Source: an uncultured Pelagibacteraceae bacterium (lineage in GTDB: Bacteria; Pseudomonadota; Alphaproteobacteria; Pelagibacterales; Pelagibacteraceae). From it: 64,000 nucleotides of DNA. Under the pieces are notes generated by a model. It did no database searches and was not told where the DNA came from. It saw only the letters and a program-made list of their open reading frames with translations. A program made the position numbers and the translations under genes. Of the stretch, positions 1 to 64,000 are shown piece by piece. How positions within the stretch are numbered: position 1 is the first letter of the stretch; every line of letters starts with the position of its first letter. The DNA is taken from positions 1-64,000 of the forward strand of contig CACBCE010000004.1 in NCBI GenBank assembly GCA_902537665.1. The letters are read 5' to 3'.

Positions 1-1
1 T

Positions 2-709
2 GATCAGGAACCAAGTGATTTATTATATCAATTAAATGAAAATGAAAAAAAAGAGCTTCCTGAACATTTTAGATACAATGCTATTAAAAGAATAGCTTTT
101 CAAAGAAATACTCTAATGAAGGCTGTTGAGCAATTAGCAAGTCCAAATGATTTTATTTTTTATAGTGACAATGACGAAATTCCAAATATGGAAAATTTTG
201 CTAAATATAAAGAGACAAACGATATTGTAATTTTTGAACAAAAATTATTTTATTATAAATTTAATTTATTATTTGATCGTATATTTTGGTATGGCACCAA
301 AGCAGTTAAAAAGAAAAAATTAATCAATTTTGAATGGTTGAGACAAGTTAAGCCAAAAAAATATAATTTTTATAGATTAGATACTTTTTTTAAAAAAGAC
401 AAATATATCAATTTAAAAATTATTAAAAACGGAGGTTGGCATTTCACAAGAGTAATATCACCAGAGGAAATTCATCAGAAAGAATTAGACGCGGAACATC
501 ATGATGAATATCGAGCTTCAAATAAAAATCCAACAAGAATTAAAGATTTAATTGATAGAAGAGTTATAGACCACGACCATATAGCTGACAGTAAAAACTC
601 AAAATATGGTAACGAATTTAAATTAAAAGTAATTTCGATGGATGAATTACCTGAATATATAAAAATGAATTGGAAGAAATATGAACAATTTTTAGATTTA
701 AGGACATAA
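2..709 (+). CDS. Glycosyltransferase family 17 protein (5' partial)
   Basis: The reading frame is open from base 2, so the gene begins outside the window and the ATG at 116 is internal. The visible part has the GT17 layout: a FYSDNDEIP segment (a DxD-type nucleotide-sugar/metal site followed by EIP), then a WYGTKA stretch and a GGWHFT motif near the middle. The family is known for beta-1,4-N-acetylglucosaminyl transfer, and bacterial members lie in surface-polysaccharide loci. The following epimerase and glycosyltransferase genes on the same strand fit such a locus. The donor and acceptor cannot be read from the sequence. Confidence 0.8.
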   Translation, partial: DQEPSDLLYQLNENEKKELPEHFRYNAIKRIAFQRNTLMKAVEQLASPNDFIFYSDNDEIPNMENFAKYKETNDIVIFEQKLFYYKFNLLFDRIFWYGTKAVKKKKLINFEWLRQVKPKKYNFYRLDTFFKKDKYINLKIIKNGGWHFTRVISPEEIHQKELDAEHHDEYRASNKNPTRIKDLIDRRVIDHDHIADSKNSKYGNEFKLKVISMDELPEYIKMNWKKYEQFLDLRT

Positions 710-760
710 AATCAGCTATCTTAAATTTGATTAAAAATTTAAAAAAAGTATAAGCATGCT

Positions 761-1774
761 ATGAATTCAAAATATAAGATTTTAATTACTGGTGCTGCAG
801 GTTTTTTAGGTTCTCACTTAGTTGAAAAATTACACAATCTTGGTCATTCAATTATTGGAATTGACAATATGATGGGTGGTTATGAAGATAATATTAATAA
901 AAATATTGAGTTTCATAAATTAGATTGTTGTGATTTATCAAAAATTCAAAAGGTTATGAAAGGTGTTGATGTTGTTTACCATTGTGCTGCTACAGCTCAT
1001 GAAGGGTTATCCGTTTTTTCACCATACGAAATTACAAAGAATAATTATTTAGCCTCTGTCTCTATTTTTACTGCAGCAGTAAATCATAAAGTCAAAAGAA
1101 TAGTTTATTGTTCATCTATGGCTAGATATGGTAATTCAAAAACACCATTTACAGAGGATATGGAACCTAATCCAATAGATCCTTATGCAATTTCAAAAGT
1201 TGCATCTGAAAAAGTTTTGGCCAATTTATGTGAATTAAATAATATAGAATATGTTATTGCTGTGCCTCACAATATAATTGGTCCTAGACAAAAATATGAC
1301 GATCCATTTAGAAATGTAGTTTCAATAATGTTAAATAGGATGATGCAAAAAAAAGCTCCAATAATATATGGAGATGGTGAACAGAGAAGATGTTTTTCTT
1401 ATATAGATGATTGTATTAGTTGCTTAATTCCAATGATGGACCAAAAAAATTTACATAGAGAGATAATTAATATTGGTCCGGATGAGGAGTTTGTAACTGT
1501 TAATAAAGTTGCTGAAATATGTTCAAATGTTTCAGGATTTAATTCAGAGCCAATTTATAAAAAAGATAGACCTCAAGAGGTTAAACACGCATTGTGTTCT
1601 GCTGATAAAGCACGAAGATTATTAAATTATAAAACCCAGACTTCTTTGCGAGATGGAATTGTAAAAACTTATGATTATATTAAAAAAAGAGGCACAAGAG
1701 ATTTTGATTATAATATAAATCTTGAAATCATAAATGATTTAACCCCAGATACTTGGAAAAAGAAAGAAATTTAA
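761..1774 (+). CDS. NAD-dependent epimerase/dehydratase (extended SDR)
   Basis: This 337-residue protein has an N-terminal Rossmann motif GAAGFLGSH (about residues 11-19), a serine-rich catalytic strand CSSMARYG and the catalytic YAISK (Tyr-x-x-x-Lys). That is the extended short-chain dehydrogenase fold of nucleotide-sugar epimerases and dehydratases. The C-terminal part has an RCFSYIDD segment typical of UDP- or GDP-sugar enzymes. It probably edits a nucleotide sugar for the glycan made by the neighbouring glycosyltransferases. It is distinct from the galE-like gene at 2838-3818, and its exact substrate is not assignable. Confidence 0.85.
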   Translation: MNSKYKILITGAAGFLGSHLVEKLHNLGHSIIGIDNMMGGYEDNINKNIEFHKLDCCDLSKIQKVMKGVDVVYHCAATAHEGLSVFSPYEITKNNYLASVSIFTAAVNHKVKRIVYCSSMARYGNSKTPFTEDMEPNPIDPYAISKVASEKVLANLCELNNIEYVIAVPHNIIGPRQKYDDPFRNVVSIMLNRMMQKKAPIIYGDGEQRRCFSYIDDCISCLIPMMDQKNLHREIINIGPDEEFVTVNKVAEICSNVSGFNSEPIYKKDRPQEVKHALCSADKARRLLNYKTQTSLRDGIVKTYDYIKKRGTRDFDYNINLEIINDLTPDTWKKKEI

Positions 1775-1805
1775 TAAATTTTAAATTTAAAATACTAAAA
1801 TTATA

Positions 1806-2843
1806 GTGAGATTAAAAAAAAATATCATTTATTTATGTAACACTGAAAAGGGTGCTTCTGGAGGTGCAAAAATAATTTATCATCATTCAGAATTAATAAA
1901 TAATTTAAATAATTTTTCGTCACAAGTTATTCATATTAAAAAGAAAAAAACTGCAAAATGGAAAACATCATTTAATAAAAAATTTAAAATTAGCAAAGGT
2001 ATAGAAACAGGATGGCAACTAAACGAAATAGAGGCTACTAAAAAATTCAAATATGAATGGTTTAGAAATAAAATATCAATTAAGGAGAATCTAAACTTTG
2101 ACAAAAAAAAGGATTTTGTAATATTACCAGAGATATTTGCCCATTTAGCATCTGATTTGTTAATTAAAAATAAGATTAAATATGCAATATTCGTTCAAAA
2201 TGGTTACTCAATCAATTTTACTAACAATCTAAAAAAATTAGAATTAGCTTACTCTAAAGCAGAATTTATTTTATCTTATTCTTCAGATATATCAGAGTGT
2301 ATAAAATTAAATTTTCCTAAATTAAAAACTGAAATAATAAAAATTAAATATTCGATAGCTTCTAATTCAATTAAAAAAAAAGTAAGAAAAAAAAATCTTA
2401 TTACATATATGAGTAGAAAGCTTCCCGTGCACAGTAATCATGTTGTTTTATTATTAAAAAAATACTTACCAAAAAACTGGAATATAAAAGACCTTAATAA
2501 CATTGATGAAAAATTAGTTTATCGTAATTTACAAGAGTCAAAAGTTTTTTTAGCATTTTCAAATTTAGAAGGATTGCCACTCCCGCCCGTAGAAGCGGCA
2601 TTAGCAGGTAATTATGTTGTAGGATATACAGGCGAAGGAGGAAAAGATTATTGGAAAAAACCAATTTTCACTGAGATTTATTCTGGAGACATTAGAAATT
2701 TTGTACAGAAAACTTTAGAAAAAGTTAACAAATATAATTCTAAAAACAAAATGTTGAAACAACAGTATAATAAATTAGCTAAAGAATTTTCAAAACAAAA
2801 TGAAATTATTCATATAAAGAAGTTTTTAAAAAAAACTTTATAA
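1806..2843 (+). CDS. Glycosyltransferase, GT4-like
   Basis: The frame starts at a GTG 31 bases after the epimerase stop. The N-terminal half is divergent. The C-terminal half carries the GT-B signature EGLPLPPVEAALAG (a Glu-x7-Glu nucleotide-sugar site) followed by a glycine-rich GYTGEGGKDYW stretch, which resembles GT4 glycosyltransferases. The length of 345 residues suits a single GT-B enzyme. There are no membrane segments, so it is probably cytoplasmic or peripheral. Its last 6 bases overlap the convergent galE-like gene. Donor and acceptor are unknown. Confidence 0.65.
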   Translation: MRLKKNIIYLCNTEKGASGGAKIIYHHSELINNLNNFSSQVIHIKKKKTAKWKTSFNKKFKISKGIETGWQLNEIEATKKFKYEWFRNKISIKENLNFDKKKDFVILPEIFAHLASDLLIKNKIKYAIFVQNGYSINFTNNLKKLELAYSKAEFILSYSSDISECIKLNFPKLKTEIIKIKYSIASNSIKKKVRKKNLITYMSRKLPVHSNHVVLLLKKYLPKNWNIKDLNNIDEKLVYRNLQESKVFLAFSNLEGLPLPPVEAALAGNYVVGYTGEGGKDYWKKPIFTEIYSGDIRNFVQKTLEKVNKYNSKNKMLKQQYNKLAKEFSKQNEIIHIKKFLKKTL

Positions 2844-3818
2844 ATTTTTATTTAAATATTTGTTCCATAAAAATGTTGTTGAAACCATAGAATCTAATTT
2901 ATTAAATTTAGGCTTCCATTTTATAAATTGATTTAACTTTTTGTTTGATGCTATAACTTTTTCAGTGTCACCATTTCTTCTCTCTTTATAAATTAAATTA
3001 ATTTTTCTTTTCGCAATCTTCTCGAACGATTTTACAATATCCAAAACACTATACCCTTTTCCGTAACTACAATTTAATTCTAAAGATTTTTTAATGTGTT
3101 TAAATTTTTTTAAGCAAATAAGATGAATTGCTGCTAGATCATAAACATGCATATAATCTCTAATACATGTTCCGTCTTTAGTTTTGTAATCATTTCCATA
3201 AATATTTATTTTAAAATTTTTATTAATTATTTTTTTTGATATATTGTTAAATAACCTATCTTTATCTCCAATTTCACCGATTTTATTTTTAAGATCAGCT
3301 CCAACTACGTTGAAATATCTTAAAATCACAAATTTTATTTTAGTATTTTTAAAACTTCTTTTAATGAGATTTTCACCAATTAATTTTGTTTTTCCATAAT
3401 AACTTACGGGTTTTTTTTTATTATTCTCTTTCACAATGCCGTCACTATTTCCATAGATCGAGCATGAACTTGAGAAGATAAAATGTTTGACTTTAAATTT
3501 TTTACTATACCTGATTATATTTTTGGTACCAATTATGTTGGTTTCATAATAGATATCAGGATATTTTTGACTTTCAGAAACAACACATTTGGCAGCTAGA
3601 TGTATTACACCATCAAAATTATAAATACTAAATAATTTTTCTAATTTTTTTTTGTTTAATATATTAATTTTTTCAACTTTAATATTTTTGGGTAAGTAAT
3701 TTTTTTTAGTAGTATTTAAATTGTCAACCACTACTATATTAAATTTTTTCTTATCAATAAGATTGATTATTTGTCTTCCAATATAACCAGCACCTCCAGT
3801 GATTAAAATATTATACAA
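2838..3818 (-). CDS. galE: UDP-glucose 4-epimerase
   Basis: GalE interconverts UDP-glucose and UDP-galactose with bound NAD. The 326-residue product starts with the Rossmann motif GGAGYIGR, has the serine strand SSSCSIYG and the catalytic YYGKTK, and carries a GTCIRDYMHVYDLA segment characteristic of GalE. Family members are about 330-340 residues, so it is full length. It is convergent with the glycosyltransferase at 1806-2843 and lies 14 bases downstream of a methyltransferase gene on the same strand, in a glycan locus. Some GalE homologues act on other UDP-hexoses or on N-acetylated sugars. Confidence 0.88.
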   Translation of the reverse strand: MYNILITGGAGYIGRQIINLIDKKKFNIVVVDNLNTTKKNYLPKNIKVEKINILNKKKLEKLFSIYNFDGVIHLAAKCVVSESQKYPDIYYETNIIGTKNIIRYSKKFKVKHFIFSSSCSIYGNSDGIVKENNKKKPVSYYGKTKLIGENLIKRSFKNTKIKFVILRYFNVVGADLKNKIGEIGDKDRLFNNISKKIINKNFKINIYGNDYKTKDGTCIRDYMHVYDLAAIHLICLKKFKHIKKSLELNCSYGKGYSVLDIVKSFEKIAKRKINLIYKERRNGDTEKVIASNKKLNQFIKWKPKFNKLDSMVSTTFLWNKYLNKNL

Positions 3819-3832
3819 TTTAAATACTTTTA

Positions 3833-4657
3833 TTAATTTTTATTTTTTACTAAAACAAGCATCTTTTCATTTTTCCAGCTAGCTGTAAAATTATTTATAT
3901 GAGGAGTTTCAATAAAAAATATATTTTCAAATTCTTCTTTTATTTGCAAAATTTGATCATAATACATTTTTTCTTCATAACCTTTTCTATCTTTATAAAT
4001 GTCTTCAATTATTAATATGCTATTTTCATTTAAAAAATCTTTAACGTTATAAATTATATTTATTTGATGATTAAAGAGATGAGTACTGTCATCAATTATA
4101 ATATCAAATTTTTTGTTTGTTTCTTCAAATGCTTTTTTGATACTATTCGGGTCATCTACATTTATTTTGTGATAAAAAGTGTTTGGTAAATTGTCTTTAA
4201 TAGCATTCTCTATTTTATTTTTCTCGAATTCAAAACCGTGGATCTCAGAATTAATAAAAAAATTTCTCCATAATTTTGTAGATGCGTTTTTTTCAATACC
4301 TATTTCTCCAATTATCAAGTTATGCTTTCTTATTTGTGAAAAAAGAAGATAGTATAATCCGGTATAGCCACTTCTGTGCCCGACTAAATTGTAGGGTGAT
4401 TTATTTGTATTAAATTCTCTTCCATCTTTACATAAGTTTGAATTAAAAAAACTTGTATCTACAATTATTTTTCCAAAGCTATTTTCTGAATTTTTGAAAA
4501 CAAGCCTTCTTGTATTATTTGAATAATCAAAATTGAATTTTTTTAAATCTGCTAAATTTGGAACAACCTTGTAATTAAAAAATTTTAAGAACCAAGAAAA
4601 AACTTTAATAAGAAAATAATTCAAATATTTTTGAATTGTTCGGTAAATTTTTTTCAT
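3833..4657 (-). CDS. Class I SAM-dependent methyltransferase
   Basis: The 274-residue protein has a methyltransferase core. IIGEIGIEKNAS is the glycine-rich SAM loop, HGFEFEK has the acidic residue that binds ribose, and FDIIIDDSTHLFNHQ is the acidic post-motif loop seen in macrocin-type and FkbM-like O-methyltransferases. IIDDSTH is a strong family marker because the two Asp usually bind a metal. The N-terminal 30 residues are hydrophobic and basic and could be membrane-associated. Its neighbours are galE and a TylF-type methyltransferase, so a sugar O-methylation role in surface glycan synthesis is likely but unproven. Confidence 0.7.
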   Translation of the reverse strand: MKKIYRTIQKYLNYFLIKVFSWFLKFFNYKVVPNLADLKKFNFDYSNNTRRLVFKNSENSFGKIIVDTSFFNSNLCKDGREFNTNKSPYNLVGHRSGYTGLYYLLFSQIRKHNLIIGEIGIEKNASTKLWRNFFINSEIHGFEFEKNKIENAIKDNLPNTFYHKINVDDPNSIKKAFEETNKKFDIIIDDSTHLFNHQINIIYNVKDFLNENSILIIEDIYKDRKGYEEKMYYDQILQIKEEFENIFFIETPHINNFTASWKNEKMLVLVKNKN

Positions 4658-4681
4658 AAAATTAAAAATTGTTTTACCAGT

Positions 4682-5458
4682 CTATTTTGAATTAATAATC
4701 ATTCTTCCAGTAAAATCAATTTTAAACATGGTAACGTCTTTATTTTCAAAATATTCATCAACTGCTTTTCTTGCACCCTTCCAAAAACCATAATCATCAA
4801 TAATTAAAATCCCGTTCTTCTCCAATAATGGAAATAATATTTCTAATTCTTTTTTTGTACTTGAATACCAATCAGTGTCTAACCTTAATATAGAAATTTT
4901 TTCTGGAAGATTTTGATTGATATTTAACGTTTCCTCTACTGGTCCCTCAACACAAGTAAGGTTATTTATATTTGAGTATTTTTCAAAGTTTTTTTTTACT
5001 TCGTCAATGGAACAATCAGCTATTATAATATTCTTTTTTCTATCTACATTTTTTTTATAAAGTTTATCAAGTATCTTTTTTGAGCTTTTACCATCAAAGG
5101 TTTGATCTATATTTTCAGGTTCAGTCATACCTTTGAATGTATCATAGGCATAGATTTTCTTATTTAATTTATACTTTTCAATGAATTTTTGAAATAAAAT
5201 TAGATTTCCGCCTTTCCATACTCCACACTCTACAAAATCTCCTTTTACATTATTTATTTTTATAAAGTTAATTGCTTTCATCAAAGCGTAAATTCTCTCA
5301 TGACTTGTCATTGTATAATTAGAGCAAATTTTAAATATTTCTTTCTCGAATTCAGTTAATTCAGGATACTCTTTCAAAATATCTATCGGTTCAATTTTAT
5401 GTAAATTATAATTTACTTTTTTAAATAGCGATTTGAATAATCTCATTATTGGATTCAT
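4682..5458 (-). CDS. TylF/MycF-family O-methyltransferase
   Basis: This 258-residue protein matches the macrocin O-methyltransferase (TylF/MycF) family. It has FVECGVWKGG as the SAM-binding loop, YAYDTFKGMTEP, the LRLDTDWYSST segment and the metal-binding LIIDDYGFWKGARKAVDEYF-type end. In characterised members these enzymes methylate sugar hydroxyls with SAM and magnesium. Here the gene sits in a polysaccharide locus, so O-methylation of a surface sugar is the most natural reading. Length agrees with the family. It is 24 bases upstream of the other methyltransferase and co-directional. Confidence 0.85.
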   Translation of the reverse strand: MNPIMRLFKSLFKKVNYNLHKIEPIDILKEYPELTEFEKEIFKICSNYTMTSHERIYALMKAINFIKINNVKGDFVECGVWKGGNLILFQKFIEKYKLNKKIYAYDTFKGMTEPENIDQTFDGKSSKKILDKLYKKNVDRKKNIIIADCSIDEVKKNFEKYSNINNLTCVEGPVEETLNINQNLPEKISILRLDTDWYSSTKKELEILFPLLEKNGILIIDDYGFWKGARKAVDEYFENKDVTMFKIDFTGRMIINSK

Positions 5459-5483
5459 AACTTTTTAATAATATATGTTTTTT

Positions 5484-7409
5484 TTAACCTTTACCTCTCC
5501 ATGGAATTGTTTTATCAATTATTTTTCTTAGCGTTATATCAAATAACAATCCAAGCATTCCCATTATAAAAATTGTTATCCAAATCACCTCATATTGAAA
5601 ATACTTCTTGGCCACATTTTCAACAAAACCAATACCAGTAGTACCAGCTAAAAATTCTGCAGCTACCAAGGTTCCCCAACACATACCTACTGCAACTCTT
5701 ATACCAGTAAGTATCTCTGGTAATGAGTTTGGAAAAATAACATGTCTTAATATTTGTCTTTTTGATGCTCCTAATGAGTGAGCTGCATGGATTTTTGATA
5801 ATTGTGTTCCTGATGCTCCTGCTCGAGCTGAAATTATCATTATTGATAAAGAAACCATAAATAGTAAGAACACTTTTCCAGTATTATCAATTCCTAAGAC
5901 TGAAATAATAAGAGGAGCCCATGCAAGAGGCGGCACTGGTCTGTAAAGCTCAATCAAGGGATCAAAAAAACCTTTCGCGAATCTATTTAAACCCATAAAT
6001 AAACCAAGAGGTACACCAATTAATATTCCAAAAACTAAACCAAGAAAAACTCTTAAAAATGAATCCCAAATATGTCCGTAAGGAACAGGTACTTTAAATA
6101 AATTAAAATCACCAGTTACAATTTTTAAAACTCCACCTTTGAAGTTTTGTTTTACTATTCCATCTTTGCTATGAACAGGATACTCACCCGGTAAAATATC
6201 TGCAATCCAGTCTGGCAAAATAAAGCCAATCATTTTGCTCACATCAACCATTTGTATCCACAATAGAGGAATATCTTTATAACCTACGCTAGGTTTTGAC
6301 ATTAATATGAATTTATTGAAAGTGTCAGATGGTTTAGGTAACCATCTACCTGAACCTTGTTCTGAACAACTTGGACCACTAGCAACTATAGTTCCTGCAG
6401 GAAATAAGAAAACATCAATTAATCTTAATCCACCTTGTTCTTTTTTTTGAGCATTATCAAATTTAATGATTGCTGCCTGCATTTGATCTAATGCATTTGG
6501 AGGGTAGATACTTGCAAATTCAATTCTTCTTGCAATTTTCACAATATTTTTTGCATATGTTGAAGCCACTTCCTCACTATCACTTAAATTTTTTCTATAA
6601 GATTTAATCTCCTCTTTAAGTTCTTTGATCTTATTTTTAAATTGAGGGTTGTGATTTCTTAACTTAAAAAACTCATCACTTATTAAATTTAATTCTTGGG
6701 CGGCAGTATGAAACTTTAAACCTCTATACGTTGCAGGCACTAAAGGCACTTCTAATGTATTTTCAATAGAACCTGAGCCTGCATCTACTTTAGTTATACC
6801 CCAACCACCTTCCTCATCTACAGCTTTCAGTCTTTCATTAAGTTCTTGCTCTGTTTCAAATGGATAATCAGATTTTTGGAAATTTTCTGTTAATAGATTA
6901 ATTTTTCCAGTGATATCATCTATTTTTTGTTGAGTCTCAATCTCTAATAAATCCTCATTTGTAAGTAATGGGATAAGTTGGTTAGTTTTACTTATATAGT
7001 TAACTAGTATCGTTTTTTGTTGGCTATTTAGTTCTTCAGAATTTTGAATCTCATTTTGAATTAATTTTAAATTTTTATTCTCTTTTTTGATTTGTGAAGT
7101 ACTCTTGAACTCTCTTTCCTCAATTGGAAATTGATATTTTAAACCAAGCAAAGAGTCATTAACTTTTGCAACTTGGCATAGCTCGTTTGCAGATTTTGGG
7201 TAAAATCCTTTAGCAATGTCCCAAGAATAATAGAGCCAAATTAAAAGTAAAAAACTACTTCCAACAATTACCCAGTGAGTACCACCTAGTGCTCTTTCTG
7301 GATTTCCAAATACAGCGTCTACTTTTTCAGTCCTTATTAATCTTCTTCCATAAAGAATACAGCCGACTACAGCAAAGAATATTAAAAAAGTTAATATTTG
7401 AGTTAACAT
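5484..7409 (-). CDS. NitT/TauT-type ABC permease with large N-terminal insert
   Basis: The last 230 or so residues are a typical inner-membrane permease of the nitrate/sulfonate/taurine class (several membrane helices and a RASGTQL...AHSLGASKRQI coupling region). Members such as TauC or SsuC are about 250-280 residues, but this one is 641. The extra part has two membrane segments (residues about 4-20 and 46-65). A hydrophilic, Lys/Glu-rich, partly coiled region of about 300 residues follows and probably lies on the periplasmic side. It is the last gene of the binding protein-ATPase-permease unit and abuts the ATPase stop. Substrate is inferred only from the family. Confidence 0.85.
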   Translation of the reverse strand: MLTQILTFLIFFAVVGCILYGRRLIRTEKVDAVFGNPERALGGTHWVIVGSSFLLLIWLYYSWDIAKGFYPKSANELCQVAKVNDSLLGLKYQFPIEEREFKSTSQIKKENKNLKLIQNEIQNSEELNSQQKTILVNYISKTNQLIPLLTNEDLLEIETQQKIDDITGKINLLTENFQKSDYPFETEQELNERLKAVDEEGGWGITKVDAGSGSIENTLEVPLVPATYRGLKFHTAAQELNLISDEFFKLRNHNPQFKNKIKELKEEIKSYRKNLSDSEEVASTYAKNIVKIARRIEFASIYPPNALDQMQAAIIKFDNAQKKEQGGLRLIDVFLFPAGTIVASGPSCSEQGSGRWLPKPSDTFNKFILMSKPSVGYKDIPLLWIQMVDVSKMIGFILPDWIADILPGEYPVHSKDGIVKQNFKGGVLKIVTGDFNLFKVPVPYGHIWDSFLRVFLGLVFGILIGVPLGLFMGLNRFAKGFFDPLIELYRPVPPLAWAPLIISVLGIDNTGKVFLLFMVSLSIMIISARAGASGTQLSKIHAAHSLGASKRQILRHVIFPNSLPEILTGIRVAVGMCWGTLVAAEFLAGTTGIGFVENVAKKYFQYEVIWITIFIMGMLGLLFDITLRKIIDKTIPWRGKG

Positions 7410-8207
7410 TTAATTATCTTTCCCCATTATTTCCTCTTCCATGTTCCAGATCATTTCAAGGATTTCCTCTCGTTTTTGAGAAAATTCTTTATTCTTTTTA
7501 ATTTCTCTTAAGTCTTCTTTTAATCCCATTGAAGCGAATGGTAGATTATATTCTTTATGTATCCTTCCTGGTCTTGGAGCCATTACATATAATCTTTCCC
7601 CAAGAAGCAAGGCCTCCTCAACTGAGTGAGTAATCAGAATAATTGTTTTGCCAGTTTCTTTCCAAATTTTTAAAACTAGAGACTGCATTTTTTCTCTTGT
7701 AAGAGCATCAAGAGCTCCTAATGGTTCATCCATTAAAATTAAATCTGGGTTATTAATTAGACATCTTGCAAGAGCTACTCTTTGCTGCATTCCTCCAGAT
7801 AATTGATAAGTTGGAGTATTTCCAAAACCTTTTAATCCAACAATCTCTAACCATTCATCAACTTTTTTTTGAGTTTCAACTGGATCTTCTTTTTTCATTC
7901 TTAAACCAAAGTTCACATTTTCAGCAACTGTTAGCCATTCGAATAAAGCACCTTGCTGAAAAACCATTCCTCGCTCAACGCCTGGTCCATCTATTTCTTT
8001 ATTATTTAAAGTAATACTTCCTGAAGTTGGTCTAATAAATCCTGCAGTAATGTTTAGTAATGTGGTCTTTCCACAACCTGATGGCCCAAGAACTGTAAGA
8101 AGCTCTCCTTTTTTAAGAGTAAAGTTTAAATCTTTTAATGCGTGAACAGTTTCTCCTTTAGGAGTTTTAAAAATCATGTTTAGATTTTGTGAAACTAAAT
8201 CACTCAT
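7410..8207 (-). CDS. ABC transporter ATP-binding protein (NitT/TauT type)
   Basis: This 265-residue ATPase has Walker A GPSGCGKTT, the Q-loop at MVFQQGALF, the signature LSGGMQQR, Walker B LILMDEPLGALD and the H-loop ITHSVEEA. The EWLTVAENVNFGL and LDALTR segments are typical of TauB/SsuB/NrtD ATPases. It would energise uptake through the permease encoded directly downstream; the binding-protein gene lies upstream beyond a strong hairpin. Translation starts at an ATG only 30 bases after that hairpin, with no clear Shine-Dalgarno. Taurine or another sulfonate is likely, but nitrate-like or pyrimidine-type ligands are not excluded. Confidence 0.92.
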   Translation of the reverse strand: MSDLVSQNLNMIFKTPKGETVHALKDLNFTLKKGELLTVLGPSGCGKTTLLNITAGFIRPTSGSITLNNKEIDGPGVERGMVFQQGALFEWLTVAENVNFGLRMKKEDPVETQKKVDEWLEIVGLKGFGNTPTYQLSGGMQQRVALARCLINNPDLILMDEPLGALDALTREKMQSLVLKIWKETGKTIILITHSVEEALLLGERLYVMAPRPGRIHKEYNLPFASMGLKEDLREIKKNKEFSQKREEILEMIWNMEEEIMGKDN

Positions 8208-8235
8208 AAAGAGACTTTATATTTGAATTTTTAAT

Positions 8236-8274
8236 AAAAAAATAGGCACCAATTTATTACAATTGGTGCCTATT
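8236..8274 (-). terminator. Hairpin terminator between binding-protein and ATPase genes
   Basis: On the minus strand a perfect 14-bp stem (arms 8261-8274 and 8241-8254, GC-rich core GGCACC) with a 6-nt loop is followed by a T-run at 8240-8236. It lies after the solute-binding-protein stop and 30 bases before the ATPase start. It fits an intrinsic terminator that is partly read through, lowering the expression of the downstream ATPase and permease relative to the binding protein. It could also stabilise the 3' end of the upstream mRNA. Confidence 0.85.
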
Positions 8275-8295
8275 AAAATTTAAATTACCCTTAGA

Positions 8296-9237
8296 TTATA
8301 AAGGTAAGAAACTAGTATCTACATTTCCTCTTGGTGTTCCCATTCCTTTTAAGAATGCATCAAGATTTCCACTTTCCATAGATTGTTTAGTTTCCTCTGG
8401 TGTTAGAAACTTAAAGCCACTTAAAGTTTCTTTCATATCAGCAACTTTCATTTCAGAAGCTTTTGACATTGAGTTCATATCGCTTTTACCAGCTCTATAT
8501 CTCGCATTAGCCTCATGAGTTACTTCAATAAAAGTTCTTAGCATACCTGGATTTTCTTTCATAAACTTAGTAGTTACTGAAGTGATATCAATACCTAAGA
8601 TACCTGCGTCTCTAGCTTCTTGAACTGTAAGTAATCTAGATCCAACTGCAGTTGCAGCTTTAATTGAGTTACCACCAAATAAACATGCCATTACAACATC
8701 ACCACTTACTAAAGCAGCAGCACCTTCTTCAGGGTCCATTTGAATAATATCCATTTTTTTTCTGTCCGCACCAACAACTTTCATACTTTCATCAAAAACG
8801 TATTCAGCCATTGTACCTAGTGGAACAGCAACTTTTTTACCTTCAAGTTCAGTAGCGTTAGCTTTTGTTATACCTGAAGCATTAGAGGTTACACATGTTG
8901 TACCACCCATTCCGTATTCCATAGCAACATCTACAAGTTTGATAGGAGCTTTAGATTTAACAGCATTAATGAATGGAACTAAACCTTGAGAGTAAGAGAT
9001 ATCAATATCTCCTGCTAACATAGCATCAGTCATTGCACCACCGTTGGTAAAGTTTGTCCACTTAACAGGAACCCCTAGAGCCTTAGCGAAGTTTTTCTTC
9101 ATCATATCCTCTAGATTTGGGCTTGGCCACTCTAAGAAGTATGCAACTCTAACTTCATTAGCTGCTGAATTAGCAACTGAAATTGAAAGATTAAGAGCAA
9201 CAAAACATCCAAGAATAAAACTAATTATTTTTTTCAT
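8296..9237 (-). CDS. NitT/TauT-family ABC substrate-binding protein
   Basis: A frame is open from a TTG at 9270, but the ATG at 9237 is the better start. A purine-rich GGAAGAGG lies just before it, and it gives a clean signal peptide (KKIISFILG then a hydrophobic stretch, ending ANSAA around residue 25). The mature part resembles TauA-type binding proteins: VRVAYFLEWPSPN, a TNGGAMTDAMLAGDIDI segment, and GKKVAVPLGTMAEYV. It captures the ligand in the periplasm for the permease/ATPase pair encoded downstream. Taurine or a related sulfonate is plausible given the divergent transaminase and alanine dehydrogenase genes. Confidence 0.87.
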   Translation of the reverse strand: MKKIISFILGCFVALNLSISVANSAANEVRVAYFLEWPSPNLEDMMKKNFAKALGVPVKWTNFTNGGAMTDAMLAGDIDISYSQGLVPFINAVKSKAPIKLVDVAMEYGMGGTTCVTSNASGITKANATELEGKKVAVPLGTMAEYVFDESMKVVGADRKKMDIIQMDPEEGAAALVSGDVVMACLFGGNSIKAATAVGSRLLTVQEARDAGILGIDITSVTTKFMKENPGMLRTFIEVTHEANARYRAGKSDMNSMSKASEMKVADMKETLSGFKFLTPEETKQSMESGNLDAFLKGMGTPRGNVDTSFLPL

Positions 9238-9323
9238 TTTTCCTCTTCCTTGTTTATTTATATGTTTCAATTTTAAGATTAATTTGACCTATATGTAAAA
9301 CAAAAAAATGCTCATTCTAATTA

Positions 9324-9340
9324 CACAACTTTAAGTTGTG
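9324..9340. promoter_or_regulatory. 17-bp palindrome in divergent promoter region
   Basis: A near-perfect inverted repeat, CACAACTT-T-AAGTTGTG (8-bp arms, 1-nt centre), lies midway between the start of the binding-protein gene (9237, minus) and of the transaminase gene (9414, plus). Size and symmetry fit a dimeric repressor or activator site controlling both divergent units. Which regulator binds is unknown. Confidence 0.5.
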
Positions 9341-9413
9341 ACAATTATTTTGGTGGTTTATTGGCCCTAATTAGTCTAAGGATTCATTAATAAACCTTTT
9401 ATAAATTTTTAAA

Positions 9414-10760
9414 ATGAGCTCAGAAAAAAGAACATCTGTACCAAATTCTTTAAATGAACATTGGATGCCATTTACATCTAATAAAGATTTTAAAGAAAAT
9501 CCAAAACTTATAGTGGAAGCTAAAGGTGTATATTTAAAAAATCATCAAGGTAAAACTCAAATAGATGCAAGCTCAGGATTATTTTGTAATCCTTTAGGAC
9601 ATGGTAGAAAAGAAATTATTGATGCAATAACAAATCAATTACAAACTTTAGATTATTGTCAACCCTTCCAGCAAGGATTTGGTGGATCTTTTGAATTAGC
9701 GACTAGAATTTCAAAACATACACCAGGAAATTTAAATAAAATATTTTATACAATCTGTGGGTCTACTGCAGTTGAAACAGCGATCAAAATTAGTATTGCT
9801 TACCATAAAGCAAGAGGTGAAGGACAAAGATTTAGATTTGTTGGAAGAGAACGTGCATATCATGGGATGAATATTGGAGCAACATCAGTAGGCGGCATGA
9901 TTAATAATGTTAAAGCCTATGCAAGTGTTTTGATGCCAGGTGTTGTTCATATGAGACATACACATTTAGATGAACATAAATTTGTATCAGGTCAGCCTGA
10001 AACAGGCGCTGAAATTGCTAATGACTTAGAAAGGATTTGTACTAATTTTGGTTCAGAAAATATTGCAGCTTGTATTGTTGAACCAATCGCTGGGTCAACA
10101 GGAACTTTAGTTCCACCAGTTGGATATTTACAAAGATTAAGAGAACTTTGTGACAAACATAAAATACTTTTGATTTTTGATGAAGTTATTACTGGATGGG
10201 GAAGAACTGGTTCAGCTTTTGGAGCTCAAGAGTTTGGTGTAACACCTGATATAATGACTATGGCAAAAGCAACAACTAATGGAATAGTTCCATTTGGTGT
10301 GGTTGCTTGTAAAGAAGAAATTTATGATGCAGTTATGGATAATTCTCCCAAAGGTGCGATAGAATTATTTCATGGTTACACGTATTCAGGAATACCAGTT
10401 TCTGTTGCAGCAGCACTAGCTGTTCAAGATATTTTTGAAAAAGAGGATATTTTCAATAGAGCAAAAGAGCTTGCTCCTTACTTCCAAGAAGGACTATTCT
10501 CTCTGAAAGATATTGATGTAGTGGATAACATTAGAGGCTATGGAATGATGGGCGGTATAGATATTAAAACTGATGGTAGACCTGGTAAAGCAGGCTTAGC
10601 TACTTTTAAACATTGTTATGATGCTGGAGTAAATTTCAAAGCTACAGGTGATTGTTTAATTATAGCACCGATGTTTATTTGTGAAAAAAAACATATTGAT
10701 GAAATTATCGAAAAATTAAGAACTGGAATTACTAATTACGCAAAAAGTAAAAAGAATTAA
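9414..10760 (+). CDS. Omega-amino acid:pyruvate aminotransferase (class III)
   Basis: The enzyme transfers the amino group of an omega-amino acid (beta-alanine, taurine or a similar amine) to pyruvate, giving alanine and an aldehyde. The 448 residues carry the class III pattern: EHWMPFT at the N-terminus, GSTAVETAIK, FDEVITGWGRTG with Asp256 for the PLP ring nitrogen, and AKATTNG with Lys285 as the PLP lysine. The closest family by motif is omega-amino-acid:pyruvate aminotransferase. Alanine dehydrogenase follows 9 bases downstream, which would regenerate pyruvate. The divergent sulfonate-type transporter suggests taurine as a possible donor, but no xsc gene is present in this window. Confidence 0.85.
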   Translation: MSSEKRTSVPNSLNEHWMPFTSNKDFKENPKLIVEAKGVYLKNHQGKTQIDASSGLFCNPLGHGRKEIIDAITNQLQTLDYCQPFQQGFGGSFELATRISKHTPGNLNKIFYTICGSTAVETAIKISIAYHKARGEGQRFRFVGRERAYHGMNIGATSVGGMINNVKAYASVLMPGVVHMRHTHLDEHKFVSGQPETGAEIANDLERICTNFGSENIAACIVEPIAGSTGTLVPPVGYLQRLRELCDKHKILLIFDEVITGWGRTGSAFGAQEFGVTPDIMTMAKATTNGIVPFGVVACKEEIYDAVMDNSPKGAIELFHGYTYSGIPVSVAAALAVQDIFEKEDIFNRAKELAPYFQEGLFSLKDIDVVDNIRGYGMMGGIDIKTDGRPGKAGLATFKHCYDAGVNFKATGDCLIIAPMFICEKKHIDEIIEKLRTGITNYAKSKKN

Positions 10761-10769
10761 ATTTCGTTA

Positions 10770-11888
10770 ATGAGAATTGGCGTACCTAAAGAAATTAAAC
10801 CTCAAGAAAATAGAATAGGCCTAACACCAGATAGTGTAAAAACTCTTGTCTCTGAGGGACATGAAGTATTAGTAGAGAACAATGGAGGCTTTGAAGCAGG
10901 TTTCGACAATGATCAGTACAAAAATGCTGGTGCTAAAATTATTGAAAAAGCCACGGATATTTTTAATGACGCTGAGATCATTGTTAAAGTTAAAGAACCT
11001 CAAAAAGTTGAGGTTGAAATGATTAAAGAAAATCAAATTGTATACACTTATTTACATCTTGCTGCTGCAAAAGAATTGACAGAGGGTTTGGTAAAATCAA
11101 AAAGTATTAATATAGCTTATGAAACAATTACTGATGATAATGGAAGACTTCCCTTACTCGCACCTATGAGCGCTGTAGCAGGACGTATGTCAGTTCAAGC
11201 AGGTGCACATTGTTTAGAAAAAAATCAAAAAGGTAGAGGAGTATTATTGAGTGGAGCTCCTGGTGGTGAACCAGCGAATGTTTTAATTTTAGGTGGAGGT
11301 GTAGTAGGAGAAAATGCTGCAACTATAGCAACAGGCATGCGTGCTAAAGTTCATATTGTAGATAAATCAGAAGCAAGACTAAAACAATTAGTTGAAATGT
11401 TTGGAGATAAAATTATTCCAGAACAAAGTGATAAGATAGATTTAAAGAAGTTAGTAGCTGAAGCAGATTTAATAGTAGGAGGAGTTTTAATCCCTGGAGC
11501 AGAGGCGCCTAAATTAGTAACTAAAGATATGTTAAAATTAATGAGAAGAGGCTCAGTTATTGTTGACGTTGCGATTGATCAAGGTGGTTGTGTAGAAACA
11601 AGTAAACCGACAACTTTTAATGATCCAACTTTTATAGTTGATAATGTTGTTCATTATTGTGTGGCTAATATGCCAGGAGGAGTTCCCAGAACCTCAACTA
11701 TTGCATTAAATAAAGCAACACTTCCTTATTTAGTCAAATTAGCTAATAAAGGTTATCAAAAAGCTCTTAGTGAGGATAAAAACTTTTTAGCAGGATTAAA
11801 TATTTATAAGGGTCATGTGACTTATAAAGCTGTTGCAGATGTATTTGGACATGAATATGTTAACCCAGGAGATGCAATCAAAAACTAA
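10770..11888 (+). CDS. ald: Alanine dehydrogenase
   Basis: Ald oxidises L-alanine to pyruvate and ammonium with NAD. The 372 residues start MRIGVPKEIKPQENRIGLTP, and the catalytic Lys75 and His96 lie at the positions known from characterised Ald proteins. The NAD site is LILGGGVVGENAA. Length matches the family (about 370). It sits between the omega-transaminase and the FAD/GcvT protein. In this order it recycles the alanine formed by the transaminase and releases nitrogen as ammonium. Confidence 0.95.
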   Translation: MRIGVPKEIKPQENRIGLTPDSVKTLVSEGHEVLVENNGGFEAGFDNDQYKNAGAKIIEKATDIFNDAEIIVKVKEPQKVEVEMIKENQIVYTYLHLAAAKELTEGLVKSKSINIAYETITDDNGRLPLLAPMSAVAGRMSVQAGAHCLEKNQKGRGVLLSGAPGGEPANVLILGGGVVGENAATIATGMRAKVHIVDKSEARLKQLVEMFGDKIIPEQSDKIDLKKLVAEADLIVGGVLIPGAEAPKLVTKDMLKLMRRGSVIVDVAIDQGGCVETSKPTTFNDPTFIVDNVVHYCVANMPGGVPRTSTIALNKATLPYLVKLANKGYQKALSEDKNFLAGLNIYKGHVTYKAVADVFGHEYVNPGDAIKN

Positions 11889-11892
11889 TTAA

Positions 11893-14337
11893 ATGGAAAA
11901 AAAACTTCCAAGTAGCACCAAAGTTGTTGTTATCGGAGGTGGAGTAGTTGGTTGTTCAGTTGCTTACCATTTAGCTAAATTTGGTTGGAAAGATACAACC
12001 CTTTTAGAAAGAGATCAGTTAACATCAGGTACGACTTGGCATGCAGCTGGATTAGTAAGTCAATTAGGTCCCTCAGCAGTAATTACCAAAATTAGAAAAT
12101 ATACTTTGGATCTTTATAAAGAACTTGAAAAGAAAGTTGATCATTCAGCAGGATTAAGATTAAACGGCGCACTTTCAATTGCTGAGAATAAAGGTAGATG
12201 GCAAGAGCTTCAAAGACAAGCAACAACTGCACAACTTTTTGATGTTGATGTTAGAATTTTAGATAAAGAACAAATTAAAAAAGATTATCCAATTGTAAAT
12301 ACTGATGAAGTTTTAGGAGGAATTTTGATGCCAGGCGACGGTGCAGCAGATCCCTCTGGAGTAACACATATGTTAGCAAAAGCAGCAAGAATGGAAGGGG
12401 CAAAGATTTTTGAAAAATCTCCCGTTGATGAGATCATAACTAAAAATGGAAAAATTTCTGGTGTAAAAGTAAATGGTCAAAAAATTGATTGTGAGTATAT
12501 AGTTTTAGCATCAGGTATGTGGTCCCGCCAAATTGGAGAAAAAGCTGGAGTAAGCATTCCTCTTTATCCAGCAGAACACTTCTATATTATCACTGAGCCG
12601 ATTGAAAATCTTTCTAAAACCTTACCAGTGATAAGAGACTTTGATAACAGAACTTATATAAAAGAAGACGCCGGAAAAATATTAGTTGGAATTTTTGAGT
12701 CTCAATCAATCCCAGCATGGGATAAAATTAATAAAGTTCCAGAAGATTTTTCCTTTGGAGAATTTCAAGAAAATTTTGAGCATTTTGAGCCTTATTTGGC
12801 TACAGCAATCAAAAGATTTCCAGTTTTAGAAACAGCAGGAATTAGAAAATTTTTTTCAGGTCCAGAGTCATTTACTCCAGATACAAATACATTGCTTGGA
12901 GAAGTACCCGAGGTAAAAAACTTCTTTGTATGCTGTGGTTTAAATAGTATTGGAATTGGAAGTGGGGGAGGTGTTGGTAAAGTTACAGCCGAATGGTTGA
13001 TTAATGGACATATTAATGAGGATATTTTCTGTTATGACATAAAAAGATTTCAAAAATTTCACTCTGACTTAGGTTTTATTAAAAAAAGAATTACAGAGTC
13101 GTTAGGAGATTTATATGGCATGCATTGGCCGTTTAAACAGCATAAAACCTCTAGAAATATAAAAACTTTACCCCATCACGATAATCTAAAAAGTTTTGGT
13201 GCGTGTTTTGGTGTTTCAGGAGGCTATGAAAGACCAATGTGGTTTGCTTTGGATGGGGAAAAAGCTGAGTATGAATATAGTTATAATTATCAGAGCTGGT
13301 ATCCTTCTGCTGAATTCGAAACAAGTAATACAATTAAAAATGTTGGTTTGTTTGACTTAACTCCTTTTTCTAAGTTTGAGATAAAATCAAATCAGGCACA
13401 CAAAGAGTTACAAAAAATTTGTACAGCTAATATCAAAAATGAATCTGGTAAATGTGTTTATACACATATGTTAAACTCAGATGGTGGAATAGAGACAGAT
13501 TTAACAGTTGTATGTGTTGATAAAAATCATTTTAGAATAATAAGTTCTGCAGCAACAAGAGAGAGAGATAAATTTCATATAAATAAACATCTTGCAAAAG
13601 ATGTTGAGTTAAAAGACGTTACTGATGATTATTGTGTATTCGGTTTGTTTGGTCCAAGGAGTAGGGATTTACTTAAAACTTTAAGTGAAGATAATTTTGA
13701 AAATGATCAATTTAGATTTGGATTTGCAAAGTTTATTTCAATTGAAGGATTTAAAATCTGGGCACAAAGATTGTCTTATGTGGGTGAATTAGGCTTCGAG
13801 CTATATGTAGATGTTAAAGACGCAAAAAAAATATACGAACTACTTATAGAAAAAGGTAAAGATTTTAATCTTTCTAATTGTGGTATGCATGCAATGGATA
13901 TTATGCGAATGGAAAGTGGATTTTTACATTGGGGGCATGATATTTCCCCTGAAGAAAACCAGTATCAAGCAGGTTTAGCTTTTACTATTAGCAATAAAAA
14001 AGATATAGATTTTATAGGCAAACAAGCTCTTGAAAAAATTAAACAAGATAAAGTTAAAACTCGATTTTCAATGTTTACTTTAAAAGAAAGTGAACCAGGA
14101 AAACCATTATTACTTCATGATGAACCAATTTATGATGGTGAAAAAATTATAGGAAGATCAACCTCAGGAAACTATTCATTTAATTTTAAAAAGAATTTAG
14201 TATTTGGATATATCAACAATGATTTATCTAATGAAGAACTTCAAAATAAAAACTTATTTATTGAGGTAGAAAAAAAGAAATATCCAATTGAAATAATCAA
14301 CAAACCTTTAAAACAAACAAATTTTAAAAATAATTAA
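11893..14337 (+). CDS. FAD-dependent dimethylglycine/sarcosine dehydrogenase-like protein
   Basis: This two-part 814-residue enzyme has an N-terminal FAD oxidoreductase (dinucleotide motif VIGGGVVGC, residues about 13-21, and TTWHAAGL, where His50 matches the covalent-flavin His of dimethylglycine and sarcosine dehydrogenases). The C-terminal half is a GcvT-like folate domain (about 430-810) that captures the formaldehyde unit. The family demethylates N-methylated amines. It starts 4 bases after the ald stop. Its place in a transaminase/ald operon points to an N-methylated amino acid or N-methyltaurine-like substrate; that is inference. Its end overlaps the convergent BASS gene by 4 bases. 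Confidence 0.85.
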   Translation: MEKKLPSSTKVVVIGGGVVGCSVAYHLAKFGWKDTTLLERDQLTSGTTWHAAGLVSQLGPSAVITKIRKYTLDLYKELEKKVDHSAGLRLNGALSIAENKGRWQELQRQATTAQLFDVDVRILDKEQIKKDYPIVNTDEVLGGILMPGDGAADPSGVTHMLAKAARMEGAKIFEKSPVDEIITKNGKISGVKVNGQKIDCEYIVLASGMWSRQIGEKAGVSIPLYPAEHFYIITEPIENLSKTLPVIRDFDNRTYIKEDAGKILVGIFESQSIPAWDKINKVPEDFSFGEFQENFEHFEPYLATAIKRFPVLETAGIRKFFSGPESFTPDTNTLLGEVPEVKNFFVCCGLNSIGIGSGGGVGKVTAEWLINGHINEDIFCYDIKRFQKFHSDLGFIKKRITESLGDLYGMHWPFKQHKTSRNIKTLPHHDNLKSFGACFGVSGGYERPMWFALDGEKAEYEYSYNYQSWYPSAEFETSNTIKNVGLFDLTPFSKFEIKSNQAHKELQKICTANIKNESGKCVYTHMLNSDGGIETDLTVVCVDKNHFRIISSAATRERDKFHINKHLAKDVELKDVTDDYCVFGLFGPRSRDLLKTLSEDNFENDQFRFGFAKFISIEGFKIWAQRLSYVGELGFELYVDVKDAKKIYELLIEKGKDFNLSNCGMHAMDIMRMESGFLHWGHDISPEENQYQAGLAFTISNKKDIDFIGKQALEKIKQDKVKTRFSMFTLKESEPGKPLLLHDEPIYDGEKIIGRSTSGNYSFNFKKNLVFGYINNDLSNEELQNKNLFIEVEKKKYPIEIINKPLKQTNFKNN

Positions 14338-15185
14338 TTTTTATTTTTTAAAAGAAAAACAAATATAAAACCAGTTATGTACATAATTAAAGCATACGCA
14401 GCTGTTGGAGTTATGTAGACTATATCTGTACCAAATATTTGTGTAGAAACAAATATCGCTAAAGTACCGTTTTGTAATCCACATTCTAAAGCAATACATT
14501 TTTGTTGTTTCATTCCTGAGGCAAAAGTTTTACCAAGGTAATAAGCCACGGTAATCATTGTTATATTTAGAATTAAAGTAATGAAACCTGCTTGCATTAG
14601 AAAATTTATAAAACTTTCTCTTTCTTCATAAAATGCAGCTATAAAAAAAATGATAAATAATACCATGTTAAGTTTTTCAAATATCTTAATTTTTGAAGTT
14701 ACAAAATTTTCAGCAAATTTTCTTATAATCATTCCCAAGATAACTGGAACCGTTACAACTAAAAACATTTTTAGTGCTATACCAGTCATTGAAACATTTT
14801 GAGAAATATTAGTAATTCCAAATAAATCAGCAGATGTAAAAATTATAAGAGGAACTGTAATAATAGAAATTAAACTAATTACAGCTGTTAAAGTAATAGA
14901 TAATGCAACATCTCCATTAGCAAATTTAGTTAATATATTTGATGTAACTCCACCAGGTGCAGCAGCAATAATCATTACTCCAATAGCAATTTCAGGCGGT
15001 GTTTTTAAAAATATAATTAATATGTAAGCAACTAATGGAAGAATTATTAATTGAGAAAAAAAACCTACAAAAAAATCTTTTGGAGTTTTTAATACTCTCG
15101 TAAAATCTTCAATTTTTAAACCTAAACCCAAACCCAACATTATTAATGCGAGTAAGATAGGTGCTATTTTTGTTACTACTTCCAT
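14334..15185 (-). CDS. Bile acid:sodium symporter (BASS) family transporter
   Basis: This 283-residue, strongly hydrophobic protein has about nine to ten membrane segments. It carries the BASS hallmark AAPGGVTSNILTKFANGDVALS, a sodium-site region, and the C-terminal ECGLQNGTLA motif. Bacterial family members carry organic anions with sodium; the substrate here is not readable. It is preceded by an SD-like GGAGT before the start. The gene is convergent with the FAD/GcvT gene and downstream of the winged-helix regulator at 15316-16293, whose product may control it. Confidence 0.85.
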   Translation of the reverse strand: MEVVTKIAPILLALIMLGLGLGLKIEDFTRVLKTPKDFFVGFFSQLIILPLVAYILIIFLKTPPEIAIGVMIIAAAPGGVTSNILTKFANGDVALSITLTAVISLISIITVPLIIFTSADLFGITNISQNVSMTGIALKMFLVVTVPVILGMIIRKFAENFVTSKIKIFEKLNMVLFIIFFIAAFYEERESFINFLMQAGFITLILNITMITVAYYLGKTFASGMKQQKCIALECGLQNGTLAIFVSTQIFGTDIVYITPTAAYALIMYITGFIFVFLLKNKN

Positions 15186-15256
15186 CGACTCCTTAAATGA
15201 AATAAATAATTTTTAATTTAATTAAATGCACTCAAAAAAAGCAACAGTTTTATTGC

Positions 15257-15272
15257 ATCGCAGCTATGCGAT
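15257..15272. promoter_or_regulatory. 16-bp inverted repeat upstream of BASS gene
   Basis: ATCGCA-GCTA-TGCGAT is a perfect 6+4+6 inverted repeat in the 130-bp space between the regulator stop and the BASS start. The GC-rich arms stand out against the AT-rich surroundings. It could be an operator for the BASS gene or a small hairpin ending the regulator transcript, since a T-rich stretch follows further downstream on the minus strand. Confidence 0.35.
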
Positions 15273-15315
15273 ATAATTAAAAAAATTGAAAAAAAAATTT
15301 TATGAAAAGATAGAT

Positions 15316-16293
15316 TTAAGATATAGTTACCAGATTAATAACTTTTCGAATGAACTTGGCCTTATATTTAAAAACTTGTGTTTGATAAGGTAAAATTTTT
15401 CTAAAATTCATCGAAGATAAAACATATTGTTTTTTTGCATTTATCTTAATTAAATCCTCTTTAACTAAATATTGGCATTTTCTAATAATTGTTGCTCTAG
15501 GGATATTTGTCATATCTGAAATTGACATTGCACTTATACCACTATTTGATCCTAGATTTTCTATAAGAACATTATTTGTTGTAAAGTAGTCTAAAGAATT
15601 TTTGTTATCACCTGTATTTAAATGTTTTGAAACATTTAAAATTTGATTCATACAAATTGTTCCCCAAATATGAAAAGTTGTTAAATCTCTCATGAACTTA
15701 TGATATCCGATGATTAAAGGTATTTGCATTCTGTAAAACCATCTCCAACACAAGCTAAATTTTTTTTTTATAATATTTTCAATCATTTTTTGATCAAGTT
15801 TTTTTGAATAAGTTTTGTCTTTATTTAAGGCTTGTGAAACTAAGTAAATATATTTTGCTGAAAATTTTATTTGATTCTCAGGTTTGATGAAGTTGTATGC
15901 TTTTCCATTAATATTTATTTTTTTTTTATTACGCGTTATAACTCCTTCTTTTTCAAGTTCTAAAACTTTTCTTCTTACAGTTTCTTTTGGTAGATCTAAT
16001 TTTTCACAAAGTTCAGTAATACTAAATTTTTCTATTTGTAGATATGATTTCGAATAATATTCTTCATAACTGTATTGAATATTCATTTGGTCATAAAATT
16101 GAAGAGTTTTTTCAACCAAAGAAATTATTATCATATATTTGTAATGATCATTAAATGATGCATAAACATTATTCATCCAGTTCCATTGGTGAGTTATCCA
16201 ATCTTTGCTTAGAGAAGAATAGTGAGACATAATAGATTCATAAACTTGATCATCACTGAGGGTTTTAGAAAAATCTATTTCTTTAATGCTCAT
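15316..16293 (-). CDS. Regulator with two winged-helix segments (putative)
   Basis: I do not recognise a named family. Two segments of the 325-residue protein look like separate winged helix-turn-helix units. One is near residue 95-125, reading ITELCEKLDLPKETVRRK with LEKEGVI. The second is near 255-290, reading SISDMTNIPRATIIRK with LVKEDLI. Both show a helix-turn-helix with an R-K recognition region and a LxxxGLI/DLI wing. Such a protein could bind two half-sites as one polypeptide. It lies divergent from a small membrane protein gene with a palindrome between them, and upstream of a BASS transporter. The target genes are unknown. Confidence 0.7.
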   Translation of the reverse strand: MSIKEIDFSKTLSDDQVYESIMSHYSSLSKDWITHQWNWMNNVYASFNDHYKYMIIISLVEKTLQFYDQMNIQYSYEEYYSKSYLQIEKFSITELCEKLDLPKETVRRKVLELEKEGVITRNKKKININGKAYNFIKPENQIKFSAKYIYLVSQALNKDKTYSKKLDQKMIENIIKKKFSLCWRWFYRMQIPLIIGYHKFMRDLTTFHIWGTICMNQILNVSKHLNTGDNKNSLDYFTTNNVLIENLGSNSGISAMSISDMTNIPRATIIRKCQYLVKEDLIKINAKKQYVLSSMNFRKILPYQTQVFKYKAKFIRKVINLVTIS

Positions 16294-16333
16294 AAATTAT
16301 TAAAGCGGCAGTAAAGACCCAAATTGGACACTT

Positions 16334-16350
16334 GTCAATTTATTATTGAC
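16334..16350. promoter_or_regulatory. Palindrome in regulator/small-protein intergenic region
   Basis: GTCAAT-TTATT-ATTGAC is a perfect 6+5+6 inverted repeat between the start of the winged-helix protein (16293, minus) and the small membrane protein (16407, plus). Its size and placement fit an autoregulatory operator for the two-headed regulator. There is no direct evidence of binding. Confidence 0.4.
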
Positions 16351-16406
16351 CCACTTTGAACTTTCAAAAAAATTGTTTTTTTTAAATATTATGGTTTAAT
16401 AAGCTT

Positions 16407-16637
16407 ATGACATCTAAAGGCTTTGCAGAGAATACTAACAATATCGAGACCCCAAATGATATTAATGTAACTGAAAAGCCTTTAAATCCCAATAAAATAA
16501 GCTCAGGCAGAGTTGACATTAATGTTTTAAAATCAAAATTAGAGGCTGAGCAAAGCAAAGAGTTAAGAAAAAATATTTTTATTTTCACATTTTGTGTTCT
16601 TCTATTAGGATCAATTGGAGTATTTCTCTCATTATAA
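16407..16637 (+). CDS. Small membrane protein with RxDINVL motif (paralogue 1)
   Basis: This 76-residue protein is not recognised as a known family. The first 55 residues are hydrophilic and contain SSGRVDINVLKSKL. The last 20 (about 55-74) form one membrane helix, so it looks like a C-tail-anchored protein. The next gene (16680-16889) encodes a protein with the same layout and motif, so the pair seems to be a duplication. A promoter-like TTGTTT-16-TTTAAT precedes it (16373-16400), leaving only a short leader before the ATG. The antisense frame here is a shadow of it. Confidence 0.65.
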   Translation: MTSKGFAENTNNIETPNDINVTEKPLNPNKISSGRVDINVLKSKLEAEQSKELRKNIFIFTFCVLLLGSIGVFLSL

Positions 16638-16679
16638 TTTTATTTGCTAATAACTCTAAAGGATGTTTTATTACGCTAA

Positions 16680-16889
16680 ATGAAAAATCTGACTAATCCT
16701 CTAAAGCAAAAACTTATTTCAAAATATACAGTCTCTGATAGTTCTCAAACTAATTCCAAAAGAACAGATATAAATGTTCTCTTAAACAGAGTGAAGTCAG
16801 ACAAAAAACAAGAGGTGATAAAAAAGTTTTATTTTTCTGCAGCTGCATCAACAGGACTAATTTTGTTTGGTTTAGTTATTTTTTCATAA
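16680..16889 (+). CDS. Small membrane protein with RxDINVL motif (paralogue 2)
   Basis: This 69-residue protein has the same plan as the preceding one: a hydrophilic basic N-terminal part with the motif KRTDINVLLNRVK, then a C-terminal membrane helix (about residues 48-68). It starts 42 bases after paralogue 1, on the same strand, so the two probably form a transcription unit. The shared core R-x-D-I-N-V-L followed by an amphipathic basic stretch suggests a common binding function. No enzyme motif or signal peptide is visible. Confidence 0.62.
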   Translation: MKNLTNPLKQKLISKYTVSDSSQTNSKRTDINVLLNRVKSDKKQEVIKKFYFSAAASTGLILFGLVIFS

Positions 16890-16998
16890 ATAATTCAAAA
16901 TCTCTCCAAAAAATCATTACTTATTAAATTTTTAAAGATATTGAGATATTAAAGTATTTTTTTAAAGATATTTTAGGGTTAAATTAACTCTAATCGAA

Positions 16999-18726
16999 AT
17001 GGCAGATATTTTAAAAAAAATTATTGAATATCTTAACAATGATAAATTATTTGAAGCATTTGATTTATGTGAAAATAACAAAGATAATAAGATTGAACAT
17101 CTAATTTTAAATATAAAAGGTGTTATATTTTTTAAACAACAGAAATTTGAACAAGCAAAAAAAGAATTTTTAAAGTCGATAGAACTGGATAAATCTTTTA
17201 TCGATCCATATAAAAATCTATTTAAGTTAAATCTTAAAACTCAAGATTATGATTCTGCTATAAAAAATGGAAAAAAAGTTATAGAACTTGAGATTAAAAA
17301 AAATCCAATTTCATACTTTAATTTAGCTTTAGTTTATGATTTGAAAAAGGATTATAAAAAAGCAGTTGATTTATACAAAATAGTAGAAACTTTAGATTTT
17401 AAAGAAAAAAAAGTCTTGTTTAATAATCTTGCAAAAAGTTTTTTAGGAGATCGAAATATTGATGAAGCTAAAAATTATTATCTTAAAGCATTAGAGTTTG
17501 ACCATAACGATAAGTTAATTGTAAATAATCTTTTAATATTATTCTTAAGGATAGCTGATAAAGAAAATGCTGAACACTTTTTTAATAAAGCACAAGAAAT
17601 CGATAAAGATTATATTGAATTTAAATTGAACAAATCTGAATATTTGTTGTCTCAAAATAAAGTTGAAGATGCAATTAATTGTTTAAAAAAAATAATTAGT
17701 GAGTCTAAAAATTATATTGCTTACACTAAATTAAGTAAAATTTATTCAATGATAGGCGATTTAAAAAAATCTATTGAAATAATTGATCAAGCTATCATTG
17801 AGTATCCTAACCAAAAAGATTTGAAATTTACTAGGGGTATACAACATTTGATTGAGGGAGAATTTGAAAAAGGTTGGGAATTTTACGAATTTAGAGATTT
17901 AGTTATTAAAGACGACTCTTTCGAAAATTTAAAAACTTGGCGAGGTGAAAATTTAAAAAACGCAACTATTTTAGTTACTAGCGAACAAGGAATGGGAGAT
18001 GTTATTCAGTTCTCTAAATTTTTAATAAATTTATCTCCTTTATGCAAAAAGATAGATTTTATACCTTTTGATAAACTTTTACCAATTTTTAAAAAAAAAT
18101 TTAAAAATATCAATGTTTGTAGCAAAAATGAAATTTCTCAAAATAAATATGATTATAAAATTTCTTTAGGTTCTCTTAATAAATATTTTTTTAAGGAAAA
18201 AACTTCAAATTCTTCAGATCTTATTAATTTTGATGAGGATAAAAAAAAATATTGGGAAAAAATTAAAAAAAACAAAAAGAAAAATATTGGTTTAGTCTGG
18301 TCAGGAAATTTTTTTGGTCCAAAAGAACCTTCAAGATCAATTGAATTAAAAAAGTTGAGAGAATTATTGAAATTAGATTTGAATTTTTACTCTTTCCAAA
18401 ATGAAATTTGGGATAGAGACAAAGAATTTTTTCAAAATTCAAATATAATTGATTATAGCAAGGAAAGTTTTGTTGATATAATCAGTATAATTCAAAATTT
18501 AGATTTAGTTATTTCAACAGATACTTTTTTTCTACATTTAGCTTGCATTTGTAATAAAGAAACTTGGGGTTTGATATCAGCTAATTCAGACTGGAGATGG
18601 TATGAATATTACAAATATAATCCTTATAAATCTTTAAAAATTTACAAGCAAACAAATTATAAAAATTGGGATGACATAGTCTATTTAATTCAAAATGATC
18701 TTAAAAATAGATTTTCAATTTTATAG
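16999..18726 (+). CDS. TPR protein with C-terminal glycosyltransferase-like domain
   Basis: The N-terminal half (about residues 1-290) is a run of degenerate tetratricopeptide repeats (e.g. GVIFFKQQKFEQAKKEFLKS). The C-terminal half is glycosyltransferase-like: SEQGMGDVIQFSKFL, GLVWSGNFFG and LVISTDTFFLHLA resemble the GT9/GT41-related domain found fused to TPRs. The plan recalls O-GlcNAc-transferase-like proteins, in which the TPRs bind acceptor proteins. The domain could also act on glycans. No signal peptide is seen. It lies just upstream of a tRNA gene. Confidence 0.75.
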   Translation: MADILKKIIEYLNNDKLFEAFDLCENNKDNKIEHLILNIKGVIFFKQQKFEQAKKEFLKSIELDKSFIDPYKNLFKLNLKTQDYDSAIKNGKKVIELEIKKNPISYFNLALVYDLKKDYKKAVDLYKIVETLDFKEKKVLFNNLAKSFLGDRNIDEAKNYYLKALEFDHNDKLIVNNLLILFLRIADKENAEHFFNKAQEIDKDYIEFKLNKSEYLLSQNKVEDAINCLKKIISESKNYIAYTKLSKIYSMIGDLKKSIEIIDQAIIEYPNQKDLKFTRGIQHLIEGEFEKGWEFYEFRDLVIKDDSFENLKTWRGENLKNATILVTSEQGMGDVIQFSKFLINLSPLCKKIDFIPFDKLLPIFKKKFKNINVCSKNEISQNKYDYKISLGSLNKYFFKEKTSNSSDLINFDEDKKKYWEKIKKNKKKNIGLVWSGNFFGPKEPSRSIELKKLRELLKLDLNFYSFQNEIWDRDKEFFQNSNIIDYSKESFVDIISIIQNLDLVISTDTFFLHLACICNKETWGLISANSDWRWYEYYKYNPYKSLKIYKQTNYKNWDDIVYLIQNDLKNRFSIL

Positions 18727-18751
18727 ACTGTTGCAAATCATAATTTCTTGT

Positions 18752-18779
18752 TTGAAAGAAATAAATTAAGTAGTATAAA
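18752..18779 (+). promoter_or_regulatory. Putative promoter of the tRNA-Met gene
   Basis: TTGAAA (18752-18757), 16 bases of spacer and TATAAA (18774-18779) place a start around 18786, about 10 bases before the mature tRNA. The boxes are close to the sigma-70 consensus, but AT-rich DNA makes chance matches common. Confidence 0.5.
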
Positions 18780-18795
18780 ACAACGACAATTTAAT

Positions 18796-18872
18796 GGCGG
18801 GGTAGCTCAGTTGGTTAGAGCGCGGGACTCATAAGCCCGAGGTCAGTGGTTCGATCCCACTTCCCGCTACCA
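18796..18872 (+). tRNA. tRNA-Met (CAT anticodon), elongator type
   Basis: A complete 77-nt cloverleaf with encoded CCA. The acceptor stem pairs 18796-18802 with the 3' arm (G:U at the outer and inner ends). The D-stem GCTC/GAGC is intact, the anticodon loop is CTCATAA with CAT at 18830-18832, and the T-arm TTCGATC loop has a 5-bp stem. The first pair is G1:U72, not the unpaired C1/A72 of initiators, so it is the elongator or a tRNA-Ile2 (lysidine) species. Position 31-39 of the anticodon stem shows an A-G mismatch. It marks the upstream edge of the AT-rich deoxysugar locus. Confidence 0.93.
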
Positions 18873-18886
18873 TATAAAATTGAAAT

Positions 18887-19594
18887 CTAATTTAAAATTT
18901 TTTTAAGTTTTACCAAACTTATTGAAGGATTTGGTGGAAAAGTTTTTTTTCCAGAAATTTTTTTAATTTTACTATTATATTTTTTGGCAAAATTATAAAC
19001 AGACTGTGTTTTACCACCAATATTAATTATACCTTTTTTATTCAATAATTTTGGAATCATTTTCGCAACATCCTCTTGAAAAATAAAATTAGTTTTAATA
19101 TCGTAAAAGGCTGATTTGTGAATGAATGGTTTTTCACACATTATTATTCTAAGAATTAAGGAATTATCGTACATTTTTACTGCACACTCTCCACCTAGCT
19201 TAGATATTGCATACTTATTAATAGGATTCAAAGAATCCTCCTCTTTATAATTTCCTTTGATACCGGGATACACATATCCTGTTGAAAAATAAATTAGCTT
19301 TATTTTTAATTTATTGCAAATCTTAACAACATTACATGTTCCAATAATGTTAATATCAATACTTTTAGAAACTTCTCTATCATGAATACTCATAGGCCTT
19401 GATAAAGCAGCTACATGTAAAAAATATTTTGGTTTTACTAATTTAAGATATCTTTCCAATGATTTAAGGTTAAGAATATTCATTTTCGTTTTGTTAGGAA
19501 AATAGTAGTTTTCTGAGTTAATAGTCTTTTTCAAAACTTTCGCAAATCTACCATTACCACCACTAACAACGATTTTATTAATATTTTTTTTCAA
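18887..19594 (-). CDS. RmlD-like NAD-dependent sugar reductase (SDR)
   Basis: This 235-residue protein has an N-terminal dinucleotide motif VSGGNGRFAK, a STGYVY strand and the catalytic YAISKLGGE. Shortened RmlD-like SDRs reduce the 4-keto group of a dTDP-4-keto-deoxysugar. Here it lies beside the 2,3-dehydratase, C-methyltransferase and rmlABC genes, so it is the best candidate for the final 4-ketoreductase of the pathway. It is shorter than RmlD (about 290-300) and may have lost part of the substrate domain. It is divergent from the C-methyltransferase gene. Confidence 0.7.
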   Translation of the reverse strand: MKKNINKIVVSGGNGRFAKVLKKTINSENYYFPNKTKMNILNLKSLERYLKLVKPKYFLHVAALSRPMSIHDREVSKSIDINIIGTCNVVKICNKLKIKLIYFSTGYVYPGIKGNYKEEDSLNPINKYAISKLGGECAVKMYDNSLILRIIMCEKPFIHKSAFYDIKTNFIFQEDVAKMIPKLLNKKGIINIGGKTQSVYNFAKKYNSKIKKISGKKTFPPNPSISLVKLKKILN

Positions 19595-19647
19595 TTTTAT
19601 TTAGAATAAATTTTTTTTATATATATAAATATATAATCAAAAGTACA

Positions 19648-20841
19648 ATGAATAAAGTATTTTTAAATTTAGGTCGTCAGCCACTTGCAAATTCTTTTTT
19701 AAAAGATATTAAAGAAAAAACATTAAGAAATGAATTTTTTTATAATTTAAAAATTTGTTTTAATACAAAAAATTATTTGGTTTCTATAAAAAGACCTGTC
19801 AATCCAAAAAAACAATACACTGACAAATATGCTCACAGAGCCTCAGAGTCCAAAACTATGAGATTGGCTTTTAAAGATGTTGCCAAAAAACTATTCAAAA
19901 GGTTCAGGCCAAAAAGGATAATGGAAATAGGAAGTAATGATGGTGTATTTTTAAAAAATTTTAATAAAAAATCTGTAATTGCAGTAGAGCCATGTAAAAA
20001 TTTAGCAAGAATTACTAAAAAATTATTTAAAACATATGATGAATTTTGGAATTTAAGACTGTCTAATAAATTATTAAAAGAAAAAAAAAGTGAGATAGAT
20101 TTAATTTTTTCTGCAAATACAATTTCTCACATACCTAATTTAGAAGAAACATTTAAAGGAATTAGTAAAATATTATCAAAAAATGGGGTCCTTGTAATAG
20201 AAGACCCTTCATTATTAAAAGTCCTTAAAAATAATAGTTATGATCAATTTTATGACGAACATGTTTATGTTTTTTCATCATTATCTATGAAAAATATAGT
20301 CAAAAAATTTGGATTAAGACTTTTTGATATAGAACATTTATCAACACATGGAGGATCAAATCGTTATTATGTATGTAAAGAAGATGGAAAATACAAAAGC
20401 AGCTCAAGACTAAAAAAAGCTTTAAAAGATGAAATTTCTCACAAACTTCATAAAATTGAGAGTTATTTCAAATTTTCCAAAAGAGTAAATTTATCCAGAA
20501 AAAAATTATTCAATTTAATGAAAAGATTGAAGAAAAAAAAAAAGAAAATAATAAGTTATGGTGCAACATATAAATCCACTACAGTTTTTAATTATTGTAA
20601 AATAAATTCAAAAATAATTGATTATGTTACTGATACAACATTTAATAAGCAGGGAAAGTTTACACCAGGTTCACATATCAAAATAATTTCACCAAAGATT
20701 GGAATAAATAAAACAGTGGATTTTGCTTTTTTAGGTGCATGGAACTTTAAAAAAGAGATTTTTATAAAAGAAAAAAATTTTCTTAAAAAAGGTGGAAGAT
20801 TTATCACACATGTTCCAAAAGTAACAATACTTTCTAAATGA
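19648..20841 (+). CDS. Sugar C-methyltransferase (NovU/TylC3-like)
   Basis: The 397-residue protein has the architecture of NDP-sugar C-methyltransferases. It begins with an LGRQPLANSFL segment, has the SAM loop IMEIGSNDGVFLKNF (about 90-104), then DQFYDEHVYVFSS and HGGSNRYYVC, and ends with the C-terminal helper domain. Such enzymes methylate C-3 of dTDP-3-keto or 2-deoxy-4-keto sugars with SAM. The N-terminal zinc-type Cys motifs of the family are largely missing; one Cys (ICFNT) remains. Its stop overlaps the next start by 4 bases, so it is co-translated with the 2,3-dehydratase. Confidence 0.8.
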   Translation: MNKVFLNLGRQPLANSFLKDIKEKTLRNEFFYNLKICFNTKNYLVSIKRPVNPKKQYTDKYAHRASESKTMRLAFKDVAKKLFKRFRPKRIMEIGSNDGVFLKNFNKKSVIAVEPCKNLARITKKLFKTYDEFWNLRLSNKLLKEKKSEIDLIFSANTISHIPNLEETFKGISKILSKNGVLVIEDPSLLKVLKNNSYDQFYDEHVYVFSSLSMKNIVKKFGLRLFDIEHLSTHGGSNRYYVCKEDGKYKSSSRLKKALKDEISHKLHKIESYFKFSKRVNLSRKKLFNLMKRLKKKKKKIISYGATYKSTTVFNYCKINSKIIDYVTDTTFNKQGKFTPGSHIKIISPKIGINKTVDFAFLGAWNFKKEIFIKEKNFLKKGGRFITHVPKVTILSK

Positions 20842-22103
20842 TTAATAAACAAATATCGAAATGGCTGAATCAACAAAGAAAAAAACAATTTTTGATAATA
20901 AATAAAATTGATTTATCGAAGTTGCAAAAATGGGTATTTAATCAGAAAGAAATTTATCATGAGAGTAAAAGATTTTTTAAAATTGTTGGAATCAAAATTA
21001 ATTCTAATTTTTATAAAAAAAAAATTTGGTACCAACCGATAATTGTTCAAAACGAAATTGGTATTTTAGGGGTTATCAAGAATATTAGAACAAATAAATA
21101 CCTTCTTCAGGCAAAAGTAGAACCAGGAAACGTTAATAAAATACAAATTTCTCCCACTGTTCAAGCAACCAAAAGTAATTACTCTAGAATTCACGGAGGA
21201 AAAAATATCCCTTATTTAGAGTATTTCAAAAAAAGAAATAAAAATTTTTCTCTACAAACGGAACAGGCTTTTAGATATTTTAATAAAAAAAACTCAAATA
21301 TAGTTTCTTATGTATCAAAAAAAATTGATATTGATAAGAAATTTAGATGGTTTTCAAAAATAGAAATCAATAATTTATTAAAGGAAAAAAATTTGATAAA
21401 CATGGATACTTTGTCTGTTTTCTCATCTTTTATCAATAAAAAAAAAATTGATTTTGCACTCAATAAAAAAAAAGATATTTTGAAGTGGAAAAATTCACTA
21501 AATAAAAAATTTTTTCTTAAAAATAATATTATTAGTTTAAATTCAATTAAAGACTGGAAATTTACAAAAAAAAAGATTTACCATCGGTCTCACGACTATT
21601 TTTCAATTATTGGTATTAAAGTTAAAACTAATGAAAGAGAGATAACTGGTTGGCACCAACCAATCATACAAGGATCAAAAATGGCTTTTGCAGGATACTT
21701 GATTAAAAAATTTAATAATACTAATCATTATTTGTGCAGATATATATTAAAGCCAGGTTCAAAAGAGAGTACATATACATGTTCTGTAAATACATCTAAA
21801 TTTAAAAATTATAAAAAAAATAAAGATCTTACAGATTTTCAAAAAAAATTAATTTCTAATTATTTTGTTAATTCGAAAATTGAAACTCTTTATGATAATA
21901 TTTTATCCGATGAAGGAGGAAGATTTTATCATTCACAAATTAGATACATGGCTTGTAAATTGAATAAAAAAGAAATTATAAAATTACCAGAAAATTATAT
22001 TTGGTTATCACATAATCAGGTGGTTGATTTTATAAAAGAACAAAAAATTGATATTGAAGCAAGGCTACTCTTTGGTATTCTTAATCTTAAGGAAACAATT
22101 TAA
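20838..22103 (+). CDS. NDP-hexose 2,3-dehydratase
   Basis: This removes the C-2 hydroxyl of a dTDP-4-keto-6-deoxyhexose, the first committed step to 2,6-dideoxysugars. The protein shows the typical internal duplication. The first half has KIWYQPIIVQNEIGILG and the second has TGWHQPIIQGSKMAFAG, each with a W-x-Q-P-I-I core and each preceded by a YHxS.xFFxIxGIK stretch. Length (421) suits the family. It overlaps the C-methyltransferase stop by 4 bases and is followed directly by the 3-ketoreductase candidate. Confidence 0.88.
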   Translation: MINKQISKWLNQQRKKQFLIINKIDLSKLQKWVFNQKEIYHESKRFFKIVGIKINSNFYKKKIWYQPIIVQNEIGILGVIKNIRTNKYLLQAKVEPGNVNKIQISPTVQATKSNYSRIHGGKNIPYLEYFKKRNKNFSLQTEQAFRYFNKKNSNIVSYVSKKIDIDKKFRWFSKIEINNLLKEKNLINMDTLSVFSSFINKKKIDFALNKKKDILKWKNSLNKKFFLKNNIISLNSIKDWKFTKKKIYHRSHDYFSIIGIKVKTNEREITGWHQPIIQGSKMAFAGYLIKKFNNTNHYLCRYILKPGSKESTYTCSVNTSKFKNYKKNKDLTDFQKKLISNYFVNSKIETLYDNILSDEGGRFYHSQIRYMACKLNKKEIIKLPENYIWLSHNQVVDFIKEQKIDIEARLLFGILNLKETI

Positions 22104-23012
22104 TTGAAAGTTTTAATTTTAGGTTATTCTAACATAGTTAGAAGAAGAATTTTAAGTGTATTTAAAGAAAAAAAAATACAATTGTTTATAGCTTCAAAAT
22201 CACACAAAAATCAAATTCAGGGTGTTAAAAAACAATTTAAATCATACGAAATTGCAATTAAAAAATGTAAACCAAATTTAGTTTATATTTCTTTACCAAA
22301 TTCAAAACATTTTTATTGGGCAAAAAAATCTTTGAATAATAAATGTAATACCATTGTAGATAAGCCAATTACAGTTAACAGAAAACAGTTAAATGAATTA
22401 ATAAATTTATCAAAAAAAAATAACAAACTTTTGACTGAGTCAACTTTCTTTAATTATCACTTGCAAATGAAAAAAATCATAAAAATTCACAAGAAGGACA
22501 AATTCAAAAGTATTAATGCTAATTTTATAATTCCAAAACCAACTAAAAAAAGCATTTTGATGTCAAAAAAACTTCAAGGTGGAGTTTTGATGGATATGGG
22601 ACCTTATATTTCTGCTATACCAAGATTATTTAATCTAAAAAGATTAGTTAGCAAAAAAATTGAGATTAAAAAAAATAGAGAAAATTTAATTACATCCATT
22701 AAATTTACCTTTAATTTCAAGGAGGGTAAATATAATGGAACTTTTAAATTTGGTGGCAAATATAAAAATCAAATTAAGATTTCAAATAAATATAATTCAA
22801 GTATCATTAAAAGAGTTTTTTCACCACCAGACGATGAAAACTTAAATTTAAAATTAGTTACAAAAAAAAGAAAACAAAATATTAAAATCAAAAAAGATAA
22901 TTGTTTTAGAAATTTTTTTAATGAAATTTTAAAAATTATTAATAAAAAAAAATATAGTTTTTATTATAAAAGAATGGAACATGATGTAATTTTTAGATCA
23001 AACCTAACTTAA
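22104..23012 (+). CDS. Gfo/Idh/MocA-family oxidoreductase (3-ketoreductase candidate)
   Basis: This 302-residue dehydrogenase of the Gfo/Idh/MocA type begins KVLILGYSNIVRRRI (a degenerate Rossmann motif), has LVYISLPNSKHFYWAKKSL and the conserved lysine in IVDKPIT, and a later GGVLMDMGPY. In deoxysugar pathways this family reduces the 3-keto group made by the 2,3-dehydratase. It starts at a TTG that abuts the dehydratase stop, so it is translationally linked to it. Its end overlaps the convergent rmlC by 9 bases. The bases here are nearly all A/T. Confidence 0.75.
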   Translation: MKVLILGYSNIVRRRILSVFKEKKIQLFIASKSHKNQIQGVKKQFKSYEIAIKKCKPNLVYISLPNSKHFYWAKKSLNNKCNTIVDKPITVNRKQLNELINLSKKNNKLLTESTFFNYHLQMKKIIKIHKKDKFKSINANFIIPKPTKKSILMSKKLQGGVLMDMGPYISAIPRLFNLKRLVSKKIEIKKNRENLITSIKFTFNFKEGKYNGTFKFGGKYKNQIKISNKYNSSIIKRVFSPPDDENLNLKLVTKKRKQNIKIKKDNCFRNFFNEILKIINKKKYSFYYKRMEHDVIFRSNLT

Positions 23013-23534
23013 AGGACCATCTATATAATGATTTAAGTTATGTGCATATTTGTCTTTTAAACTAATATTTGGTTTTTTAACAGGCCATTTAATTTTAAGT
23101 ATTGGATCATTATATTTAAGTGACCTTTCATTCTTTGGTGATCTATATTCAGTGCAGCTATAACATACAATGTTCTCTTTTTTTAAAGTTAAAAATCCGT
23201 GTGCAAATCCTGGAGGTATAAATACTGAGGAACAATTATTTTCATTTAATCTTATTGAAAAATGCTGTCCAAAAGTTTGAGAGTTTTTTCTCATATCTAC
23301 TGCTACATCAAAAATTTCACCTTTAATTACAGAAATTAATTTTCCTTGTGGTTTTTTTATTTGAAAGTGTAAACCTCTAAGAACATTTTTTTTTGATACT
23401 GATGTGATTTGAAATTTAAACTTTTTTTTAATTAGTTTCTCTAAAACCAATTCTCTAAGATATCCTCTCTTATCATTATGCTTTATTCCATTTAAAACAA
23501 CAAGACCTTTAAATTTAGTTTTTTTTATTCTCAT
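23004..23534 (-). CDS. rmlC: dTDP-4-dehydrorhamnose 3,5-epimerase
   Basis: This 176-residue cupin has the RmlC landmarks: KRGYLRE, NVLRGLHFQ with the catalytic His region, GEIFDVAVDMRKNSQTFGQ, and FIPPGFAHGF. It inverts C-3 and C-5 (or only C-5 with a 3-methylated substrate) of dTDP-4-keto-deoxyhexoses to give L-sugars. Length fits (about 180). The gene overlaps the DUF4422 gene by 4 bases and lies downstream of rmlB-rmlA on the minus strand, in opposite orientation to the dehydratase operon. Confidence 0.92.
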   Translation of the reverse strand: MRIKKTKFKGLVVLNGIKHNDKRGYLRELVLEKLIKKKFKFQITSVSKKNVLRGLHFQIKKPQGKLISVIKGEIFDVAVDMRKNSQTFGQHFSIRLNENNCSSVFIPPGFAHGFLTLKKENIVCYSCTEYRSPKNERSLKYNDPILKIKWPVKKPNISLKDKYAHNLNHYIDGPLS

Positions 23535-24331
23535 TTTCTAATATCATGAAACATTATAGGCCATTCCAAATAGTTCGTATTTTCTTTGAACCAATAAGAT
23601 AAAAATCTCTCAGCTAAAAAGGCGTATATACGAGTTTTTCCATAACCATCTAGATTAAAACCAAAAATATCCTCACATTTTCTCAGCCATTCGAAAAGCA
23701 CTTTATAGTAATTATCCATAATTTTTTTTGATTTAGTTACAAACATATTTCCTTGATTAAATGAGGTTTGAGTTCTTATAAATTTTGAAAATTTCTCTTT
23801 ATCGTTTAAATTTAGTTGTCCAATTGCTTTATCTAATATTCCATTGCCATGAAACATATCAAATTGGAACCTTATATTTCTAAATTTCTTATTTAAAATT
23901 ATTTTTGGATTTCGAAAAAAGGCTTTTTTTCCATATTTCAAAACTTTAATCCATTTTATTTCTTCAAGATTTAACTTGTCTCCAATTACAACATCATAAT
24001 TATTCCATTCTTCAGGAATCTCTTTAATTACCATATCCTCAAAAGTTTTACCAAAATTTATTTTTTTTTTCCAAAATCTTCTATATCCACAAAATCCTAT
24101 CCATTCATTATCAGGTATTTTATGAAGTAAATTTTTCCAAAGATAATAGTGAAAAGTGTATTCACCATAAAATTTATTTTTATTTGCAATATTTTCTCCA
24201 TCTTTGTCTGTAATCCAGTCATCTGAAAAGTTAGAGTCACCTAATCCTACGGGCAAATATCCTAAATTTGATATTTTTTTAAAAAGATTGTTATCTATGC
24301 TAATACAATACATATATTTTAATTTAGCCAT
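23531..24331 (-). CDS. DUF4422 glycosyltransferase-like protein
   Basis: The 266-residue protein matches the DUF4422 pattern: a Y-x-E-Y-x-F-x-Y-Y-L-W-K-N segment, WIGFCGYRRFW, a MFHGNGILDKAI region and a C-terminal FLAERFLSYWF. The family occurs in polysaccharide loci and is thought to transfer sugars, but its activity is not firmly known. It is placed between rmlA and rmlC in one transcription unit, so it probably uses the dTDP-deoxysugar as donor. I see no membrane segment. Confidence 0.75.
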   Translation of the reverse strand: MAKLKYMYCISIDNNLFKKISNLGYLPVGLGDSNFSDDWITDKDGENIANKNKFYGEYTFHYYLWKNLLHKIPDNEWIGFCGYRRFWKKKINFGKTFEDMVIKEIPEEWNNYDVVIGDKLNLEEIKWIKVLKYGKKAFFRNPKIILNKKFRNIRFQFDMFHGNGILDKAIGQLNLNDKEKFSKFIRTQTSFNQGNMFVTKSKKIMDNYYKVLFEWLRKCEDIFGFNLDGYGKTRIYAFLAERFLSYWFKENTNYLEWPIMFHDIRK

Positions 24332-24344
24332 CTTAGAAATGAAA

Positions 24345-25208
24345 TTATATTAGTTTTTTAATGTAATCAGAATAAGAGCAATTTCCATAAAACATAATAG
24401 CATTTTCAAGTTGTTTTTTATTTATCCACTTATTATTAAACGCAATCTCCTCTAAACAAGCAATTTTGAATCCTTGTCTATTTTCAATTGCAGATACAAA
24501 GGCACTTGTTTTATAAAAATCTTCAATAGATCCCGTATCTAACCATGCCCCACCTCTTCCAATCAATTCCGCTGATAATTTTTTATTTCTCAGATAGAAA
24601 TTTAATAAATCTACAATTTCTAATTCACCCCTTTTAGATGGTTTAAGTTTTTTTGCATAATTACATACTTTCTTATCAAAAAAGTATAATCCAGTAATCG
24701 CTAAATCAGATAAGAATTTTTTTGGTTTTTCTTTAATACTTTTTATTTTTTTACCCAAAACTTTTGCCACTCCAAAACTTTCTGGATTATTTACTCTATG
24801 GAGCAAAACTTTAGCTCCATTTTTTAATTTAGAACAATTTTGAAGAATTTTTGATAAGTTTTGCCCATAAAAAAAATTATCACCTAATATTAAACAAACA
24901 TTTTGGTTATTAATAAATTTTTCACCTAATATAAATGCTTCAGGCAAACCATTTGGGTTTTTTTGTTCAAGATATTCAATTTTGATACCAAAATTTTTTC
25001 CATCTGGAATTATCTTTTTATATTGAGGTAATTGACCTTTATTAACTATAATTAAAACATCTTTTATACCTGCAAGCATTAAAATAGATAATGGATAGAA
25101 TATTAGTGGTTTATCATGAATAGGAAGCAATTGTTTATTTACAGCTTTTGTTAAAGGACTCATTCTTGTTCCTTTACCTCCAGCTAAAATAATTCCTTTT
25201 TTAATCAT
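24345..25208 (-). CDS. rmlA: Glucose-1-phosphate thymidylyltransferase
   Basis: RmlA makes dTDP-glucose from dTTP and glucose-1-phosphate. The start has GIILAGGKGTRMSPLTKAVNKQL (nucleotide-binding motif, shown in part), followed by LLPIHDKPLIFYPL, then LGDNFFYG and a GGAWLDTGSIEDFY segment near residue 230. The length of 287 agrees with the short RmlA group. The start codon overlaps the rmlB stop by 4 bases, which implies coupled translation of the first two steps. Confidence 0.94.
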   Translation of the reverse strand: MIKKGIILAGGKGTRMSPLTKAVNKQLLPIHDKPLIFYPLSILMLAGIKDVLIIVNKGQLPQYKKIIPDGKNFGIKIEYLEQKNPNGLPEAFILGEKFINNQNVCLILGDNFFYGQNLSKILQNCSKLKNGAKVLLHRVNNPESFGVAKVLGKKIKSIKEKPKKFLSDLAITGLYFFDKKVCNYAKKLKPSKRGELEIVDLLNFYLRNKKLSAELIGRGGAWLDTGSIEDFYKTSAFVSAIENRQGFKIACLEEIAFNNKWINKKQLENAIMFYGNCSYSDYIKKLI

Positions 25209-26218
25209 TTTTTACCTAATCTATTTATAATATCTTTTTTTGATAGTGATTTATAGTATGACTTGTTCTTATAATACCAATTAAGCGTGAATTCTATTCC
25301 TTTAGAAAAATTTGTTTTTGGAGTCCATTTGAGCTTTTTTCTAATTTTATTGCTATTAAGAGCATATCTAACATCATGGCCGGGTCGATCCTTGACAAAA
25401 TTAATTTTTACTTTTTTGCCAAGTCGAATAATTTTTTTTGATTTTTTTAAAAGCTCTTTTGTGACTTGTAAGTTACTTAAGTTTTTATTAGATCCAATAT
25501 TATAAAATTCTCCCAATTTTCCTTTGTGAAATACTTTTATTAATGCTTCACAATGATCCTTTACATATATCCATTCTCTTGAATTAGTTCCTTTTCCATA
25601 TATTGGAAGAGGTCTATTATTCATTATATTATATATTAGTTTTGGGATTAATTTCTCTGGGTGTTGCTTTGGACCATAATTATTAGAGCAATTTGTAACT
25701 ATTGCAGGTAAGTTATAAGTCCTAATGTATGAACTTACTAAATGATCAGATGCAGCTTTACTAGCAGCATAAGGTGAGCTTGGTTTATAAGAATGATTTT
25801 CATCTGTTCTTCCACTTAAAACATCACCATAAACTTCATCAGTTGAAATATGGATTAACTTAGATTTATTTTTTTTTGAAAAATTTTTGAAACATTCTAG
25901 TAGATTGTATACACCTACAACATTACTTTTAATAAAACTCCCTGGATTATCAATGGATCTATCCACATGCGTTTCAGCAGCTAAATTAAAAACTCCTGAT
26001 GGTTTGTATTTCATTAGTATTTTCTCGATTTTCTTATTCGCGATATCAAGCTTTAAAAATTTATAATTTCTAGATCTTTTAAAATCTTTCGTATTATATA
26101 AATTTGATGAATAAGTTCCTTTATCAATATTAATGACGTAAAAATTTTTTTTTAATAATAAATCTATTAAATTACTTCCTATAAATCCTAATCCACCGGT
26201 AACTATGATTTTTTTCAT
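25205..26218 (-). CDS. rmlB: dTDP-glucose 4,6-dehydratase
   Basis: RmlB converts dTDP-glucose to dTDP-4-keto-6-deoxyglucose with bound NAD. The protein has GGLGFIGSN at the N-terminus, FNLAAETHVDRSI, the dehydratase triad HISTDEVYGDV with Asp-Glu, and the catalytic YAASKAASDH, then NNYGPKQHPEKLIP. Length 337. It is the first gene of the rmlB-rmlA-DUF4422-rmlC unit on the minus strand, divergent from a glycosyltransferase gene across a short promoter-bearing gap. Confidence 0.95.
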   Translation of the reverse strand: MKKIIVTGGLGFIGSNLIDLLLKKNFYVINIDKGTYSSNLYNTKDFKRSRNYKFLKLDIANKKIEKILMKYKPSGVFNLAAETHVDRSIDNPGSFIKSNVVGVYNLLECFKNFSKKNKSKLIHISTDEVYGDVLSGRTDENHSYKPSSPYAASKAASDHLVSSYIRTYNLPAIVTNCSNNYGPKQHPEKLIPKLIYNIMNNRPLPIYGKGTNSREWIYVKDHCEALIKVFHKGKLGEFYNIGSNKNLSNLQVTKELLKKSKKIIRLGKKVKINFVKDRPGHDVRYALNSNKIRKKLKWTPKTNFSKGIEFTLNWYYKNKSYYKSLSKKDIINRLGKK

Positions 26219-26227
26219 TTTTTGATT

Positions 26228-26256
26228 TTTACATTAAAAATAAATTTTAGTATAGT
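26228..26256 (+). promoter_or_regulatory. Putative promoter of the GT2 gene
   Basis: TTTACA (26228-26233), a 17-base spacer and TATAGT (26251-26256) predict a start near 26263. This is downstream of the possible TTG start at 26222 and 10 bases before the ATG at 26273, so it supports the ATG as the true start. Confidence 0.55.
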
Positions 26257-26272
26257 CGAGTATACACATATT

Positions 26273-27145
26273 ATGTCAATAACTAGGCAAAACCTTTCAG
26301 TGATCATTGTTAGTTATAAAAGTGATTACGTAATTGAAAATTGTATTAATTCTATTCATAGTGAAATTGAAATAGTTGTAGTTGATAATTCAAACAATGA
26401 TCAATTAAAAGAAAAAATTGAAACTAAGTATAAAAATGTCAAATATATTTTATCAAAAGAAAATTTAGGTATGGGTGCAGGAAATAATTTAGGTATCAAA
26501 AATGTTAATAAAGATTTTGTTTTAATTTTAAATCCAGATGTTACCTTAGAAAAAAGTTCTATAGACGAGATGATTATAGCATCACAAGAAATTGAAAACT
26601 TTGGAATTATTGCTCCTCTCTCAGATAAAAGTGAATATCCCAATTATACTTTAAAAAAGATGAATGATTTTGATCCAATAAAACCTTTCAAGGTTAAAAG
26701 TGTTGATGGATATGCAATGCTTCTAAATTTGAAGAAATTGAAAAAATTAAATGGTTTTTATTTTTTTGATGAGAATTTTTTTTTATACCTCGAGAATGAG
26801 GACTTATGTTTGAGATTAGAGAAGAATGATGAAAATATTTACATAGTACCGAAATCAAGAATTCATCATTTAGGAGGAAAGGCTGTAGATCCAAAATATA
26901 AAAATGAAATTGAATATTTAAGAAATTGGCATTGGATGTGGTCTAAATTTTATTTTAATAAAAAACATTATGGCTATTTGATCGCATTATTTAAAGTTTT
27001 TAAAAATTTGATTTCTGCAAAAATAAAATTTTTTTATTATTTAATTACATTCAATACTTTTAAAAGAAAGATTTATCAGATGAGATTATTAGGTTTGATG
27101 AGCTCTATGATAGGAAAAAATTCTTATTATAGGCCTAACATTTGA
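26273..27145 (+). CDS. Glycosyltransferase family 2 protein
   Basis: The start is put at the ATG 26273 because the earlier TTG frame lies inside the promoter and adds residues the family lacks. The protein has a GT-A core: SVIIVSYKSD at the N-terminus, VVDNSNND, LGMGAGNNLGIKN and the metal-binding LNPDV (DxD-like), with a downstream FFLYLENEDLCLRL segment typical of rhamnosyltransferase-like GT2 enzymes. The C-terminal part is basic and hydrophobic. It is likely to transfer the deoxysugar made by the adjacent rml genes. Confidence 0.83.
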   Translation: MSITRQNLSVIIVSYKSDYVIENCINSIHSEIEIVVVDNSNNDQLKEKIETKYKNVKYILSKENLGMGAGNNLGIKNVNKDFVLILNPDVTLEKSSIDEMIIASQEIENFGIIAPLSDKSEYPNYTLKKMNDFDPIKPFKVKSVDGYAMLLNLKKLKKLNGFYFFDENFFLYLENEDLCLRLEKNDENIYIVPKSRIHHLGGKAVDPKYKNEIEYLRNWHWMWSKFYFNKKHYGYLIALFKVFKNLISAKIKFFYYLITFNTFKRKIYQMRLLGLMSSMIGKNSYYRPNI

Positions 27146-27149
27146 AAAT

Positions 27150-27677
27150 TTAATGACCAGGAAATTCAATCAAATTTTCTACCCGGTATCCTTTTTTAAT
27201 TAAACTGTAAGAACCATTAAGATCAAAAAGATTTATAACAAAAATAAATCCAGCAACTTTTCCTTTTGAAATTTCTACAAGTTTCGCTGCAGCATGTGCA
27301 GTACCACCAGTGGCAATTAAATCATCAATAATCAAAATAGAGTCCTTTTCATTTATAGAATCTTTATGAACTTCAATCGTAGCCTTCCCGTACTCTAATT
27401 CAAAATCAACAGAGTGTACATCAGCTGGTAATTTATCTTTTTTTCTTAACATTATGAATGGTTTTTTTAAAATATAAGAAACAGCAGAGGCAAAAACAAA
27501 TCCTCTAGACTCAATTGCAGCAATTTTAGTAAACTTCATTTTTTTTGATCTTTCAACAATTTGATCAATTGCTTCTGAAAAAGCTTTCTCATTTTTAATG
27601 AGTGTTGTTATATCTCTAAATAAAATACCTTTTTTTGGATAATCTGGGATAGATCTAATAAAGTCTTTTAAATTCAT
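27150..27677 (-). CDS. apt: Adenine phosphoribosyltransferase
   Basis: Apt salvages adenine to AMP with PRPP. The 175-residue protein has FRDITTLIKN, the PRPP-binding loop ILIIDDLIATGGTA, and a KIAAIESRGF segment. Length is standard. It is divergent from mtnP by about 40 bases, which fits the adenine released from methylthioadenosine by MtnP being returned to AMP. The end is 4 bases from the convergent glycosyltransferase stop. Confidence 0.94.
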   Translation of the reverse strand: MNLKDFIRSIPDYPKKGILFRDITTLIKNEKAFSEAIDQIVERSKKMKFTKIAAIESRGFVFASAVSYILKKPFIMLRKKDKLPADVHSVDFELEYGKATIEVHKDSINEKDSILIIDDLIATGGTAHAAAKLVEISKGKVAGFIFVINLFDLNGSYSLIKKGYRVENLIEFPGH

Positions 27678-27718
27678 AAGAGTAAATTATAAAAGTATAA
27701 ATAAATTAATCTTATAAC

Positions 27719-28591
27719 ATGACAATAAATAAATTAGCAATTATTGGTGGTAGTGGTCTTTATGATGTTGAAGAATTTAAAAATAGAGAATTATTAGATT
27801 TAACTACCCCTTGGGGTAAACCTTCTGACAAAATTTTAAAAACTAATTATAATAATAAAGAAGTTTATTTCTTACCAAGACATGGAAGGGGTCACTTTGT
27901 TTCTCCATCTAAAATAAATTTTCGTGCAAATATTGATTCTCTTAAACAGTTAGGTGTAACAGATATTGTATCTGTATCAGCAGTGGGGTCATTAAAAGAG
28001 GATTTGCCACCAGGAAAATTTGTTATTGTTGACCAATTCATTGACCGGACATTTGCAAGGGAAAAAACATTTTTTGATGATGAAATTGTTGCTCATGTCT
28101 CCATGGCTCATCCAACATCTAATGGTTTGATGAATGCATGTGAAGAGGCAATTAAAAAAGAAAAAATTGATTATCAAAGAAATGGTACATACGTTGTTAT
28201 GGAGGGACCCCAATTTTCAACATTGGCAGAGTCCAATTTATATAGATCTTGGAATGCTGATGTAATTGGCATGACTAATATGCCAGAGGCAAAATTAGCA
28301 AAAGAAGCAGAAATTAGATATGCATCTGTATCTATGGTTACAGACTATGATTGTTGGCATCCAGATCATGAAAATGTAGATGTTCAACAAGTAGTAAAAG
28401 TTTTATTAGGTAATGCTGCTAAAGCAAAAAATATGATTAAAAATTTAATAGAAAATTTCGAAAATCATATCGATCCTAATGATCCAACCAATAATTGTTT
28501 AGATGTTGCAATTATTACTGCACCTGAAAAAAGAACAAAAAAAACTATAGAAAAATTAAACACTGTTGCTGGTAGAGTTTTGAATAAATGA
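27719..28591 (+). CDS. mtnP: S-methyl-5'-thioadenosine phosphorylase
   Basis: MtnP splits methylthioadenosine with phosphate into adenine and methylthioribose-1-phosphate. The 290 residues begin AIIGGSGLYDVEEF, with RHGRGH phosphate-binding residues, VMEGPQFSTLAE, and GMTNMPEAKLAKEA as in the MTAP family. YDCWH at the C-terminal half is typical of the subgroup. It overlaps the next gene, mtnA, by 4 bases and starts the mtnP-mtnA-aldolase-speDE run. Confidence 0.93.
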   Translation: MTINKLAIIGGSGLYDVEEFKNRELLDLTTPWGKPSDKILKTNYNNKEVYFLPRHGRGHFVSPSKINFRANIDSLKQLGVTDIVSVSAVGSLKEDLPPGKFVIVDQFIDRTFAREKTFFDDEIVAHVSMAHPTSNGLMNACEEAIKKEKIDYQRNGTYVVMEGPQFSTLAESNLYRSWNADVIGMTNMPEAKLAKEAEIRYASVSMVTDYDCWHPDHENVDVQQVVKVLLGNAAKAKNMIKNLIENFENHIDPNDPTNNCLDVAIITAPEKRTKKTIEKLNTVAGRVLNK

Positions 28592-29658
28592 GAATAGAGG
28601 GAAAAGAATATCGTACTATTTGGTTTGAAAATAATGTTGTAAAAATTATCGATCAAACAAAACTTCCACACCAATTTATTATTAAAGATCTTAAAACTGT
28701 TAAAGACTCAATAAATGCGATTAAGGTAATGGAGGTAAGAGGCGCACCTCTAATAGGAGCTACAGCAGCTTATGGAATGGTTTTAGCTATTATTGAAAAT
28801 AACGATCAATCATTTTTAAAGAAATCTGCAAAAGATTTAATTAGTTCAAGACCAACAGCAATCAATTTAAAGTGGGCTGTTGATAGAATGGTGAATAAAT
28901 TATCAGGTGTTAATAGCAATAAAATTTTAGAAATAGCTTTGAAAGAAGCAAAAGATATATGTGAAGAGGATGTGAGATTTTGTGAAAATATAGGATTAAA
29001 TGGACTAAAAATTATTGAAGAAATCTATAATAAAAAAAAAGGTACAGTTAATATATTAACTCATTGTAATGCAGGTTGGCTTGCAACCATAAATTGGGGA
29101 ACAGCAACCTCTCCAATTTATCATGCACATAAAAAAGGAATTCCTGTTCATGTGTGGGCAGACGAAACTAGACCAAGAAATCAAGGAGCAAATCTCACTT
29201 CTTATGAATTAAATGAGGAGGGAATTAAGAATACAATCATTGCAGATAATACAGGTGGAATTTTGATGCAAAGAGGAGAGGTTGATATGTGTATCGTCGG
29301 AACTGATAGAACTTTAGCCAATGGAGATGTTTGTAATAAAGTTGGAACTTATCTCAAAGCACTAGCAGCCCATGATAATAAGATTCCTTTTTATGTTGCA
29401 CTACCAAGTTCAACAATTGATTGGAATATAAAAGATCATAAAGATATTCCAATTGAAGAGAGAAATTCAGATGAATTATCTCAGGTTGAAGGTTTAGATG
29501 AAAAAGGAGATATAAAAAAGATTCAAATATATCCAAAAAAAAGTAAAGCTATGAATTTAGCTTTTGATGTAACACCTGCAAAATATGTTACAGGATTAAT
29601 TACCGAAAAAGGTGTATGTGAAGCATCGGAAAAAGGACTTAAAGAATTATTTAAATGA
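28588..29658 (+). CDS. mtnA: S-methyl-5-thioribose-1-phosphate isomerase
   Basis: MtnA isomerises methylthioribose-1-phosphate to methylthioribulose-1-phosphate. The 356-residue protein has VRGAPLIGATAAYG, the catalytic cysteine in THCNAGWLAT, and GTDRTLANGDV with the catalytic Asp. The C-terminal VTPAKYVTGLITEKG is standard. It overlaps mtnP by 4 bases and the aldolase by 4 bases, so all three enzymes are co-translated in pathway order. Confidence 0.95.
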   Translation: MRIEGKEYRTIWFENNVVKIIDQTKLPHQFIIKDLKTVKDSINAIKVMEVRGAPLIGATAAYGMVLAIIENNDQSFLKKSAKDLISSRPTAINLKWAVDRMVNKLSGVNSNKILEIALKEAKDICEEDVRFCENIGLNGLKIIEEIYNKKKGTVNILTHCNAGWLATINWGTATSPIYHAHKKGIPVHVWADETRPRNQGANLTSYELNEEGIKNTIIADNTGGILMQRGEVDMCIVGTDRTLANGDVCNKVGTYLKALAAHDNKIPFYVALPSSTIDWNIKDHKDIPIEERNSDELSQVEGLDEKGDIKKIQIYPKKSKAMNLAFDVTPAKYVTGLITEKGVCEASEKGLKELFK

Positions 29659-30308
29659 AGAATTTAGAACAAAGAAATCAAATAATTGAATATTCATTAA
29701 AATTAAATTCTACAAATCTCTCACCGCTCAGATCTGGAAATATATCACTGAGAGGAAAGGAGGGCGATAAAGAGGGATATTTAATTACTCCATCAGGAAA
29801 AAAATATGAAACATTAAAACCTGAGGATATTGTTTTTATGGGTTTAAATGAGGATGAAAAAAACGACCCAACTAACAAACCATCATCTGAATGGAGATTT
29901 CATCGAGATATTTATACAAATAAAAAAGAGGCACATGCTATTGTGCATGCTCATTCTCCACACGCAACGGCTGTATCTTCACATGGAAAATCCATTCCAC
30001 CTTTTCATTACATGATTGCTCTTGCAGGAGGAGATGACATTAAATGTGCTGAATACGCGACTTTTGGAACTGAAGAGTTATCTAAAAATGTAATCAAGGC
30101 ACTAGAAAATAGATCTGCATGTTTAATGTCTAATCACGGGCAGGTTGCTTTTGGAAAAAATCTTGATGATGCATTCGAACTAGCACAAGAGATAGAAAAT
30201 ATTTGTCATCAATACACTATTGCTTTAAAATTAGGTAAACCTAAGATTCTTTCATTTGAAGAAATGAAAAAAGTTTTAGATAAGGCTAAAAACTATAAAA
30301 AAGGGTAG
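29655..30308 (+). CDS. Class II aldolase (methylthioribulose-1-phosphate aldolase candidate)
   Basis: This 217-residue zinc aldolase of the AraD/FucA fold has SGNISLR, the metal and catalytic residues Glu79 (KPSSEW), His98 and His100 (VHAHSPHA), and His161 (SNHG). The family includes fuculose-1-phosphate aldolase, the MtnB dehydratase and the aldolase of the DHAP shunt. Because it directly follows mtnA, it most likely cleaves methylthioribulose-1-phosphate to DHAP and methylthioacetaldehyde, or dehydrates it as MtnB would. No MtnC/MtnD genes are seen here, which favours the aldolase. Confidence 0.82.
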   Translation: MKNLEQRNQIIEYSLKLNSTNLSPLRSGNISLRGKEGDKEGYLITPSGKKYETLKPEDIVFMGLNEDEKNDPTNKPSSEWRFHRDIYTNKKEAHAIVHAHSPHATAVSSHGKSIPPFHYMIALAGGDDIKCAEYATFGTEELSKNVIKALENRSACLMSNHGQVAFGKNLDDAFELAQEIENICHQYTIALKLGKPKILSFEEMKKVLDKAKNYKKG

Positions 30309-30309
30309 A

Positions 30310-31350
30310 ATGATTAAAGTTGGGGAGCATATTACTTTAGATATAATAGGTACTACAAAAGAGTACGATCCTTCAGTTTATGAAAGAGTTATACATAAAA
30401 TAGCTAAATCAGCTAATGTAACTATTTTAAATATTTCAAAATATAAATTTGAACCCCAGGGTTTTACTATTTTAGCTTTATTGGCTGAGAGTCATATTAG
30501 TTTCCATACATTTCCAGAAAACGGAATAATAAGTTTTGATTTTTTTACCTGTGGAAAAATAAGTCCATCAGTAGCAATTGACATTGTTAAAAAAGAATTT
30601 GAACACAAAAGAATTGTTAAAAAAGAATTTAATAGAGATACTAGATCTCTATACCATGATATTTATAGTTCACCTGGATTACAAAAATCATATGTTGTAA
30701 ATGAAGTTTTAGAGGATTTTAAATCAAAAGTTGGTCAACACATTGAAATTTTAGAATTAGAGCAATTTGGAAAATCTTTATTTATTGATGGTGAAATACA
30801 GGTATCGGCATCAGATGAACATTTATACAGCTCAACTTTTGTTGGAGCAGGTCTGAAGTTAAATAAAAAAAATGAAAGAGCAGCAATAATTGGTGGTGGA
30901 GATGGCGGTGTTGCAAGAGAATGTATTTCAAAAAAGTTTAATTTTATAGATTGGTACGAATTAGATCCAGAAGTTGTTGAAGTTTGCAATAAACATCTTG
31001 GTGATATAGGAAAAAAATCTACAGAAAAGAATTCTGTAAAATGTGTATGGGGCGATGCGTTCGAAAGTATAAAGACAGTAAGCGAAGATACATACGATCA
31101 TATTTTTGTTGATTTAAATGATGATCAATTTTGTATAGATCTTGCCGCTAAAAATATGGACTCTTTAGTGAGAATACTTAAACCTAAAGGAGTTATTACC
31201 GCTCAAGTTGGCAGCCAAGATAAAAAACCTCTTCAAGTTGAAAATTGGTTGAATGTATTTAACCATCATTTTGGAAACACTAATTTATCAAGAGTTTACA
31301 TACCTAGTTTCGATTGTTCTTGGAATTTTTCTTCATCGATAAATCACTAA
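30310..31350 (+). CDS. Fused S-adenosylmethionine decarboxylase-aminopropyltransferase
   Basis: This is a 346-residue fusion. The N-terminal 115 residues are a SpeD-like AdoMet decarboxylase: LLAESHISFHTFPE with the Glu60-Ser61 self-cleavage site, His66 and the Cys81 of FTCG. The rest (about 116-346) is a SpeE-like aminopropyltransferase with GGGDGG (195-200), WYELDP and the catalytic-type Asp268 in FVDLNDD. It would make decarboxylated SAM and transfer its aminopropyl group, releasing MTA. The usual YHE and DP-GPA segments of SpeE are changed (YSS and DDQ). It follows the aldolase by 1 base. Confidence 0.85.
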   Translation: MIKVGEHITLDIIGTTKEYDPSVYERVIHKIAKSANVTILNISKYKFEPQGFTILALLAESHISFHTFPENGIISFDFFTCGKISPSVAIDIVKKEFEHKRIVKKEFNRDTRSLYHDIYSSPGLQKSYVVNEVLEDFKSKVGQHIEILELEQFGKSLFIDGEIQVSASDEHLYSSTFVGAGLKLNKKNERAAIIGGGDGGVARECISKKFNFIDWYELDPEVVEVCNKHLGDIGKKSTEKNSVKCVWGDAFESIKTVSEDTYDHIFVDLNDDQFCIDLAAKNMDSLVRILKPKGVITAQVGSQDKKPLQVENWLNVFNHHFGNTNLSRVYIPSFDCSWNFSSSINH

Positions 31351-31411
31351 TTTTTTCTTTTTAATATCCACAATCTGTGAAATACTATTTTTTTTATTAA
31401 AGGAGATAACA

Positions 31412-32239
31412 ATGAATATATTCAAAAAAACTATTTTTTCAGTTTTACTTTCTCTATTGGTAATTGGAAATGTTAATGCTGATAAAATAAGAATTGGAAC
31501 AGAGGGTGCCTATCCTCCTTGGAACTCAAAAAATGAGGCAGGTAAGTTAATAGGATTCGAAGTTGAATTAGCTTACACACTATGTAGATACATTGGACAG
31601 CAATGTGTAATAGTTGAGCAAGATTGGGATGGAATGATTCCGGCGTTAATCATGAGAAAGTTCGATGCAATAATGGCAGGTATGTCAATTACTGCAGAAA
31701 GACAAAAGGCTATTAGCTTTTCTCAAGGATATGCAGATGAAGTTGCATCTTTAGCAGTTATGAAAGGATCTAGCCTCGAAGGTTTAGACACATCTGCTGG
31801 AATAAATCTTACAAAACCAAATGCTGCAGCTAAAAAAGATCTTAAAACACTCACTGCTGCATTATCAGGTAAAACTGTTTGTGTGCAAACTGCTACGATT
31901 CACCAAAACTTCTTAGACTCTGGAGATGTAGGAAAAGTGAATGTCAGAACATACAAAACACAAGACGAAGTTAACCTAGATTTAGCATCAGGAAGATGTG
32001 ATGCTGCATTAGCTGCTGCTGTTGCATTTAGCGATTATGCAGAAAAATCTGGTAAGCCAGTTGTTCTAACTGGACCAACTTTCTCGGGTGGTGCATTTGG
32101 AAACGGTGTTGGAGTAGGTATTAGAAAAGATGATACTGAACTTTTGAAAAAGTTTAACGCCGCTATTAATAAAGCGAGAAAGAACGGAGACATTAGTAGA
32201 ATTGCTACTAAGTGGTTTGGTTTCGACGCTTCTATGTAA
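31412..32239 (+). CDS. Amino-acid ABC transporter substrate-binding protein
   Basis: This is a 275-residue binding protein of the SBP_bac_3 type. A good Shine-Dalgarno (AAAGGAGA) precedes the ATG. The signal peptide is NIFKKTIFSVLLSLLVIGN with cleavage near NVNA, residue about 23. The mature part has KIRIGTEGAYPPWN, GFEVELAY, WDGMIPALIMRKFDAIMAG and MSITAERQKAI. This is the lysine/arginine/ornithine, histidine or octopine-type subgroup. It begins a binding protein-permease-permease unit without ATPase. A perfect hairpin separates it from the permeases. Confidence 0.9.
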   Translation: MNIFKKTIFSVLLSLLVIGNVNADKIRIGTEGAYPPWNSKNEAGKLIGFEVELAYTLCRYIGQQCVIVEQDWDGMIPALIMRKFDAIMAGMSITAERQKAISFSQGYADEVASLAVMKGSSLEGLDTSAGINLTKPNAAAKKDLKTLTAALSGKTVCVQTATIHQNFLDSGDVGKVNVRTYKTQDEVNLDLASGRCDAALAAAVAFSDYAEKSGKPVVLTGPTFSGGAFGNGVGVGIRKDDTELLKKFNAAINKARKNGDISRIATKWFGFDASM

Positions 32240-32252
32240 TTAAATTTTAGAT

Positions 32253-32279
32253 TTGGCGACTATAATGTATAGTCGCCAA
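32253..32279 (+). repeat. Intercistronic hairpin between binding protein and permease
   Basis: A perfect 12-bp stem (32253-32264 with 32268-32279; core GGCGAC) and a 3-nt loop lie 13 bases after the binding-protein stop, and end 5 bases before the permease start. No T-run follows, so it is not a classical terminator. It may protect the binding-protein mRNA or limit downstream translation. Confidence 0.75.
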
Positions 32280-32284
32280 TCTGT

Positions 32285-32977
32285 ATGGAACTTCTAGCAT
32301 TTGGAGATACTGGTTGGGGTGATGAGCTATTTTACGCGACACTGATGACAATAGCTGTTTCAATAACAGCTATGTTAATAGGTTTTCTTTTTGCATTAAT
32401 TTTTACTCCGTTAAAACTATCTAAAAATAAGTTTTTAAATTTTATTGCTAATTCTTATACAACTATAATAAGAGGTGTTCCGGAATTATTAGTAATTTAC
32501 CTTTTCTTTTTTGGCGGAACTGGTGCAGTCATGTTCGTTGCATCAATTTTTGGTTATAATGAATATATTGAAATAAACGCGTTTATCACAGGTGCATTTG
32601 CAATTGGAATAATTTCAGGTGCCTACTCAACGGAGGTTTTTAGAGGAGCTATTCAATCAATCGATAAAGGCCAGTTTGAAGCTGCAAATGTATTAGGTCT
32701 AAATAAATTTGGAAAATTTTTTAAAATTATTTTACCTCAAACATTAAGACTAGCAATTCCAAATCTAAGTAATGTTTGGCAAATAACTCTAAAAGATACT
32801 TCTTTAATTTCAGTTACAGGCTTAGTTGAAATAATGAGACAATCCTATATTGCTGCGGGATCAACAAGAGATCCATTATTCTTTTATTCATTTGCTGCAG
32901 TTTTGTATTTATTGCTCACTTTTATAAGCATGAAATTAATCAATAGATTAGAAGTTAAATATAGTAGGGGGTATTGA
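32285..32977 (+). CDS. Amino-acid ABC transporter permease 1 (HisQ/ArtQ-like)
   Basis: A 230-residue inner-membrane permease with about five membrane segments. The coupling region EVFRGAIQSIDKGQFEAANVLGLNKFG (shown in part) is typical of polar-amino-acid permeases, and IIRGVPELLVIYLFFFGG near the N-terminus is also characteristic. It pairs with the second permease that overlaps its end by 4 bases. The start codon follows a strong hairpin by only 5 bases, with no obvious Shine-Dalgarno. The ATPase for this importer is not in this window. Confidence 0.88.
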   Translation: MELLAFGDTGWGDELFYATLMTIAVSITAMLIGFLFALIFTPLKLSKNKFLNFIANSYTTIIRGVPELLVIYLFFFGGTGAVMFVASIFGYNEYIEINAFITGAFAIGIISGAYSTEVFRGAIQSIDKGQFEAANVLGLNKFGKFFKIILPQTLRLAIPNLSNVWQITLKDTSLISVTGLVEIMRQSYIAAGSTRDPLFFYSFAAVLYLLLTFISMKLINRLEVKYSRGY

Positions 32978-33651
32978 TGGATATTGAATTAATGATTAAT
33001 AGTTTCCCTAAATTATTAAGTGCAGCAGTGATAACTTTAAAACTTCTTTCGGTTTCTTTAATAATAGGATTATTCATTGGATTGTTTTTTGCAATTCTAA
33101 GATTAAATAAGAATATTTTTATCAACAGATTTGCTTACGGATATTCATATATTTTTAGAGGCACACCACTTTTAGTACAAATTTTTATAATTTATTTTGG
33201 ATTAGGTCAGATTGAATATTTAAGATCGACAGTTCTATGGGTAGTTTTAAAAGAACCATATTGGTGTGCAATTATCGCTTTTGCTTTAAACACAGGTGCT
33301 TACACTTCAGAGATTTTAAGATCAGCATTTCAAACAATTAAGCCTGGAATAATAGAGGCAGGTAAAAGTTTGGGTATCTCTAATAAAGTAATTTTTTATA
33401 AAATTCAAATTCCTATTGCTATCAGACAGTCTTTACCAGCATATGGAAACGAAATTATCCTAATGATGAAAGGAACTTCTTTAGCTAGCACAGTCACCAT
33501 AATGGACCTAACAGGTGTTGCAAAATATATAATCTCAACAACTTTTAAACCTATTGAGGTATTTATAGTTGCTGGTGGAATTTATCTATTTATGACTTTC
33601 ATAATACATAATGTGATCAAATTTTTAGAAAAAAAATATAGTTTTAATTAA
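32974..33651 (+). CDS. Amino-acid ABC transporter permease 2 (HisM/ArtM-like)
   Basis: A 225-residue permease. FRGTPLLVQIFIIYFGLGQ and the EAA-type loop AFQTIKPGIIEAGKSLGIS identify the polar-amino-acid class, and the preceding permease is its partner. The two form the transmembrane dimer. The start (ATG) overlaps the end of permease 1. The gene ends about 120 bases before an unrelated membrane protein, with no ATPase following, unlike the usual order. Confidence 0.88.
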   Translation: MMDIELMINSFPKLLSAAVITLKLLSVSLIIGLFIGLFFAILRLNKNIFINRFAYGYSYIFRGTPLLVQIFIIYFGLGQIEYLRSTVLWVVLKEPYWCAIIAFALNTGAYTSEILRSAFQTIKPGIIEAGKSLGISNKVIFYKIQIPIAIRQSLPAYGNEIILMMKGTSLASTVTIMDLTGVAKYIISTTFKPIEVFIVAGGIYLFMTFIIHNVIKFLEKKYSFN

Positions 33652-33771
33652 GTACTATATTAAATTTATCACTTCCAATTTATCCAGATAGACCACATTA
33701 AATTATCATTTAATAAAATCACTAAATAATTGCTTTTTTTATTTACTGCAAAGTAGCAATAAATAATTAAT

Positions 33772-35871
33772 ATGAAAAAAGTGAAAAATAATAACATTTA
33801 TATAAATCATATAACTTTAATAATTATTTCTTTTTTAGCCGGTTTATATTTATTAGGATTTGATAATTTAAATTTCTTAAATAAAAACTGGCTTTATTCG
33901 GGTGATTTGTCTCAATACCAAATAGGGTGGGAATTTTTTAGAAATGATAGTTGGAGATTTCCACTGGGTTTTAATCCTAATTATGGATTAGAATTTGGTA
34001 CTAGTATTGCATATTCAGACTCTATTCCTTTATTTGCATTTATATTTAAATTATTTAAAAATTTTTTGCCAGAAAATTTTCAATATTTTTCACTGTGGAT
34101 CGTTTTAATTATTTATCTTCAATTATTATTTTCTTACTTAATTATTTTTAATTTAACTAAAAACTTTTATTTTTCATCAATAAGTATGTTTTTTTTTATT
34201 TTGGCTCCAGTATTTTTAAATAGAAGCGGAATACATTTAAGTCTAGCGGGACATTGGATAATACTTTTTTCATTTTATATAGAGTCAAGTAATTCAAAAT
34301 TAAAACCAATGCTACGAGGTTTCAACTTAATTCTCTCTAGTTTAATTTTTTTTTATTTTACAATGATGTTAATTATCTTGAATTCATTAACTTATTTGTT
34401 TTTATTAATTAAAAAAAAATCTTTATATAAAAATATATTTAAGGAAATTATATTAATTTATCCGTTACTTTTTTTAACAATGTATATTGTAGGTTACTTT
34501 ACGATTAGACCTGAGGATGGTTTGGGCGGGGGTTATGGATATTATAATTTAAATCTAAACAGTCTTTTCAATCCAAACGGTTTTAATTTTTCTGGTTCTT
34601 TTAATTGGTCTGTATTAATGCCAAAACTGCCTTTCAATAATGGTGAGTATGAGGGTTTTTCCTACTTAGGAATAGGTGGTTTTTTTCTTTTATTTTTTGC
34701 AATTTTAAGTTTTTTTAAAAATATAAGAGAATTTTTTATTTCTAGAAAAGAAATATTATTAATTTTTTTTGTATTTTTAGCATTATCAATCTCACAAAAT
34801 ATAAATTTTGGAGAAATTAATATTTTATCAATTGATCTTAATAATTATATTTTAGGAGTTTTAAGTACCATCAGATCAAGTGGCAGACTAATATGGCCAG
34901 TCTATTATTTAATTTTAATTTTAGGTATCTTTTTTATATTTAATTATTTTTCAGGAAAAAAAAGATTTATTATTTTAATATCTTTATTATTTATTCAATT
35001 AATAGATTTATCCAGTGGATTAAAACAATATTATAAAGGCAATCAGTATAATTATATTTCAAAAAATGTGTTCAAAAATGAAGATAATTTTTGGAACAAT
35101 TTATCTTTTAAAATAACTACGTTACGATCAATCAAATTTAGAAATCAGTCTGATTTATATTATGATTTAAGAAATGTTTTTTTGAATTATAATTTTAAAA
35201 AAACAGATATAGTTTATCTTGCAAGATATAACAGAAAAAATACAGCCCTAAATAATTATAAATTGATAGAAAGTTTTTTAAATAAAGAAATGGATATTTT
35301 TAAAGAAACGGCATTTTTAACCAAAGATTTAAATGTAGTAAGAAATATCCATTTTTTATATGGAAAAAATTTATTTTATTATTTTCGAAATAATATTTGG
35401 ATAATAACAAGCCAATATATAGTAAAACCAAACAATATAGAGAGTATTAAAGATAATTTTGAAATTAAAAACATTGTTTTAAATAAAAAAATAAATTTTA
35501 TTAATTCCAAAAATTTAAATTATGGTTTTGGCTGGGAAAAGCAATCTAGAGGATTAGCCTCGGATGGTAATTATTCTTCCATTATATTTAAAATAGATAA
35601 TAAAAATTGTTCAGAAAATTTTTATTTAAAATTGAATGTAGAAAATTATTATAATGATATTAAAGGTGATTTTAATTTATATTTAAACAATAAGATTTTA
35701 TCAAAGAAAAATTTAAATCGTATTCCTTTAAAGATAAATTGTGACAATATACAAAATTATTATATTCTTGAGTTTAAATATCAAGGACCAATTTCATTAA
35801 GAGAATTAAATAGAGGACTTAATCATTCTAAAAGATCTATAATACTAAAAGAAATTGAAATTATAAGTTAA
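33772..35871 (+). CDS. DUF6311-like multi-pass membrane protein
   Basis: The 699-residue protein has a hydrophobic first 420 residues with about ten membrane segments and a hydrophilic C-terminal part. It begins with WLYSGDLSQYQIGWEFFRND and SIAYSDSIPLFAF, which resemble the DUF6311 group (GT-C-like membrane glycosyltransferases). A glycosyltransferase GT2 gene follows on the same strand. It may therefore transfer a lipid-linked sugar, but there is no proof and no clear catalytic motif apart from the loop Asp residues. Confidence 0.6.
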   Translation: MKKVKNNNIYINHITLIIISFLAGLYLLGFDNLNFLNKNWLYSGDLSQYQIGWEFFRNDSWRFPLGFNPNYGLEFGTSIAYSDSIPLFAFIFKLFKNFLPENFQYFSLWIVLIIYLQLLFSYLIIFNLTKNFYFSSISMFFFILAPVFLNRSGIHLSLAGHWIILFSFYIESSNSKLKPMLRGFNLILSSLIFFYFTMMLIILNSLTYLFLLIKKKSLYKNIFKEIILIYPLLFLTMYIVGYFTIRPEDGLGGGYGYYNLNLNSLFNPNGFNFSGSFNWSVLMPKLPFNNGEYEGFSYLGIGGFFLLFFAILSFFKNIREFFISRKEILLIFFVFLALSISQNINFGEINILSIDLNNYILGVLSTIRSSGRLIWPVYYLILILGIFFIFNYFSGKKRFIILISLLFIQLIDLSSGLKQYYKGNQYNYISKNVFKNEDNFWNNLSFKITTLRSIKFRNQSDLYYDLRNVFLNYNFKKTDIVYLARYNRKNTALNNYKLIESFLNKEMDIFKETAFLTKDLNVVRNIHFLYGKNLFYYFRNNIWIITSQYIVKPNNIESIKDNFEIKNIVLNKKINFINSKNLNYGFGWEKQSRGLASDGNYSSIIFKIDNKNCSENFYLKLNVENYYNDIKGDFNLYLNNKILSKKNLNRIPLKINCDNIQNYYILEFKYQGPISLRELNRGLNHSKRSIILKEIEIIS

Positions 35872-35963
35872 ACTAATATTTTGTTATAGTAATTAATAAA
35901 TAGTTTATAAAACTCCAAATTTTTTGATTTTGATATTTTTAATATATGGATTATGAATAGTTG

Positions 35964-36911
35964 ATGAAGTTTTTTTTTATAATACCAGTTTTTAATGATG
36001 AAAAAAGTTTGGTAAAACTTACTAAAGAAATTAAAGATATCCTTTATAAAGACTCTAATGAGTTAAACTTTATTATTGTAAATGATGCATCAGATGAAAA
36101 AATAAATAATATCTCAAATATTCCGAATGCTCATTTTATAAATTTAAAATCAAATCAAGGTAATCAAAAATCCATATACGTTGGATTAAACTATTTAAAT
36201 GAACTTGACGTGAATTATGACTATTTGATAGTGATGGACTCTGATGGAGAAGACAATCCCAAGGATATTTTTAAGCTAATTGATAAATGTAAAGAAAATA
36301 ATGATAAAAAAATCATTTTTGCATCAAGACTGAGAAGAAACGAGGGTTTGATTTTCAAATTTTCTTACTTTTGTTACAAACTAATTTTTAGATTTTTAAC
36401 TGGAAAAAAACTTAATTTTGGAAATTTTAGTTGTATTCCTAAACAATATGTTAAAAATATTGTTAATCTTCCGACAATATCTTTTCATTATTCTGCAAGC
36501 ATATTAAAATCAAAAATTCCTTATTTATCAGAGCCATGCGACAAAGGAAAAAGATACGATGGTGACTCAAAAATGAAATTAAACAGTCTTCTGCTTCATG
36601 CTCTAAAATCTTTATCAATATATTATGAGGAAATACTTATCAGATTTCTAGTTTTATCTACTGCAGGAATTTTAATTGGTTTATTTTCAATAATATTAAT
36701 TTTTTTCAATAAATTTTTTGCAACTTTTGTGCTTATTGGCTGGTCATCAAATATGGTAATAGGTTTAACAATCATTACTATAATATTTTTATTTATGTTC
36801 TTCTCTTGTCTATTAATTTTACTAAATAAAAATATTTATAGAGAAAACACTGAAAATTTCAAAAATTATAAATTTTTAATTGGAACAATTGAAAATGCAA
36901 ATCATGATTAA
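35964..36911 (+). CDS. Glycosyltransferase family 2, membrane-anchored (DPM1-like)
   Basis: A TTG and an ATG start are adjacent; ATG at 35964 is chosen. The N-terminal domain has FIIPVFNDEKSL, IIVNDASDE, NQGNQKSIYVGLNYL and the metal site VMDSDGEDNP, like dolichyl/undecaprenyl-phosphate sugar synthases. Two or three membrane segments at the C-terminus (about 230-300) anchor it, as in polyprenol-phosphate mannosyl/glucosyl transferases. It follows the multi-pass DUF6311-like gene, so the pair could make and use a polyprenol-linked sugar. Confidence 0.8.
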   Translation: MKFFFIIPVFNDEKSLVKLTKEIKDILYKDSNELNFIIVNDASDEKINNISNIPNAHFINLKSNQGNQKSIYVGLNYLNELDVNYDYLIVMDSDGEDNPKDIFKLIDKCKENNDKKIIFASRLRRNEGLIFKFSYFCYKLIFRFLTGKKLNFGNFSCIPKQYVKNIVNLPTISFHYSASILKSKIPYLSEPCDKGKRYDGDSKMKLNSLLLHALKSLSIYYEEILIRFLVLSTAGILIGLFSIILIFFNKFFATFVLIGWSSNMVIGLTIITIIFLFMFFSCLLILLNKNIYRENTENFKNYKFLIGTIENANHD

Positions 36912-36984
36912 TGACTAGTATATAAAACTTTTCAGGATATTGATTTCATATTTTTTAGACTTAATATTACAATTAAGCCTAGAC

Positions 36985-38136
36985 CTACAAAACTACCAGA
37001 TCCATTTTTTGCTTACCTAATCTTTCATTTCCGGTTTCTGTAACCACATATGTCTCTCCTAAATTCATTGCTAATTGTGCCTCACTGTCCATTAAGATCA
37101 TATGCATAAAAAAAATGTTTCCAGGCTTAATTACATAAGGATTGTTTGTGTAAAGCATTGGCCAATCCATCCAATTTGGAGAAAAAGTATTCCCTAATGA
37201 ATAACCACAAGCGTTCATTCGAGATTTATTGAAACCAAGATCATCAAACGTTTTTGCATGAGCGTCAAAAACTTCTCCAATTTTATTTCCAGGTATTAAT
37301 TTTGACTCACAATTATATAGAGCTTCAACACATGCTTCATGCATTTTATGATGTTTAGGATTTGCTTTACCAATAGGAATAGTTCTAAACATTGCAGAAT
37401 GGTAATGTCTATAAGTACCAGCCCATTCAATAGTTAATTGATCTTGTTTTTCTAAAATTTGTTTTTCTGCTTGATAACGACAAAGTAATGCATTTTTACC
37501 AGAACCAATTATAAATTCATTTGCAGGATAATCTCCACCACCTTCAAATATAACTCTGTTCATTTCTGCTAATATCTTAGATTCACTAACACCAGCCTTA
37601 GCATGTTTCCATACTTCGTCCAAAGCTTTATCTGCAAGCTCTGCAGCCTTTTTAACATAAACAATTTCCTCTTTAGACTTTACTACTCGTAATTTTGTTA
37701 TTAAGTCTGATTTATCCTCAAGAGAACAATAATTTTCTAAAGATTTATTTAATCGAAGAGCATTACGGCCAGTTAAACCATAAGCCTCATATTCAACTCC
37801 TAATTTTTTTCCTTTAAGATTTAATTCATCCAAAATAACTTTAAGATCATCTGTTGGATTTGATCCATCTTTATCAATCCATATTCTAATATCTTCTATG
37901 TTTGATGTATTTTGAGCCTGTCTTAAATCAGGAACTCTTGTAAGTAATATTGTATTTCCATTTTTATCCAAAACTAATGTTTGAAAAAAAACATAACCAA
38001 AAGTGTCATAACCAGTCAACCAATACATTGACTCTTGTCTAAACATTAAAAGAGCATCAAGATTTTGCTTTTGCATAGAATTTAATACTTTATTTTTTCT
38101 GCTAGAAAACTCTTCTTTTGAAAAATGAAGCGCCAT
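36985..38136 (-). CDS. M24-fold hydrolase with altered metal ligands (DoeA/EutD-like)
   Basis: The 383-residue protein has the creatinase/prolidase two-domain layout. However, the usual metal-binding residues differ. The first Asp site reads IEWAGTYRHYHSAMFRT (Glu in place of Asp, Ala at the second Asp), the His site is CGYSLGNTFSPNW, and the Glu site is FFMHMIL. This pattern resembles ectoine hydrolase (DoeA/EutD) proteins. No ectoine pathway partners are nearby, so the substrate is open. It starts at ATG 38136, 9 bases after the DUF6165 gene stop. Confidence 0.75.
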   Translation of the reverse strand: MALHFSKEEFSSRKNKVLNSMQKQNLDALLMFRQESMYWLTGYDTFGYVFFQTLVLDKNGNTILLTRVPDLRQAQNTSNIEDIRIWIDKDGSNPTDDLKVILDELNLKGKKLGVEYEAYGLTGRNALRLNKSLENYCSLEDKSDLITKLRVVKSKEEIVYVKKAAELADKALDEVWKHAKAGVSESKILAEMNRVIFEGGGDYPANEFIIGSGKNALLCRYQAEKQILEKQDQLTIEWAGTYRHYHSAMFRTIPIGKANPKHHKMHEACVEALYNCESKLIPGNKIGEVFDAHAKTFDDLGFNKSRMNACGYSLGNTFSPNWMDWPMLYTNNPYVIKPGNIFFMHMILMDSEAQLAMNLGETYVVTETGNERLGKQKMDLVVL

Positions 38137-38145
38137 TAGAATGAT

Positions 38146-38535
38146 TTAGTAACTCGTATATTCTTTTATCTCTTTTATGACTGAACCGGTATGATTATTA
38201 ATTTCTAGCTTTATTTTTGCTCGATCATCATTAAGGAAATGCACATCTCTTGAAAGTTTAATAAACTTTTCTCCAAAATCTTTATCCTTTTCACACTGTC
38301 TTTTATCATCTTCGATAACCCATAGTTTAGAATTTATTTCTTTGAGCGATTGGTAAAGATCATTTAGTTTATCATCAGATTTTACATTTTTATCCAACTG
38401 ATTTTTTAAAATAAAGTGTTCATTGTTAATAAATTTTAGTTTTTCAGAATCTTTAATTTTTCCTTGTTTGATTTCTAAAATTGAAATTTTATCTAAAAGT
38501 TCACCTATGGAAACTTCTACTATAATTTTATTCAT
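38146..38535 (-). CDS. DUF6165 family protein
   Basis: This 129-residue helical protein has an N-terminal VEVSIGELLDKISILEIKQGKI stretch, characteristic of the DUF6165 group, and a long charged coiled region. The family has no known activity but often lies beside glycosyltransferase genes. Here it is divergent from the heptosyltransferase-like gene (33-base gap) and upstream of the M24 gene. No signal or membrane segment is visible. Confidence 0.65.
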   Translation of the reverse strand: MNKIIVEVSIGELLDKISILEIKQGKIKDSEKLKFINNEHFILKNQLDKNVKSDDKLNDLYQSLKEINSKLWVIEDDKRQCEKDKDFGEKFIKLSRDVHFLNDDRAKIKLEINNHTGSVIKEIKEYTSY

Positions 38536-38567
38536 AAAATTTAATACTGTGCTATCTTGTTATAAAT

Positions 38568-39509
38568 ATGTCTAATATTTTAATTATTAAACACGGGTCA
38601 TTAGGAGATATAGCTCAAGCAAGTGGTGCAATTCAAGACATATTTGAAAATCATAAAAATGATCGAATTTATTTACTAACTACAAAAGCTTATTTAGAAG
38701 TTTTTAAAAAAAATCCATTTATTCATGAAGTAATTCTAGATAAAAGGTTGCCAAGATATAATCTTATATACTTATATTTCTTAATGAGAGAACTTAAGAA
38801 ACATAGTTTTTCAAAAGTTTTCGATCTTCAAAATTCCTCAAGAACAAATTTTTATAAGAGTATTCTTTTTCCTAAAGCAAAAAAAGAAACATGGTCTAGC
38901 TCAATTACAACTTTGCCAGAAGTAATAGATAAAAAGGAATTTGATAAACACTCTGTTCTAGATAGATTTAATCATCAATTACAAAACTCAGGACTTAAAA
39001 CATCTCATACTTTAAATCCTAATTTTAGTTGGGCTGGCTCTGAGATCAGCAAAATCAAAGATCATTTCAAATTGAATAAATTTATTTTATTATTTCCTTT
39101 TTGTTCGCCTCACTTACATATAAAGAAATGGCCTTATTATAATGATCTTATAAAACTTATTTTAGATAAATTTGGTAATGAATATAAAGTTTTTTTAGCT
39201 CCGGGCCCATCAGAGATAAATGATGCAAAAGAAATAAATGCTGAAGTTTTATTAGATAATGGAAAAGCACTTGATATTTCTCAACTAACTTCTTTAATTA
39301 AAGAAAGCACCTTTGTTATTGCTAATGATACTGGACCTGCTCATATTGCAGCTCATGTTGGAGCTAAAGGCTTAACTTTATTTGGAAAACATACTACTGC
39401 ATACAAAGTCAGTATTGAAAGAGATAATTTTAAAGCAATTGAAGTAACAGACTTAAACAATTTGAGTGCAGAAAAAGTTTTTGAAAGATTAGTTAATTCT
39501 TTAAATTAA
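38568..39509 (+). CDS. Glycosyltransferase family 9 (heptosyltransferase-like)
   Basis: The 313-residue protein has IKHGSLGDIAQASGAIQDI at the N-terminus and, in the C-terminal half, VIANDTGPAHIAAHVGAKGLTLFG, the nucleotide-sugar site of GT9 enzymes such as WaaC/WaaF. The WPYYNDL and LFPFCSPH segments also fit. It likely adds a heptose or a related sugar to the LPS core or to another surface glycan. Its end overlaps the convergent GT4 gene by 4 bases. Confidence 0.85.
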   Translation: MSNILIIKHGSLGDIAQASGAIQDIFENHKNDRIYLLTTKAYLEVFKKNPFIHEVILDKRLPRYNLIYLYFLMRELKKHSFSKVFDLQNSSRTNFYKSILFPKAKKETWSSSITTLPEVIDKKEFDKHSVLDRFNHQLQNSGLKTSHTLNPNFSWAGSEISKIKDHFKLNKFILLFPFCSPHLHIKKWPYYNDLIKLILDKFGNEYKVFLAPGPSEINDAKEINAEVLLDNGKALDISQLTSLIKESTFVIANDTGPAHIAAHVGAKGLTLFGKHTTAYKVSIERDNFKAIEVTDLNNLSAEKVFERLVNSLN

Positions 39510-40588
39510 TTAAGAATTTTTTTGTATTCTTCGAAAGTTTTATCCCATTGAAATTTTGAAACATACTCTTTGGCATTTTTTCCAAGTTCGATATATCTTT
39601 TATTTTCGATCATTGAATTTAATGATGAATAAATCTCATCTAAATCGTTACCGTCACAAATTAATCCAGTTCTATCATGGTCAATGGCATCTGATGCACC
39701 ACCATCCTTTCCTCCTAACGAAGGAATTCCATATTGTGCAGCTTCAACATATGCTATTCCAAAACCCTCTACGGAAGTTTTATGAATTATAGATGGCATG
39801 ACAAAAATATTTGATTTTGCCACTAAGGCATTTTTCAAATCAGTGCTTATGTCTTTAAAGAACATTACTTGTGAAGTTAGATCTAATTCTTCAACTAATT
39901 TTTTTATATTCTCCTCTTCATCACCATAACCAATACAAATATAAACAATATCAGGGTATAATTGTTTCAAATTTCTTAGTGCCATAATTATTTTTTCATG
40001 ATTTTTTCTCTTATCAAATCTAGAAACAGTAATAAGTCTTGGTGTTTTTATTTTTAATATACTTTCGACTTTCTCAAGAGATTTTTTATTTAATTCTTGT
40101 ACTGGATCAGCTCCAGGATTTATGACTATAACTTTACTTTGTTCTAAACCATTATTTATCGCTAAATTCTTTGTGTACTCAGAATTTGCAATTACTTTTT
40201 CTACATTATTAAGAACCTTTACAACTCTTTTATTTAATGAACTTCCTACAGGATGGTTGATCTCCTTACCGTGAATTAAACAATACTTTTTTTTATCAGT
40301 TTTGATTAATTCTAAACTTTTCCAGTGATCAGCAATGATCCCCTCAACTTTATTTTCTTTTAAAAATTCATTTATTAATTGAGCTTTTCTTATTTTTCTT
40401 AAAAATTTTATTCCACCAACTCTTTCAATGGAAAAACTTGCTTGCTCATCAAAATCTTTGTGATTTTCATGATAATCTGCAAAGACTTTAACCATGAAAT
40501 TTTTGGACATTTCACGAGACAAACCCCACATCAAACTTTGCATTCCACCCAATTCTGGGGGAAAAGTTCTAGTAACAATAATATACAT
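39506..40588 (-). CDS. Glycosyltransferase family 4 protein
   Basis: The 360-residue GT-B enzyme has RTFPPELGGMQSLMWGL at the acceptor side. In the C-terminal domain it shows TVSRFDKRKNHEKI, IGYGDEEENIKKLV and the EGFGIAYVEAAQYGIP Glu-x7-Glu site. Length agrees with the family. It overlaps the start of the thioredoxin-like gene by 1 base and the convergent GT9 gene by 4. It belongs to the scattered surface-glycan genes of this stretch. Confidence 0.88.
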   Translation of the reverse strand: MYIIVTRTFPPELGGMQSLMWGLSREMSKNFMVKVFADYHENHKDFDEQASFSIERVGGIKFLRKIRKAQLINEFLKENKVEGIIADHWKSLELIKTDKKKYCLIHGKEINHPVGSSLNKRVVKVLNNVEKVIANSEYTKNLAINNGLEQSKVIVINPGADPVQELNKKSLEKVESILKIKTPRLITVSRFDKRKNHEKIIMALRNLKQLYPDIVYICIGYGDEEENIKKLVEELDLTSQVMFFKDISTDLKNALVAKSNIFVMPSIIHKTSVEGFGIAYVEAAQYGIPSLGGKDGGASDAIDHDRTGLICDGNDLDEIYSSLNSMIENKRYIELGKNAKEYVSKFQWDKTFEEYKKILN

Positions 40589-41142
40589 TAATTAGTTTTC
40601 CACTTAATACCACAACCAGCACTAGGAATTTGGTTCTCAGGACCTTTATTTGTTTCAGCAATTTGTTTCATTGCTTTTAAAAGATCACTATCTCCATCTC
40701 TAACTGGAATTAATTTTTTAAGTTCTCTTACTCTTCCTCTATACTGAAGTTCTAAATCCTTGTTATATCCAAAAAAATCTGGAGTACATACCGCATCATA
40801 AGTTTTTGCTACTTCTTGTGTTTCATCAACTAAATAAGGAAAACTAAAATGATTTTTTTTTGAAAACTCAATCATATTTTCAAAAGAATCTTCAGGATAA
40901 TTTTCAGCATCATTAGCGCAAATAGCAACAGAGTTAATACCGATGTCTTTTAATTTTTTACAATCTTCAACAATATCTTTTGTTACTGCTTTTACATACG
41001 GACAGTGATTACAAATAAACATAATTAATGTTCCTTTTTCACCTTTGACATCTGCTAAGGAAAGAATTTTACCCTCAGTTGATTTAAGCTTAAAGTCATG
41101 GGCTTTTTGACCAAAATCACATATTGGAGTTTGTATTGGCAT
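40588..41142 (-). CDS. Thioredoxin-like redoxin (CxxC)
   Basis: The 184-residue protein is a redoxin of the AhpC/TSA-like thioredoxin fold. The N-terminal part has DFGQKAHDFKLKSTEGK, followed by the active-site CNHCPYV, and the C-terminal end SAGCGIKWK is typical of this subgroup. No signal peptide is present, so it should be cytosolic. Function could be peroxide or thiol reduction; no partner is nearby. It ends in a 1-base overlap with the GT4 gene. Confidence 0.83.
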   Translation of the reverse strand: MPIQTPICDFGQKAHDFKLKSTEGKILSLADVKGEKGTLIMFICNHCPYVKAVTKDIVEDCKKLKDIGINSVAICANDAENYPEDSFENMIEFSKKNHFSFPYLVDETQEVAKTYDAVCTPDFFGYNKDLELQYRGRVRELKKLIPVRDGDSDLLKAMKQIAETNKGPENQIPSAGCGIKWKTN

Positions 41143-41162
41143 AATGTAATAATATATAAATT

Positions 41163-41675
41163 ATGTTTTACGATTTAAAAGATAAAAAACCAAAAAACTC
41201 TGGCGAAAATTGGGTAGCACCTAATGCAACTATCATAGGTGACGTTACCTTAGAAAAAAATTCTAGTATTTGGTTTAATGCAACCTTAAGAGGCGACTTA
41301 GAAAATATTCATATTGGCGAGGGTTCCAACATTCAAGATGGAAGTGTTTTACATACAGATCCTGGTTATCCATTAAAAGTTGGAAATAATGTTACTGTCG
41401 GGCATATGGTTATGCTTCATGGATGTACAATAGGAGATAATAGCTTAATTGGAATAGGGGCAGTGATTTTAAATAATGCTAAAATTGGAAAAAACTGTTT
41501 AGTTGGTGCAAAAGCCTTAATAACAGAAAATAAAGAAATACCAGACAACTCTTTAGTAATTGGCTCACCAGGCAAGGTTATAAGAGAAATTACTGAAGAT
41601 GAAAAAAAAGCTATAATTGAAAACACAAAACACTACCAAGATAATTGGAAAAGATATTCAAAGTCAGTATTCTAA
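41163..41675 (+). CDS. Gamma carbonic anhydrase-like protein
   Basis: A 170-residue left-handed beta-helix protein with repeated hexapeptides (e.g. NIQDGSVLHTDPGYPLKVG, VGHMVMLHGCTIGDNS). The His in HTDPG and the GHMVMLHGC pair give the metal-binding set of the gamma-class family (YrdA/PaaY-like). Many such proteins are not active carbonic anhydrases. It is divergent from the thioredoxin-like gene with a 20-base gap. Confidence 0.85.
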   Translation: MFYDLKDKKPKNSGENWVAPNATIIGDVTLEKNSSIWFNATLRGDLENIHIGEGSNIQDGSVLHTDPGYPLKVGNNVTVGHMVMLHGCTIGDNSLIGIGAVILNNAKIGKNCLVGAKALITENKEIPDNSLVIGSPGKVIREITEDEKKAIIENTKHYQDNWKRYSKSVF

Positions 41676-41689
41676 ATATAAAAAAACTT

Positions 41690-42790
41690 TTAAAATTTTA
41701 CAAATTCTTCAATATATCCTTTTCTCAACCAATATAAGTTTCTTGAGTAATATTTGAATTTAAATTTTTCTATCAACTCTGATACATTAAATGTATTTTT
41801 TTCATGATTAATTGAATAGAAATATTTTGATTTTTTAATTTTCTGCATATATTTATAAGCTAATTCGTAGTTAATTTCGGTTAATGAGTCACAATTTAAT
41901 ATTAAATCATATCTAGTTTTATTTTTTAAAAAATATTCTGGTGTTATAAGTTTAATTTTATTTTTTTCATATTTTTTTAATAGCTCATTTTCAAATACAA
42001 TTTTTTTTTCACTTAAAACTCTTCCTAAATAATTTCCTTGGGCTAAGAAACTTATGGGTATATCTACAATTGTATAATCTTTAATTCCAAACAAACTACA
42101 ATAATATGCTGTTCTACCTAGCCCTGCTCCTATTTCAAGAATACTTTGATTCTTATTAATTATTTTTGAAATTTTATAAGCTGCATATAGTGCCTGAATT
42201 TCTTTTTCATTTAGAATTCCTCTGGAGGTTAAAAAACCACTTTCACCAGGAAATACATTTTGAAACTTCAATTTCAATCTTGTTTTTTTTTCAATTTTTG
42301 TTAACAAGCCTTCGATATCAATTTTTTTCACAGATATGTTATCTTGTTCGGGGTTGTAAATATCTTTAATTCCAAGAAATTCTGCAAAGGATAATAGTTT
42401 ATCAAGGGCGTACATGTGTTCTATTTTATTGGTCCAATCCTTTTCTGAGACGTTATTCTCAAAACCTATAAACAAGTTTGTATTGCCTGGATTATTTAGA
42501 ATATTTTCAATTTTTTTATTATCTTTACTATTTAGTGTTGACTTTAGATTTTTTTGAAAATTATTAAAAATGGGATCCCAAATATTACTACTATTCTTAT
42601 TATAACTATATTTTTTTTCTCTTAATAAATATTCTTTTAAAAGTCTTAGTAAATAATTTTTAGAAATTTTTGAGTTTTTTTTGCTTACTTTTCTTTTAAC
42701 TTGTTTAAGGATACTTGTATGTCTAAAGAATTGAAAATCAAAGTGTTTTCTAATTCTAATTTTTTTTCTTAAATTTTTTAAAAGTGACAT
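41690..42790 (-). CDS. Putative sugar O-methyltransferase
   Basis: The 366-residue protein has a methyltransferase core in the second half: LEIGAGLGRTAYYCSLFG as the SAM loop, DYTIVDIP and LILNCDSLTE. The layout with a long N-terminal part fits the putative sugar O-methyltransferase group in polysaccharide loci (NanM-type). The N-terminus is basic. It is convergent with the gamma carbonic anhydrase-like gene and downstream of a flavin-family gene. Substrate unknown. Confidence 0.7.
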   Translation of the reverse strand: MSLLKNLRKKIRIRKHFDFQFFRHTSILKQVKRKVSKKNSKISKNYLLRLLKEYLLREKKYSYNKNSSNIWDPIFNNFQKNLKSTLNSKDNKKIENILNNPGNTNLFIGFENNVSEKDWTNKIEHMYALDKLLSFAEFLGIKDIYNPEQDNISVKKIDIEGLLTKIEKKTRLKLKFQNVFPGESGFLTSRGILNEKEIQALYAAYKISKIINKNQSILEIGAGLGRTAYYCSLFGIKDYTIVDIPISFLAQGNYLGRVLSEKKIVFENELLKKYEKNKIKLITPEYFLKNKTRYDLILNCDSLTEINYELAYKYMQKIKKSKYFYSINHEKNTFNVSELIEKFKFKYYSRNLYWLRKGYIEEFVKF

Positions 42791-42812
42791 ATCAAAGTAT
42801 AAATCATTTTTT

Positions 42813-43412
42813 TTAAGGAACTAGCCAATCGTACTTATTCGACTCTAAATCAAACCTAGCTCTTCGGTGACCTTTAGCTGCAAGATAGAGCCATTCAATT
42901 GATTTTATTTTACATTTTACAACTGTAAAATTTTTATAACCCTCCTCACTTTGCTCTGTAGTGTAATCAAAATCTTCTAATTTAGATATCATTCCAGAAG
43001 TTGGATTGTCTGATGAAGTTCCAGGAGGGCTATCAGTTAAATAACAACGTCTACTGATATGTTGAGTTTTTTTCCAAGATTCCTCTGTTATGGAATTTTG
43101 ATTATTAACCTCACATTCTACTTTAACTCTTAACTGTATCTTTTCCTCTTTATCGTAGAAAACTAGAGAGGCATTATTATTTTTTTTAAGTATGTCTACT
43201 TTTGGGGATCTTAAATCAGTATGGAACTGTAATAGATTATTTTTTCTATCTGATTTACGTAAGACAACTATTCTACCATCAACTTCATTTTGATGAGCAC
43301 AAATAAAAACAGGAATTCTAAATGGTGAGCCCCTATTGATCACAGCATCATCTAACATAGACCAATACTTATTTTGAATTTCCTCAAAATCCTCATAGTA
43401 TGCTGGCTGCAT
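42813..43412 (-). CDS. Pyridoxamine 5'-phosphate oxidase-family protein
   Basis: This is a 199-residue split-barrel flavoprotein-like protein. It has RIVVLRKSDRKNNLLQFHTDLRSPK at the FMN site, ASLVFYDKEEKIQLRVKV, and a C-terminal HRRARFDLE end. The C-terminal PdxH signature is not complete, so it may be an oxidoreductase of the wider family and not a true PdxH. The gene is 3 bases from the dehydrogenase gene upstream on the same strand. Confidence 0.75.
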   Translation of the reverse strand: MQPAYYEDFEEIQNKYWSMLDDAVINRGSPFRIPVFICAHQNEVDGRIVVLRKSDRKNNLLQFHTDLRSPKVDILKKNNNASLVFYDKEEKIQLRVKVECEVNNQNSITEESWKKTQHISRRCYLTDSPPGTSSDNPTSGMISKLEDFDYTTEQSEEGYKNFTVVKCKIKSIEWLYLAAKGHRRARFDLESNKYDWLVP

Positions 43413-43415
43413 ACT

Positions 43416-44285
43416 TTACTTTCTAAATCTTTTTATTAGGCTTGAAGTATCCCAACGATTGCCACCCATTCCTTGTACTTCACCATAATATTTATCAACA
43501 AGTTCAGTGACAGGTAACAATGAGCCATTATTTTTAGCTTCTTCCATTGCAATCTTTAAATCTTTTCTCATCCAATCCACTGCAAAACCAAAATCAAACT
43601 TATCATCGATCATTGTTTTATATCTATTTTCCATTTGCCAAGATTGAGCTGCACCTTTTGAAATAACCTCAATTACATCTTCCATATTTAATCCAGCTTT
43701 CATTCCAAAGTTAATAGCTTCAGATAAACCTTGAACTAAACCTGCGATGCAAATTTGATTGACCATTTTAGCAAGCTGCCCGTTTCCTGGTCCACCAAGT
43801 AGTTTCATTTTTTTGCTGTAACAATCAATTTTATCCTTTGCTTTATCAAAGTCAGCCTGATCACCACCGATCATAACTGTTAGAGCTCCATTTTCTGCAC
43901 CAGCTTGTCCTCCTGATACAGGAGCATCTAATGCACCAAAACCATTTTTCTTTGCATAAGAATGTATTTCTCTTGCGATCGTTGCAGAAGCAGTTGTGTT
44001 ATCAATATAAACTGCACCTTTTTTAATTGTTTTAAATGCACCGTTGTCTCCAAAAGTTACTTCTCTTAAATCATTATCATTTCCAACACATGTAAAAATG
44101 TATTCAGCATCTTTCGCAGCTTCAGCTGGTGTATTAGCTATTTTACCTTTGTATTCTTTAATCCATTTCTCAGCTTTGGATTTTGTTCTATTAAAAACAG
44201 TTACATTGTGTCCACCTTTTGATATATAACCAGCCATTGGATAACCCATGACACCAAGACCTATGAAAGCAACATTACAACTCAT
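43416..44285 (-). CDS. Beta-hydroxyacid dehydrogenase (HIBADH-like)
   Basis: The 289-residue protein has the N-terminal NAD(P) motif FIGLGVMGYPMAGY and the substrate loop DAPVSGGQAGAE (120-131). The catalytic Lys173 lies in GNGQLAKMVNQ. These are the marks of 3-hydroxyisobutyrate dehydrogenase, tartronate semialdehyde reductase and GLYR-type enzymes. Its length is standard. It is divergent from the MFS gene and followed by the PNPOx-like gene. Confidence 0.85.
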   Translation of the reverse strand: MSCNVAFIGLGVMGYPMAGYISKGGHNVTVFNRTKSKAEKWIKEYKGKIANTPAEAAKDAEYIFTCVGNDNDLREVTFGDNGAFKTIKKGAVYIDNTTASATIAREIHSYAKKNGFGALDAPVSGGQAGAENGALTVMIGGDQADFDKAKDKIDCYSKKMKLLGGPGNGQLAKMVNQICIAGLVQGLSEAINFGMKAGLNMEDVIEVISKGAAQSWQMENRYKTMIDDKFDFGFAVDWMRKDLKIAMEEAKNNGSLLPVTELVDKYYGEVQGMGGNRWDTSSLIKRFRK

Positions 44286-44296
44286 AATTTTTTAAT

Positions 44297-45502
44297 ATGT
44301 TTAAAAGTTTAAGTTTAAAAGTAATTATATTTGGTTTTATATTTACATTTTTTTCTAGTTTTGGACAGAGTTTTTTTCTTGGTCTTTTTAATTCTAGTAT
44401 ACGAGAAGCATTATCTATCAGTCAGGGACAGTTTGGATCAATTTATGCATCTGCAACTTTGCTTAGCAGTTTTTTATTAATTTGGGTCGGAAAAAAAATA
44501 GATGATATCGATATTTTTAAATTTGCATTTTTTGTTACGATACTTTTATCTTTTTCATGTTTTTTCTTTTCAAAGATCTCTTCAGTAACTTTTTTATTTA
44601 TGGCAATTTTATTAATGAGGTTTTCAGGTCAAGGGATGATGTCACATACTGCAACCACAACAATTTCAAGATATTTTACAAAATCTAGAGGAAAAGCTTT
44701 GAGCACAAGTTGGTTTGGTCTTTCTACCGCTGAATTTATACTCCCTGTTTTAATAGTATATTTGCTAACCATTACTTCTTGGCAAAATTTATGGATATCT
44801 ATCTCAATATTAGTTTTGATATTTCTTCCAATAGCCTCTTTTATTTTAGTAAAAAATTTAAACTTTGAATCAAGGGAAGAGACAGACCAAGAAGAATTCA
44901 ATCAGAAAATAAAACAATGGAAAAGAATTGAAGTTCTAAAAGACTATCGATTTTATATAGTTTGTCTGAATATGTTAGCTATGCCTTGGATTGCAACAGG
45001 TGTATTTGTTTACCAATCTTTTATCACAGAGTCTAAAGGGTGGGGTGCTTATGTAATAGCCCAATCTTTTATGATCTACTCTGTTTTATCAGTAATAACT
45101 TTATTAGTTGCAGGTTTCTTGATTGATAAATTCACTAGCAGAAAATTACTTATTTTTATGAATATTCCATTATTAATTTCAACAATAGTTTTAATGTATT
45201 TTGATATTTCACTTTCAGCTTTCTTATTTTTAGGTTTAATTGGGATATCCAATGGACTCGCTAACGTACTAGGTTCCTCAACATGGGCAGAAATTTACGG
45301 CGTTAGACACATTGGTTCAATAAAAGCTTTAACTACAGCATTGATGGTTTTTTCAACGGCTTTTGGTACTGCATTATTTGGCCTTTTAATTGATACAGGG
45401 TTTTCAATTGAACAGGTTGCTCAAATATCATTTATCTATATTGCTATAGCTGCTATCTTATTATTTTTTGTCAGAAATAAGCTAAATCCAGAATATTTAT
45501 AA
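44297..45502 (+). CDS. Major facilitator superfamily transporter
   Basis: This is a 401-residue hydrophobic protein with about twelve membrane segments. ISQGQFGSIYASATLLSSFLL and WVGKKIDDID in the second-third helix loop resemble the MFS A-motif region, and a hydrophilic loop splits the halves near residue 200. It is 11 bases from the divergent dehydrogenase gene. Substrate is not readable; an organic acid would fit the neighbour, but this is only a guess. Confidence 0.85.
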   Translation: MFKSLSLKVIIFGFIFTFFSSFGQSFFLGLFNSSIREALSISQGQFGSIYASATLLSSFLLIWVGKKIDDIDIFKFAFFVTILLSFSCFFFSKISSVTFLFMAILLMRFSGQGMMSHTATTTISRYFTKSRGKALSTSWFGLSTAEFILPVLIVYLLTITSWQNLWISISILVLIFLPIASFILVKNLNFESREETDQEEFNQKIKQWKRIEVLKDYRFYIVCLNMLAMPWIATGVFVYQSFITESKGWGAYVIAQSFMIYSVLSVITLLVAGFLIDKFTSRKLLIFMNIPLLISTIVLMYFDISLSAFLFLGLIGISNGLANVLGSSTWAEIYGVRHIGSIKALTTALMVFSTAFGTALFGLLIDTGFSIEQVAQISFIYIAIAAILLFFVRNKLNPEYL

Positions 45503-45510
45503 AATTCTCC

Positions 45511-45539
45511 TTGATTTTTTAAAGCTCACTGTATAGATA
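45511..45539 (+). promoter_or_regulatory. Putative rpoZ promoter (leaderless candidate)
   Basis: TTGATT (45511-45516), a 17-base spacer and TAGATA (45534-45539) put the start of transcription at about 45546, which is the A of the rpoZ ATG. The transcript would then have little or no leader. An overlapping box TATAGA (45532-45537) has a 15-base spacer and is less likely. Confidence 0.4.
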
Positions 45540-45545
45540 CTCCGC

Positions 45546-46079
45546 ATGGCTAGAGTTACAGTAGAAGATTGCATCGATAAAGTAGATAGTCCTTATGAGT
45601 TGGTTTTGGTTGCTAAAGAAAGAGCAACTCAACTTAATACAGGAATTGAACCAACTTTAGATAGAGATAATGATAAGAACACAGTTATTGCTTTAAGAGA
45701 AATTGCAGAAGAAAATATCAAAGTAAATGATCTTACTGAAAGCGCAGTTTATAAATTAAGAAAACATGTAGAGCAAGTTGATGATGGTGCAGAGGATGAT
45801 GAGGATGTAGGTGATGACTTTGAAAGTTTATATAAAGGTGAAATTTCAAAAAGTGGTACACCTATTCTACCGTCTAAGAGGGCAAGAAAAACTCCAGAGA
45901 AAATTCAAGTTTCAAATGAGGATTTAGCCGAGCTTTCTCAAACAGCTAAGCCAGAAATCGATACTGCAGCAACAGATGAAACAGGCGATGAACAAGGAGA
46001 TGTTTCATTGGATGAAGTAAGTGAAACTGAAAATCAATCTACTGAGCAAGACACTTCAAGCGAAACTGAAAATAATTAA
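45546..46079 (+). CDS. rpoZ: RNA polymerase omega subunit with acidic tail
   Basis: The first 78 residues are a clear Rpo[30 protein letters not shown], and [12 protein letters not shown]. Omega helps assemble beta-prime and binds ppGpp in some bacteria. The E. coli protein is 91 residues and this one is 177. The extra 95 residues are acidic (about residues 79-177, rich in Asp, Glu, Ser, Thr) and look disordered. The end overlaps the convergent CoA-transferase gene by 4 bases. Confidence 0.93.
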
Positions 46080-47218
46080 GTAAATTCTTTTAAAATTTTT
46101 TCCCTATGTTCATCCAGATCAGGGATATCACCTCTAGTTTTTTCATCTTTATAAGTAGACATTTTAATTGGATTACCAGCTAATTTGAAATCTCCAATTT
46201 CTTTGTGAAAAGCCTTTACAATCATGTTTCTTGCATCTACTTGAGGATTTTCTACTGCTTCCTTAATATTGAATATTGGACCACATGGAATCTTTTCTTT
46301 TTCCATATCTTTAACCCATTCACTGGTCGATCTAGAAACTAATTTCTTTTCAAGTATATTTTTAAGTTCATCCATATTTTTAGATCTAGATGAATTATCA
46401 GAAAATTTTGGATCTTTACTCATTTCAGGCATTTCTAAAAGTTCACAAAGTTTTTCAAATAATCTATCATTTCCAGCTGCTATGATGATGTAACTATCTT
46501 TTGTTTTAAAAGCTTCGAATGGTGCAATTGATGGATGACGCGATCCCATTGGTTTTGGTATCTCATTTTTTGCTAAGTAACGAGCTATAGCATTTTCTAA
46601 AATTGCTATTTGACAATCTAGCATCGAAACATCAATAAACATTCCTTTACCTGTTTTTTGTCTATCATAAAGAGCTGCATTAATTCCAATTGCTGTAAAC
46701 AAACCAGCAGTGATGTCACCAATTGATGTCCCAACTCTAGTTGGTTCAGAATTAGGATGTCCAGTTACACTCATTAATCCACCCATACCTTGTACAACCA
46801 TATCGTAAGCAGGCAATTCTTTAAGAGGACCAGTTTGTCCAAATCCTGAAGCAGATGCGTAAATTAATTTAGGATATTTTTTATTTATATCTTTCCAACC
46901 GTAACCCCATTTTTCTAAAGTACCTGGTTTGAAATTTTCAACTAAAATATCTGCTTTAGATAAAATTTTATCAAAAATTTTTTTATCATCACTGTTCTTT
47001 AAATTTAGCGCAATACTTTCTTTACCTCTATTCAAAGACATAAAATAAGCTGAGTAATCTTTTATGAATGGCCCAAATTTTCTTGAGTCATCTCCTATTT
47101 CTGGTGCCTCAACTTTAATTACTCTTGCACCAAGATCTGATAGTATCATTGTACAGTAAGGACCTACTAACACCCTTGTTAAATCAACTACTAGTAGGTT
47201 TTTTAACGGTCCATCCAT
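46076..47218 (-). CDS. CaiB/BaiF family type III CoA-transferase
   Basis: The start is set at the ATG 47218 ([20 protein letters not shown]), because the longer frame to 47272 adds 18 residues not typical of the family and runs into the dctP promoter region. The protein has [31 protein letters not shown] and [21 protein letters not shown], where the catalytic Asp of the family lies. It moves CoA between carboxylic acids. Its place beside a TRAP transporter suggests activation of an imported acid. Convergent with rpoZ. Confidence 0.88.
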
Positions 47219-47249
47219 ATAATTATATATATCATGAGTTTTTGTCGAC

Positions 47250-47278
47250 TTGACTCTTATTAATAAGTTCACTTTAAT
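47250..47278 (+). promoter_or_regulatory. dctP promoter with palindrome in its spacer
   Basis: TTGACT (47250-47255), a 17-base spacer and TTTAAT (47273-47278) precede dctP. The spacer starts with the perfect palindrome CTTATTAATAAG (47256-47267), so a regulator could sit between the boxes. The predicted start is near 47285. The dctP leader then holds GAGGGA as ribosome site. Confidence 0.6.
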
Positions 47279-47313
47279 TCAATTATTAAAAATAACAATA
47301 GAGGGAAAAAATA

Positions 47314-48324
47314 ATGTTAAAAAAGATATCTTTATATTTAACTTCATTAGTTTTTGTTTTTACTACTATTGGTTCTGCTTATGCAGTTACGCTGAAAGCA
47401 AGTCACCAATGGCCTGGTACACCAAGAGCTGATGGATCTTATGACCCACGTCATGAAATGGTTCAAATCATTGCTGACGAGGTTAAAAAAGCAAATGTTG
47501 GAGTAGATATTAGAATTTACCCAGCTAAATCATTATACAAACCAAAAGAACAGTGGAAACCAATGACAACTGGTCAACTAGATATTTCTGCTTTTCCATT
47601 AGCATATGCATCTAAATTCCATCCAGAATTTGATGCAACTTTAATGCCTGGGACAGTAAAAAATCACGACCACGCATTAAGATTTAATAAAGGTCCAATG
47701 ATGACTGAAATTAAAAAAATCATTAATGATGCTGGTGTTGTAGTTTTATCTGATGCTTGGTTAGGTGGTGGTTTTGCTTCAAAAACAAAATGTATTAAAA
47801 ATCCTAGCGACGCAAAAGGTCAAGTTATGAGAGCCGCTGGAAAAGCATTTAACCAAATGTTAGAAGCAGCAGGAGCTGGTATACAAAGTATGCCTTCATC
47901 TGAAATTTACACAGGTTTACAAACTGGTGTATTAACAGGTGCTAACACAAGTTCAGGAAGTTTTGTAAGTTACAAAATTTATGAACAAGTTTCATGTGCT
48001 ACTCCTCCAGGAAAATTTGGTCTATGGTTTATGTATGAGCCAATTTTGATGTCTAAAAAGTCTTTTGATGCTTTAAATTCTAAGCAACAAAAAGCTCTAA
48101 TGAAGGCAGGAAAAGTTGCTGAGAAATACATGACAGCTCAAGTAGAAAACTTAGATAAAAAGTTTGAAGATGCTTATAAAGCTGCAGGTGTAAAATTAGT
48201 ATACATGGATGCAAAAGACCATGCTGCATGGGTAGAGATTGCAAAAAAATCTTCTCATAAAGCATTTGCTGATAAAGTTCCAGGTGGCGATAAGCTGATG
48301 GAAATGGCTTTAGCAGTTAAATAA
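47314..48324 (+). CDS. dctP: TRAP transporter substrate-binding protein
   Basis: The binding protein has 336 residues with a signal peptide (LKKISLYLTSLVFVFTTIGSAYA, shown only as limits; cleavage around residue 24). The mature part has LKASHQWPGT, PMTTGQLDISAFPLAYA and MRAAGKAF, where the conserved Arg binds a carboxylate. It captures an organic acid in the periplasm for DctQM. A ribosome site GAGGGA precedes the start. A strong terminator hairpin follows it, before dctQ. Confidence 0.92.
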   Translation: MLKKISLYLTSLVFVFTTIGSAYAVTLKASHQWPGTPRADGSYDPRHEMVQIIADEVKKANVGVDIRIYPAKSLYKPKEQWKPMTTGQLDISAFPLAYASKFHPEFDATLMPGTVKNHDHALRFNKGPMMTEIKKIINDAGVVVLSDAWLGGGFASKTKCIKNPSDAKGQVMRAAGKAFNQMLEAAGAGIQSMPSSEIYTGLQTGVLTGANTSSGSFVSYKIYEQVSCATPPGKFGLWFMYEPILMSKKSFDALNSKQQKALMKAGKVAEKYMTAQVENLDKKFEDAYKAAGVKLVYMDAKDHAAWVEIAKKSSHKAFADKVPGGDKLMEMALAVK

Positions 48325-48338
48325 AATAATATATAAAG

Positions 48339-48375
48339 AACCCCTATTTATTCTTATTAAATAGGGGTTTTTTTT
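48339..48375 (+). terminator. Strong intrinsic terminator between dctP and dctQ
   Basis: A perfect 12-bp stem (48339-48350 with 48358-48369, core CCCCTATT), a 7-nt loop and eight Ts (48368-48375) lie between dctP and dctQ. The dctQ start codon follows the T-run with no gap. This is a textbook terminator inside an operon, so read-through must feed dctQM. It likely makes DctP more abundant than the membrane subunits. Confidence 0.93.
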
Positions 48376-48870
48376 ATGAAAAAAAAATATCTTCAATTTT
48401 GTGATCTAATCGCTAAAGCATGTGGTGCTTTCGCAGTATTAGCATTGCTCTTATCAATCTTGGTAATCGTTGAACTTGTTTTTGAAAGATATTTTTTTCA
48501 AAGAGCGATTACATGGCAAACGGAACTTGTAACTATGCTGTTAGTTGCTTCAACTTTTATAGGGAGTGTATACGTTTTAAGTGAAAAAGCACATGTGAGC
48601 ATGGAATGGATTTACGATTTTTTATCCAAAAAAAATATTATTAGATTAAAAATTTTTACATCTTCTATTAGTTTATTATTTTTCCTAATTTTATTTTATT
48701 TTGGATTCTTAATGTTTGAGGAAGCGTTTACCAAAAATTATTCAACAGGAACTGTGTGGGATCCACCACTATGGATACCATATTCATCAATGATGTTAGG
48801 GGCTTTATTGATGATATTACAGTATATCGCAGAAATTATAAAATTAACTGATGAAGAGGATTTTAAATAA
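48376..48870 (+). CDS. dctQ: TRAP transporter small permease subunit
   Basis: The 164-residue protein has four membrane segments (about 13-38, 50-70, 93-116 and 133-156) and the DctQ-type W-Q-T-E-L and WDPPLWIPY motifs. It joins DctM as the small membrane subunit. The ATG comes directly after the eight Ts of a terminator, so there is no Shine-Dalgarno; translation of read-through mRNA must start in another way. Its stop abuts the dctM start. Confidence 0.9.
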   Translation: MKKKYLQFCDLIAKACGAFAVLALLLSILVIVELVFERYFFQRAITWQTELVTMLLVASTFIGSVYVLSEKAHVSMEWIYDFLSKKNIIRLKIFTSSISLLFFLILFYFGFLMFEEAFTKNYSTGTVWDPPLWIPYSSMMLGALLMILQYIAEIIKLTDEEDFK

Positions 48871-50202
48871 ATGGATCCATTGATTATAGCATTAATTGTT
48901 GCTGTTTTTACTTTATTGGTACTTTTTTCAGGAATTCCAATTGCTTTTGGTTTGAGTTTTGTTTCGATAGCTCTTTTGGTTACATTTGAAGGTTTTCAAA
49001 TGCTCGACGTCTTTGCTGAAACATTTTTTGCAGGATTAAACTCTTTTGTTTTACTTTCTATACCAATGTTTATTTTAATGGGAATGGCTGTTGCTAATTC
49101 TCCTGCAGGAAAAGATTTATATACAGGATTAGATAGATGGCTTTGGAGAGTACCAGGTGGATTAGTGATTTCAAATATTGGAGCTTGTTCAATTTTTGCA
49201 GCCTTAAGTGGATCTAGTCCTGCAACTTGTGCTGCGATTGGAACAATGGGAATACCTGAAATGAGAAAAAGAGGTTATTCTGATCAAATCGCAACAGGAA
49301 CAATTGCGGCTGGTGGAACCTTAGGAGTTTTAATTCCTCCTAGTATTGTTTTGATAGTCTACGGAATTGCAACAGGTACATCAATTGGAAGATTATTTTT
49401 ATGTGGTCTTGTACCAGGTTTTATGTTGGCAGGTATGTTTGCAATATGGGCTTTAATTCATAGTTATTTTATTGATAAAGATGCGGCAAAAGCTTTAAGA
49501 AATAGAGTAAGACCAACTCTAAAAGAAAAACTTGAAGTTTTACCAAGAATTCTTCCATTCTTAGCGATTATAGCAGGAGTTCTGTATGTACTTTATGGAG
49601 GAGTTGCAACACCATCTGAGGCATCTGGAGTAGGGGCATTCTTAGTTTTTGTTTTAATCGCTGTAGTTTATAAAATTTATCAGCCGAAAAAAATTTGGAA
49701 CATTGTTAAAGTTTCAATGAAAGAAAGTGTAATGATAATGTTCATTATTGCTGCTTCATATCTTTTTGCATTCACTCTTTCGCAACTTTATGTAACTCAA
49801 TCTTTAGCACAAAGTATGGTCGAGTTAAGCTCCAACAAATGGGTTGTGTTCATTCTAATAAACATATTTCTTTTAATAGCTGGTTTCTTTTTACCGCCAG
49901 TTGCAGTTATTGTAATGACTTCAGCAATATTATTACCCGTGATTACTACTTTAGGTTTTGACCCATATTGGTTTGCAATAGTTTTTACAATTAATATGGA
50001 GATTGGCTTAATTACACCACCAGTTGGATTGAATCTTTATATAATAAAAGGAATTACCCCAGACGTTAGTTTGTCAGAAATTTTAAAAGGATCTATACCG
50101 TTTATGATAATTATGGCTTTAGCTATAGTAATTTTATGTATTTTTCCTGAGATTGTTACATGGTTACCTGATAAAATAATGGGTAAAGACCTTGGATTCT
50201 AA
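48871..50202 (+). CDS. dctM: TRAP transporter large permease subunit
   Basis: This 443-residue membrane protein has about twelve segments. PIAFGLSFVSIALL, ACSIFAALSGSSPATCAAIGT (in part) and GGTLGVLIPPSIVLIVYGIATGTSIG, with a second GLITPPVGLNLYI, are the two conserved repeats of DctM. It uses the sodium gradient to import the ligand delivered by DctP. The gene begins immediately after the dctQ stop and its end overlaps dusA by 11 bases. Confidence 0.95.
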   Translation: MDPLIIALIVAVFTLLVLFSGIPIAFGLSFVSIALLVTFEGFQMLDVFAETFFAGLNSFVLLSIPMFILMGMAVANSPAGKDLYTGLDRWLWRVPGGLVISNIGACSIFAALSGSSPATCAAIGTMGIPEMRKRGYSDQIATGTIAAGGTLGVLIPPSIVLIVYGIATGTSIGRLFLCGLVPGFMLAGMFAIWALIHSYFIDKDAAKALRNRVRPTLKEKLEVLPRILPFLAIIAGVLYVLYGGVATPSEASGVGAFLVFVLIAVVYKIYQPKKIWNIVKVSMKESVMIMFIIAASYLFAFTLSQLYVTQSLAQSMVELSSNKWVVFILINIFLLIAGFFLPPVAVIVMTSAILLPVITTLGFDPYWFAIVFTINMEIGLITPPVGLNLYIIKGITPDVSLSEILKGSIPFMIIMALAIVILCIFPEIVTWLPDKIMGKDLGF

Positions 50203-51196
50203 AAAAAAAATAAGCAGAAAAATATCAGTTGCCCCAATGATGGATTGTACTGATAGGCATGATCGTTTCTTTTTAAGACTGATGAGCAAAAATGTAATGC
50301 TATATACTGAGATGGTTGCTACAAAATCAGCAATCCACGGTGATAGAAAAAAAATTTTATCCTATAGTCCTGAAGAAAAACCATTAGCTCTACAAGTAGG
50401 GGGATCTAATAAAGAGGAGTTAGCGGAAGTTGCTAAAATTGCAGAAGATATGGGATATAATGAAATTAATATTAATCTTGGTTGTCCTAGTAAAAAAGTT
50501 CAAAAAAATAAATTTGGTGCATGTTTAATTAAAGAACCTGATTTGGTTGCTGAATGTATTAATTCAATGGTAAATGCATGCAAAATTCCTGTTACAGCTA
50601 AGACAAGAATTGGTTTCGATGATACAGAAGAATTTGATTATTTAAATAATTTTATTCATAAGATGAGAGATGCTGGTTCAAAAACATTTATATTGCATGC
50701 AAGGAAAGCAATCTTGACAGGTTTATCTCCCAAACAAAATTTAAACATTCCAAAATTAAACTATAAAATGGTTTATGATATTAAAAAAGAAAATCCTAAT
50801 TTAGAAATAATTATAAATGGAGGGATAACAAAAATTGAGGAAATAAATAATCATTTAATGCATTGTGATGGTGTAATGATAGGAAGATCAATATATCAAA
50901 ATCCATATTCCTTAATTGAAATTGAAAAAGAAATATTCAAGACAAAAAGTAGTCCTACAAGGGAACAAGTTGTAGAAAAACTTTTAGAGTATGTTGATAG
51001 AGAAGTAAAATTAGGAACAAAAATTAATCATATCATGAGACATACAGTAGGTTTATATCACGGACAAGTTGGTTCAAAAGAATGGAAAAGATATTTAAGT
51101 GATAACATGATGGCAAGAGACTCTGATTTTCAAAAAGCAAAACATATTATGACTATTGTTCAGAATAATGAAAAGGCAATTCAGGCCAACTCATAA
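50192..51196 (+). CDS. dusA: tRNA dihydrouridine synthase A
   Basis: The flavoenzyme reduces uridines in the D-loop of tRNA. The 334-residue protein starts at TTG 50192 inside the end of dctM (11-base overlap). It has SVAPMMDCTDRHDRFFLRL, the catalytic Cys98 in INLGCPSKKVQ, and IINGGITKIEE and DGVMIGRSIYQNP at the FMN site. DRHDR and HGD are characteristic of the DusA branch. It shares the transcript with the TRAP genes and is linked to a TauE/SafE exporter by a 1-base overlap. Confidence 0.92.
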   Translation: MDSKKKISRKISVAPMMDCTDRHDRFFLRLMSKNVMLYTEMVATKSAIHGDRKKILSYSPEEKPLALQVGGSNKEELAEVAKIAEDMGYNEININLGCPSKKVQKNKFGACLIKEPDLVAECINSMVNACKIPVTAKTRIGFDDTEEFDYLNNFIHKMRDAGSKTFILHARKAILTGLSPKQNLNIPKLNYKMVYDIKKENPNLEIIINGGITKIEEINNHLMHCDGVMIGRSIYQNPYSLIEIEKEIFKTKSSPTREQVVEKLLEYVDREVKLGTKINHIMRHTVGLYHGQVGSKEWKRYLSDNMMARDSDFQKAKHIMTIVQNNEKAIQANS

Positions 51197-52032
51197 TGGA
51201 AACTTTAGACATAAATGAAATTATAAATCTTTTATTTGTTTTATCTTTAGCAGCATCTGTTGCTGGTTTTATGGCAGGTTTATTAGGAGTTGGTGGTGGT
51301 ATTATAATAGTGCCTGCCCTTTATTATGCTTTTACTGTTTTAGATTTTGATATTGCAACGAGAATGCATCTTTCAGTTGGTACTTCATTAGCGATTATAA
51401 TTCCAACTTCTATCATATCAACAAAAACTCATATGGAATATAATGCGGTTGATTTTAAACTCATAAAATCCTTTGGCATATTTATTTTATTTGGAGTTAT
51501 TGGGGGAACATTTTTAGCAGTAAACTTAAAAACACCAGCTTTCGTTTTATTCTTTTCCATCATGGCTTTTATAGTTGGCTTATTTTTTATTTTTTTTAGG
51601 GAACAACTTTTAAAAAATCCAAAAATGATTTCTGACTCAGCTAAAAATATTTCAGGAGTTATTATAGGTTTCATATCTGTATTATTAGGGATTGGTGGTG
51701 GTTCATTAATGGTTCCTTTTATGAGAACTTTTGGATACGATATTAGAAGATCAATAGGAACTGCAGCAGGAGTAGGGTTTCTGATTGCTGTATTTGGTAC
51801 AATTACAATGATTACTGGAGGTAAAATTGTAGATAATATTAATACACCTTTCAGTCTAGGATATGTAAATTTACTTGGATTTTTAGTTTTTGTGCCGGTA
51901 ACAATGATAATGGCCAGAGTGGGTGCAAAAGCAGTTTATAAAATAGATAAAAATATATTGAGCAAAATCTTTGGGATTTTCCTAATTATTGTATCGATTA
52001 GATCTTTTTTTGAATACTTATCTATAAATTAA
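51196..52032 (+). CDS. TauE/SafE-family sulfite/organic-anion exporter
   Basis: This is a 278-residue membrane protein with about eight membrane segments. The duplicated motif of the family is seen: GLLGVGGGIIIVPAL near residue 28 and LLGIGGGSLMVPFM near 163. Members export sulfite, sulfoacetate or other anions, but the substrate here is open. It overlaps the dusA stop by 1 base and is convergent with the small DUF2061 gene. Confidence 0.87.
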   Translation: METLDINEIINLLFVLSLAASVAGFMAGLLGVGGGIIIVPALYYAFTVLDFDIATRMHLSVGTSLAIIIPTSIISTKTHMEYNAVDFKLIKSFGIFILFGVIGGTFLAVNLKTPAFVLFFSIMAFIVGLFFIFFREQLLKNPKMISDSAKNISGVIIGFISVLLGIGGGSLMVPFMRTFGYDIRRSIGTAAGVGFLIAVFGTITMITGGKIVDNINTPFSLGYVNLLGFLVFVPVTMIMARVGAKAVYKIDKNILSKIFGIFLIIVSIRSFFEYLSIN

Positions 52033-52034
52033 TA

Positions 52035-52235
52035 TTAACCAGTTCCCCACTTAACCTTGTTCCAAATTCTCTCATGAAAATAGTAAAAAAAAAGCGGAAC
52101 TATTGATCCAACGCCGAGTATTCCTGCACCTGTGAATGTTCCGGTGTATATGTATCCAAAAATTACCCAATAAACAAAAATGATAAATCTCCAAGAAAAA
52201 GTTTTAGCTATTGATCTAATTTTTTTATCTGCCAT
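52035..52235 (-). CDS. DUF2061 small membrane protein
   Basis: This 66-residue protein has two membrane segments (about 15-31 and 35-52). SIAKTFSWRFIIFVYWVIFGYIYTG and FFYYFHERIWNKVKWG match the DUF2061 group, which has no known function. The ATG comes directly after a T-run of a hairpin, so it has no Shine-Dalgarno. It lies 2 bases from the convergent TauE-like stop. Confidence 0.8.
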   Translation of the reverse strand: MADKKIRSIAKTFSWRFIIFVYWVIFGYIYTGTFTGAGILGVGSIVPLFFYYFHERIWNKVKWGTG

Positions 52236-52273
52236 AAAAAAAAGAGGTGACTTCAGTCTCCCTCCATCACCTC
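52236..52273 (-). terminator. Hairpin with T-run directly before the DUF2061 start
   Basis: On the minus strand the stem GAGGTGA/TCACCTC (7 bp, arms 52267-52273 and 52244-52250, 16-nt loop) is followed by eight Ts (52243-52236) and then the ATG of the DUF2061 gene. It may end the phosphomannomutase transcript or attenuate the small gene. An additional GAATCA/TGATTC stem lies just upstream. Confidence 0.7.
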
Positions 52274-52337
52274 ACAGAATCAGATTAAATGATTCTTTAC
52301 AGTTTTATGAACACTTTTTAGTTGAATCTTTACCTTA

Positions 52338-53792
52338 TTAAATTTTTTGATCGTACTCACCAATCTTGCCAGTTTTCATTAATGTTTTATCAATGAATTT
52401 AAAAATATTTAATTTTCTTGCATCAGAAGTAGGGCTTTCAGTTACTACAACTAACGAGGGTTTATTAGAGGATGCTCGAATTAAACCCCAAGAACCATCT
52501 TCAAAAGAAAATCTAACACCATTTACAGTTATAATCTCTTTAATTTCTTGATTATCTATTTTTATTTTTTGGTCTTTTATTTTTTTAAATTCCTTCACCA
52601 TTTCATCAACTACATTGTATTTTTCCTCATCTTTACAAAAAGGTGCCATTGTTGGCGATTGGTAAGTGGTCGGAAGTTCTTTAATTATTTCACTCATTTT
52701 TTTATTTTGATTATTTAATAGGTGACAAACTTGAATTGCTGAATTAATTCCGTCATCGTAACCGTAACCTAATGGTTGATTGAAAAAAAAGTGTCCACTT
52801 TTCTCAAATCCAGCTAAAGCTTTTTCATTATGCACTTTTCTTTTGATGTGAGAATGACCTGTTTTCCAATATAAAGTTTCACATTGATTTTTATTCAAAA
52901 TTTTGTCAGTTGAATAAAGACCAGTAGATTTTACATCCACAATAAACTTTGAATTTTTATGTGTATTAGACAGATTTCTAGCTATTAATAAGCCTATTTT
53001 ATCAGAAAAAATCTCATTTCCATCATTATCAATTACACCAACACGATCACCATCTCCATCAAAACCAAAACCGATATCAGCATTGTTCTCTCTAACTGAT
53101 TTAACAATAGCATGGAGCATTTCAAGATCCTCAGGGTTTGGATTATATTTTGGAAAATTCCAGTCTAAATTACAGTCTAATTCTACTACTTCACACCCAA
53201 TACCTCTTAATATATCGGGAGCAAAAATTCCTGCTGTACCATTACCACAAGCAACAACAGCTTTTATTTTCTTGTTTAACTTATTTTTACTTATTAAATC
53301 CTCTTTATAAATTTTATCAAAATCCTTAATTTGTTTTTCATTACCTTCACCTTTAGTAAAATCTTGGTTCAAAGTGATTTCTTTTAATTCTTTCATTTCC
53401 TCGGGTGCATGCGTTAATCCTTTTTTGATACCCATTTTTACTCCTGTCCAGCCATTTTCATTATGACTTGCAGTTACCATCGCAACTGCATCTGCATCTA
53501 AGTTAAATTGTGCGAAATAAACCATTGGTGATAAGGATAAACCAACATCTTCAATGAAACACCCGGTTGATACTAAACCCTTCTTTAAAGCTGACTTTAT
53601 TTTTTCGCTGTATGATCTGTAATCATGCCCAACTATTACTCTTGGATTTTCTTTTTTAGTATGTTTTTTAATTTGAGTTCCTAAACCTTTTCCAAGATTC
53701 GTTATTCCTAGCTCATTAATGTCTTTTTCGTAAATCCATCTTGCGTCATATTCTCTAAAGCCAAAGGGGTCTATTTTAATTGATTGAGACAT
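52338..53792 (-). CDS. Phosphomannomutase/phosphoglucomutase
   Basis: This 484-residue protein of the alpha-D-phosphohexomutase family has the phosphoserine loop MVTASHNENGW (Ser109, with the usual Pro replaced by Glu), the metal site FGFDGDGDRVGV and the sugar-binding loop FEKSGHFFF. It interconverts hexose-6-phosphates and hexose-1-phosphates, supplying glucose-1-phosphate or mannose-1-phosphate for the many glycan genes of this window, including rmlA and galE products. Its start is 158 bases from divergent nrdA. Confidence 0.92.
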   Translation of the reverse strand: MSQSIKIDPFGFREYDARWIYEKDINELGITNLGKGLGTQIKKHTKKENPRVIVGHDYRSYSEKIKSALKKGLVSTGCFIEDVGLSLSPMVYFAQFNLDADAVAMVTASHNENGWTGVKMGIKKGLTHAPEEMKELKEITLNQDFTKGEGNEKQIKDFDKIYKEDLISKNKLNKKIKAVVACGNGTAGIFAPDILRGIGCEVVELDCNLDWNFPKYNPNPEDLEMLHAIVKSVRENNADIGFGFDGDGDRVGVIDNDGNEIFSDKIGLLIARNLSNTHKNSKFIVDVKSTGLYSTDKILNKNQCETLYWKTGHSHIKRKVHNEKALAGFEKSGHFFFNQPLGYGYDDGINSAIQVCHLLNNQNKKMSEIIKELPTTYQSPTMAPFCKDEEKYNVVDEMVKEFKKIKDQKIKIDNQEIKEIITVNGVRFSFEDGSWGLIRASSNKPSLVVVTESPTSDARKLNIFKFIDKTLMKTGKIGEYDQKI

Positions 53793-53869
53793 GCTGTTAA
53801 TTACTTACATTTTTTTCATTTTTATAGTTGAATTTTTTTTTCACTGTTCTATAAATGTTCTGTTGATTT

Positions 53870-53885
53870 ACATAATATTTAGTAT
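53870..53885 (+). promoter_or_regulatory. NrdR-box-like site 1
   Basis: ACATAATATTTAGTAT matches 13 of 16 positions of the NrdR consensus acaCwAtATaTwGwgt by hand alignment. Its centre is 31 bases from that of the second box, that is three helical turns. Paired boxes at this distance are the hallmark of NrdR control of ribonucleotide reductase genes. Confidence 0.65.
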
Positions 53886-53900
53886 ATTAACACTCAGCGC

Positions 53901-53916
53901 ACACAACATATAGTTG
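53901..53916 (+). promoter_or_regulatory. NrdR-box-like site 2, overlapping the -35 box
   Basis: ACACAACATATAGTTG matches 13 of 16 consensus positions, with the palindrome ACAAC-ATATA-GTTGT inside. A 15-base linker separates it from site 1. It overlaps the predicted -35 element (53914), so NrdR binding would block transcription of nrdAB. Confidence 0.7.
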
Positions 53917-53942
53917 TTTTCGCTATATTAACAAGATATAAT
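53914..53942 (+). promoter_or_regulatory. nrdA promoter, leaderless candidate
   Basis: TTGTTT (53914-53919), a 17-base spacer and a perfect TATAAT (53937-53942). The predicted start (about 53949) is within a few bases of the nrdA ATG at 53951, so the mRNA would have almost no leader. No Shine-Dalgarno is seen. Confidence 0.65.
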
Positions 53943-53950
53943 AACAAAAA

Positions 53951-55891
53951 ATGAATAAAATACTATCGCAGGCATTAAAGAAAGCTGTCTCTGAATTAAG
54001 CCCTGAAGTTAAAGAAGTCCAAAAAAGCAATAGACCAGATTTATTCTCATTAAATAATGAAACTGAGCTGTTTCAAAATGATAAAGGCATAATAATTAAA
54101 ATTGACCGATCAAAAGATGCAAACTTAACTGATTTTGGTAAGGCAACTTTAAAAGACAGATATCTTGGTCATAATGAATCTTTTCAGGATTTATTTGCGA
54201 GAGTGGCTAGTACTTATGCTGATGATAATTTACATGCGCAAAGAATTTATAATTATATTAGCAATCTTTGGTTCATGCCAGCTACACCGGTTTTATCTAA
54301 TGGTGGAACTAAAAGAGGATTACCAATTTCATGTTTTTTAAATGAAGCATCAGATAGCTTGGGTGGCATTTTAGATCTTTGGAGTGAAAATGTTTGGTTA
54401 GCTGCAAAAGGTGGAGGTATAGGAAGCTATTGGGGCAACCTAAGATCAATAGGTGAAAAGATTGGAAGAGTTGGAAAAACTTCTGGAATTATTCCTTTTA
54501 TAAAAGTTATGGATTCATTAACTATGGCAATAAGCCAAGGTTCTTTGAGAAGAGGGTCTGCAGCATGTTACCTTCCAATAGATCATCCTGAAATAGAAGA
54601 GTTTATGGAAATGAGAAGACCGACAGGCGGTGATCCAAATAGAAAAGCATTAAACTTACACCATGGCGTTTTAGTTTCTGATGCATTTATGCGAGCTGTA
54701 GAAAATGATGAACAATGGGCATTAAAGAGTCCAGTTGACGGAACTGTTCAACAAACTTTATCTGCTAGAAATTTATGGATTAGATTATTAACTGCAAGAA
54801 TTGAAACAGGTGAGCCTTACATTATTTATATTGATACAGTTAACAGACAAATTCCACAACATCATAAGTTAGCAAATCTTACTGTTAAAACCTCAAATCT
54901 TTGCAGTGAGATAACATTACCTACTGGTATAGACAAAGATGGAAGAGATAGAACAGCTGTTTGTTGTTTGTCTTCATTAAATTTAGAAAAGTATGATGAG
55001 TGGAAAGATGATCCAGATATGATTGGAGATGTGATGAGATTTTTAGATAATGTTTTATCTGATTTTATTAATAAAGCACCTGAGCAATTTAAAGATGCTA
55101 AATACTCTGCTGAGAGAGAAAGAAGTGTTGGGTTAGGAGTGATGGGTTTCCATTCTTTCTTACAGAAAAAAAGAATTCCACTCGAGTCTGTTATGGCAAA
55201 GTCATGGAATAAAAAGATTTTCAAAAATATTCATGAAAAAGTGAACCAGGCTTCAAAAGATTTAGCTGAAGAAAGAGGCGCATGTCCAGATGCTGCAGAA
55301 TATGGTTTCAAAGAGAGATTTTCAAATAAAACCGCAATAGCACCAACTGCATCTATTTCAATAATCTGCGGAGGTGCATCACCAGGAGTAGAGCCTATTG
55401 CAGCTAACAGTTATACTCACAAAACTTTATCAGGATCTTTCAATGTAAGAAATAGATATCTTGAGGAAATTTTGGAAAGTCATGGTAAGAATGATGATGA
55501 AACATGGTCAACAATAACTACTAATCAAGGTTCAGTTTCGCATCTAGATTTTTTAACTGATTTAGAAAAAGATGTTTTTAAAACTGCTTTTGAATTAAAT
55601 CAAAAATGGATTATTGAGCTAAGCGGTGATAGGACACCATTTATTTCTCAAGCACAATCAGTTAATTTGTTTTTACCAGCAGACGTTCACAAAAAAGAAT
55701 TACATAGAATTCATTTTGATGCATGGAAAAAAGGTTTGAAAAGCCTTTATTACTGTAGATCAAAATCAATTCAAAGAGCTGAAAATATCAATAATGCTAA
55801 ATCAACTGATATTACAGCCAATGTATATAAATCTAAAAATCAACAAACTAACGAGGAACCAGAATACGAGGAGTGTTTATCATGTCAGTAG
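53951..55891 (+). CDS. nrdA: Ribonucleoside-diphosphate reductase alpha subunit (class I)
   Basis: NrdA reduces ribonucleotides to deoxyribonucleotides with the radical supplied by NrdB. The 646-residue protein has LPISCFLNEASDSLGG with the first active-site Cys, the catalytic NLCSEITLPTG (Asn, Cys, Glu) and AVCCLSSLNLEKY with the second Cys. The C-terminal pair Cys642-x-x-Cys645 passes electrons from thioredoxin. It is shorter than the E. coli protein and lacks an obvious N-terminal ATP cone, as in many Alphaproteobacteria. It overlaps nrdB by 10 bases. Confidence 0.93.
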   Translation: MNKILSQALKKAVSELSPEVKEVQKSNRPDLFSLNNETELFQNDKGIIIKIDRSKDANLTDFGKATLKDRYLGHNESFQDLFARVASTYADDNLHAQRIYNYISNLWFMPATPVLSNGGTKRGLPISCFLNEASDSLGGILDLWSENVWLAAKGGGIGSYWGNLRSIGEKIGRVGKTSGIIPFIKVMDSLTMAISQGSLRRGSAACYLPIDHPEIEEFMEMRRPTGGDPNRKALNLHHGVLVSDAFMRAVENDEQWALKSPVDGTVQQTLSARNLWIRLLTARIETGEPYIIYIDTVNRQIPQHHKLANLTVKTSNLCSEITLPTGIDKDGRDRTAVCCLSSLNLEKYDEWKDDPDMIGDVMRFLDNVLSDFINKAPEQFKDAKYSAERERSVGLGVMGFHSFLQKKRIPLESVMAKSWNKKIFKNIHEKVNQASKDLAEERGACPDAAEYGFKERFSNKTAIAPTASISIICGGASPGVEPIAANSYTHKTLSGSFNVRNRYLEEILESHGKNDDETWSTITTNQGSVSHLDFLTDLEKDVFKTAFELNQKWIIELSGDRTPFISQAQSVNLFLPADVHKKELHRIHFDAWKKGLKSLYYCRSKSIQRAENINNAKSTDITANVYKSKNQQTNEEPEYEECLSCQ

Positions 55892-56898
55892 CAAAGAAAG
55901 TTAAAGTAGAAAAAAAAGAAATTATTCAACCAAAAAAGATGGGTCTTTTAGTGGAAAACCCAGTTTATAAACCTTTTAGATATCCATGGTGTTATGATGC
56001 TTGGTTAACGCAACAAAGAATTCATTGGTTACCTGAGGAGGTACCACTTGGTGATGATGTTAGAGATTGGCAGAAAAATTTATCACAACCTGAAAAAAAT
56101 CTTTTAACTCAAATTTTTAGATTTTTCACACAAGCTGATGTTGAAGTAAATAACTGTTACCTAAGACATTACACAACTGTTTTTAAACCAACTGAAGTTT
56201 TAATGATGATGACTGCTTTTGCATCAATGGAAACAGTGCATGTTGCTGCTTATTCTCATTTATTAGATACTATTGGAATGCCAGAGTCAGAATATTCTGC
56301 ATTCATGAAGTATAAAGAAATGAAAGATAAATATGATTACATGCAAGGATTTAATGTTAATTCAAAAGAAGACATTGCTAAAACTGTTGCGGTCTTTAGT
56401 GCTTTTACTGAAGGTTTACAACTATTTGCAAGTTTTGCGATCCTTTTGAATTTCCCAAGACATAATAAGATGAAAGGAATGGGTCAAATAGTTACTTGGT
56501 CTGTAAGAGATGAAACTCTTCACTGCAATTCTATGATTAGAATTTTTAAAGAATTCATTAAAGAGAATCCGGAAATCTGGACACCAAAATTGAAAAAAGA
56601 ATTATATGAAGCTTGCAGAACTATCATAGAACACGAAGATGCTTTTATTGATTTAGCTTTTGAAATGGGTCCAATGGAGGGTTTAACCGCTAAGGAGGTT
56701 AAAGATTACATTAGATTTATTGGAAATAGAAGATTGGTTCAATTAGGATTAGAACCAATTTATGATGTCCAAAAGAATCCACTTGGATGGCTAGATACAA
56801 TGTTAAATGCAGTTGAGCACATGAACTTCTTTGAGGGTCGTGCAACAGAATACTCTAAAGCATCCACTCAAGGAACTTGGGTTGAAGCATTTAGCTGA
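55882..56898 (+). CDS. nrdB: Ribonucleoside-diphosphate reductase beta subunit (class I)
   Basis: NrdB carries the metal centre and radical for NrdA. The ATG at 55882 is chosen over a GTG at 55873 because GAGGAG lies 8 bases before it. The ligand pattern is seen: QADVEVNN, Glu-x-x-His-x-x-x-Tyr in SMETVHVAAYSH (the Tyr being the radical candidate), VFSAFTEGLQLF and VRDETLHCNSM. Length 338. It overlaps nrdA by 10 bases, giving coupled translation, and its end is 72 bases from the convergent egtD-like gene. Confidence 0.94.
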   Translation: MSVAKKVKVEKKEIIQPKKMGLLVENPVYKPFRYPWCYDAWLTQQRIHWLPEEVPLGDDVRDWQKNLSQPEKNLLTQIFRFFTQADVEVNNCYLRHYTTVFKPTEVLMMMTAFASMETVHVAAYSHLLDTIGMPESEYSAFMKYKEMKDKYDYMQGFNVNSKEDIAKTVAVFSAFTEGLQLFASFAILLNFPRHNKMKGMGQIVTWSVRDETLHCNSMIRIFKEFIKENPEIWTPKLKKELYEACRTIIEHEDAFIDLAFEMGPMEGLTAKEVKDYIRFIGNRRLVQLGLEPIYDVQKNPLGWLDTMLNAVEHMNFFEGRATEYSKASTQGTWVEAFS

Positions 56899-56970
56899 TA
56901 TACAATTAACGTAAACATAAAAGTCAAATAAGTGTTGTAAAGCATTTATATTATCAAATATAATTAAGAC

Positions 56971-57894
56971 TTAAGTGTCTAGATCTAAAAAATGAATACT
57001 AAAAAGTTTTTTGTCGTCAACCCAGGTCTTTTTAATTTTCCATCCAGCTTTATTAACTATATTCCTGAAGGATTTAATTGTATATTTATGAGAATTCTCG
57101 GTGTGTATCTCCTCATTTTTTCTAATAAAATATTTTGAACCATTTATTTTAATATTATTATTTTTTCTAGATTTTAATCTCATCTCAATTCTTTTCTTTT
57201 TTGTATTATAAATAGCTAAATGTTTATATAAATTTAAGTTTATATCACCACCTAATTCATTGTTAATTCTTTGTAAAATATTTTTGTTAAATTCTGCAGT
57301 TACACCTTTTTTATCATCGTAAGCAGAAATTAAAGTTGGAATATCTTTAACCAAATCAACACCAATGATAATTTTTTTTGCTTTAAATTTTGATTTAAGT
57401 ACTTTTAAAAACTTAACAGCCTCATTTGTTTCAAAATTACCAATAGTTGATCCTGGAAAAAAAATAATTATATTTTCTGATGATTTTATTTTAAATGGTG
57501 GTTTATTGTTGCTTGAGAAATCATATCCTTTTGGAGTAATAGCTATTTTTGGAAATTTCTTTTTAAAGCTTTGAGATATTTTAGTTATATAATCTTCAGA
57601 AATATCTAAAGGTATATATTTTTTTGGTTTATCTAGTCTGTTGAGAAAAATAGCAATTTTTTTGGTATCCCCAGCGCCTGGTTCAATTATAACAGCTTCT
57701 TTACCTATTTTTTTTGCAATTTCAATTTTATTTTCTTTTAAAATTTTTCTTTCTGTTCGTGTTGGATAATACTCTTTCAACTTAGTAATTTTTTCAAAAA
57801 GTTTTGACCCCTGGAAGTCGTAAAACCATTTAGAGCTTATTTTTTTGTTTCTCTTACTTAAGCCTAGACTTATTTCTTCTGAAAATGATTTCAT
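56971..57894 (-). CDS. egtD: EgtD-like histidine N-alpha-methyltransferase
   Basis: EgtD methylates the amino group of histidine three times to give hercynine, the first step to ergothioneine. The 307-residue protein has FYDFQGSKLFEKI, EPGAGDT (71-77), the SAM/histidine segment FPGSTIGNFE with Asn153 (matching Asn166 of the mycobacterial enzyme), AYDDKKGVTAEFN, and Glu266-x-Ser268 in HTENSHKY (matching Glu282 and Ser284). All histidine-binding residues that I can place are kept. No EgtB is in the window. It overlaps the methyltransferase gene by 4 bases. Confidence 0.85.
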   Translation of the reverse strand: MKSFSEEISLGLSKRNKKISSKWFYDFQGSKLFEKITKLKEYYPTRTERKILKENKIEIAKKIGKEAVIIEPGAGDTKKIAIFLNRLDKPKKYIPLDISEDYITKISQSFKKKFPKIAITPKGYDFSSNNKPPFKIKSSENIIIFFPGSTIGNFETNEAVKFLKVLKSKFKAKKIIIGVDLVKDIPTLISAYDDKKGVTAEFNKNILQRINNELGGDINLNLYKHLAIYNTKKKRIEMRLKSRKNNNIKINGSKYFIRKNEEIHTENSHKYTIKSFRNIVNKAGWKIKKTWVDDKKLFSIHFLDLDT

Positions 57895-58811
57895 TTTATA
57901 TTAGGTACAACTAAAAGACGACTAATTGGCATTGAAAAACGTCCTAGTCTCTGAATATCATTACTTTGGTTAGATACTGTGAGAAGTTTAGATAGACTTG
58001 TGATCATTAACTTTCTTTTCTCTGGCTTCAAGACAAATGCAGCATAAAAAAATCCAGCTACAATTTCAGCTATTTGAGTAACTGGTCCCTCTATAGACAC
58101 AACATTAGTTTCAATAGTTACATTTGCCCCTGGAAAAATTTTTTGAACAAGTATACTTAGGCTTTCTGATCTTCGTATCCTTGGATCGCCCAAATCAATC
58201 TCTCCATAACTTGGTATTTCCTCTTTTACATAACTATAAATTAAATCGTGTACATTTTTGTAACCGGGCGCAATATTCATTGGTCCGTCAACTATTGCTG
58301 CAAACTGACCCTTATGAGTTAAAACTCGTTTGACTTCATTTAATACAGGGTCTATCGGGTCCATTAATGTTAAAGCCCAATGACATAAGACTATGTCAAT
58401 AGAGTTATCATTAATTATCTTCAAATTTTGCGCACTGGTCTCAATAAGACTAGTTCCACTGTCTTTGAGGCGTATCTTTGCTAATGCTAATTCCTCAGGA
58501 CTCATGTCTACTCCTTTTAAATTTAAATTTTTATTTCGATCAAATAATATTTTTAATAATGGCCCAGAACCACACGCAAGATCTAATACATTTGAAACTC
58601 CATTGTCTGGTACAAGTTCAGCTAGCCATTCGTAACTATTACGCCCAAGTCTATCACGACAAGAACTTGCACACACTTCAGTAAATCCAGCGTGTTCTTG
58701 GTGGATAGTTCTTAAATGGTCAATTAAAGCATTTCCATTAGGATGTTTATGGCGAGCGAGACTGCCAGTCCAAATCGAATTAAATCCCTTTTGATTATTC
58801 ATGTCTATCAT
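57891..58811 (-). CDS. SAM-dependent methyltransferase of the EgtD cassette
   Basis: The 306-residue protein has a class I core: VLDLACGSGPLLKIL for SAM, GVDMSPEELALA, DIVLCHWALTLMDP and an RVLTHKGQFAAIVDG strand. The N- and C-terminal parts are of no known family to me. It is linked by 4-base overlaps to the PhyH-like gene upstream and to egtD downstream. Codon and base use look less AT-rich than egtD. It may modify the same small molecule as EgtD and the dioxygenase-like protein. Confidence 0.75.
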   Translation of the reverse strand: MIDMNNQKGFNSIWTGSLARHKHPNGNALIDHLRTIHQEHAGFTEVCASSCRDRLGRNSYEWLAELVPDNGVSNVLDLACGSGPLLKILFDRNKNLNLKGVDMSPEELALAKIRLKDSGTSLIETSAQNLKIINDNSIDIVLCHWALTLMDPIDPVLNEVKRVLTHKGQFAAIVDGPMNIAPGYKNVHDLIYSYVKEEIPSYGEIDLGDPRIRRSESLSILVQKIFPGANVTIETNVVSIEGPVTQIAEIVAGFFYAAFVLKPEKRKLMITSLSKLLTVSNQSNDIQRLGRFSMPISRLLVVPNIK

Positions 58812-59806
58812 ATTTCACTTTTAACTGGCCAACAAATCGGATTAAGTTGACTAGCAGCAATGTCTCCTGGTTTGACATTGGGCATGAATTTCTGCCAGTC
58901 ACCAGAGACCATAGTTGGTGAGTTGATTACTCTTGCTCCATCTCGGTAATAAGTATTGGCTAAAGCTATTCGACTACAGTTAGTACGATTGCTTGACGCG
59001 GTATGAAAATTTAAATTATGATGAAAGCTAACCTCACCAAGTTCAAATGGAGTAGCATTCACATTCACATTATTCTTTGAAAAAATGTTTGAGACTTCTC
59101 TGTCATATCCAGTACCAGTTTTTTCAAAAGTGACATCTTTAATTAATTCGTGAACATCGAGTGGATAGGCAAAAGAAAGCGGTCCCATTTCAATAGGAGT
59201 TGGCTGTGCTGGAGCCCAAGCCGTAACCACATCATTAGTATCTAGCGGAAAATGATGATCATCAAAGTGCCATGGTGTACGACCACAACCAGATTGTTTA
59301 GCTAGCACATTGTCATGGTAAAGTCTAACAGCTGATACTTCGAGAAGATTTGCAGAAATTTGCCCTAGACGAGGTGACAACACATAGGCACGGAGGAGAG
59401 CGTTGTCAGGCCAAGTCATTTCAAGGCTTAGGAAACGGTCATATGCTTCTTTATCTGGATCAACTTTAAATTCTTTTTTTAATAGATTAATTAACTCAGC
59501 TCTAAGTTTCAGTACAGCTCCTGGCGAGAAAACCTTTTTAAGTTTTATAAAGCCATTTTTTTTGAAAAAATTAACTTGATCATTAGTCAAATGGTAGGGC
59601 TCAGCCAATTCTGAGATAACTTCATCGTCACTGGGTATTTGAATATCTGGTAAAGGATTGATATTTATTATTTCATGTTCTTTAGAGTCATTATCTGCAA
59701 GACTAACATACCAGTCCCACCATGCCTGATTATCTTTATCCCATGGTTTACTGATATCAGTAGATTCAGATTTTTTAGGATTTAAATTGCTATTAGAATT
59801 TTTCAT
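58808..59806 (-). CDS. Phytanoyl-CoA dioxygenase (PhyH)-like protein
   Basis: This 332-residue protein has a PhyH-type iron/2-oxoglutarate oxygenase core. The metal site HxD is in TPWHFDDHHFPLD, the distal His and Arg are in FHHNLNFHTASSNRT, and MGPLSFAYPLDVH is typical. The N-terminal 55 residues are a polar extension. It starts the cassette that continues with a methyltransferase and egtD. Hand counts of 60-base lines here give 40-50% G+C, versus 17% in a line of egtD. Confidence 0.82.
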   Translation of the reverse strand: MKNSNSNLNPKKSESTDISKPWDKDNQAWWDWYVSLADNDSKEHEIININPLPDIQIPSDDEVISELAEPYHLTNDQVNFFKKNGFIKLKKVFSPGAVLKLRAELINLLKKEFKVDPDKEAYDRFLSLEMTWPDNALLRAYVLSPRLGQISANLLEVSAVRLYHDNVLAKQSGCGRTPWHFDDHHFPLDTNDVVTAWAPAQPTPIEMGPLSFAYPLDVHELIKDVTFEKTGTGYDREVSNIFSKNNVNVNATPFELGEVSFHHNLNFHTASSNRTNCSRIALANTYYRDGARVINSPTMVSGDWQKFMPNVKPGDIAASQLNPICWPVKSEI

Positions 59807-59922
59807 TTAGAATAGTATTAAAGTTTTTTTTTTAATTAGAAATAGCGCGTTTTGACATGTATTATTAGACTTATTAAAAAAAGCTCTCATTTAATTGATT
59901 ATCTTAATAAGTTTTAGATTAA

Positions 59923-61047
59923 TTATCTTTGATTTAATTGTAGAACTTTTCTGTGCTTGTTGCCTTTGTAACTTGCAAGTGGTCGGATCAATTTGTTTGC
60001 AGCGTGTTGCTCCATTATATGTGCTGACCAACCAGTTATTCTTGAAATAACAAATATAGGTGTGAAAAAATCTGTATCAAATCCCATCAAATGATAGGTT
60101 GGTCCTGTCGGATAATCCACATTTGGATGAATGTTTTTTCTTTCTATCATTACCTTTTCAACAATGTCATAGATTTTTTCAAATTTCTTATCTTTTTTAA
60201 TTTTTGCTACTTTAGCGAAATATTTTCTCATTGTAGGAACTCTTGAGTCTCCACTTTTGTAAACTCTATGGCCAAAACCCATAACAACTTCTTTGTTATC
60301 TAAGGCATCATTTATCCATTTAAGAGCGTTTTTAGGATCCTTAATTTTGTTCATCATATGCATTACTTCTTCATTAGCCCCTCCATGTAATGGACCTTTT
60401 AAACTTGCTATTGCCCCAGTAATTGCACCGTGAATATCAGACAAGCTGCTGGTAATAGTTCTTGCAGTAAAAGTTGAAACGTTAAAGCTATGCTCTGCAT
60501 ACAATATTAAAGACACATCAAAAGCTTTTACTATTTCTTTTTGAGGTACTTTTCCAAAACACATATAAAAAAAGTTTTCTGCTATATTTAAATTTTTTTT
60601 GGGTTTGATAATTTTTTTACCTTTTCTAATTCTGTAGAAAGCAGCTAATGCAGTGGGAGTTTTTGCAAGGATTCTAATCGCTTTTCTCATATTTGCTTCA
60701 AGAGAGGAATCAGTTGTTTCTTTATCCTCTAAACCCATAATACTTACGGCTGTTCTAGCCACATCCATAGGATGGGATTTTTTAGGCATTTTTTTTATAA
60801 CTGAGTATAAATCTTTAGATAATTCTCTATTATTTTTCTCTTCCTTTTCAAATTTTCTTAGCTGAATAGTATTCGGTAAATCCTTATTTAAAATAAGATA
60901 TGCTACTTCCTCAAATCTACAATATTCACAAAGATCTTGAGCAGCATAACCTCTATAAGTTAGAGAGTTAATTTCAGGCATTACTTTTGAGACTTCTGTT
61001 TCGTCTACAACAATTCCTAATAAGCCTTTTTTAATATCATCACTCAT
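59923..61047 (-). CDS. prpC: 2-methylcitrate synthase
   Basis: PrpC condenses propionyl-CoA with oxaloacetate. The 374-residue citrate-synthase fold has INSLTYRGYAAQDLCEYC, the LKGPLHGGANEEV His, GFGHRVYKSGDSR with the second His, and AEHSFNVSTFTARTI, which is closer to PrpC than to GltA. NVDYPTG has the catalytic Asp. It ends the prpD-prpB-prpC unit and overlaps prpB by 1 base. Confidence 0.9.
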   Translation of the reverse strand: MSDDIKKGLLGIVVDETEVSKVMPEINSLTYRGYAAQDLCEYCRFEEVAYLILNKDLPNTIQLRKFEKEEKNNRELSKDLYSVIKKMPKKSHPMDVARTAVSIMGLEDKETTDSSLEANMRKAIRILAKTPTALAAFYRIRKGKKIIKPKKNLNIAENFFYMCFGKVPQKEIVKAFDVSLILYAEHSFNVSTFTARTITSSLSDIHGAITGAIASLKGPLHGGANEEVMHMMNKIKDPKNALKWINDALDNKEVVMGFGHRVYKSGDSRVPTMRKYFAKVAKIKKDKKFEKIYDIVEKVMIERKNIHPNVDYPTGPTYHLMGFDTDFFTPIFVISRITGWSAHIMEQHAANKLIRPLASYKGNKHRKVLQLNQR

Positions 61048-61943
61048 TATTCGTGACCATCGGTGTTAAAGTTATAAATTTTTTCATCTAAACTATTATA
61101 TTTCTCGTAATCTACAAGATCATATAAACGTTTTCTAGTTTGCATTTTATCAATAATGTTGTTTTGGTGTCCATTTGCATAAATGTCCCTCAAACCATCC
61201 TCAACGTTTTTCATTGCTAACCTTTGAGTTGTAACAGGATAAATAACGATGTTGTAACCCAGTTCTTCTAATTGTTTGTAATTTAATAATTTAGTTTTTC
61301 CAAACTCAGTCATATTGGCTAACAAATAACACGATAATTCTTTTCTAACTTTTTCAAAATCCTTTTCATTATGAAGCGCCTCAGGAAAAATAATTTCTGC
61401 TCCAGCATCGATATAAGCCTTGCATCTCTCGATCATTTTATCAATTCCCTCTACACTTTTTGCATCGGATCTTGCAATAATCTTAAAATTTTCATCTTTT
61501 TTCGCAGAAACACATTCTTTAATTTTTTTCACCATTGCATCTGTGGATATCAATTCTTTATTATCTAGGTGTCCACATCTTTTTCTTTCAATTTGATCTT
61601 CTAAATGAACTCCTGTAATTCCAAACTCTTCAAAAGTTTCTATAGTTTCTTTACATGATTTAAATCCTGTATCTATATCTACAATTGTAGGAAGATTTGT
61701 AACTCTAGAAATTAAGTAAGACCGCGTACTAACATCTTGCAGTGTGGTTAATCCAATATCAGGAAATCCAAGATCATTTGCCATAACACCTCCTGAAACA
61801 TAAACAGCATCATAACCAATCTCCTCAATTAATTTTGCTGTTAAAGGATTATAAGCACCAGGAACTCTTAATATTTTTTTGGATTTTAATTTATCTGTAA
61901 AATCTTTTCTTTTTTGTATTGGTTCTTTTTCAACAAAATGCAT
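61047..61943 (-). CDS. prpB: 2-methylisocitrate lyase
   Basis: PrpB splits methylisocitrate into pyruvate and succinate. The 298-residue protein of the isocitrate lyase superfamily has RVPGAYNPLTAKLIEEIGYDA, YVSGGVMAN, DIDTGF and the catalytic KRCGH (in ERKRCGHLDN). Length fits PrpB (about 295). It overlaps prpC and prpD by 1 base each, so the three genes of the pathway are translated together. Confidence 0.93.
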   Translation of the reverse strand: MHFVEKEPIQKRKDFTDKLKSKKILRVPGAYNPLTAKLIEEIGYDAVYVSGGVMANDLGFPDIGLTTLQDVSTRSYLISRVTNLPTIVDIDTGFKSCKETIETFEEFGITGVHLEDQIERKRCGHLDNKELISTDAMVKKIKECVSAKKDENFKIIARSDAKSVEGIDKMIERCKAYIDAGAEIIFPEALHNEKDFEKVRKELSCYLLANMTEFGKTKLLNYKQLEELGYNIVIYPVTTQRLAMKNVEDGLRDIYANGHQNNIIDKMQTRKRLYDLVDYEKYNSLDEKIYNFNTDGHE

Positions 61944-63445
61944 TAAAAAATTCCTTTTTTTAAATTTCGTTTAATTTTGCTCTTTTTAATAACAATATTC
62001 AATCTATCTAATTGACCTGACTTTAGTTTTCTTAAGTTTTGCACAGTTTTTAAAAATCTTTCTATTTCTTTTTTATCTAAAATATTCTCGGTAAGTGTTA
62101 AAAATTTGTTTATATAATTTTTTCTCTTGAATGGTCTTGAGCCATTAGGATGAGCATCTGCAACTCCTTGTTCTTCGGTAATTTTTTTTCCATTTTTAAG
62201 GGTAATTATGACTTTTGCACCAAAAGCTTTCTTTCTGGGGTTTGGGTCATGATATCTTTTGGTCCATTTTTTATCCTCATGGGTTTTGATTGATCTCCAA
62301 ATCTTAATTGTACTTTTTCTTTTTGCTCTGGCTTTCGAATATGATTTTACATGATGCCAACTACCATCTTCTAAAGCTACAGCAAATATATACATTATTG
62401 AATGATCTAAAGTTTCTCTACTTGCATTTGGATCCATTTTTTGAGGATCGTTTGCACCTGTACCAATTACATAATGAGTATGATGACTGGTATAAATATC
62501 AATTTTTTTTATTTGATTTAGATTTAATACTTTCTTTCTAAGTTTTTTTGCAAGATCAATTAACGCTTGAGATTGATATTCGGCAGAATATTCTTTTGTG
62601 TAAGTTTCAAGAATAGCTCTCTTAGTCTCGTTTTTTTTTGGAAGTGGGACTCTATATAACGCTTTCTTTCCATCTAAAATTCGTGCTATAACACTATCTT
62701 CACCTTCATAAATTGGACTTGGAGCACCTTCACCACGCATAACTCTATCCACAGCTTCAATTGCAAGTTTACCAGCATGTGCTGGGGCATAAGCTTTCCA
62801 ACTAGAGATTTCACCTTTTCTAGACTGTCTAGTTGAAATAGTTGTATGTAGAGCTTGTTGAACAGCTTGATAGATTGTTTCTGTATTTAGTCTTAACATC
62901 GATCCTATTCCAGCAGCAACACTAGGTCCTAAGTGAGCGATGTGGTCTACTTTATGTTTATGTAAACAAATTCCTTTAACTAAATTAACTTGCACTTCAT
63001 AGGCAGTAATTATCCCTCTTAAAAGATCTAATCCGCTTCTTTTATTTTGTTGTGCAACACTTATAAGGGGAGGAATATTATCGCCAGGATGACTGTAATC
63101 AGCTGCTAAAAAAGTATCATGAAAATCAAGTTCTCTTACAGCTGTTCCATTGCTCCATGCAGCCCATTCGCAATCAAATTTTAATTTACTATTAACACCA
63201 AATAATGTTGCACCGTTTTTTCTCAAATGTTTCAAAGCCATTTCCCTAGATGAGATAACTGGATGTCTGTTTAGTGAGGCTATTGCAACTGAAGCATTAT
63301 CAATAATTCTATTAATTACCATCTCTATCGCTTCTTTATCTAACTTCGAATTATCACTCGCAATCTCTGCGATTTTCCAAGCTAGTTGTTTTTTTTTGGG
63401 TAAGTGAACTTTAGATGGGAAAACTTTTACGTTATGTATGATCAA
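61943..63445 (-). CDS. prpD: 2-methylcitrate dehydratase (MmgE/PrpD)
   Basis: PrpD dehydrates methylcitrate to methylaconitate. The 500-residue protein has [21 protein letters not shown], a [21 protein letters not shown] stretch, and [21 protein letters not shown], as in the MmgE/PrpD family. The gene leads the operon on the minus strand. Together with PrpB and PrpC it would give a complete path from propionyl-CoA to pyruvate if aconitase is encoded elsewhere. The gene order D-B-C differs from the common B-C-D. Confidence 0.93.
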
Positions 63446-63496
63446 AATAACTCCTAATTGAAAACTGTTCTAATAGTTAAAAAAAAATAATCAATA

Positions 63497-64000
63497 TTAA
63501 AGATATTTTGTTACGATTTTTTCAATACCAATGAAGTCTTTTACTAAGTGATTATGGTAAATTTCAGTTGTATTTTTTTCAGTATAACCATCCTCAAGTA
63601 AAATAACTGGAATTCCCGCAGCTTTTGCCGCGTTAGCATCCGTTTCACTATCACCAATCATTAAAGTTTTTTTAAGATCCCCATCTAAAATTTCAACTAC
63701 AGATGTTAAATGTCTGGGATCAGGTTTACAATAATCAAATGTATTGTGACCTGCAACGTACTCAAAAAAATCATAAATTCCAATTTTTTTTAAAAGATCT
63801 ATTGCTAGATGTTCTTGTTTATTTGTACAAACACCCATTGAAATTTTTTTTTCTTTTGACCATATTAAAAAATCTTTAACTCCATCAATTAATTTACTTT
63901 CATTTACAATATTATTTCCGTAATACTCTACAAATTCTTTGACCATTTCTTTTTTAATTTTTTCATCTTGGACTTTTCCAAATTCTTTTTTTGCCTGACC
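63497..64000 (-). CDS. gph: HAD-family phosphatase (Gph-like, 5' partial)
   Basis: The frame is open to the window edge, so the ATG at 63946 is internal and the N-terminal Asp motif is outside the window. The visible part has SMGVCTNKQEHLAIDLLKKI (motif II region), FDYCKPDPRHL with the Lys of motif III, and MIGDSETDANAAKAAGIP (motif IV). These are the features of phosphoglycolate phosphatase and relatives. Its end is 51 bases from prpD, on the same strand. Confidence 0.8.
   Translation of the reverse strand, partial: GQAKKEFGKVQDEKIKKEMVKEFVEYYGNNIVNESKLIDGVKDFLIWSKEKKISMGVCTNKQEHLAIDLLKKIGIYDFFEYVAGHNTFDYCKPDPRHLTSVVEILDGDLKKTLMIGDSETDANAAKAAGIPVILLEDGYTEKNTTEIYHNHLVKDFIGIEKIVTKYL

Follow-up and report, generated by a model that had tools for sequence, protein, structure and literature searches.

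Branched 2,6-dideoxysugars have been described mainly as components of antibiotics. The enzymes of the dTDP-L-mycarose pathway are TylX3, TylC1, TylC3, TylK and TylC2, and those of the dTDP-L-epivancosamine pathway are EvaA (2,3-dehydratase), EvaB (aminotransferase), EvaC (3-C-methyltransferase), EvaD (epimerase) and EvaE (4-reductase). KijD1, KijD10 and TcaB9, from branched nitrosugar systems, are actinomycete enzymes of amino or nitro sugar biosynthesis. Outside this group, the surface glycan of Gram-negative Coxiella carries a C-methylated 6-deoxysugar, virenose, for which a TylC3-like methyltransferase has been proposed (PMC3539893). Virenose is not 2-deoxy, and the routes that this source brings together in its conclusions mention no 2,3-dehydratase step. 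In SAR11, a replaceable sugar-gene island, the O-chain cluster, lies between the 23S and 5S rRNA genes (PMC11898729; HVR2 in PMC2217521). In genomospecies Ib.4, this cluster is relocated beside tRNA-Val, tRNA-Met and a peptidoglycan gene cluster (PMC11898729). According to PMC11898729 itself, the function of the O-chain cluster genes was not analysed, and its main text does not contain the words dehydratase, deoxy, methyltransferase or rhamnose. Our literature search found no paper that joins hexose 2,3-dehydratase with marine, Pelagibacter with deoxysugar, or mycarose with SAR11, and nothing on a mycarose-type pathway in SAR11 was present among the matches listed. The pathway type is already known; its SAR11 setting, the swapping of cassettes and the half-size enzymes reported here were not found described.

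We analysed a stretch of 64,000 nucleotides from an uncultured Pelagibacteraceae bacterium, a member of the SAR11 order (GCA_902537665.1, contig CACBCE010000004.1, positions 1-64,000; hereafter, the window). We consider it likely that the window carries an exchangeable cassette for a dTDP-3-C-methyl-2,6-dideoxyhexose of the mycarose type.

Gene content of the tRNA-Met/apt slot

The first-pass annotation had reported a deoxysugar gene set at 18887-26218. This gene set is real: profile searches confirmed every named gene as an open frame at its place with a match to the named family. The cassette is longer than originally stated; its last gene, which encodes a GT2 protein, reaches to 27145, and the resulting span (18887-27145) occupies the gap between tRNA-Met and apt. 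The features are as follows.

18796..18872, +, tRNA-Met (cat), bounding the insertion slot on the left (ARAGORN; Rfam)
18887..19594, -, short RmlD-like SDR, predicted dTDP-4-keto-hexose 4-reductase, TylC2/EvaE role (PF04321 1.2e-24)
19648..20841, +, predicted sugar 3-C-methyltransferase, TylC3/EvaC role (PF08484 3.7e-45; PDB matches)
20838..22103, +, predicted NDP-hexose 2,3-dehydratase with two modules, TylX3/EvaA role (PF03559 twice, 1.4e-88)
22104..23012, +, Gfo/Idh/MocA reductase, predicted 3-ketoreductase, TylC1/KijD10 role (GFO_IDH_MocA 3.1e-12; 3rbv 7.6e-11)
23004..23534, -, RmlC, predicted 5- or 3,5-epimerase, TylK/EvaD role (PF00908 7.4e-50; TIGR01221)
23531..24331, -, DUF4422 protein, candidate glycosyltransferase (PF14393 8.5e-25)
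24345..25208, -, RmlA, glucose-1-phosphate thymidylyltransferase (NTP_transferase 2.3e-61; TIGR01207)
25205..26218, -, RmlB, dTDP-glucose 4,6-dehydratase (TIGR01181 407.1 bits)
26222..27145, +, GT2 glycosyltransferase and candidate transferase, with which the cassette ends on the right (PF00535 4e-16)
27150..27677, -, apt, adenine phosphoribosyltransferase by its sequence, bounding the slot on the right

In the window, the genes for the methyltransferase, dehydratase and ketoreductase lie between rmlD and rmlC. RmlB (407.1 bits against a TIGR01181 cut-off of 365.1) and RmlC (172.7 bits against a TIGR01221 equivalog cut-off of 155.75) score above their thresholds, and RmlA (357.8 bits against 360.65 for TIGR01207) falls 3 bits below its own. 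RmlC is the sole PF00908 match and RmlB the only copy above the cut-off in a genome that is 81% complete, so that a second copy of either could be missing from the assembly. The RmlD-like protein is an RmlD relative by its PF04321 match and not a canonical RmlD (TIGR01214, 81.6 bits against an equivalog cut-off of 224.05). It has 235 amino acids and the SDR motif YAISK, and 15 relatives have a similar length (234-257 amino acids).

By class of enzyme, and not by direct comparison with Tyl sequences, this set resembles that of the dTDP-L-mycarose pathway: a 2,3-dehydratase, a 3-ketoreductase, a 3-C-methyltransferase, an epimerase and a 4-reductase, fed by RmlA and RmlB. It differs in its host, a streamlined marine alphaproteobacterium, in its place within an exchangeable slot, and in that PS-DH and EryCIII-like domains, the two natural-product domains searched, are absent from the genome; in addition, the reductase is short and the methyltransferase lacks Cys pairs. 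Compared with the epivancosamine pathway, the window possesses a ketoreductase and no aminotransferase, and we therefore predict a neutral sugar.

Conservation of residues in the predicted enzymes

When the proteins were compared with solved enzymes, the relatives found were EvaA, 5t64, 3rbv, TcaB9 and 4rv9. The first-pass annotation would have failed if the dehydratase or the C-methyltransferase belonged to another family; both lie in the expected families (PF03559 and PF08484) and keep the residues implicated in their relatives. The dehydratase matches PF03559 in two stretches (296 bits, above the curated cut-off), and its two reported W-x-Q-P-I-I repeats were found as WYQPII and WHQPII. Its closest solved relative is EvaA (4j7g, 1.9e-52). 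The alignment showed that E139 and E190, the pocket A glutamates of EvaA, which have been pointed out as likely catalytic (PMC8987622), are both kept in the window dehydratase.

The methyltransferase scored 154 bits against the Methyltransf_14 C-terminal domain (PF08484, cut-off 23.5) and 71.9 bits against the SAM domain PF13489 (cut-off 27). Its matches in PDB were 5t64 (9.7e-67), which we take to be KijD1, TcaB9 (6e-61) and 4rv9 (8.7e-51), which is labelled as D-mycarose 3-C-methyltransferase. Five of five residues that we take to have been mutated in TcaB9 (Y76, H181, Y222, E224 and H225; the numbering is presumably the chain index minus 2) are matched in the alignment. The N-terminal, putative zinc-binding domain PF08421, which is accessory and non-catalytic, remained below its cut-off (28.7 against 31.3 bits), and the N-terminal Cys pairs of the solved relatives are absent from the aligned window protein. 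They are likewise absent among the relatives listed, of which L048 retains two Cys. For the Gfo reductase, the best solved relative was 3rbv, a sugar 3-ketoreductase, presumably KijD10, with a modest match (7.6e-11, 45 bits). The Lys (DKP) and Tyr (GPY) of 3rbv align in the window protein and are kept in the relatives aligned. Hence both the methyltransferase and the reductase have their nearest solved relatives in nitrosugar systems. Structure models of the RmlD-like protein (pLDDT 50.5) and the methyltransferase (pLDDT 28.9), built from two-row alignments (window and L032), were too poor and were discarded.

Distribution of the cassette in relatives

Among the 397 genomes of the order, 27 encode a member of the dehydratase family: a two-module protein in 11 and a half-size, single-module protein in 16. 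The dehydratase gene adjoins the C-methyltransferase gene in 11/11 two-module genomes and in 5/16 half-size ones. Given this adjacency in all two-module genomes, the gene set is more than chance. Because PF08484 is common in the order (230/397 genomes), co-occurrence of the methyltransferase alone says little. The dehydratase frame is intact in 10 of the 11 two-module genomes and broken in L036.

Eight of the 11 two-module genomes possess the Gfo reductase. The other three (L033, L035 and L037) possess a DegT aminotransferase in its place, as EvaB in the epivancosamine pathway; Pfam was run on two of these three loci. The full local mycarose-type set is present in the window and in 6/10 other two-module loci, L036 with its broken dehydratase among them. 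In L034, the set is present without RmlA and RmlB nearby, and its RmlB is encoded on another contig. Both glycosyltransferase-like proteins had been put forward as candidate transferases. The GT2 protein is recurrent: a match lies beside RmlB in 8/9 two-module loci of this slot, the window included (the exception is L037), and also in the single-module operons L043, L044, L050 and L052. The DUF4422 gene is present in 3/11 two-module loci (window, L038 and L041) and is not a constant part of the cassette.

The right border, apt, gave a full-length match in 45 of 61 genomes of the genus (the source genome included), a partial match in 2 and a weak match only in 2 more. The slot was examined in 20 relatives. 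It is empty in 4, where the tRNA-Met 3′ end is a few bases from apt, and in 3 (L079, L086 and L091) it is occupied by rmlDCAB, where rmlC adjoins rmlD and the stretch gives no dehydratase match. Judged from these gene neighbourhoods, what lies between tRNA-Met and apt is exchangeable: in place of the cassette there can be a rhamnose-type set, an amino-sugar-type set or nothing.

Proposed pathway and alternative products

In the proposed scheme, RmlA and RmlB would supply dTDP-4-keto-6-deoxyglucose, and the 2,3-dehydratase would remove the 2-OH to give a 3,4-diketo-2,6-dideoxy sugar. The Gfo/Idh/MocA enzyme would then reduce C3, and the methyltransferase would add the methyl group of S-adenosylmethionine to C3. 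Because the methylated C3 carries no proton, only C5 would be invertible by RmlC. The short RmlD-like enzyme would finally reduce C4, and transfer to a surface glycan would fall to the GT2 protein, here perhaps together with the DUF4422 protein. The first-pass annotation had matched the set step for step with mycarose-type pathways. A homologue of the right class is present for each step, the implicated residues that could be checked are kept and the set recurs in relatives; the order of the steps, the product and its stereochemistry are predicted. The homologues, the kept residues, the recurrence and the single RmlC and full-score RmlB of the 81% complete genome support this enzymatic reading. 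The first-pass interpretation is thus supported in part; arrival of the sugar at the cell surface and an effect on phages and grazers are predictions.

Four other readings were weighed. RmlABC and the RmlD-like protein might still make dTDP-L-rhamnose while the module diverts part of the shared 4-keto intermediate, either through loose use of the same epimerase and reductase or through a 4-reductase encoded elsewhere. Since rmlDCAB occupies the same slot without the module in three relatives, RmlC and RmlD of these types can serve a rhamnose-type route, and trees showed that the RmlA and RmlB types are common to different kinds of cassette. However, in ketoreductase-type cassettes both RmlC and RmlD cluster apart from their rhamnose-type counterparts, with weak support (78/53 and 58/24), and we regard such a two-sugar system as unlikely. 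It is improbable that the sugar modifies a protein instead of a polysaccharide, with the neighbouring TPR gene (16999-18726) as one conceivable route: a TPR protein adjoins the slot both here and in L038, but the gene has no match in the other nine two-module stretches. A 6-deoxy-3-C-methyl product of the virenose or evalose type, with the dehydratase inactive or otherwise used, would parallel the Coxiella route. However, both candidate catalytic glutamates are present in 12/12 N-terminal modules aligned and all but one of the two-module frames are intact, which makes this product very improbable. That the sugar decorates a small molecule for secretion, the actinomycete pattern, is hardly credible and not favoured: the 2,3-dehydratases named in PMC8987622 belong to antibiotic-type pathways, but PS-DH and EryCIII-like domains, the two natural-product families searched, are absent from the genome, and the cassette's own candidate transferases are the GT2 and DUF4422 proteins.

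Beyond the mycarose-type product, which we prefer for the window, the contents of the slot vary, and different strains have different dTDP-sugar gene sets there. The window carries an otherwise rhamnose-type set with a methyltransferase-dehydratase-ketoreductase module between rmlC and rmlD. Somewhat tentatively, we propose that tRNA-Met/apt forms one cartridge system in SAR11: the rmlDCAB rhamnose set would become mycarose-type through the three-gene module, or vancosamine-type through exchange of the ketoreductase for the aminotransferase. Strains could thus alternate among three kinds of sugar on a single glycan: 6-deoxy, branched 2,6-dideoxy and branched amino sugars. As part of the same proposal, a half-size 2,3-dehydratase, perhaps of a lineage older than the EvaA module duplication, would perform the same reaction elsewhere.

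Origin of the cassette and of the half-size dehydratases

We considered whether the slot is the standard 23S-5S O-chain cluster and rejected this idea, because rRNA is absent from the window and from the remainder of the contig to its right (L072 and L073). The window contains a single tRNA. Leftward, the contig extends for only 18.8 kb, so that some connection with the Ib.4 arrangement is conceivable. A mobile-element origin was also rejected. No relatives of the dehydratase were found in phages, or in viral contigs with a search reaching close relatives only, and no exact repeat of at least 8 bases is shared between 18831-18890 (which includes the 3′ part of tRNA-Met) and 27081-27200; thus, the slot borders give no sign of a classic att duplication. 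Among plasmids, 85 records match the dehydratase, all below 60% identity; 75 are from Streptomyces, one is from Serratia and one from Hoeflea.

The half-size dehydratases were compared with the two-module proteins in a module tree of 49 rows. Copies and near-copies (L003, L005-L008, L020, L023, L025, L026, L028 and L032) and the broken L036 dehydratase were left out. N-terminal, C-terminal and single modules each lie on one side of a branch (supports 98/95, 90/75 and 97/92); support for the C group is too low to earn the program's star, and three rows from alphaproteobacteria outside SAR11 form long branches. Because the three kinds of module branch separately, we rejected the idea that the single-module proteins are recent truncations. 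They may predate the duplication or may have lost one module long ago. Half-size enzymes would represent the family in its simplest form. They would also put to the test the view, derived from EvaA, that the second module is a leftover which the enzyme can do without. Both candidate catalytic glutamates are kept in 10/10 half-size dehydratases aligned.

Genes of the cassette and their predicted functions

The first-pass annotation had claimed eight open genes at 18887-26218, and open frames are indeed present for all eight. Pfam and NCBIfam confirmed RmlA, RmlB, RmlC, a DUF4422 protein, a two-module 2,3-dehydratase (PF03559), a Gfo/Idh/MocA protein, a methyltransferase (Methyltransf_14) and an RmlD-like SDR protein in this interval. 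When solved structures were searched by sequence, EvaA was the sole match of the dehydratase (1.9e-52). The methyltransferase matched a sugar 3-C-methyltransferase (5t64, presumably KijD1; 9.7e-67), TcaB9 (6e-61) and 4rv9, which is labelled D-mycarose 3-C-methyltransferase (8.7e-51). The best of 11 solved matches of the Gfo protein was the sugar 3-ketoreductase 3rbv (7.6e-11), which we take to be KijD10.

A review highlights E139 and E190 of pocket A of EvaA as likely catalytic and describes pocket B as an inactive leftover of duplication (PMC8987622). In our alignment, module one of the window dehydratase has both glutamates, and so do all 12 N-terminal modules aligned, among which loci L032 and L040 apparently come from a single contig (L-numbers denote fetched loci of relatives). 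Y76, H181, Y222, E224 and H225 of TcaB9, presumably the residues mutated in that enzyme, are all matched in the aligned window methyltransferase, and the Lys and Tyr of 3rbv are matched in the aligned Gfo protein. The N-terminal Cys pairs of the solved relatives are absent from the window methyltransferase and likewise among its relatives listed; L048 retains two Cys. The RmlD-like protein has only 235 aa and falls far below the RmlD equivalog cut-off. It keeps YAISK, and 15 relatives are similar in length (234-257 aa).

By analogy with the characterised families, these proteins would act in the order of a mycarose-type route to dTDP-3-C-methyl-2,6-dideoxyhexose, a pathway type known from actinomycetes. 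For chemical reasons, RmlC would epimerise at C5 only, once C3 is methylated. We infer that the sugar would be transferred to a surface glycan, from the GT2 gene, the replaceable slot (see below) and the absence of PS-DH and EryCIII-like domains, the two natural-product families searched, from the genome.

The genome (1.04 Mb, 26 contigs, 81% complete) contains one PF00908 (RmlC) match, one RmlB over its cut-off and no RmlD over cut-off, and its only PF03559 gene found is that of the window. Therefore, the single rmlB and rmlC must serve the branched sugar, provided that the missing fifth of the genome holds no others. A second PF08484 C-methyltransferase is encoded outside the window (G000:C9:14452-14928; G000 is the window's own genome).

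Distribution and two forms of the dehydratase

Of 397 genomes in a sample of the order, 27 contain PF03559, compared with 4 among 385 in a sample of the class (one below cut-off, one the genome studied here). Eleven of the 27 encode a two-module protein of about 420 aa, and the other 16 a single-module protein whose frame is open over 235-263 aa. A C-methyltransferase gene adjoins the dehydratase gene in all 11 two-module genomes and in five single-module genomes (G316, G365, G066, G358 and G266); among the 11 single-module genomes in which it does not, G031, G152 and G160 have no PF08484 at all. Because PF08484 is common (230/397 genomes of the order), its mere co-occurrence with the dehydratase carries little information, and adjacency is the telling point. 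In one of the 11 two-module genomes, G201 (locus L036), the dehydratase gene (L036:9353-10614) is broken by a stop or frameshift, reflecting either a sequencing error or decay; the other cassette genes have matches.

A single-module protein (L043:8977-9684) matched the first module of EvaA with 120 bits and the second with 72 bits. Both candidate catalytic glutamates are kept in all 10 single-module proteins aligned, from 16 found. A tree of 49 rows sets the N modules, the C modules and the single modules apart, the half-size enzymes forming their own branch. Four loci (L043, L044, L050 and L052) carry such a dehydratase in a single run, GT2-rmlB-rmlA-rmlC-rmlD-methyltransferase-dehydratase-Gfo. 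In L067, from an alphaproteobacterium of another order, the single-module gene lies near rmlB, rmlA, a Gfo gene and an aminotransferase-like gene, as judged by sequence, with no methyltransferase match nearby.

Ketoreductase and aminotransferase branches

Eight of the 11 two-module loci have a Gfo reductase gene after the dehydratase gene, and the other three a DegT-type aminotransferase gene at that place (L033 and L035 by Pfam; L037 judged from sequence). In actinomycetes, one diketo intermediate is reduced, leading to mycarose, or aminated, leading to epivancosamine. The two alternatives parallel these routes. The best solved match of the L033 aminotransferase was glutamine--scyllo-inositol transaminase (7b0d, 3e-98), followed by QdtB (3.5e-71), which we take to be a sugar 3-aminotransferase, and perosamine synthetase (1.1e-51). 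Given this order of matches, the site of amination is inferred. The L033 cassette also includes an acyltransferase-3 and SGNH protein (L033:13348-15405), possibly for O-acylation of the sugar or glycan.

The tRNA-Met/apt slot and probable exchange of cassettes

The window cassette starts 14 bases past tRNA-Met and stops 4 bases short of apt. A search of 61 genomes of the genus for apt gave full-length matches in 45, counting the window's own genome, partial matches in 2, nothing beyond weak matches in another 2 and none in 12. We compared this slot in 20 hand-chosen stretches, four of which end early at a contig end. None has a dehydratase match.

Content of the tRNA-Met/apt slot in 20 stretches
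L080, L084, L087, L089: empty; tRNA-Met few bases from apt
L079, L086, L091: rmlD-rmlC-rmlA-rmlB, rmlD and rmlC adjacent
L092: rmlC, rmlA, rmlB and GT2; no RmlD-like match
L077, L078, L083: rmlA and rmlB
L093: rmlA, rmlB and GT2
L082: rmlA, rmlB, GT2 and DUF4422; no tRNA in the stretch
L081: rmlA, rmlB and a methyltransferase relative at 35%
L074, L075: GT2 and an epimerase-like gene
L076, L085, L090: short inserts without match
L088: stretch too short to classify

Taken together, these contents make the window cassette look like a rhamnose-type set that carries the methyltransferase, dehydratase and ketoreductase genes, oppositely oriented, between its rmlD and rmlC. The same module also has a second slot, next to a permuted tmRNA gene (L034:4491-4801; L035:11275-11585), which is occupied by a ketoreductase-type set in L034 and by an aminotransferase-type core in L035; in these two genomes, the RmlB that passes its cut-off lies on another contig. 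Just left of tRNA-Met in the window, 16999-18726 encodes a protein with N-terminal TPR repeats and a C-terminal part without family match; among the two-module loci, only L038 has a close homologue at that place.

In trees of RmlA and RmlB, from which rows below 44% identity had been removed, the kinds of cassette are intermingled, and 3 and 5 changes, respectively, are required for the ketoreductase-type group. In the RmlC and RmlD trees, one change each suffices, with weak support (78/53 and 58/24). Between the window and L038, identity is 98% for RmlA and 70% for RmlB; with L033, the window shares 86% identity in RmlB. The cassette has a G+C content of 24.1%, compared with 32.7% and 30.9% in neighbouring stretches. 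Because neither a tRNA-end repeat at the cassette ends nor, in phage and viral-contig searches, a viral relative of the dehydratase was found, homologous recombination within the flanks and rmlBA seems the likeliest means of exchange. A plasmid search found dehydratase relatives outside actinomycetes on one Serratia and one Hoeflea plasmid.

Coxiella LPS is known to contain a C-methylated 6-deoxysugar (PMC3539893). PMC2217521 and PMC11898729 place SAR11 sugar islands at the 23S-5S site, a different location from that of the window cassette as far as the contig shows. The same papers describe tRNA genes flanking HVR4 of HTCC1062 (PMC2217521) and, in one SAR11 genomospecies, a sugar island relocated beside tRNA-Val and tRNA-Met (PMC11898729); the authors of the latter note that they did not analyse gene functions. 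Among the matches listed from the open-licence literature, no description of such a pathway in SAR11 turned up.

Two other regions of the window were noted from their sequence. The left end (1-5458) is likewise low in G+C and carries several genes resembling those of sugar epimerases and methyltransferases. The interval 33772-36911, with a G+C content of 20% at 34-36 kb, encodes an AT-rich large membrane protein together with a glycosyltransferase-like protein and may be a further surface island.

Follow-up and report, generated by a model that had tools for sequence, protein, structure and literature searches.

We found that a three-gene cassette in a SAR11 genome, which links an L-histidine trimethyltransferase (EgtD) to a PhyH-type dioxygenase and a second methyltransferase (MT306), is probably a hercynine-tailoring module, in which this precursor of ergothioneine would be diverted into an undescribed modified histidine betaine. 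The link to hercynine as the precursor is well supported, and the chemistry and the product are what we infer from the enzyme families.

Gene organization of the cassette

The window, that is, the whole stretch of 64,000 nucleotides that was analyzed, belongs to assembly G000 (SAR11, Pelagibacteraceae; 26 contigs, 1.04 Mb, 81% complete), and its closest named relatives are uncultured Pelagibacteraceae SAGs. The cassette occupies positions 56971-59806 on the minus strand, in the order PhyH, MT306 and EgtD, and comprises the following features:

58808..59806, minus strand, PhyH-type Fe(II)/2-oxoglutarate dioxygenase (PF05721), 332 aa, first gene of the cassette
58808..58811, minus strand, ATGA stop/start overlap of PhyH and MT306 (seen in the sequence), translational coupling
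57891..58811, minus strand, MT306, class I SAM methyltransferase (PF08241), 306 aa, partner of PhyH in nearly all loci
57891..57894, minus strand, ATGA stop/start overlap of MT306 and EgtD (seen in the sequence)
56971..57894, minus strand, EgtD, L-histidine N-alpha-trimethyltransferase, predicted to form hercynine (TIGR03438 and pocket residues), 307 aa

The two overlaps confirm the first-pass annotation, which had described three genes linked by four-base stop/start overlaps. The PhyH-MT306 overlap was also present in most relatives that carry the same triplet without EgtB (hereafter the EgtB-less triplet).

Inspection of the translations revealed a prpC-prpB-prpD-like set (2-methylcitrate cycle) at 59923-63445 on the minus strand, which ends approximately 117 bp upstream of PhyH. 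A tie of the cassette to these upstream genes was rejected, as the neighbors vary among the EgtB-less-triplet loci. Elsewhere in the window, positions 1-5500, 16000-27000 and 33800-41000 have a low GC content (about 20-28%) and, by inspection, contain NDP-sugar and glycosyltransferase-like genes, resembling a hypervariable surface-polysaccharide region.

Sequence and structural features of the three proteins

The window EgtD passed the TIGR03438 equivalog profile for L-histidine N-alpha-methyltransferase with 355.7 bits (cut-off 290.9) and stayed below the cut-off of fungal EasF (166.6 vs 205.6 bits). It aligned with M. smegmatis EgtD (4pim; 2e-45), and nine of nine histidine-pocket residues were kept, namely Y39, F47, Y56, G161, N166, Y206, M252, E282 and S284 (M. 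smegmatis reference). Seven of them, Y39, F47, Y56, N166, Y206, E282 and S284, are listed as ligand-site contacts in PMC8593015. Judged by profile and pocket residues, the protein is a bona fide histidine methyltransferase, and the earlier description of a histidine trimethyltransferase with all placeable histidine-binding residues was borne out. The pocket was likewise unchanged in the EgtDs checked from EgtB-less-triplet loci and from the four-gene loci described below.

The window PhyH matched PF05721 with 47.9 bits (cut-off 22; 2.7e-12). The iron ligands H180, D182 and H268 (HxD..H) and the 2-oxoglutarate-binding R279 line up with human PHYH, and both the HxD..H motif and the arginine were invariant in 17 homologues. 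The protein also carries a conserved N-terminal motif, DNQAWWDWY, outside the part matched to known hydroxylases; its structure model was weak (pLDDT 62.7). MT306 matched PF08241 with 58.5 bits (cut-off 21.2; 1.1e-15), has the motif I LDLACGSG, and gave an AlphaFold2 model with a Rossmann fold and a mean pLDDT of 89.7. A fold search (Foldseek/VIA) placed MT306 at Z-scores of 22-23 to GtmA, TmtA and OxaG. Many rows were tied, and the fold is one common to small-molecule methyltransferases in general, so no substrate could be read from it. Neither MT306 nor PhyH had a close characterized relative, so the reaction types proposed here are guesses at the family level. A viral origin was rejected, since relatives of MT306 and PhyH were absent from viral contigs and PhyH had no matches among phages; plasmid carriage was rejected as well, with only distant PhyH matches (Streptomyces, Emticicia) in unrelated contexts.

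Recurrence and arrangements of the cassette

A scan of a genome collection with the PhyH alignment gave 80 loci, which were sorted by gene order. The EgtB-less triplet PhyH-MT306-EgtD was found in 28 of the 80, and a four-gene operon, EgtB-PhyH-MT306-EgtD, in 19, all from SAR11. PhyH-MT306 without an adjacent EgtD accounted for 25 loci, again all from SAR11; the order EgtD-PhyH-MT306 occurred twice, and EgtD-PhyH-MT306-EgtB once, in a Burkholderiales SAG. The remaining five loci had PhyH-MT280-MT306 and were labelled Rhodobacteraceae, Marivita, Actibacterium and Thioalkalivibrio. The ORF caller placed L120 under PhyH-MT306, and tblastn showed MT280 in it.

The EgtB-less triplet occupied at least seven genomic contexts, named by inspection as the prpC/nrdB side, the lpdA/priA side, 161-aa-gene/ABC, TauE-like/pgm-like, EamA-like/MFS and two others. 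Its median pairwise dN/dS values of 0.11 (PhyH), 0.20 (MT306) and 0.13 (EgtD) indicate purifying selection. The triplet genes are functional and stay together while their surroundings change, and their recurrence is far beyond chance. The suggestion that the genes belong together was supported.

The Rhodobacterales-type loci encode a further SAM methyltransferase, MT280, between PhyH and MT306. The distant alphaproteobacterium G204 has the order PhyH-MT280-MFS-MT306, and in G242 and G422 MT280 and an MFS gene lie just past PhyH-MT306-SSS symporter. In L118 and L120, EgtD adjoins PhyH in divergent orientation, and a search of these two genomes gave no EgtB; in G242 and G422, EgtB adjoins EgtD at a locus separate from the module. 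MT280 was not found in 101 relatives nor in the SAR11 loci fetched, and the idea that it is hidden elsewhere in SAR11 was rejected on these grounds. The window itself encodes an MFS transporter at 44297-45502 on the plus strand, with 31-34% identity to the MFS proteins that G204 and G242 encode in or beside their PhyH/MT280/MT306 clusters. This gene is 11 kb away from the cassette and could be either part of the SAR11 core or a transporter of the product.

EgtB is absent from the triplet genomes searched, and PhyH-MT306 tracks EgtD

No egtB was found in G000 or in the 28 other EgtB-less-triplet genomes searched (0/29; 26 genomes together with G000, G032 and G035). As G000 reaches just 81% completeness, it is the relatives that provide the statistical argument for a true absence. 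SAR11 genomes of known completeness were 54-97% complete, and unlinked EgtD was detected in 14 of 17 SAR11 genomes with the two-gene arrangement. From this rate, the detection of an unlinked gene can be estimated at about 80%. At 70% detection, the probability of missing a real unlinked EgtB 29 times would be approximately 1e-15, assuming independent genomes, which these are not fully.

The same 14 of 17 stands against approximately 9% of SAR11 relatives with EgtD, and EgtD was present in 47 of 50 carriers of PhyH-MT306 overall. Among the 101 relatives, 9 had EgtD, 6 had EgtB and 4 carried the PhyH cassette; each of the four carriers also had EgtD, and the EgtD genomes without PhyH-MT306 had EgtB alongside (5/5). 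In a sample of 399 SAR11 genomes, EgtD or EgtB was found in 26 of 26 PhyH carriers vs 30 of 373 other genomes (Fisher, 1.5e-25, phylogeny ignored); this fused-query search scored two candidates per genome, and third partners may be missed. EgtD was also present in G242, G422 and G204. From this co-occurrence across samples, it follows that PhyH-MT306 tracks EgtD, not EgtB, and that it occurs with or without EgtB. The earlier description of a cassette without EgtB therefore holds for the EgtB-less-triplet genomes and not for the module as a whole: EgtB lies within the cluster in 19 of the 80 loci, from SAR11, and in the Burkholderiales SAG, and its absence is no fixed trait of the module. Taken together, the missing EgtB and the tie of PhyH-MT306 to EgtD make hercynine, as substrate or precursor, the best reading.

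One site flanked by EamA-like and MFS transporter genes bears on how the EgtB-less state arose; there we observed three states: EgtB-EgtD (L179, L180), EgtB-PhyH-MT306-EgtD (L054, L184) and PhyH-MT306-EgtD (L048). The flanks of L048 and L054 are syntenic, with identities of 69% and 56%. In the EgtD tree, one state change suffices for the rows of the EgtB-less triplet, but support is weak (63) and many forks are open; among the outgroup EgtDs, several have EgtB as a partner. Loss of EgtB from an ergothioneine operon is the simpler reading, although unproven, because of this single state change and the EgtB-paired outgroups. Within SAR11, the PhyH-MT306 pair would have been gained by, or lost from, an ergothioneine operon; in the clade of the window EgtB would then have gone, and ergothioneine would no longer be expected.

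Proposed pathway and alternative readings

In the proposed pathway, EgtD would trimethylate histidine to hercynine, which would then be taken by the PhyH-type Fe/2-oxoglutarate dioxygenase, most likely for hydroxylation, instead of receiving sulfur through EgtB. MT306 would methylate the PhyH product, most likely at the new hydroxyl or at an imidazole nitrogen (O- or N-methylation), and MT280 would add a further methyl group in the long clusters. The end product would be an undescribed modified histidine betaine; its role as an osmolyte-like or signalling zwitterion is a guess.

The steps could also run in the reverse order, with PhyH and MT306 modifying histidine or another imidazole first and EgtD trimethylating last. 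We consider this order unlikely. The 25 SAR11 loci in which PhyH-MT306 has no adjacent EgtD would fit it, and the best argument for it is an M252G exchange in the unlinked EgtDs of the two-gene SAR11 genomes read, which would enlarge the side-chain pocket; the effect of M252 on the pocket is known from EgtD mutants. The substrate of these M252G enzymes may thus be other than plain histidine. On the other hand, the histidine pocket is unchanged in the window EgtD and in all EgtDs checked from EgtB-less-triplet and four-gene loci, and EgtB partners require unmodified hercynine.

In the loci read, a glycine-betaine-type ABC transporter (OpuAC) is encoded next to, or close to, the unlinked EgtD of the two-gene group. 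M252G homologues were observed near an OpuAC/permease pair in L136, L137, L138 and L142, with two further genes between in L142, and these enzymes may make betaines from a larger amino acid. In L137 (positions 3704-5356; G523), the genes between the betaine-type ABC permease and the M252G EgtD encode an HD-domain protein and a dioxygenase of the TauD family, a pair that resembles TmpA/TmpB of trimethylaminoethylphosphonate metabolism.

It is quite improbable that hercynine is consumed, with PhyH hydroxylation opening a breakdown that feeds SAR11 C1 metabolism through glycine betaine or trimethylamine, and with the methyltransferase being a side activity. Beta-hydroxylation followed by retro-aldol cleavage is chemically simple, as in the trimethyllysine hydroxylase and aldolase of carnitine synthesis, and SAR11 bacteria use betaines. 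However, synthesis and breakdown in the same operon would be wasteful, as EgtD spends three SAM; no lyase or aldolase is linked to the cassette, and the methyltransferase is always kept, with a second one in the longer clusters.

A cassette that still serves ergothioneine, either because PhyH and MT306 modify ergothioneine or because another sulfurtransferase replaces EgtB, appears very doubtful. The existence of EgtB-PhyH-MT306-EgtD operons speaks for it, and in the 19 of 80 loci with EgtB in the operon the substrate of PhyH and MT306 could be ergothioneine. Nevertheless, EgtB was found in none of the 29 EgtB-less-triplet genomes, and PhyH-MT306 persists where EgtB was not found. Ergothioneine routes past hercynine use EgtB, EanB or MES, the last being a molybdopterin-cysteine desulfurase fusion reported from anaerobes only (PMC9516567). 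The rhodaneses read in G000 were 127 aa and 271 aa long, the latter SseA-type, and were not EanB-like by length or best matches. The EgtB-less routes therefore look unlikely for this cassette.

That PhyH-MT306 and EgtD are unrelated genes co-travelling on a mobile operon is extremely improbable: like mobile gene groups, the cassette has many different locations, and the pair stands alone in some genomes, but unlinked EgtD accompanies it in 14 of the 17 two-gene genomes, far above the background of SAR11 relatives, and in distant alphaproteobacteria, and the linkage is seen in several arrangements.

Comparison with known systems and significance

The hercynine-tailoring module resembles oxygen-dependent ergothioneine biosynthesis (EgtD-EgtB) in its equivalog-level EgtD and in its position inside an egtB-egtD operon in 19 SAR11 loci. 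In contrast, the cassette of the window has PhyH and a second methyltransferase in place of EgtB. It shares with the EanB and MES systems an EgtD without EgtB, although the cassette contains no sulfur-transfer gene. The PhyH-type hydroxylases EctD, MysH and SnoK/SnoN belong to the same Fe(II)/2-oxoglutarate dioxygenase family and gave weak profile matches, whereas the window PhyH had low identity to them in the alignments seen, with DNQAWWDWY outside the matched part. Cyanobacteria accumulate hercynine as a cellular betaine, as covered in part of PMC3826126, and that part describes no PhyH or methyltransferase tailoring. In the open-licence PMC literature, we found no precedent for EgtD with a phytanoyl-CoA dioxygenase, or for ergothioneine or EgtD in SAR11 or Pelagibacter, which is weak evidence. 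As far as found, the enzyme families are known, and their combination and dependence on EgtD are new.

At about even chances, the module represents an undescribed and widespread marine branch of histidine-betaine metabolism, in which a dedicated PhyH would hydroxylate hercynine and dedicated methyltransferases, one in SAR11 and two in Rhodobacterales-type and other Alphaproteobacteria, would methylate it to give a new zwitterion that would have replaced ergothioneine in many SAR11 cells. EgtD is usually taken as a marker of ergothioneine synthesis, yet many genomes of SAR11, which are among the ocean's commonest bacteria, retain EgtD and lack EgtB, and the partner that stays with EgtD is a dioxygenase-methyltransferase pair. 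EgtD without any sulfurizing enzyme was reported for approximately 80 genomes, and MES accounted for 55 of them (PMC9516567); the module is a candidate explanation for part of the remaining EgtD-only genomes. If the proposed pathway is true, EgtD alone would be insufficient to infer ergothioneine, hercynine would be a branch point beyond a mere intermediate, and SAR11 would make an undescribed betaine despite extreme genome streamlining.
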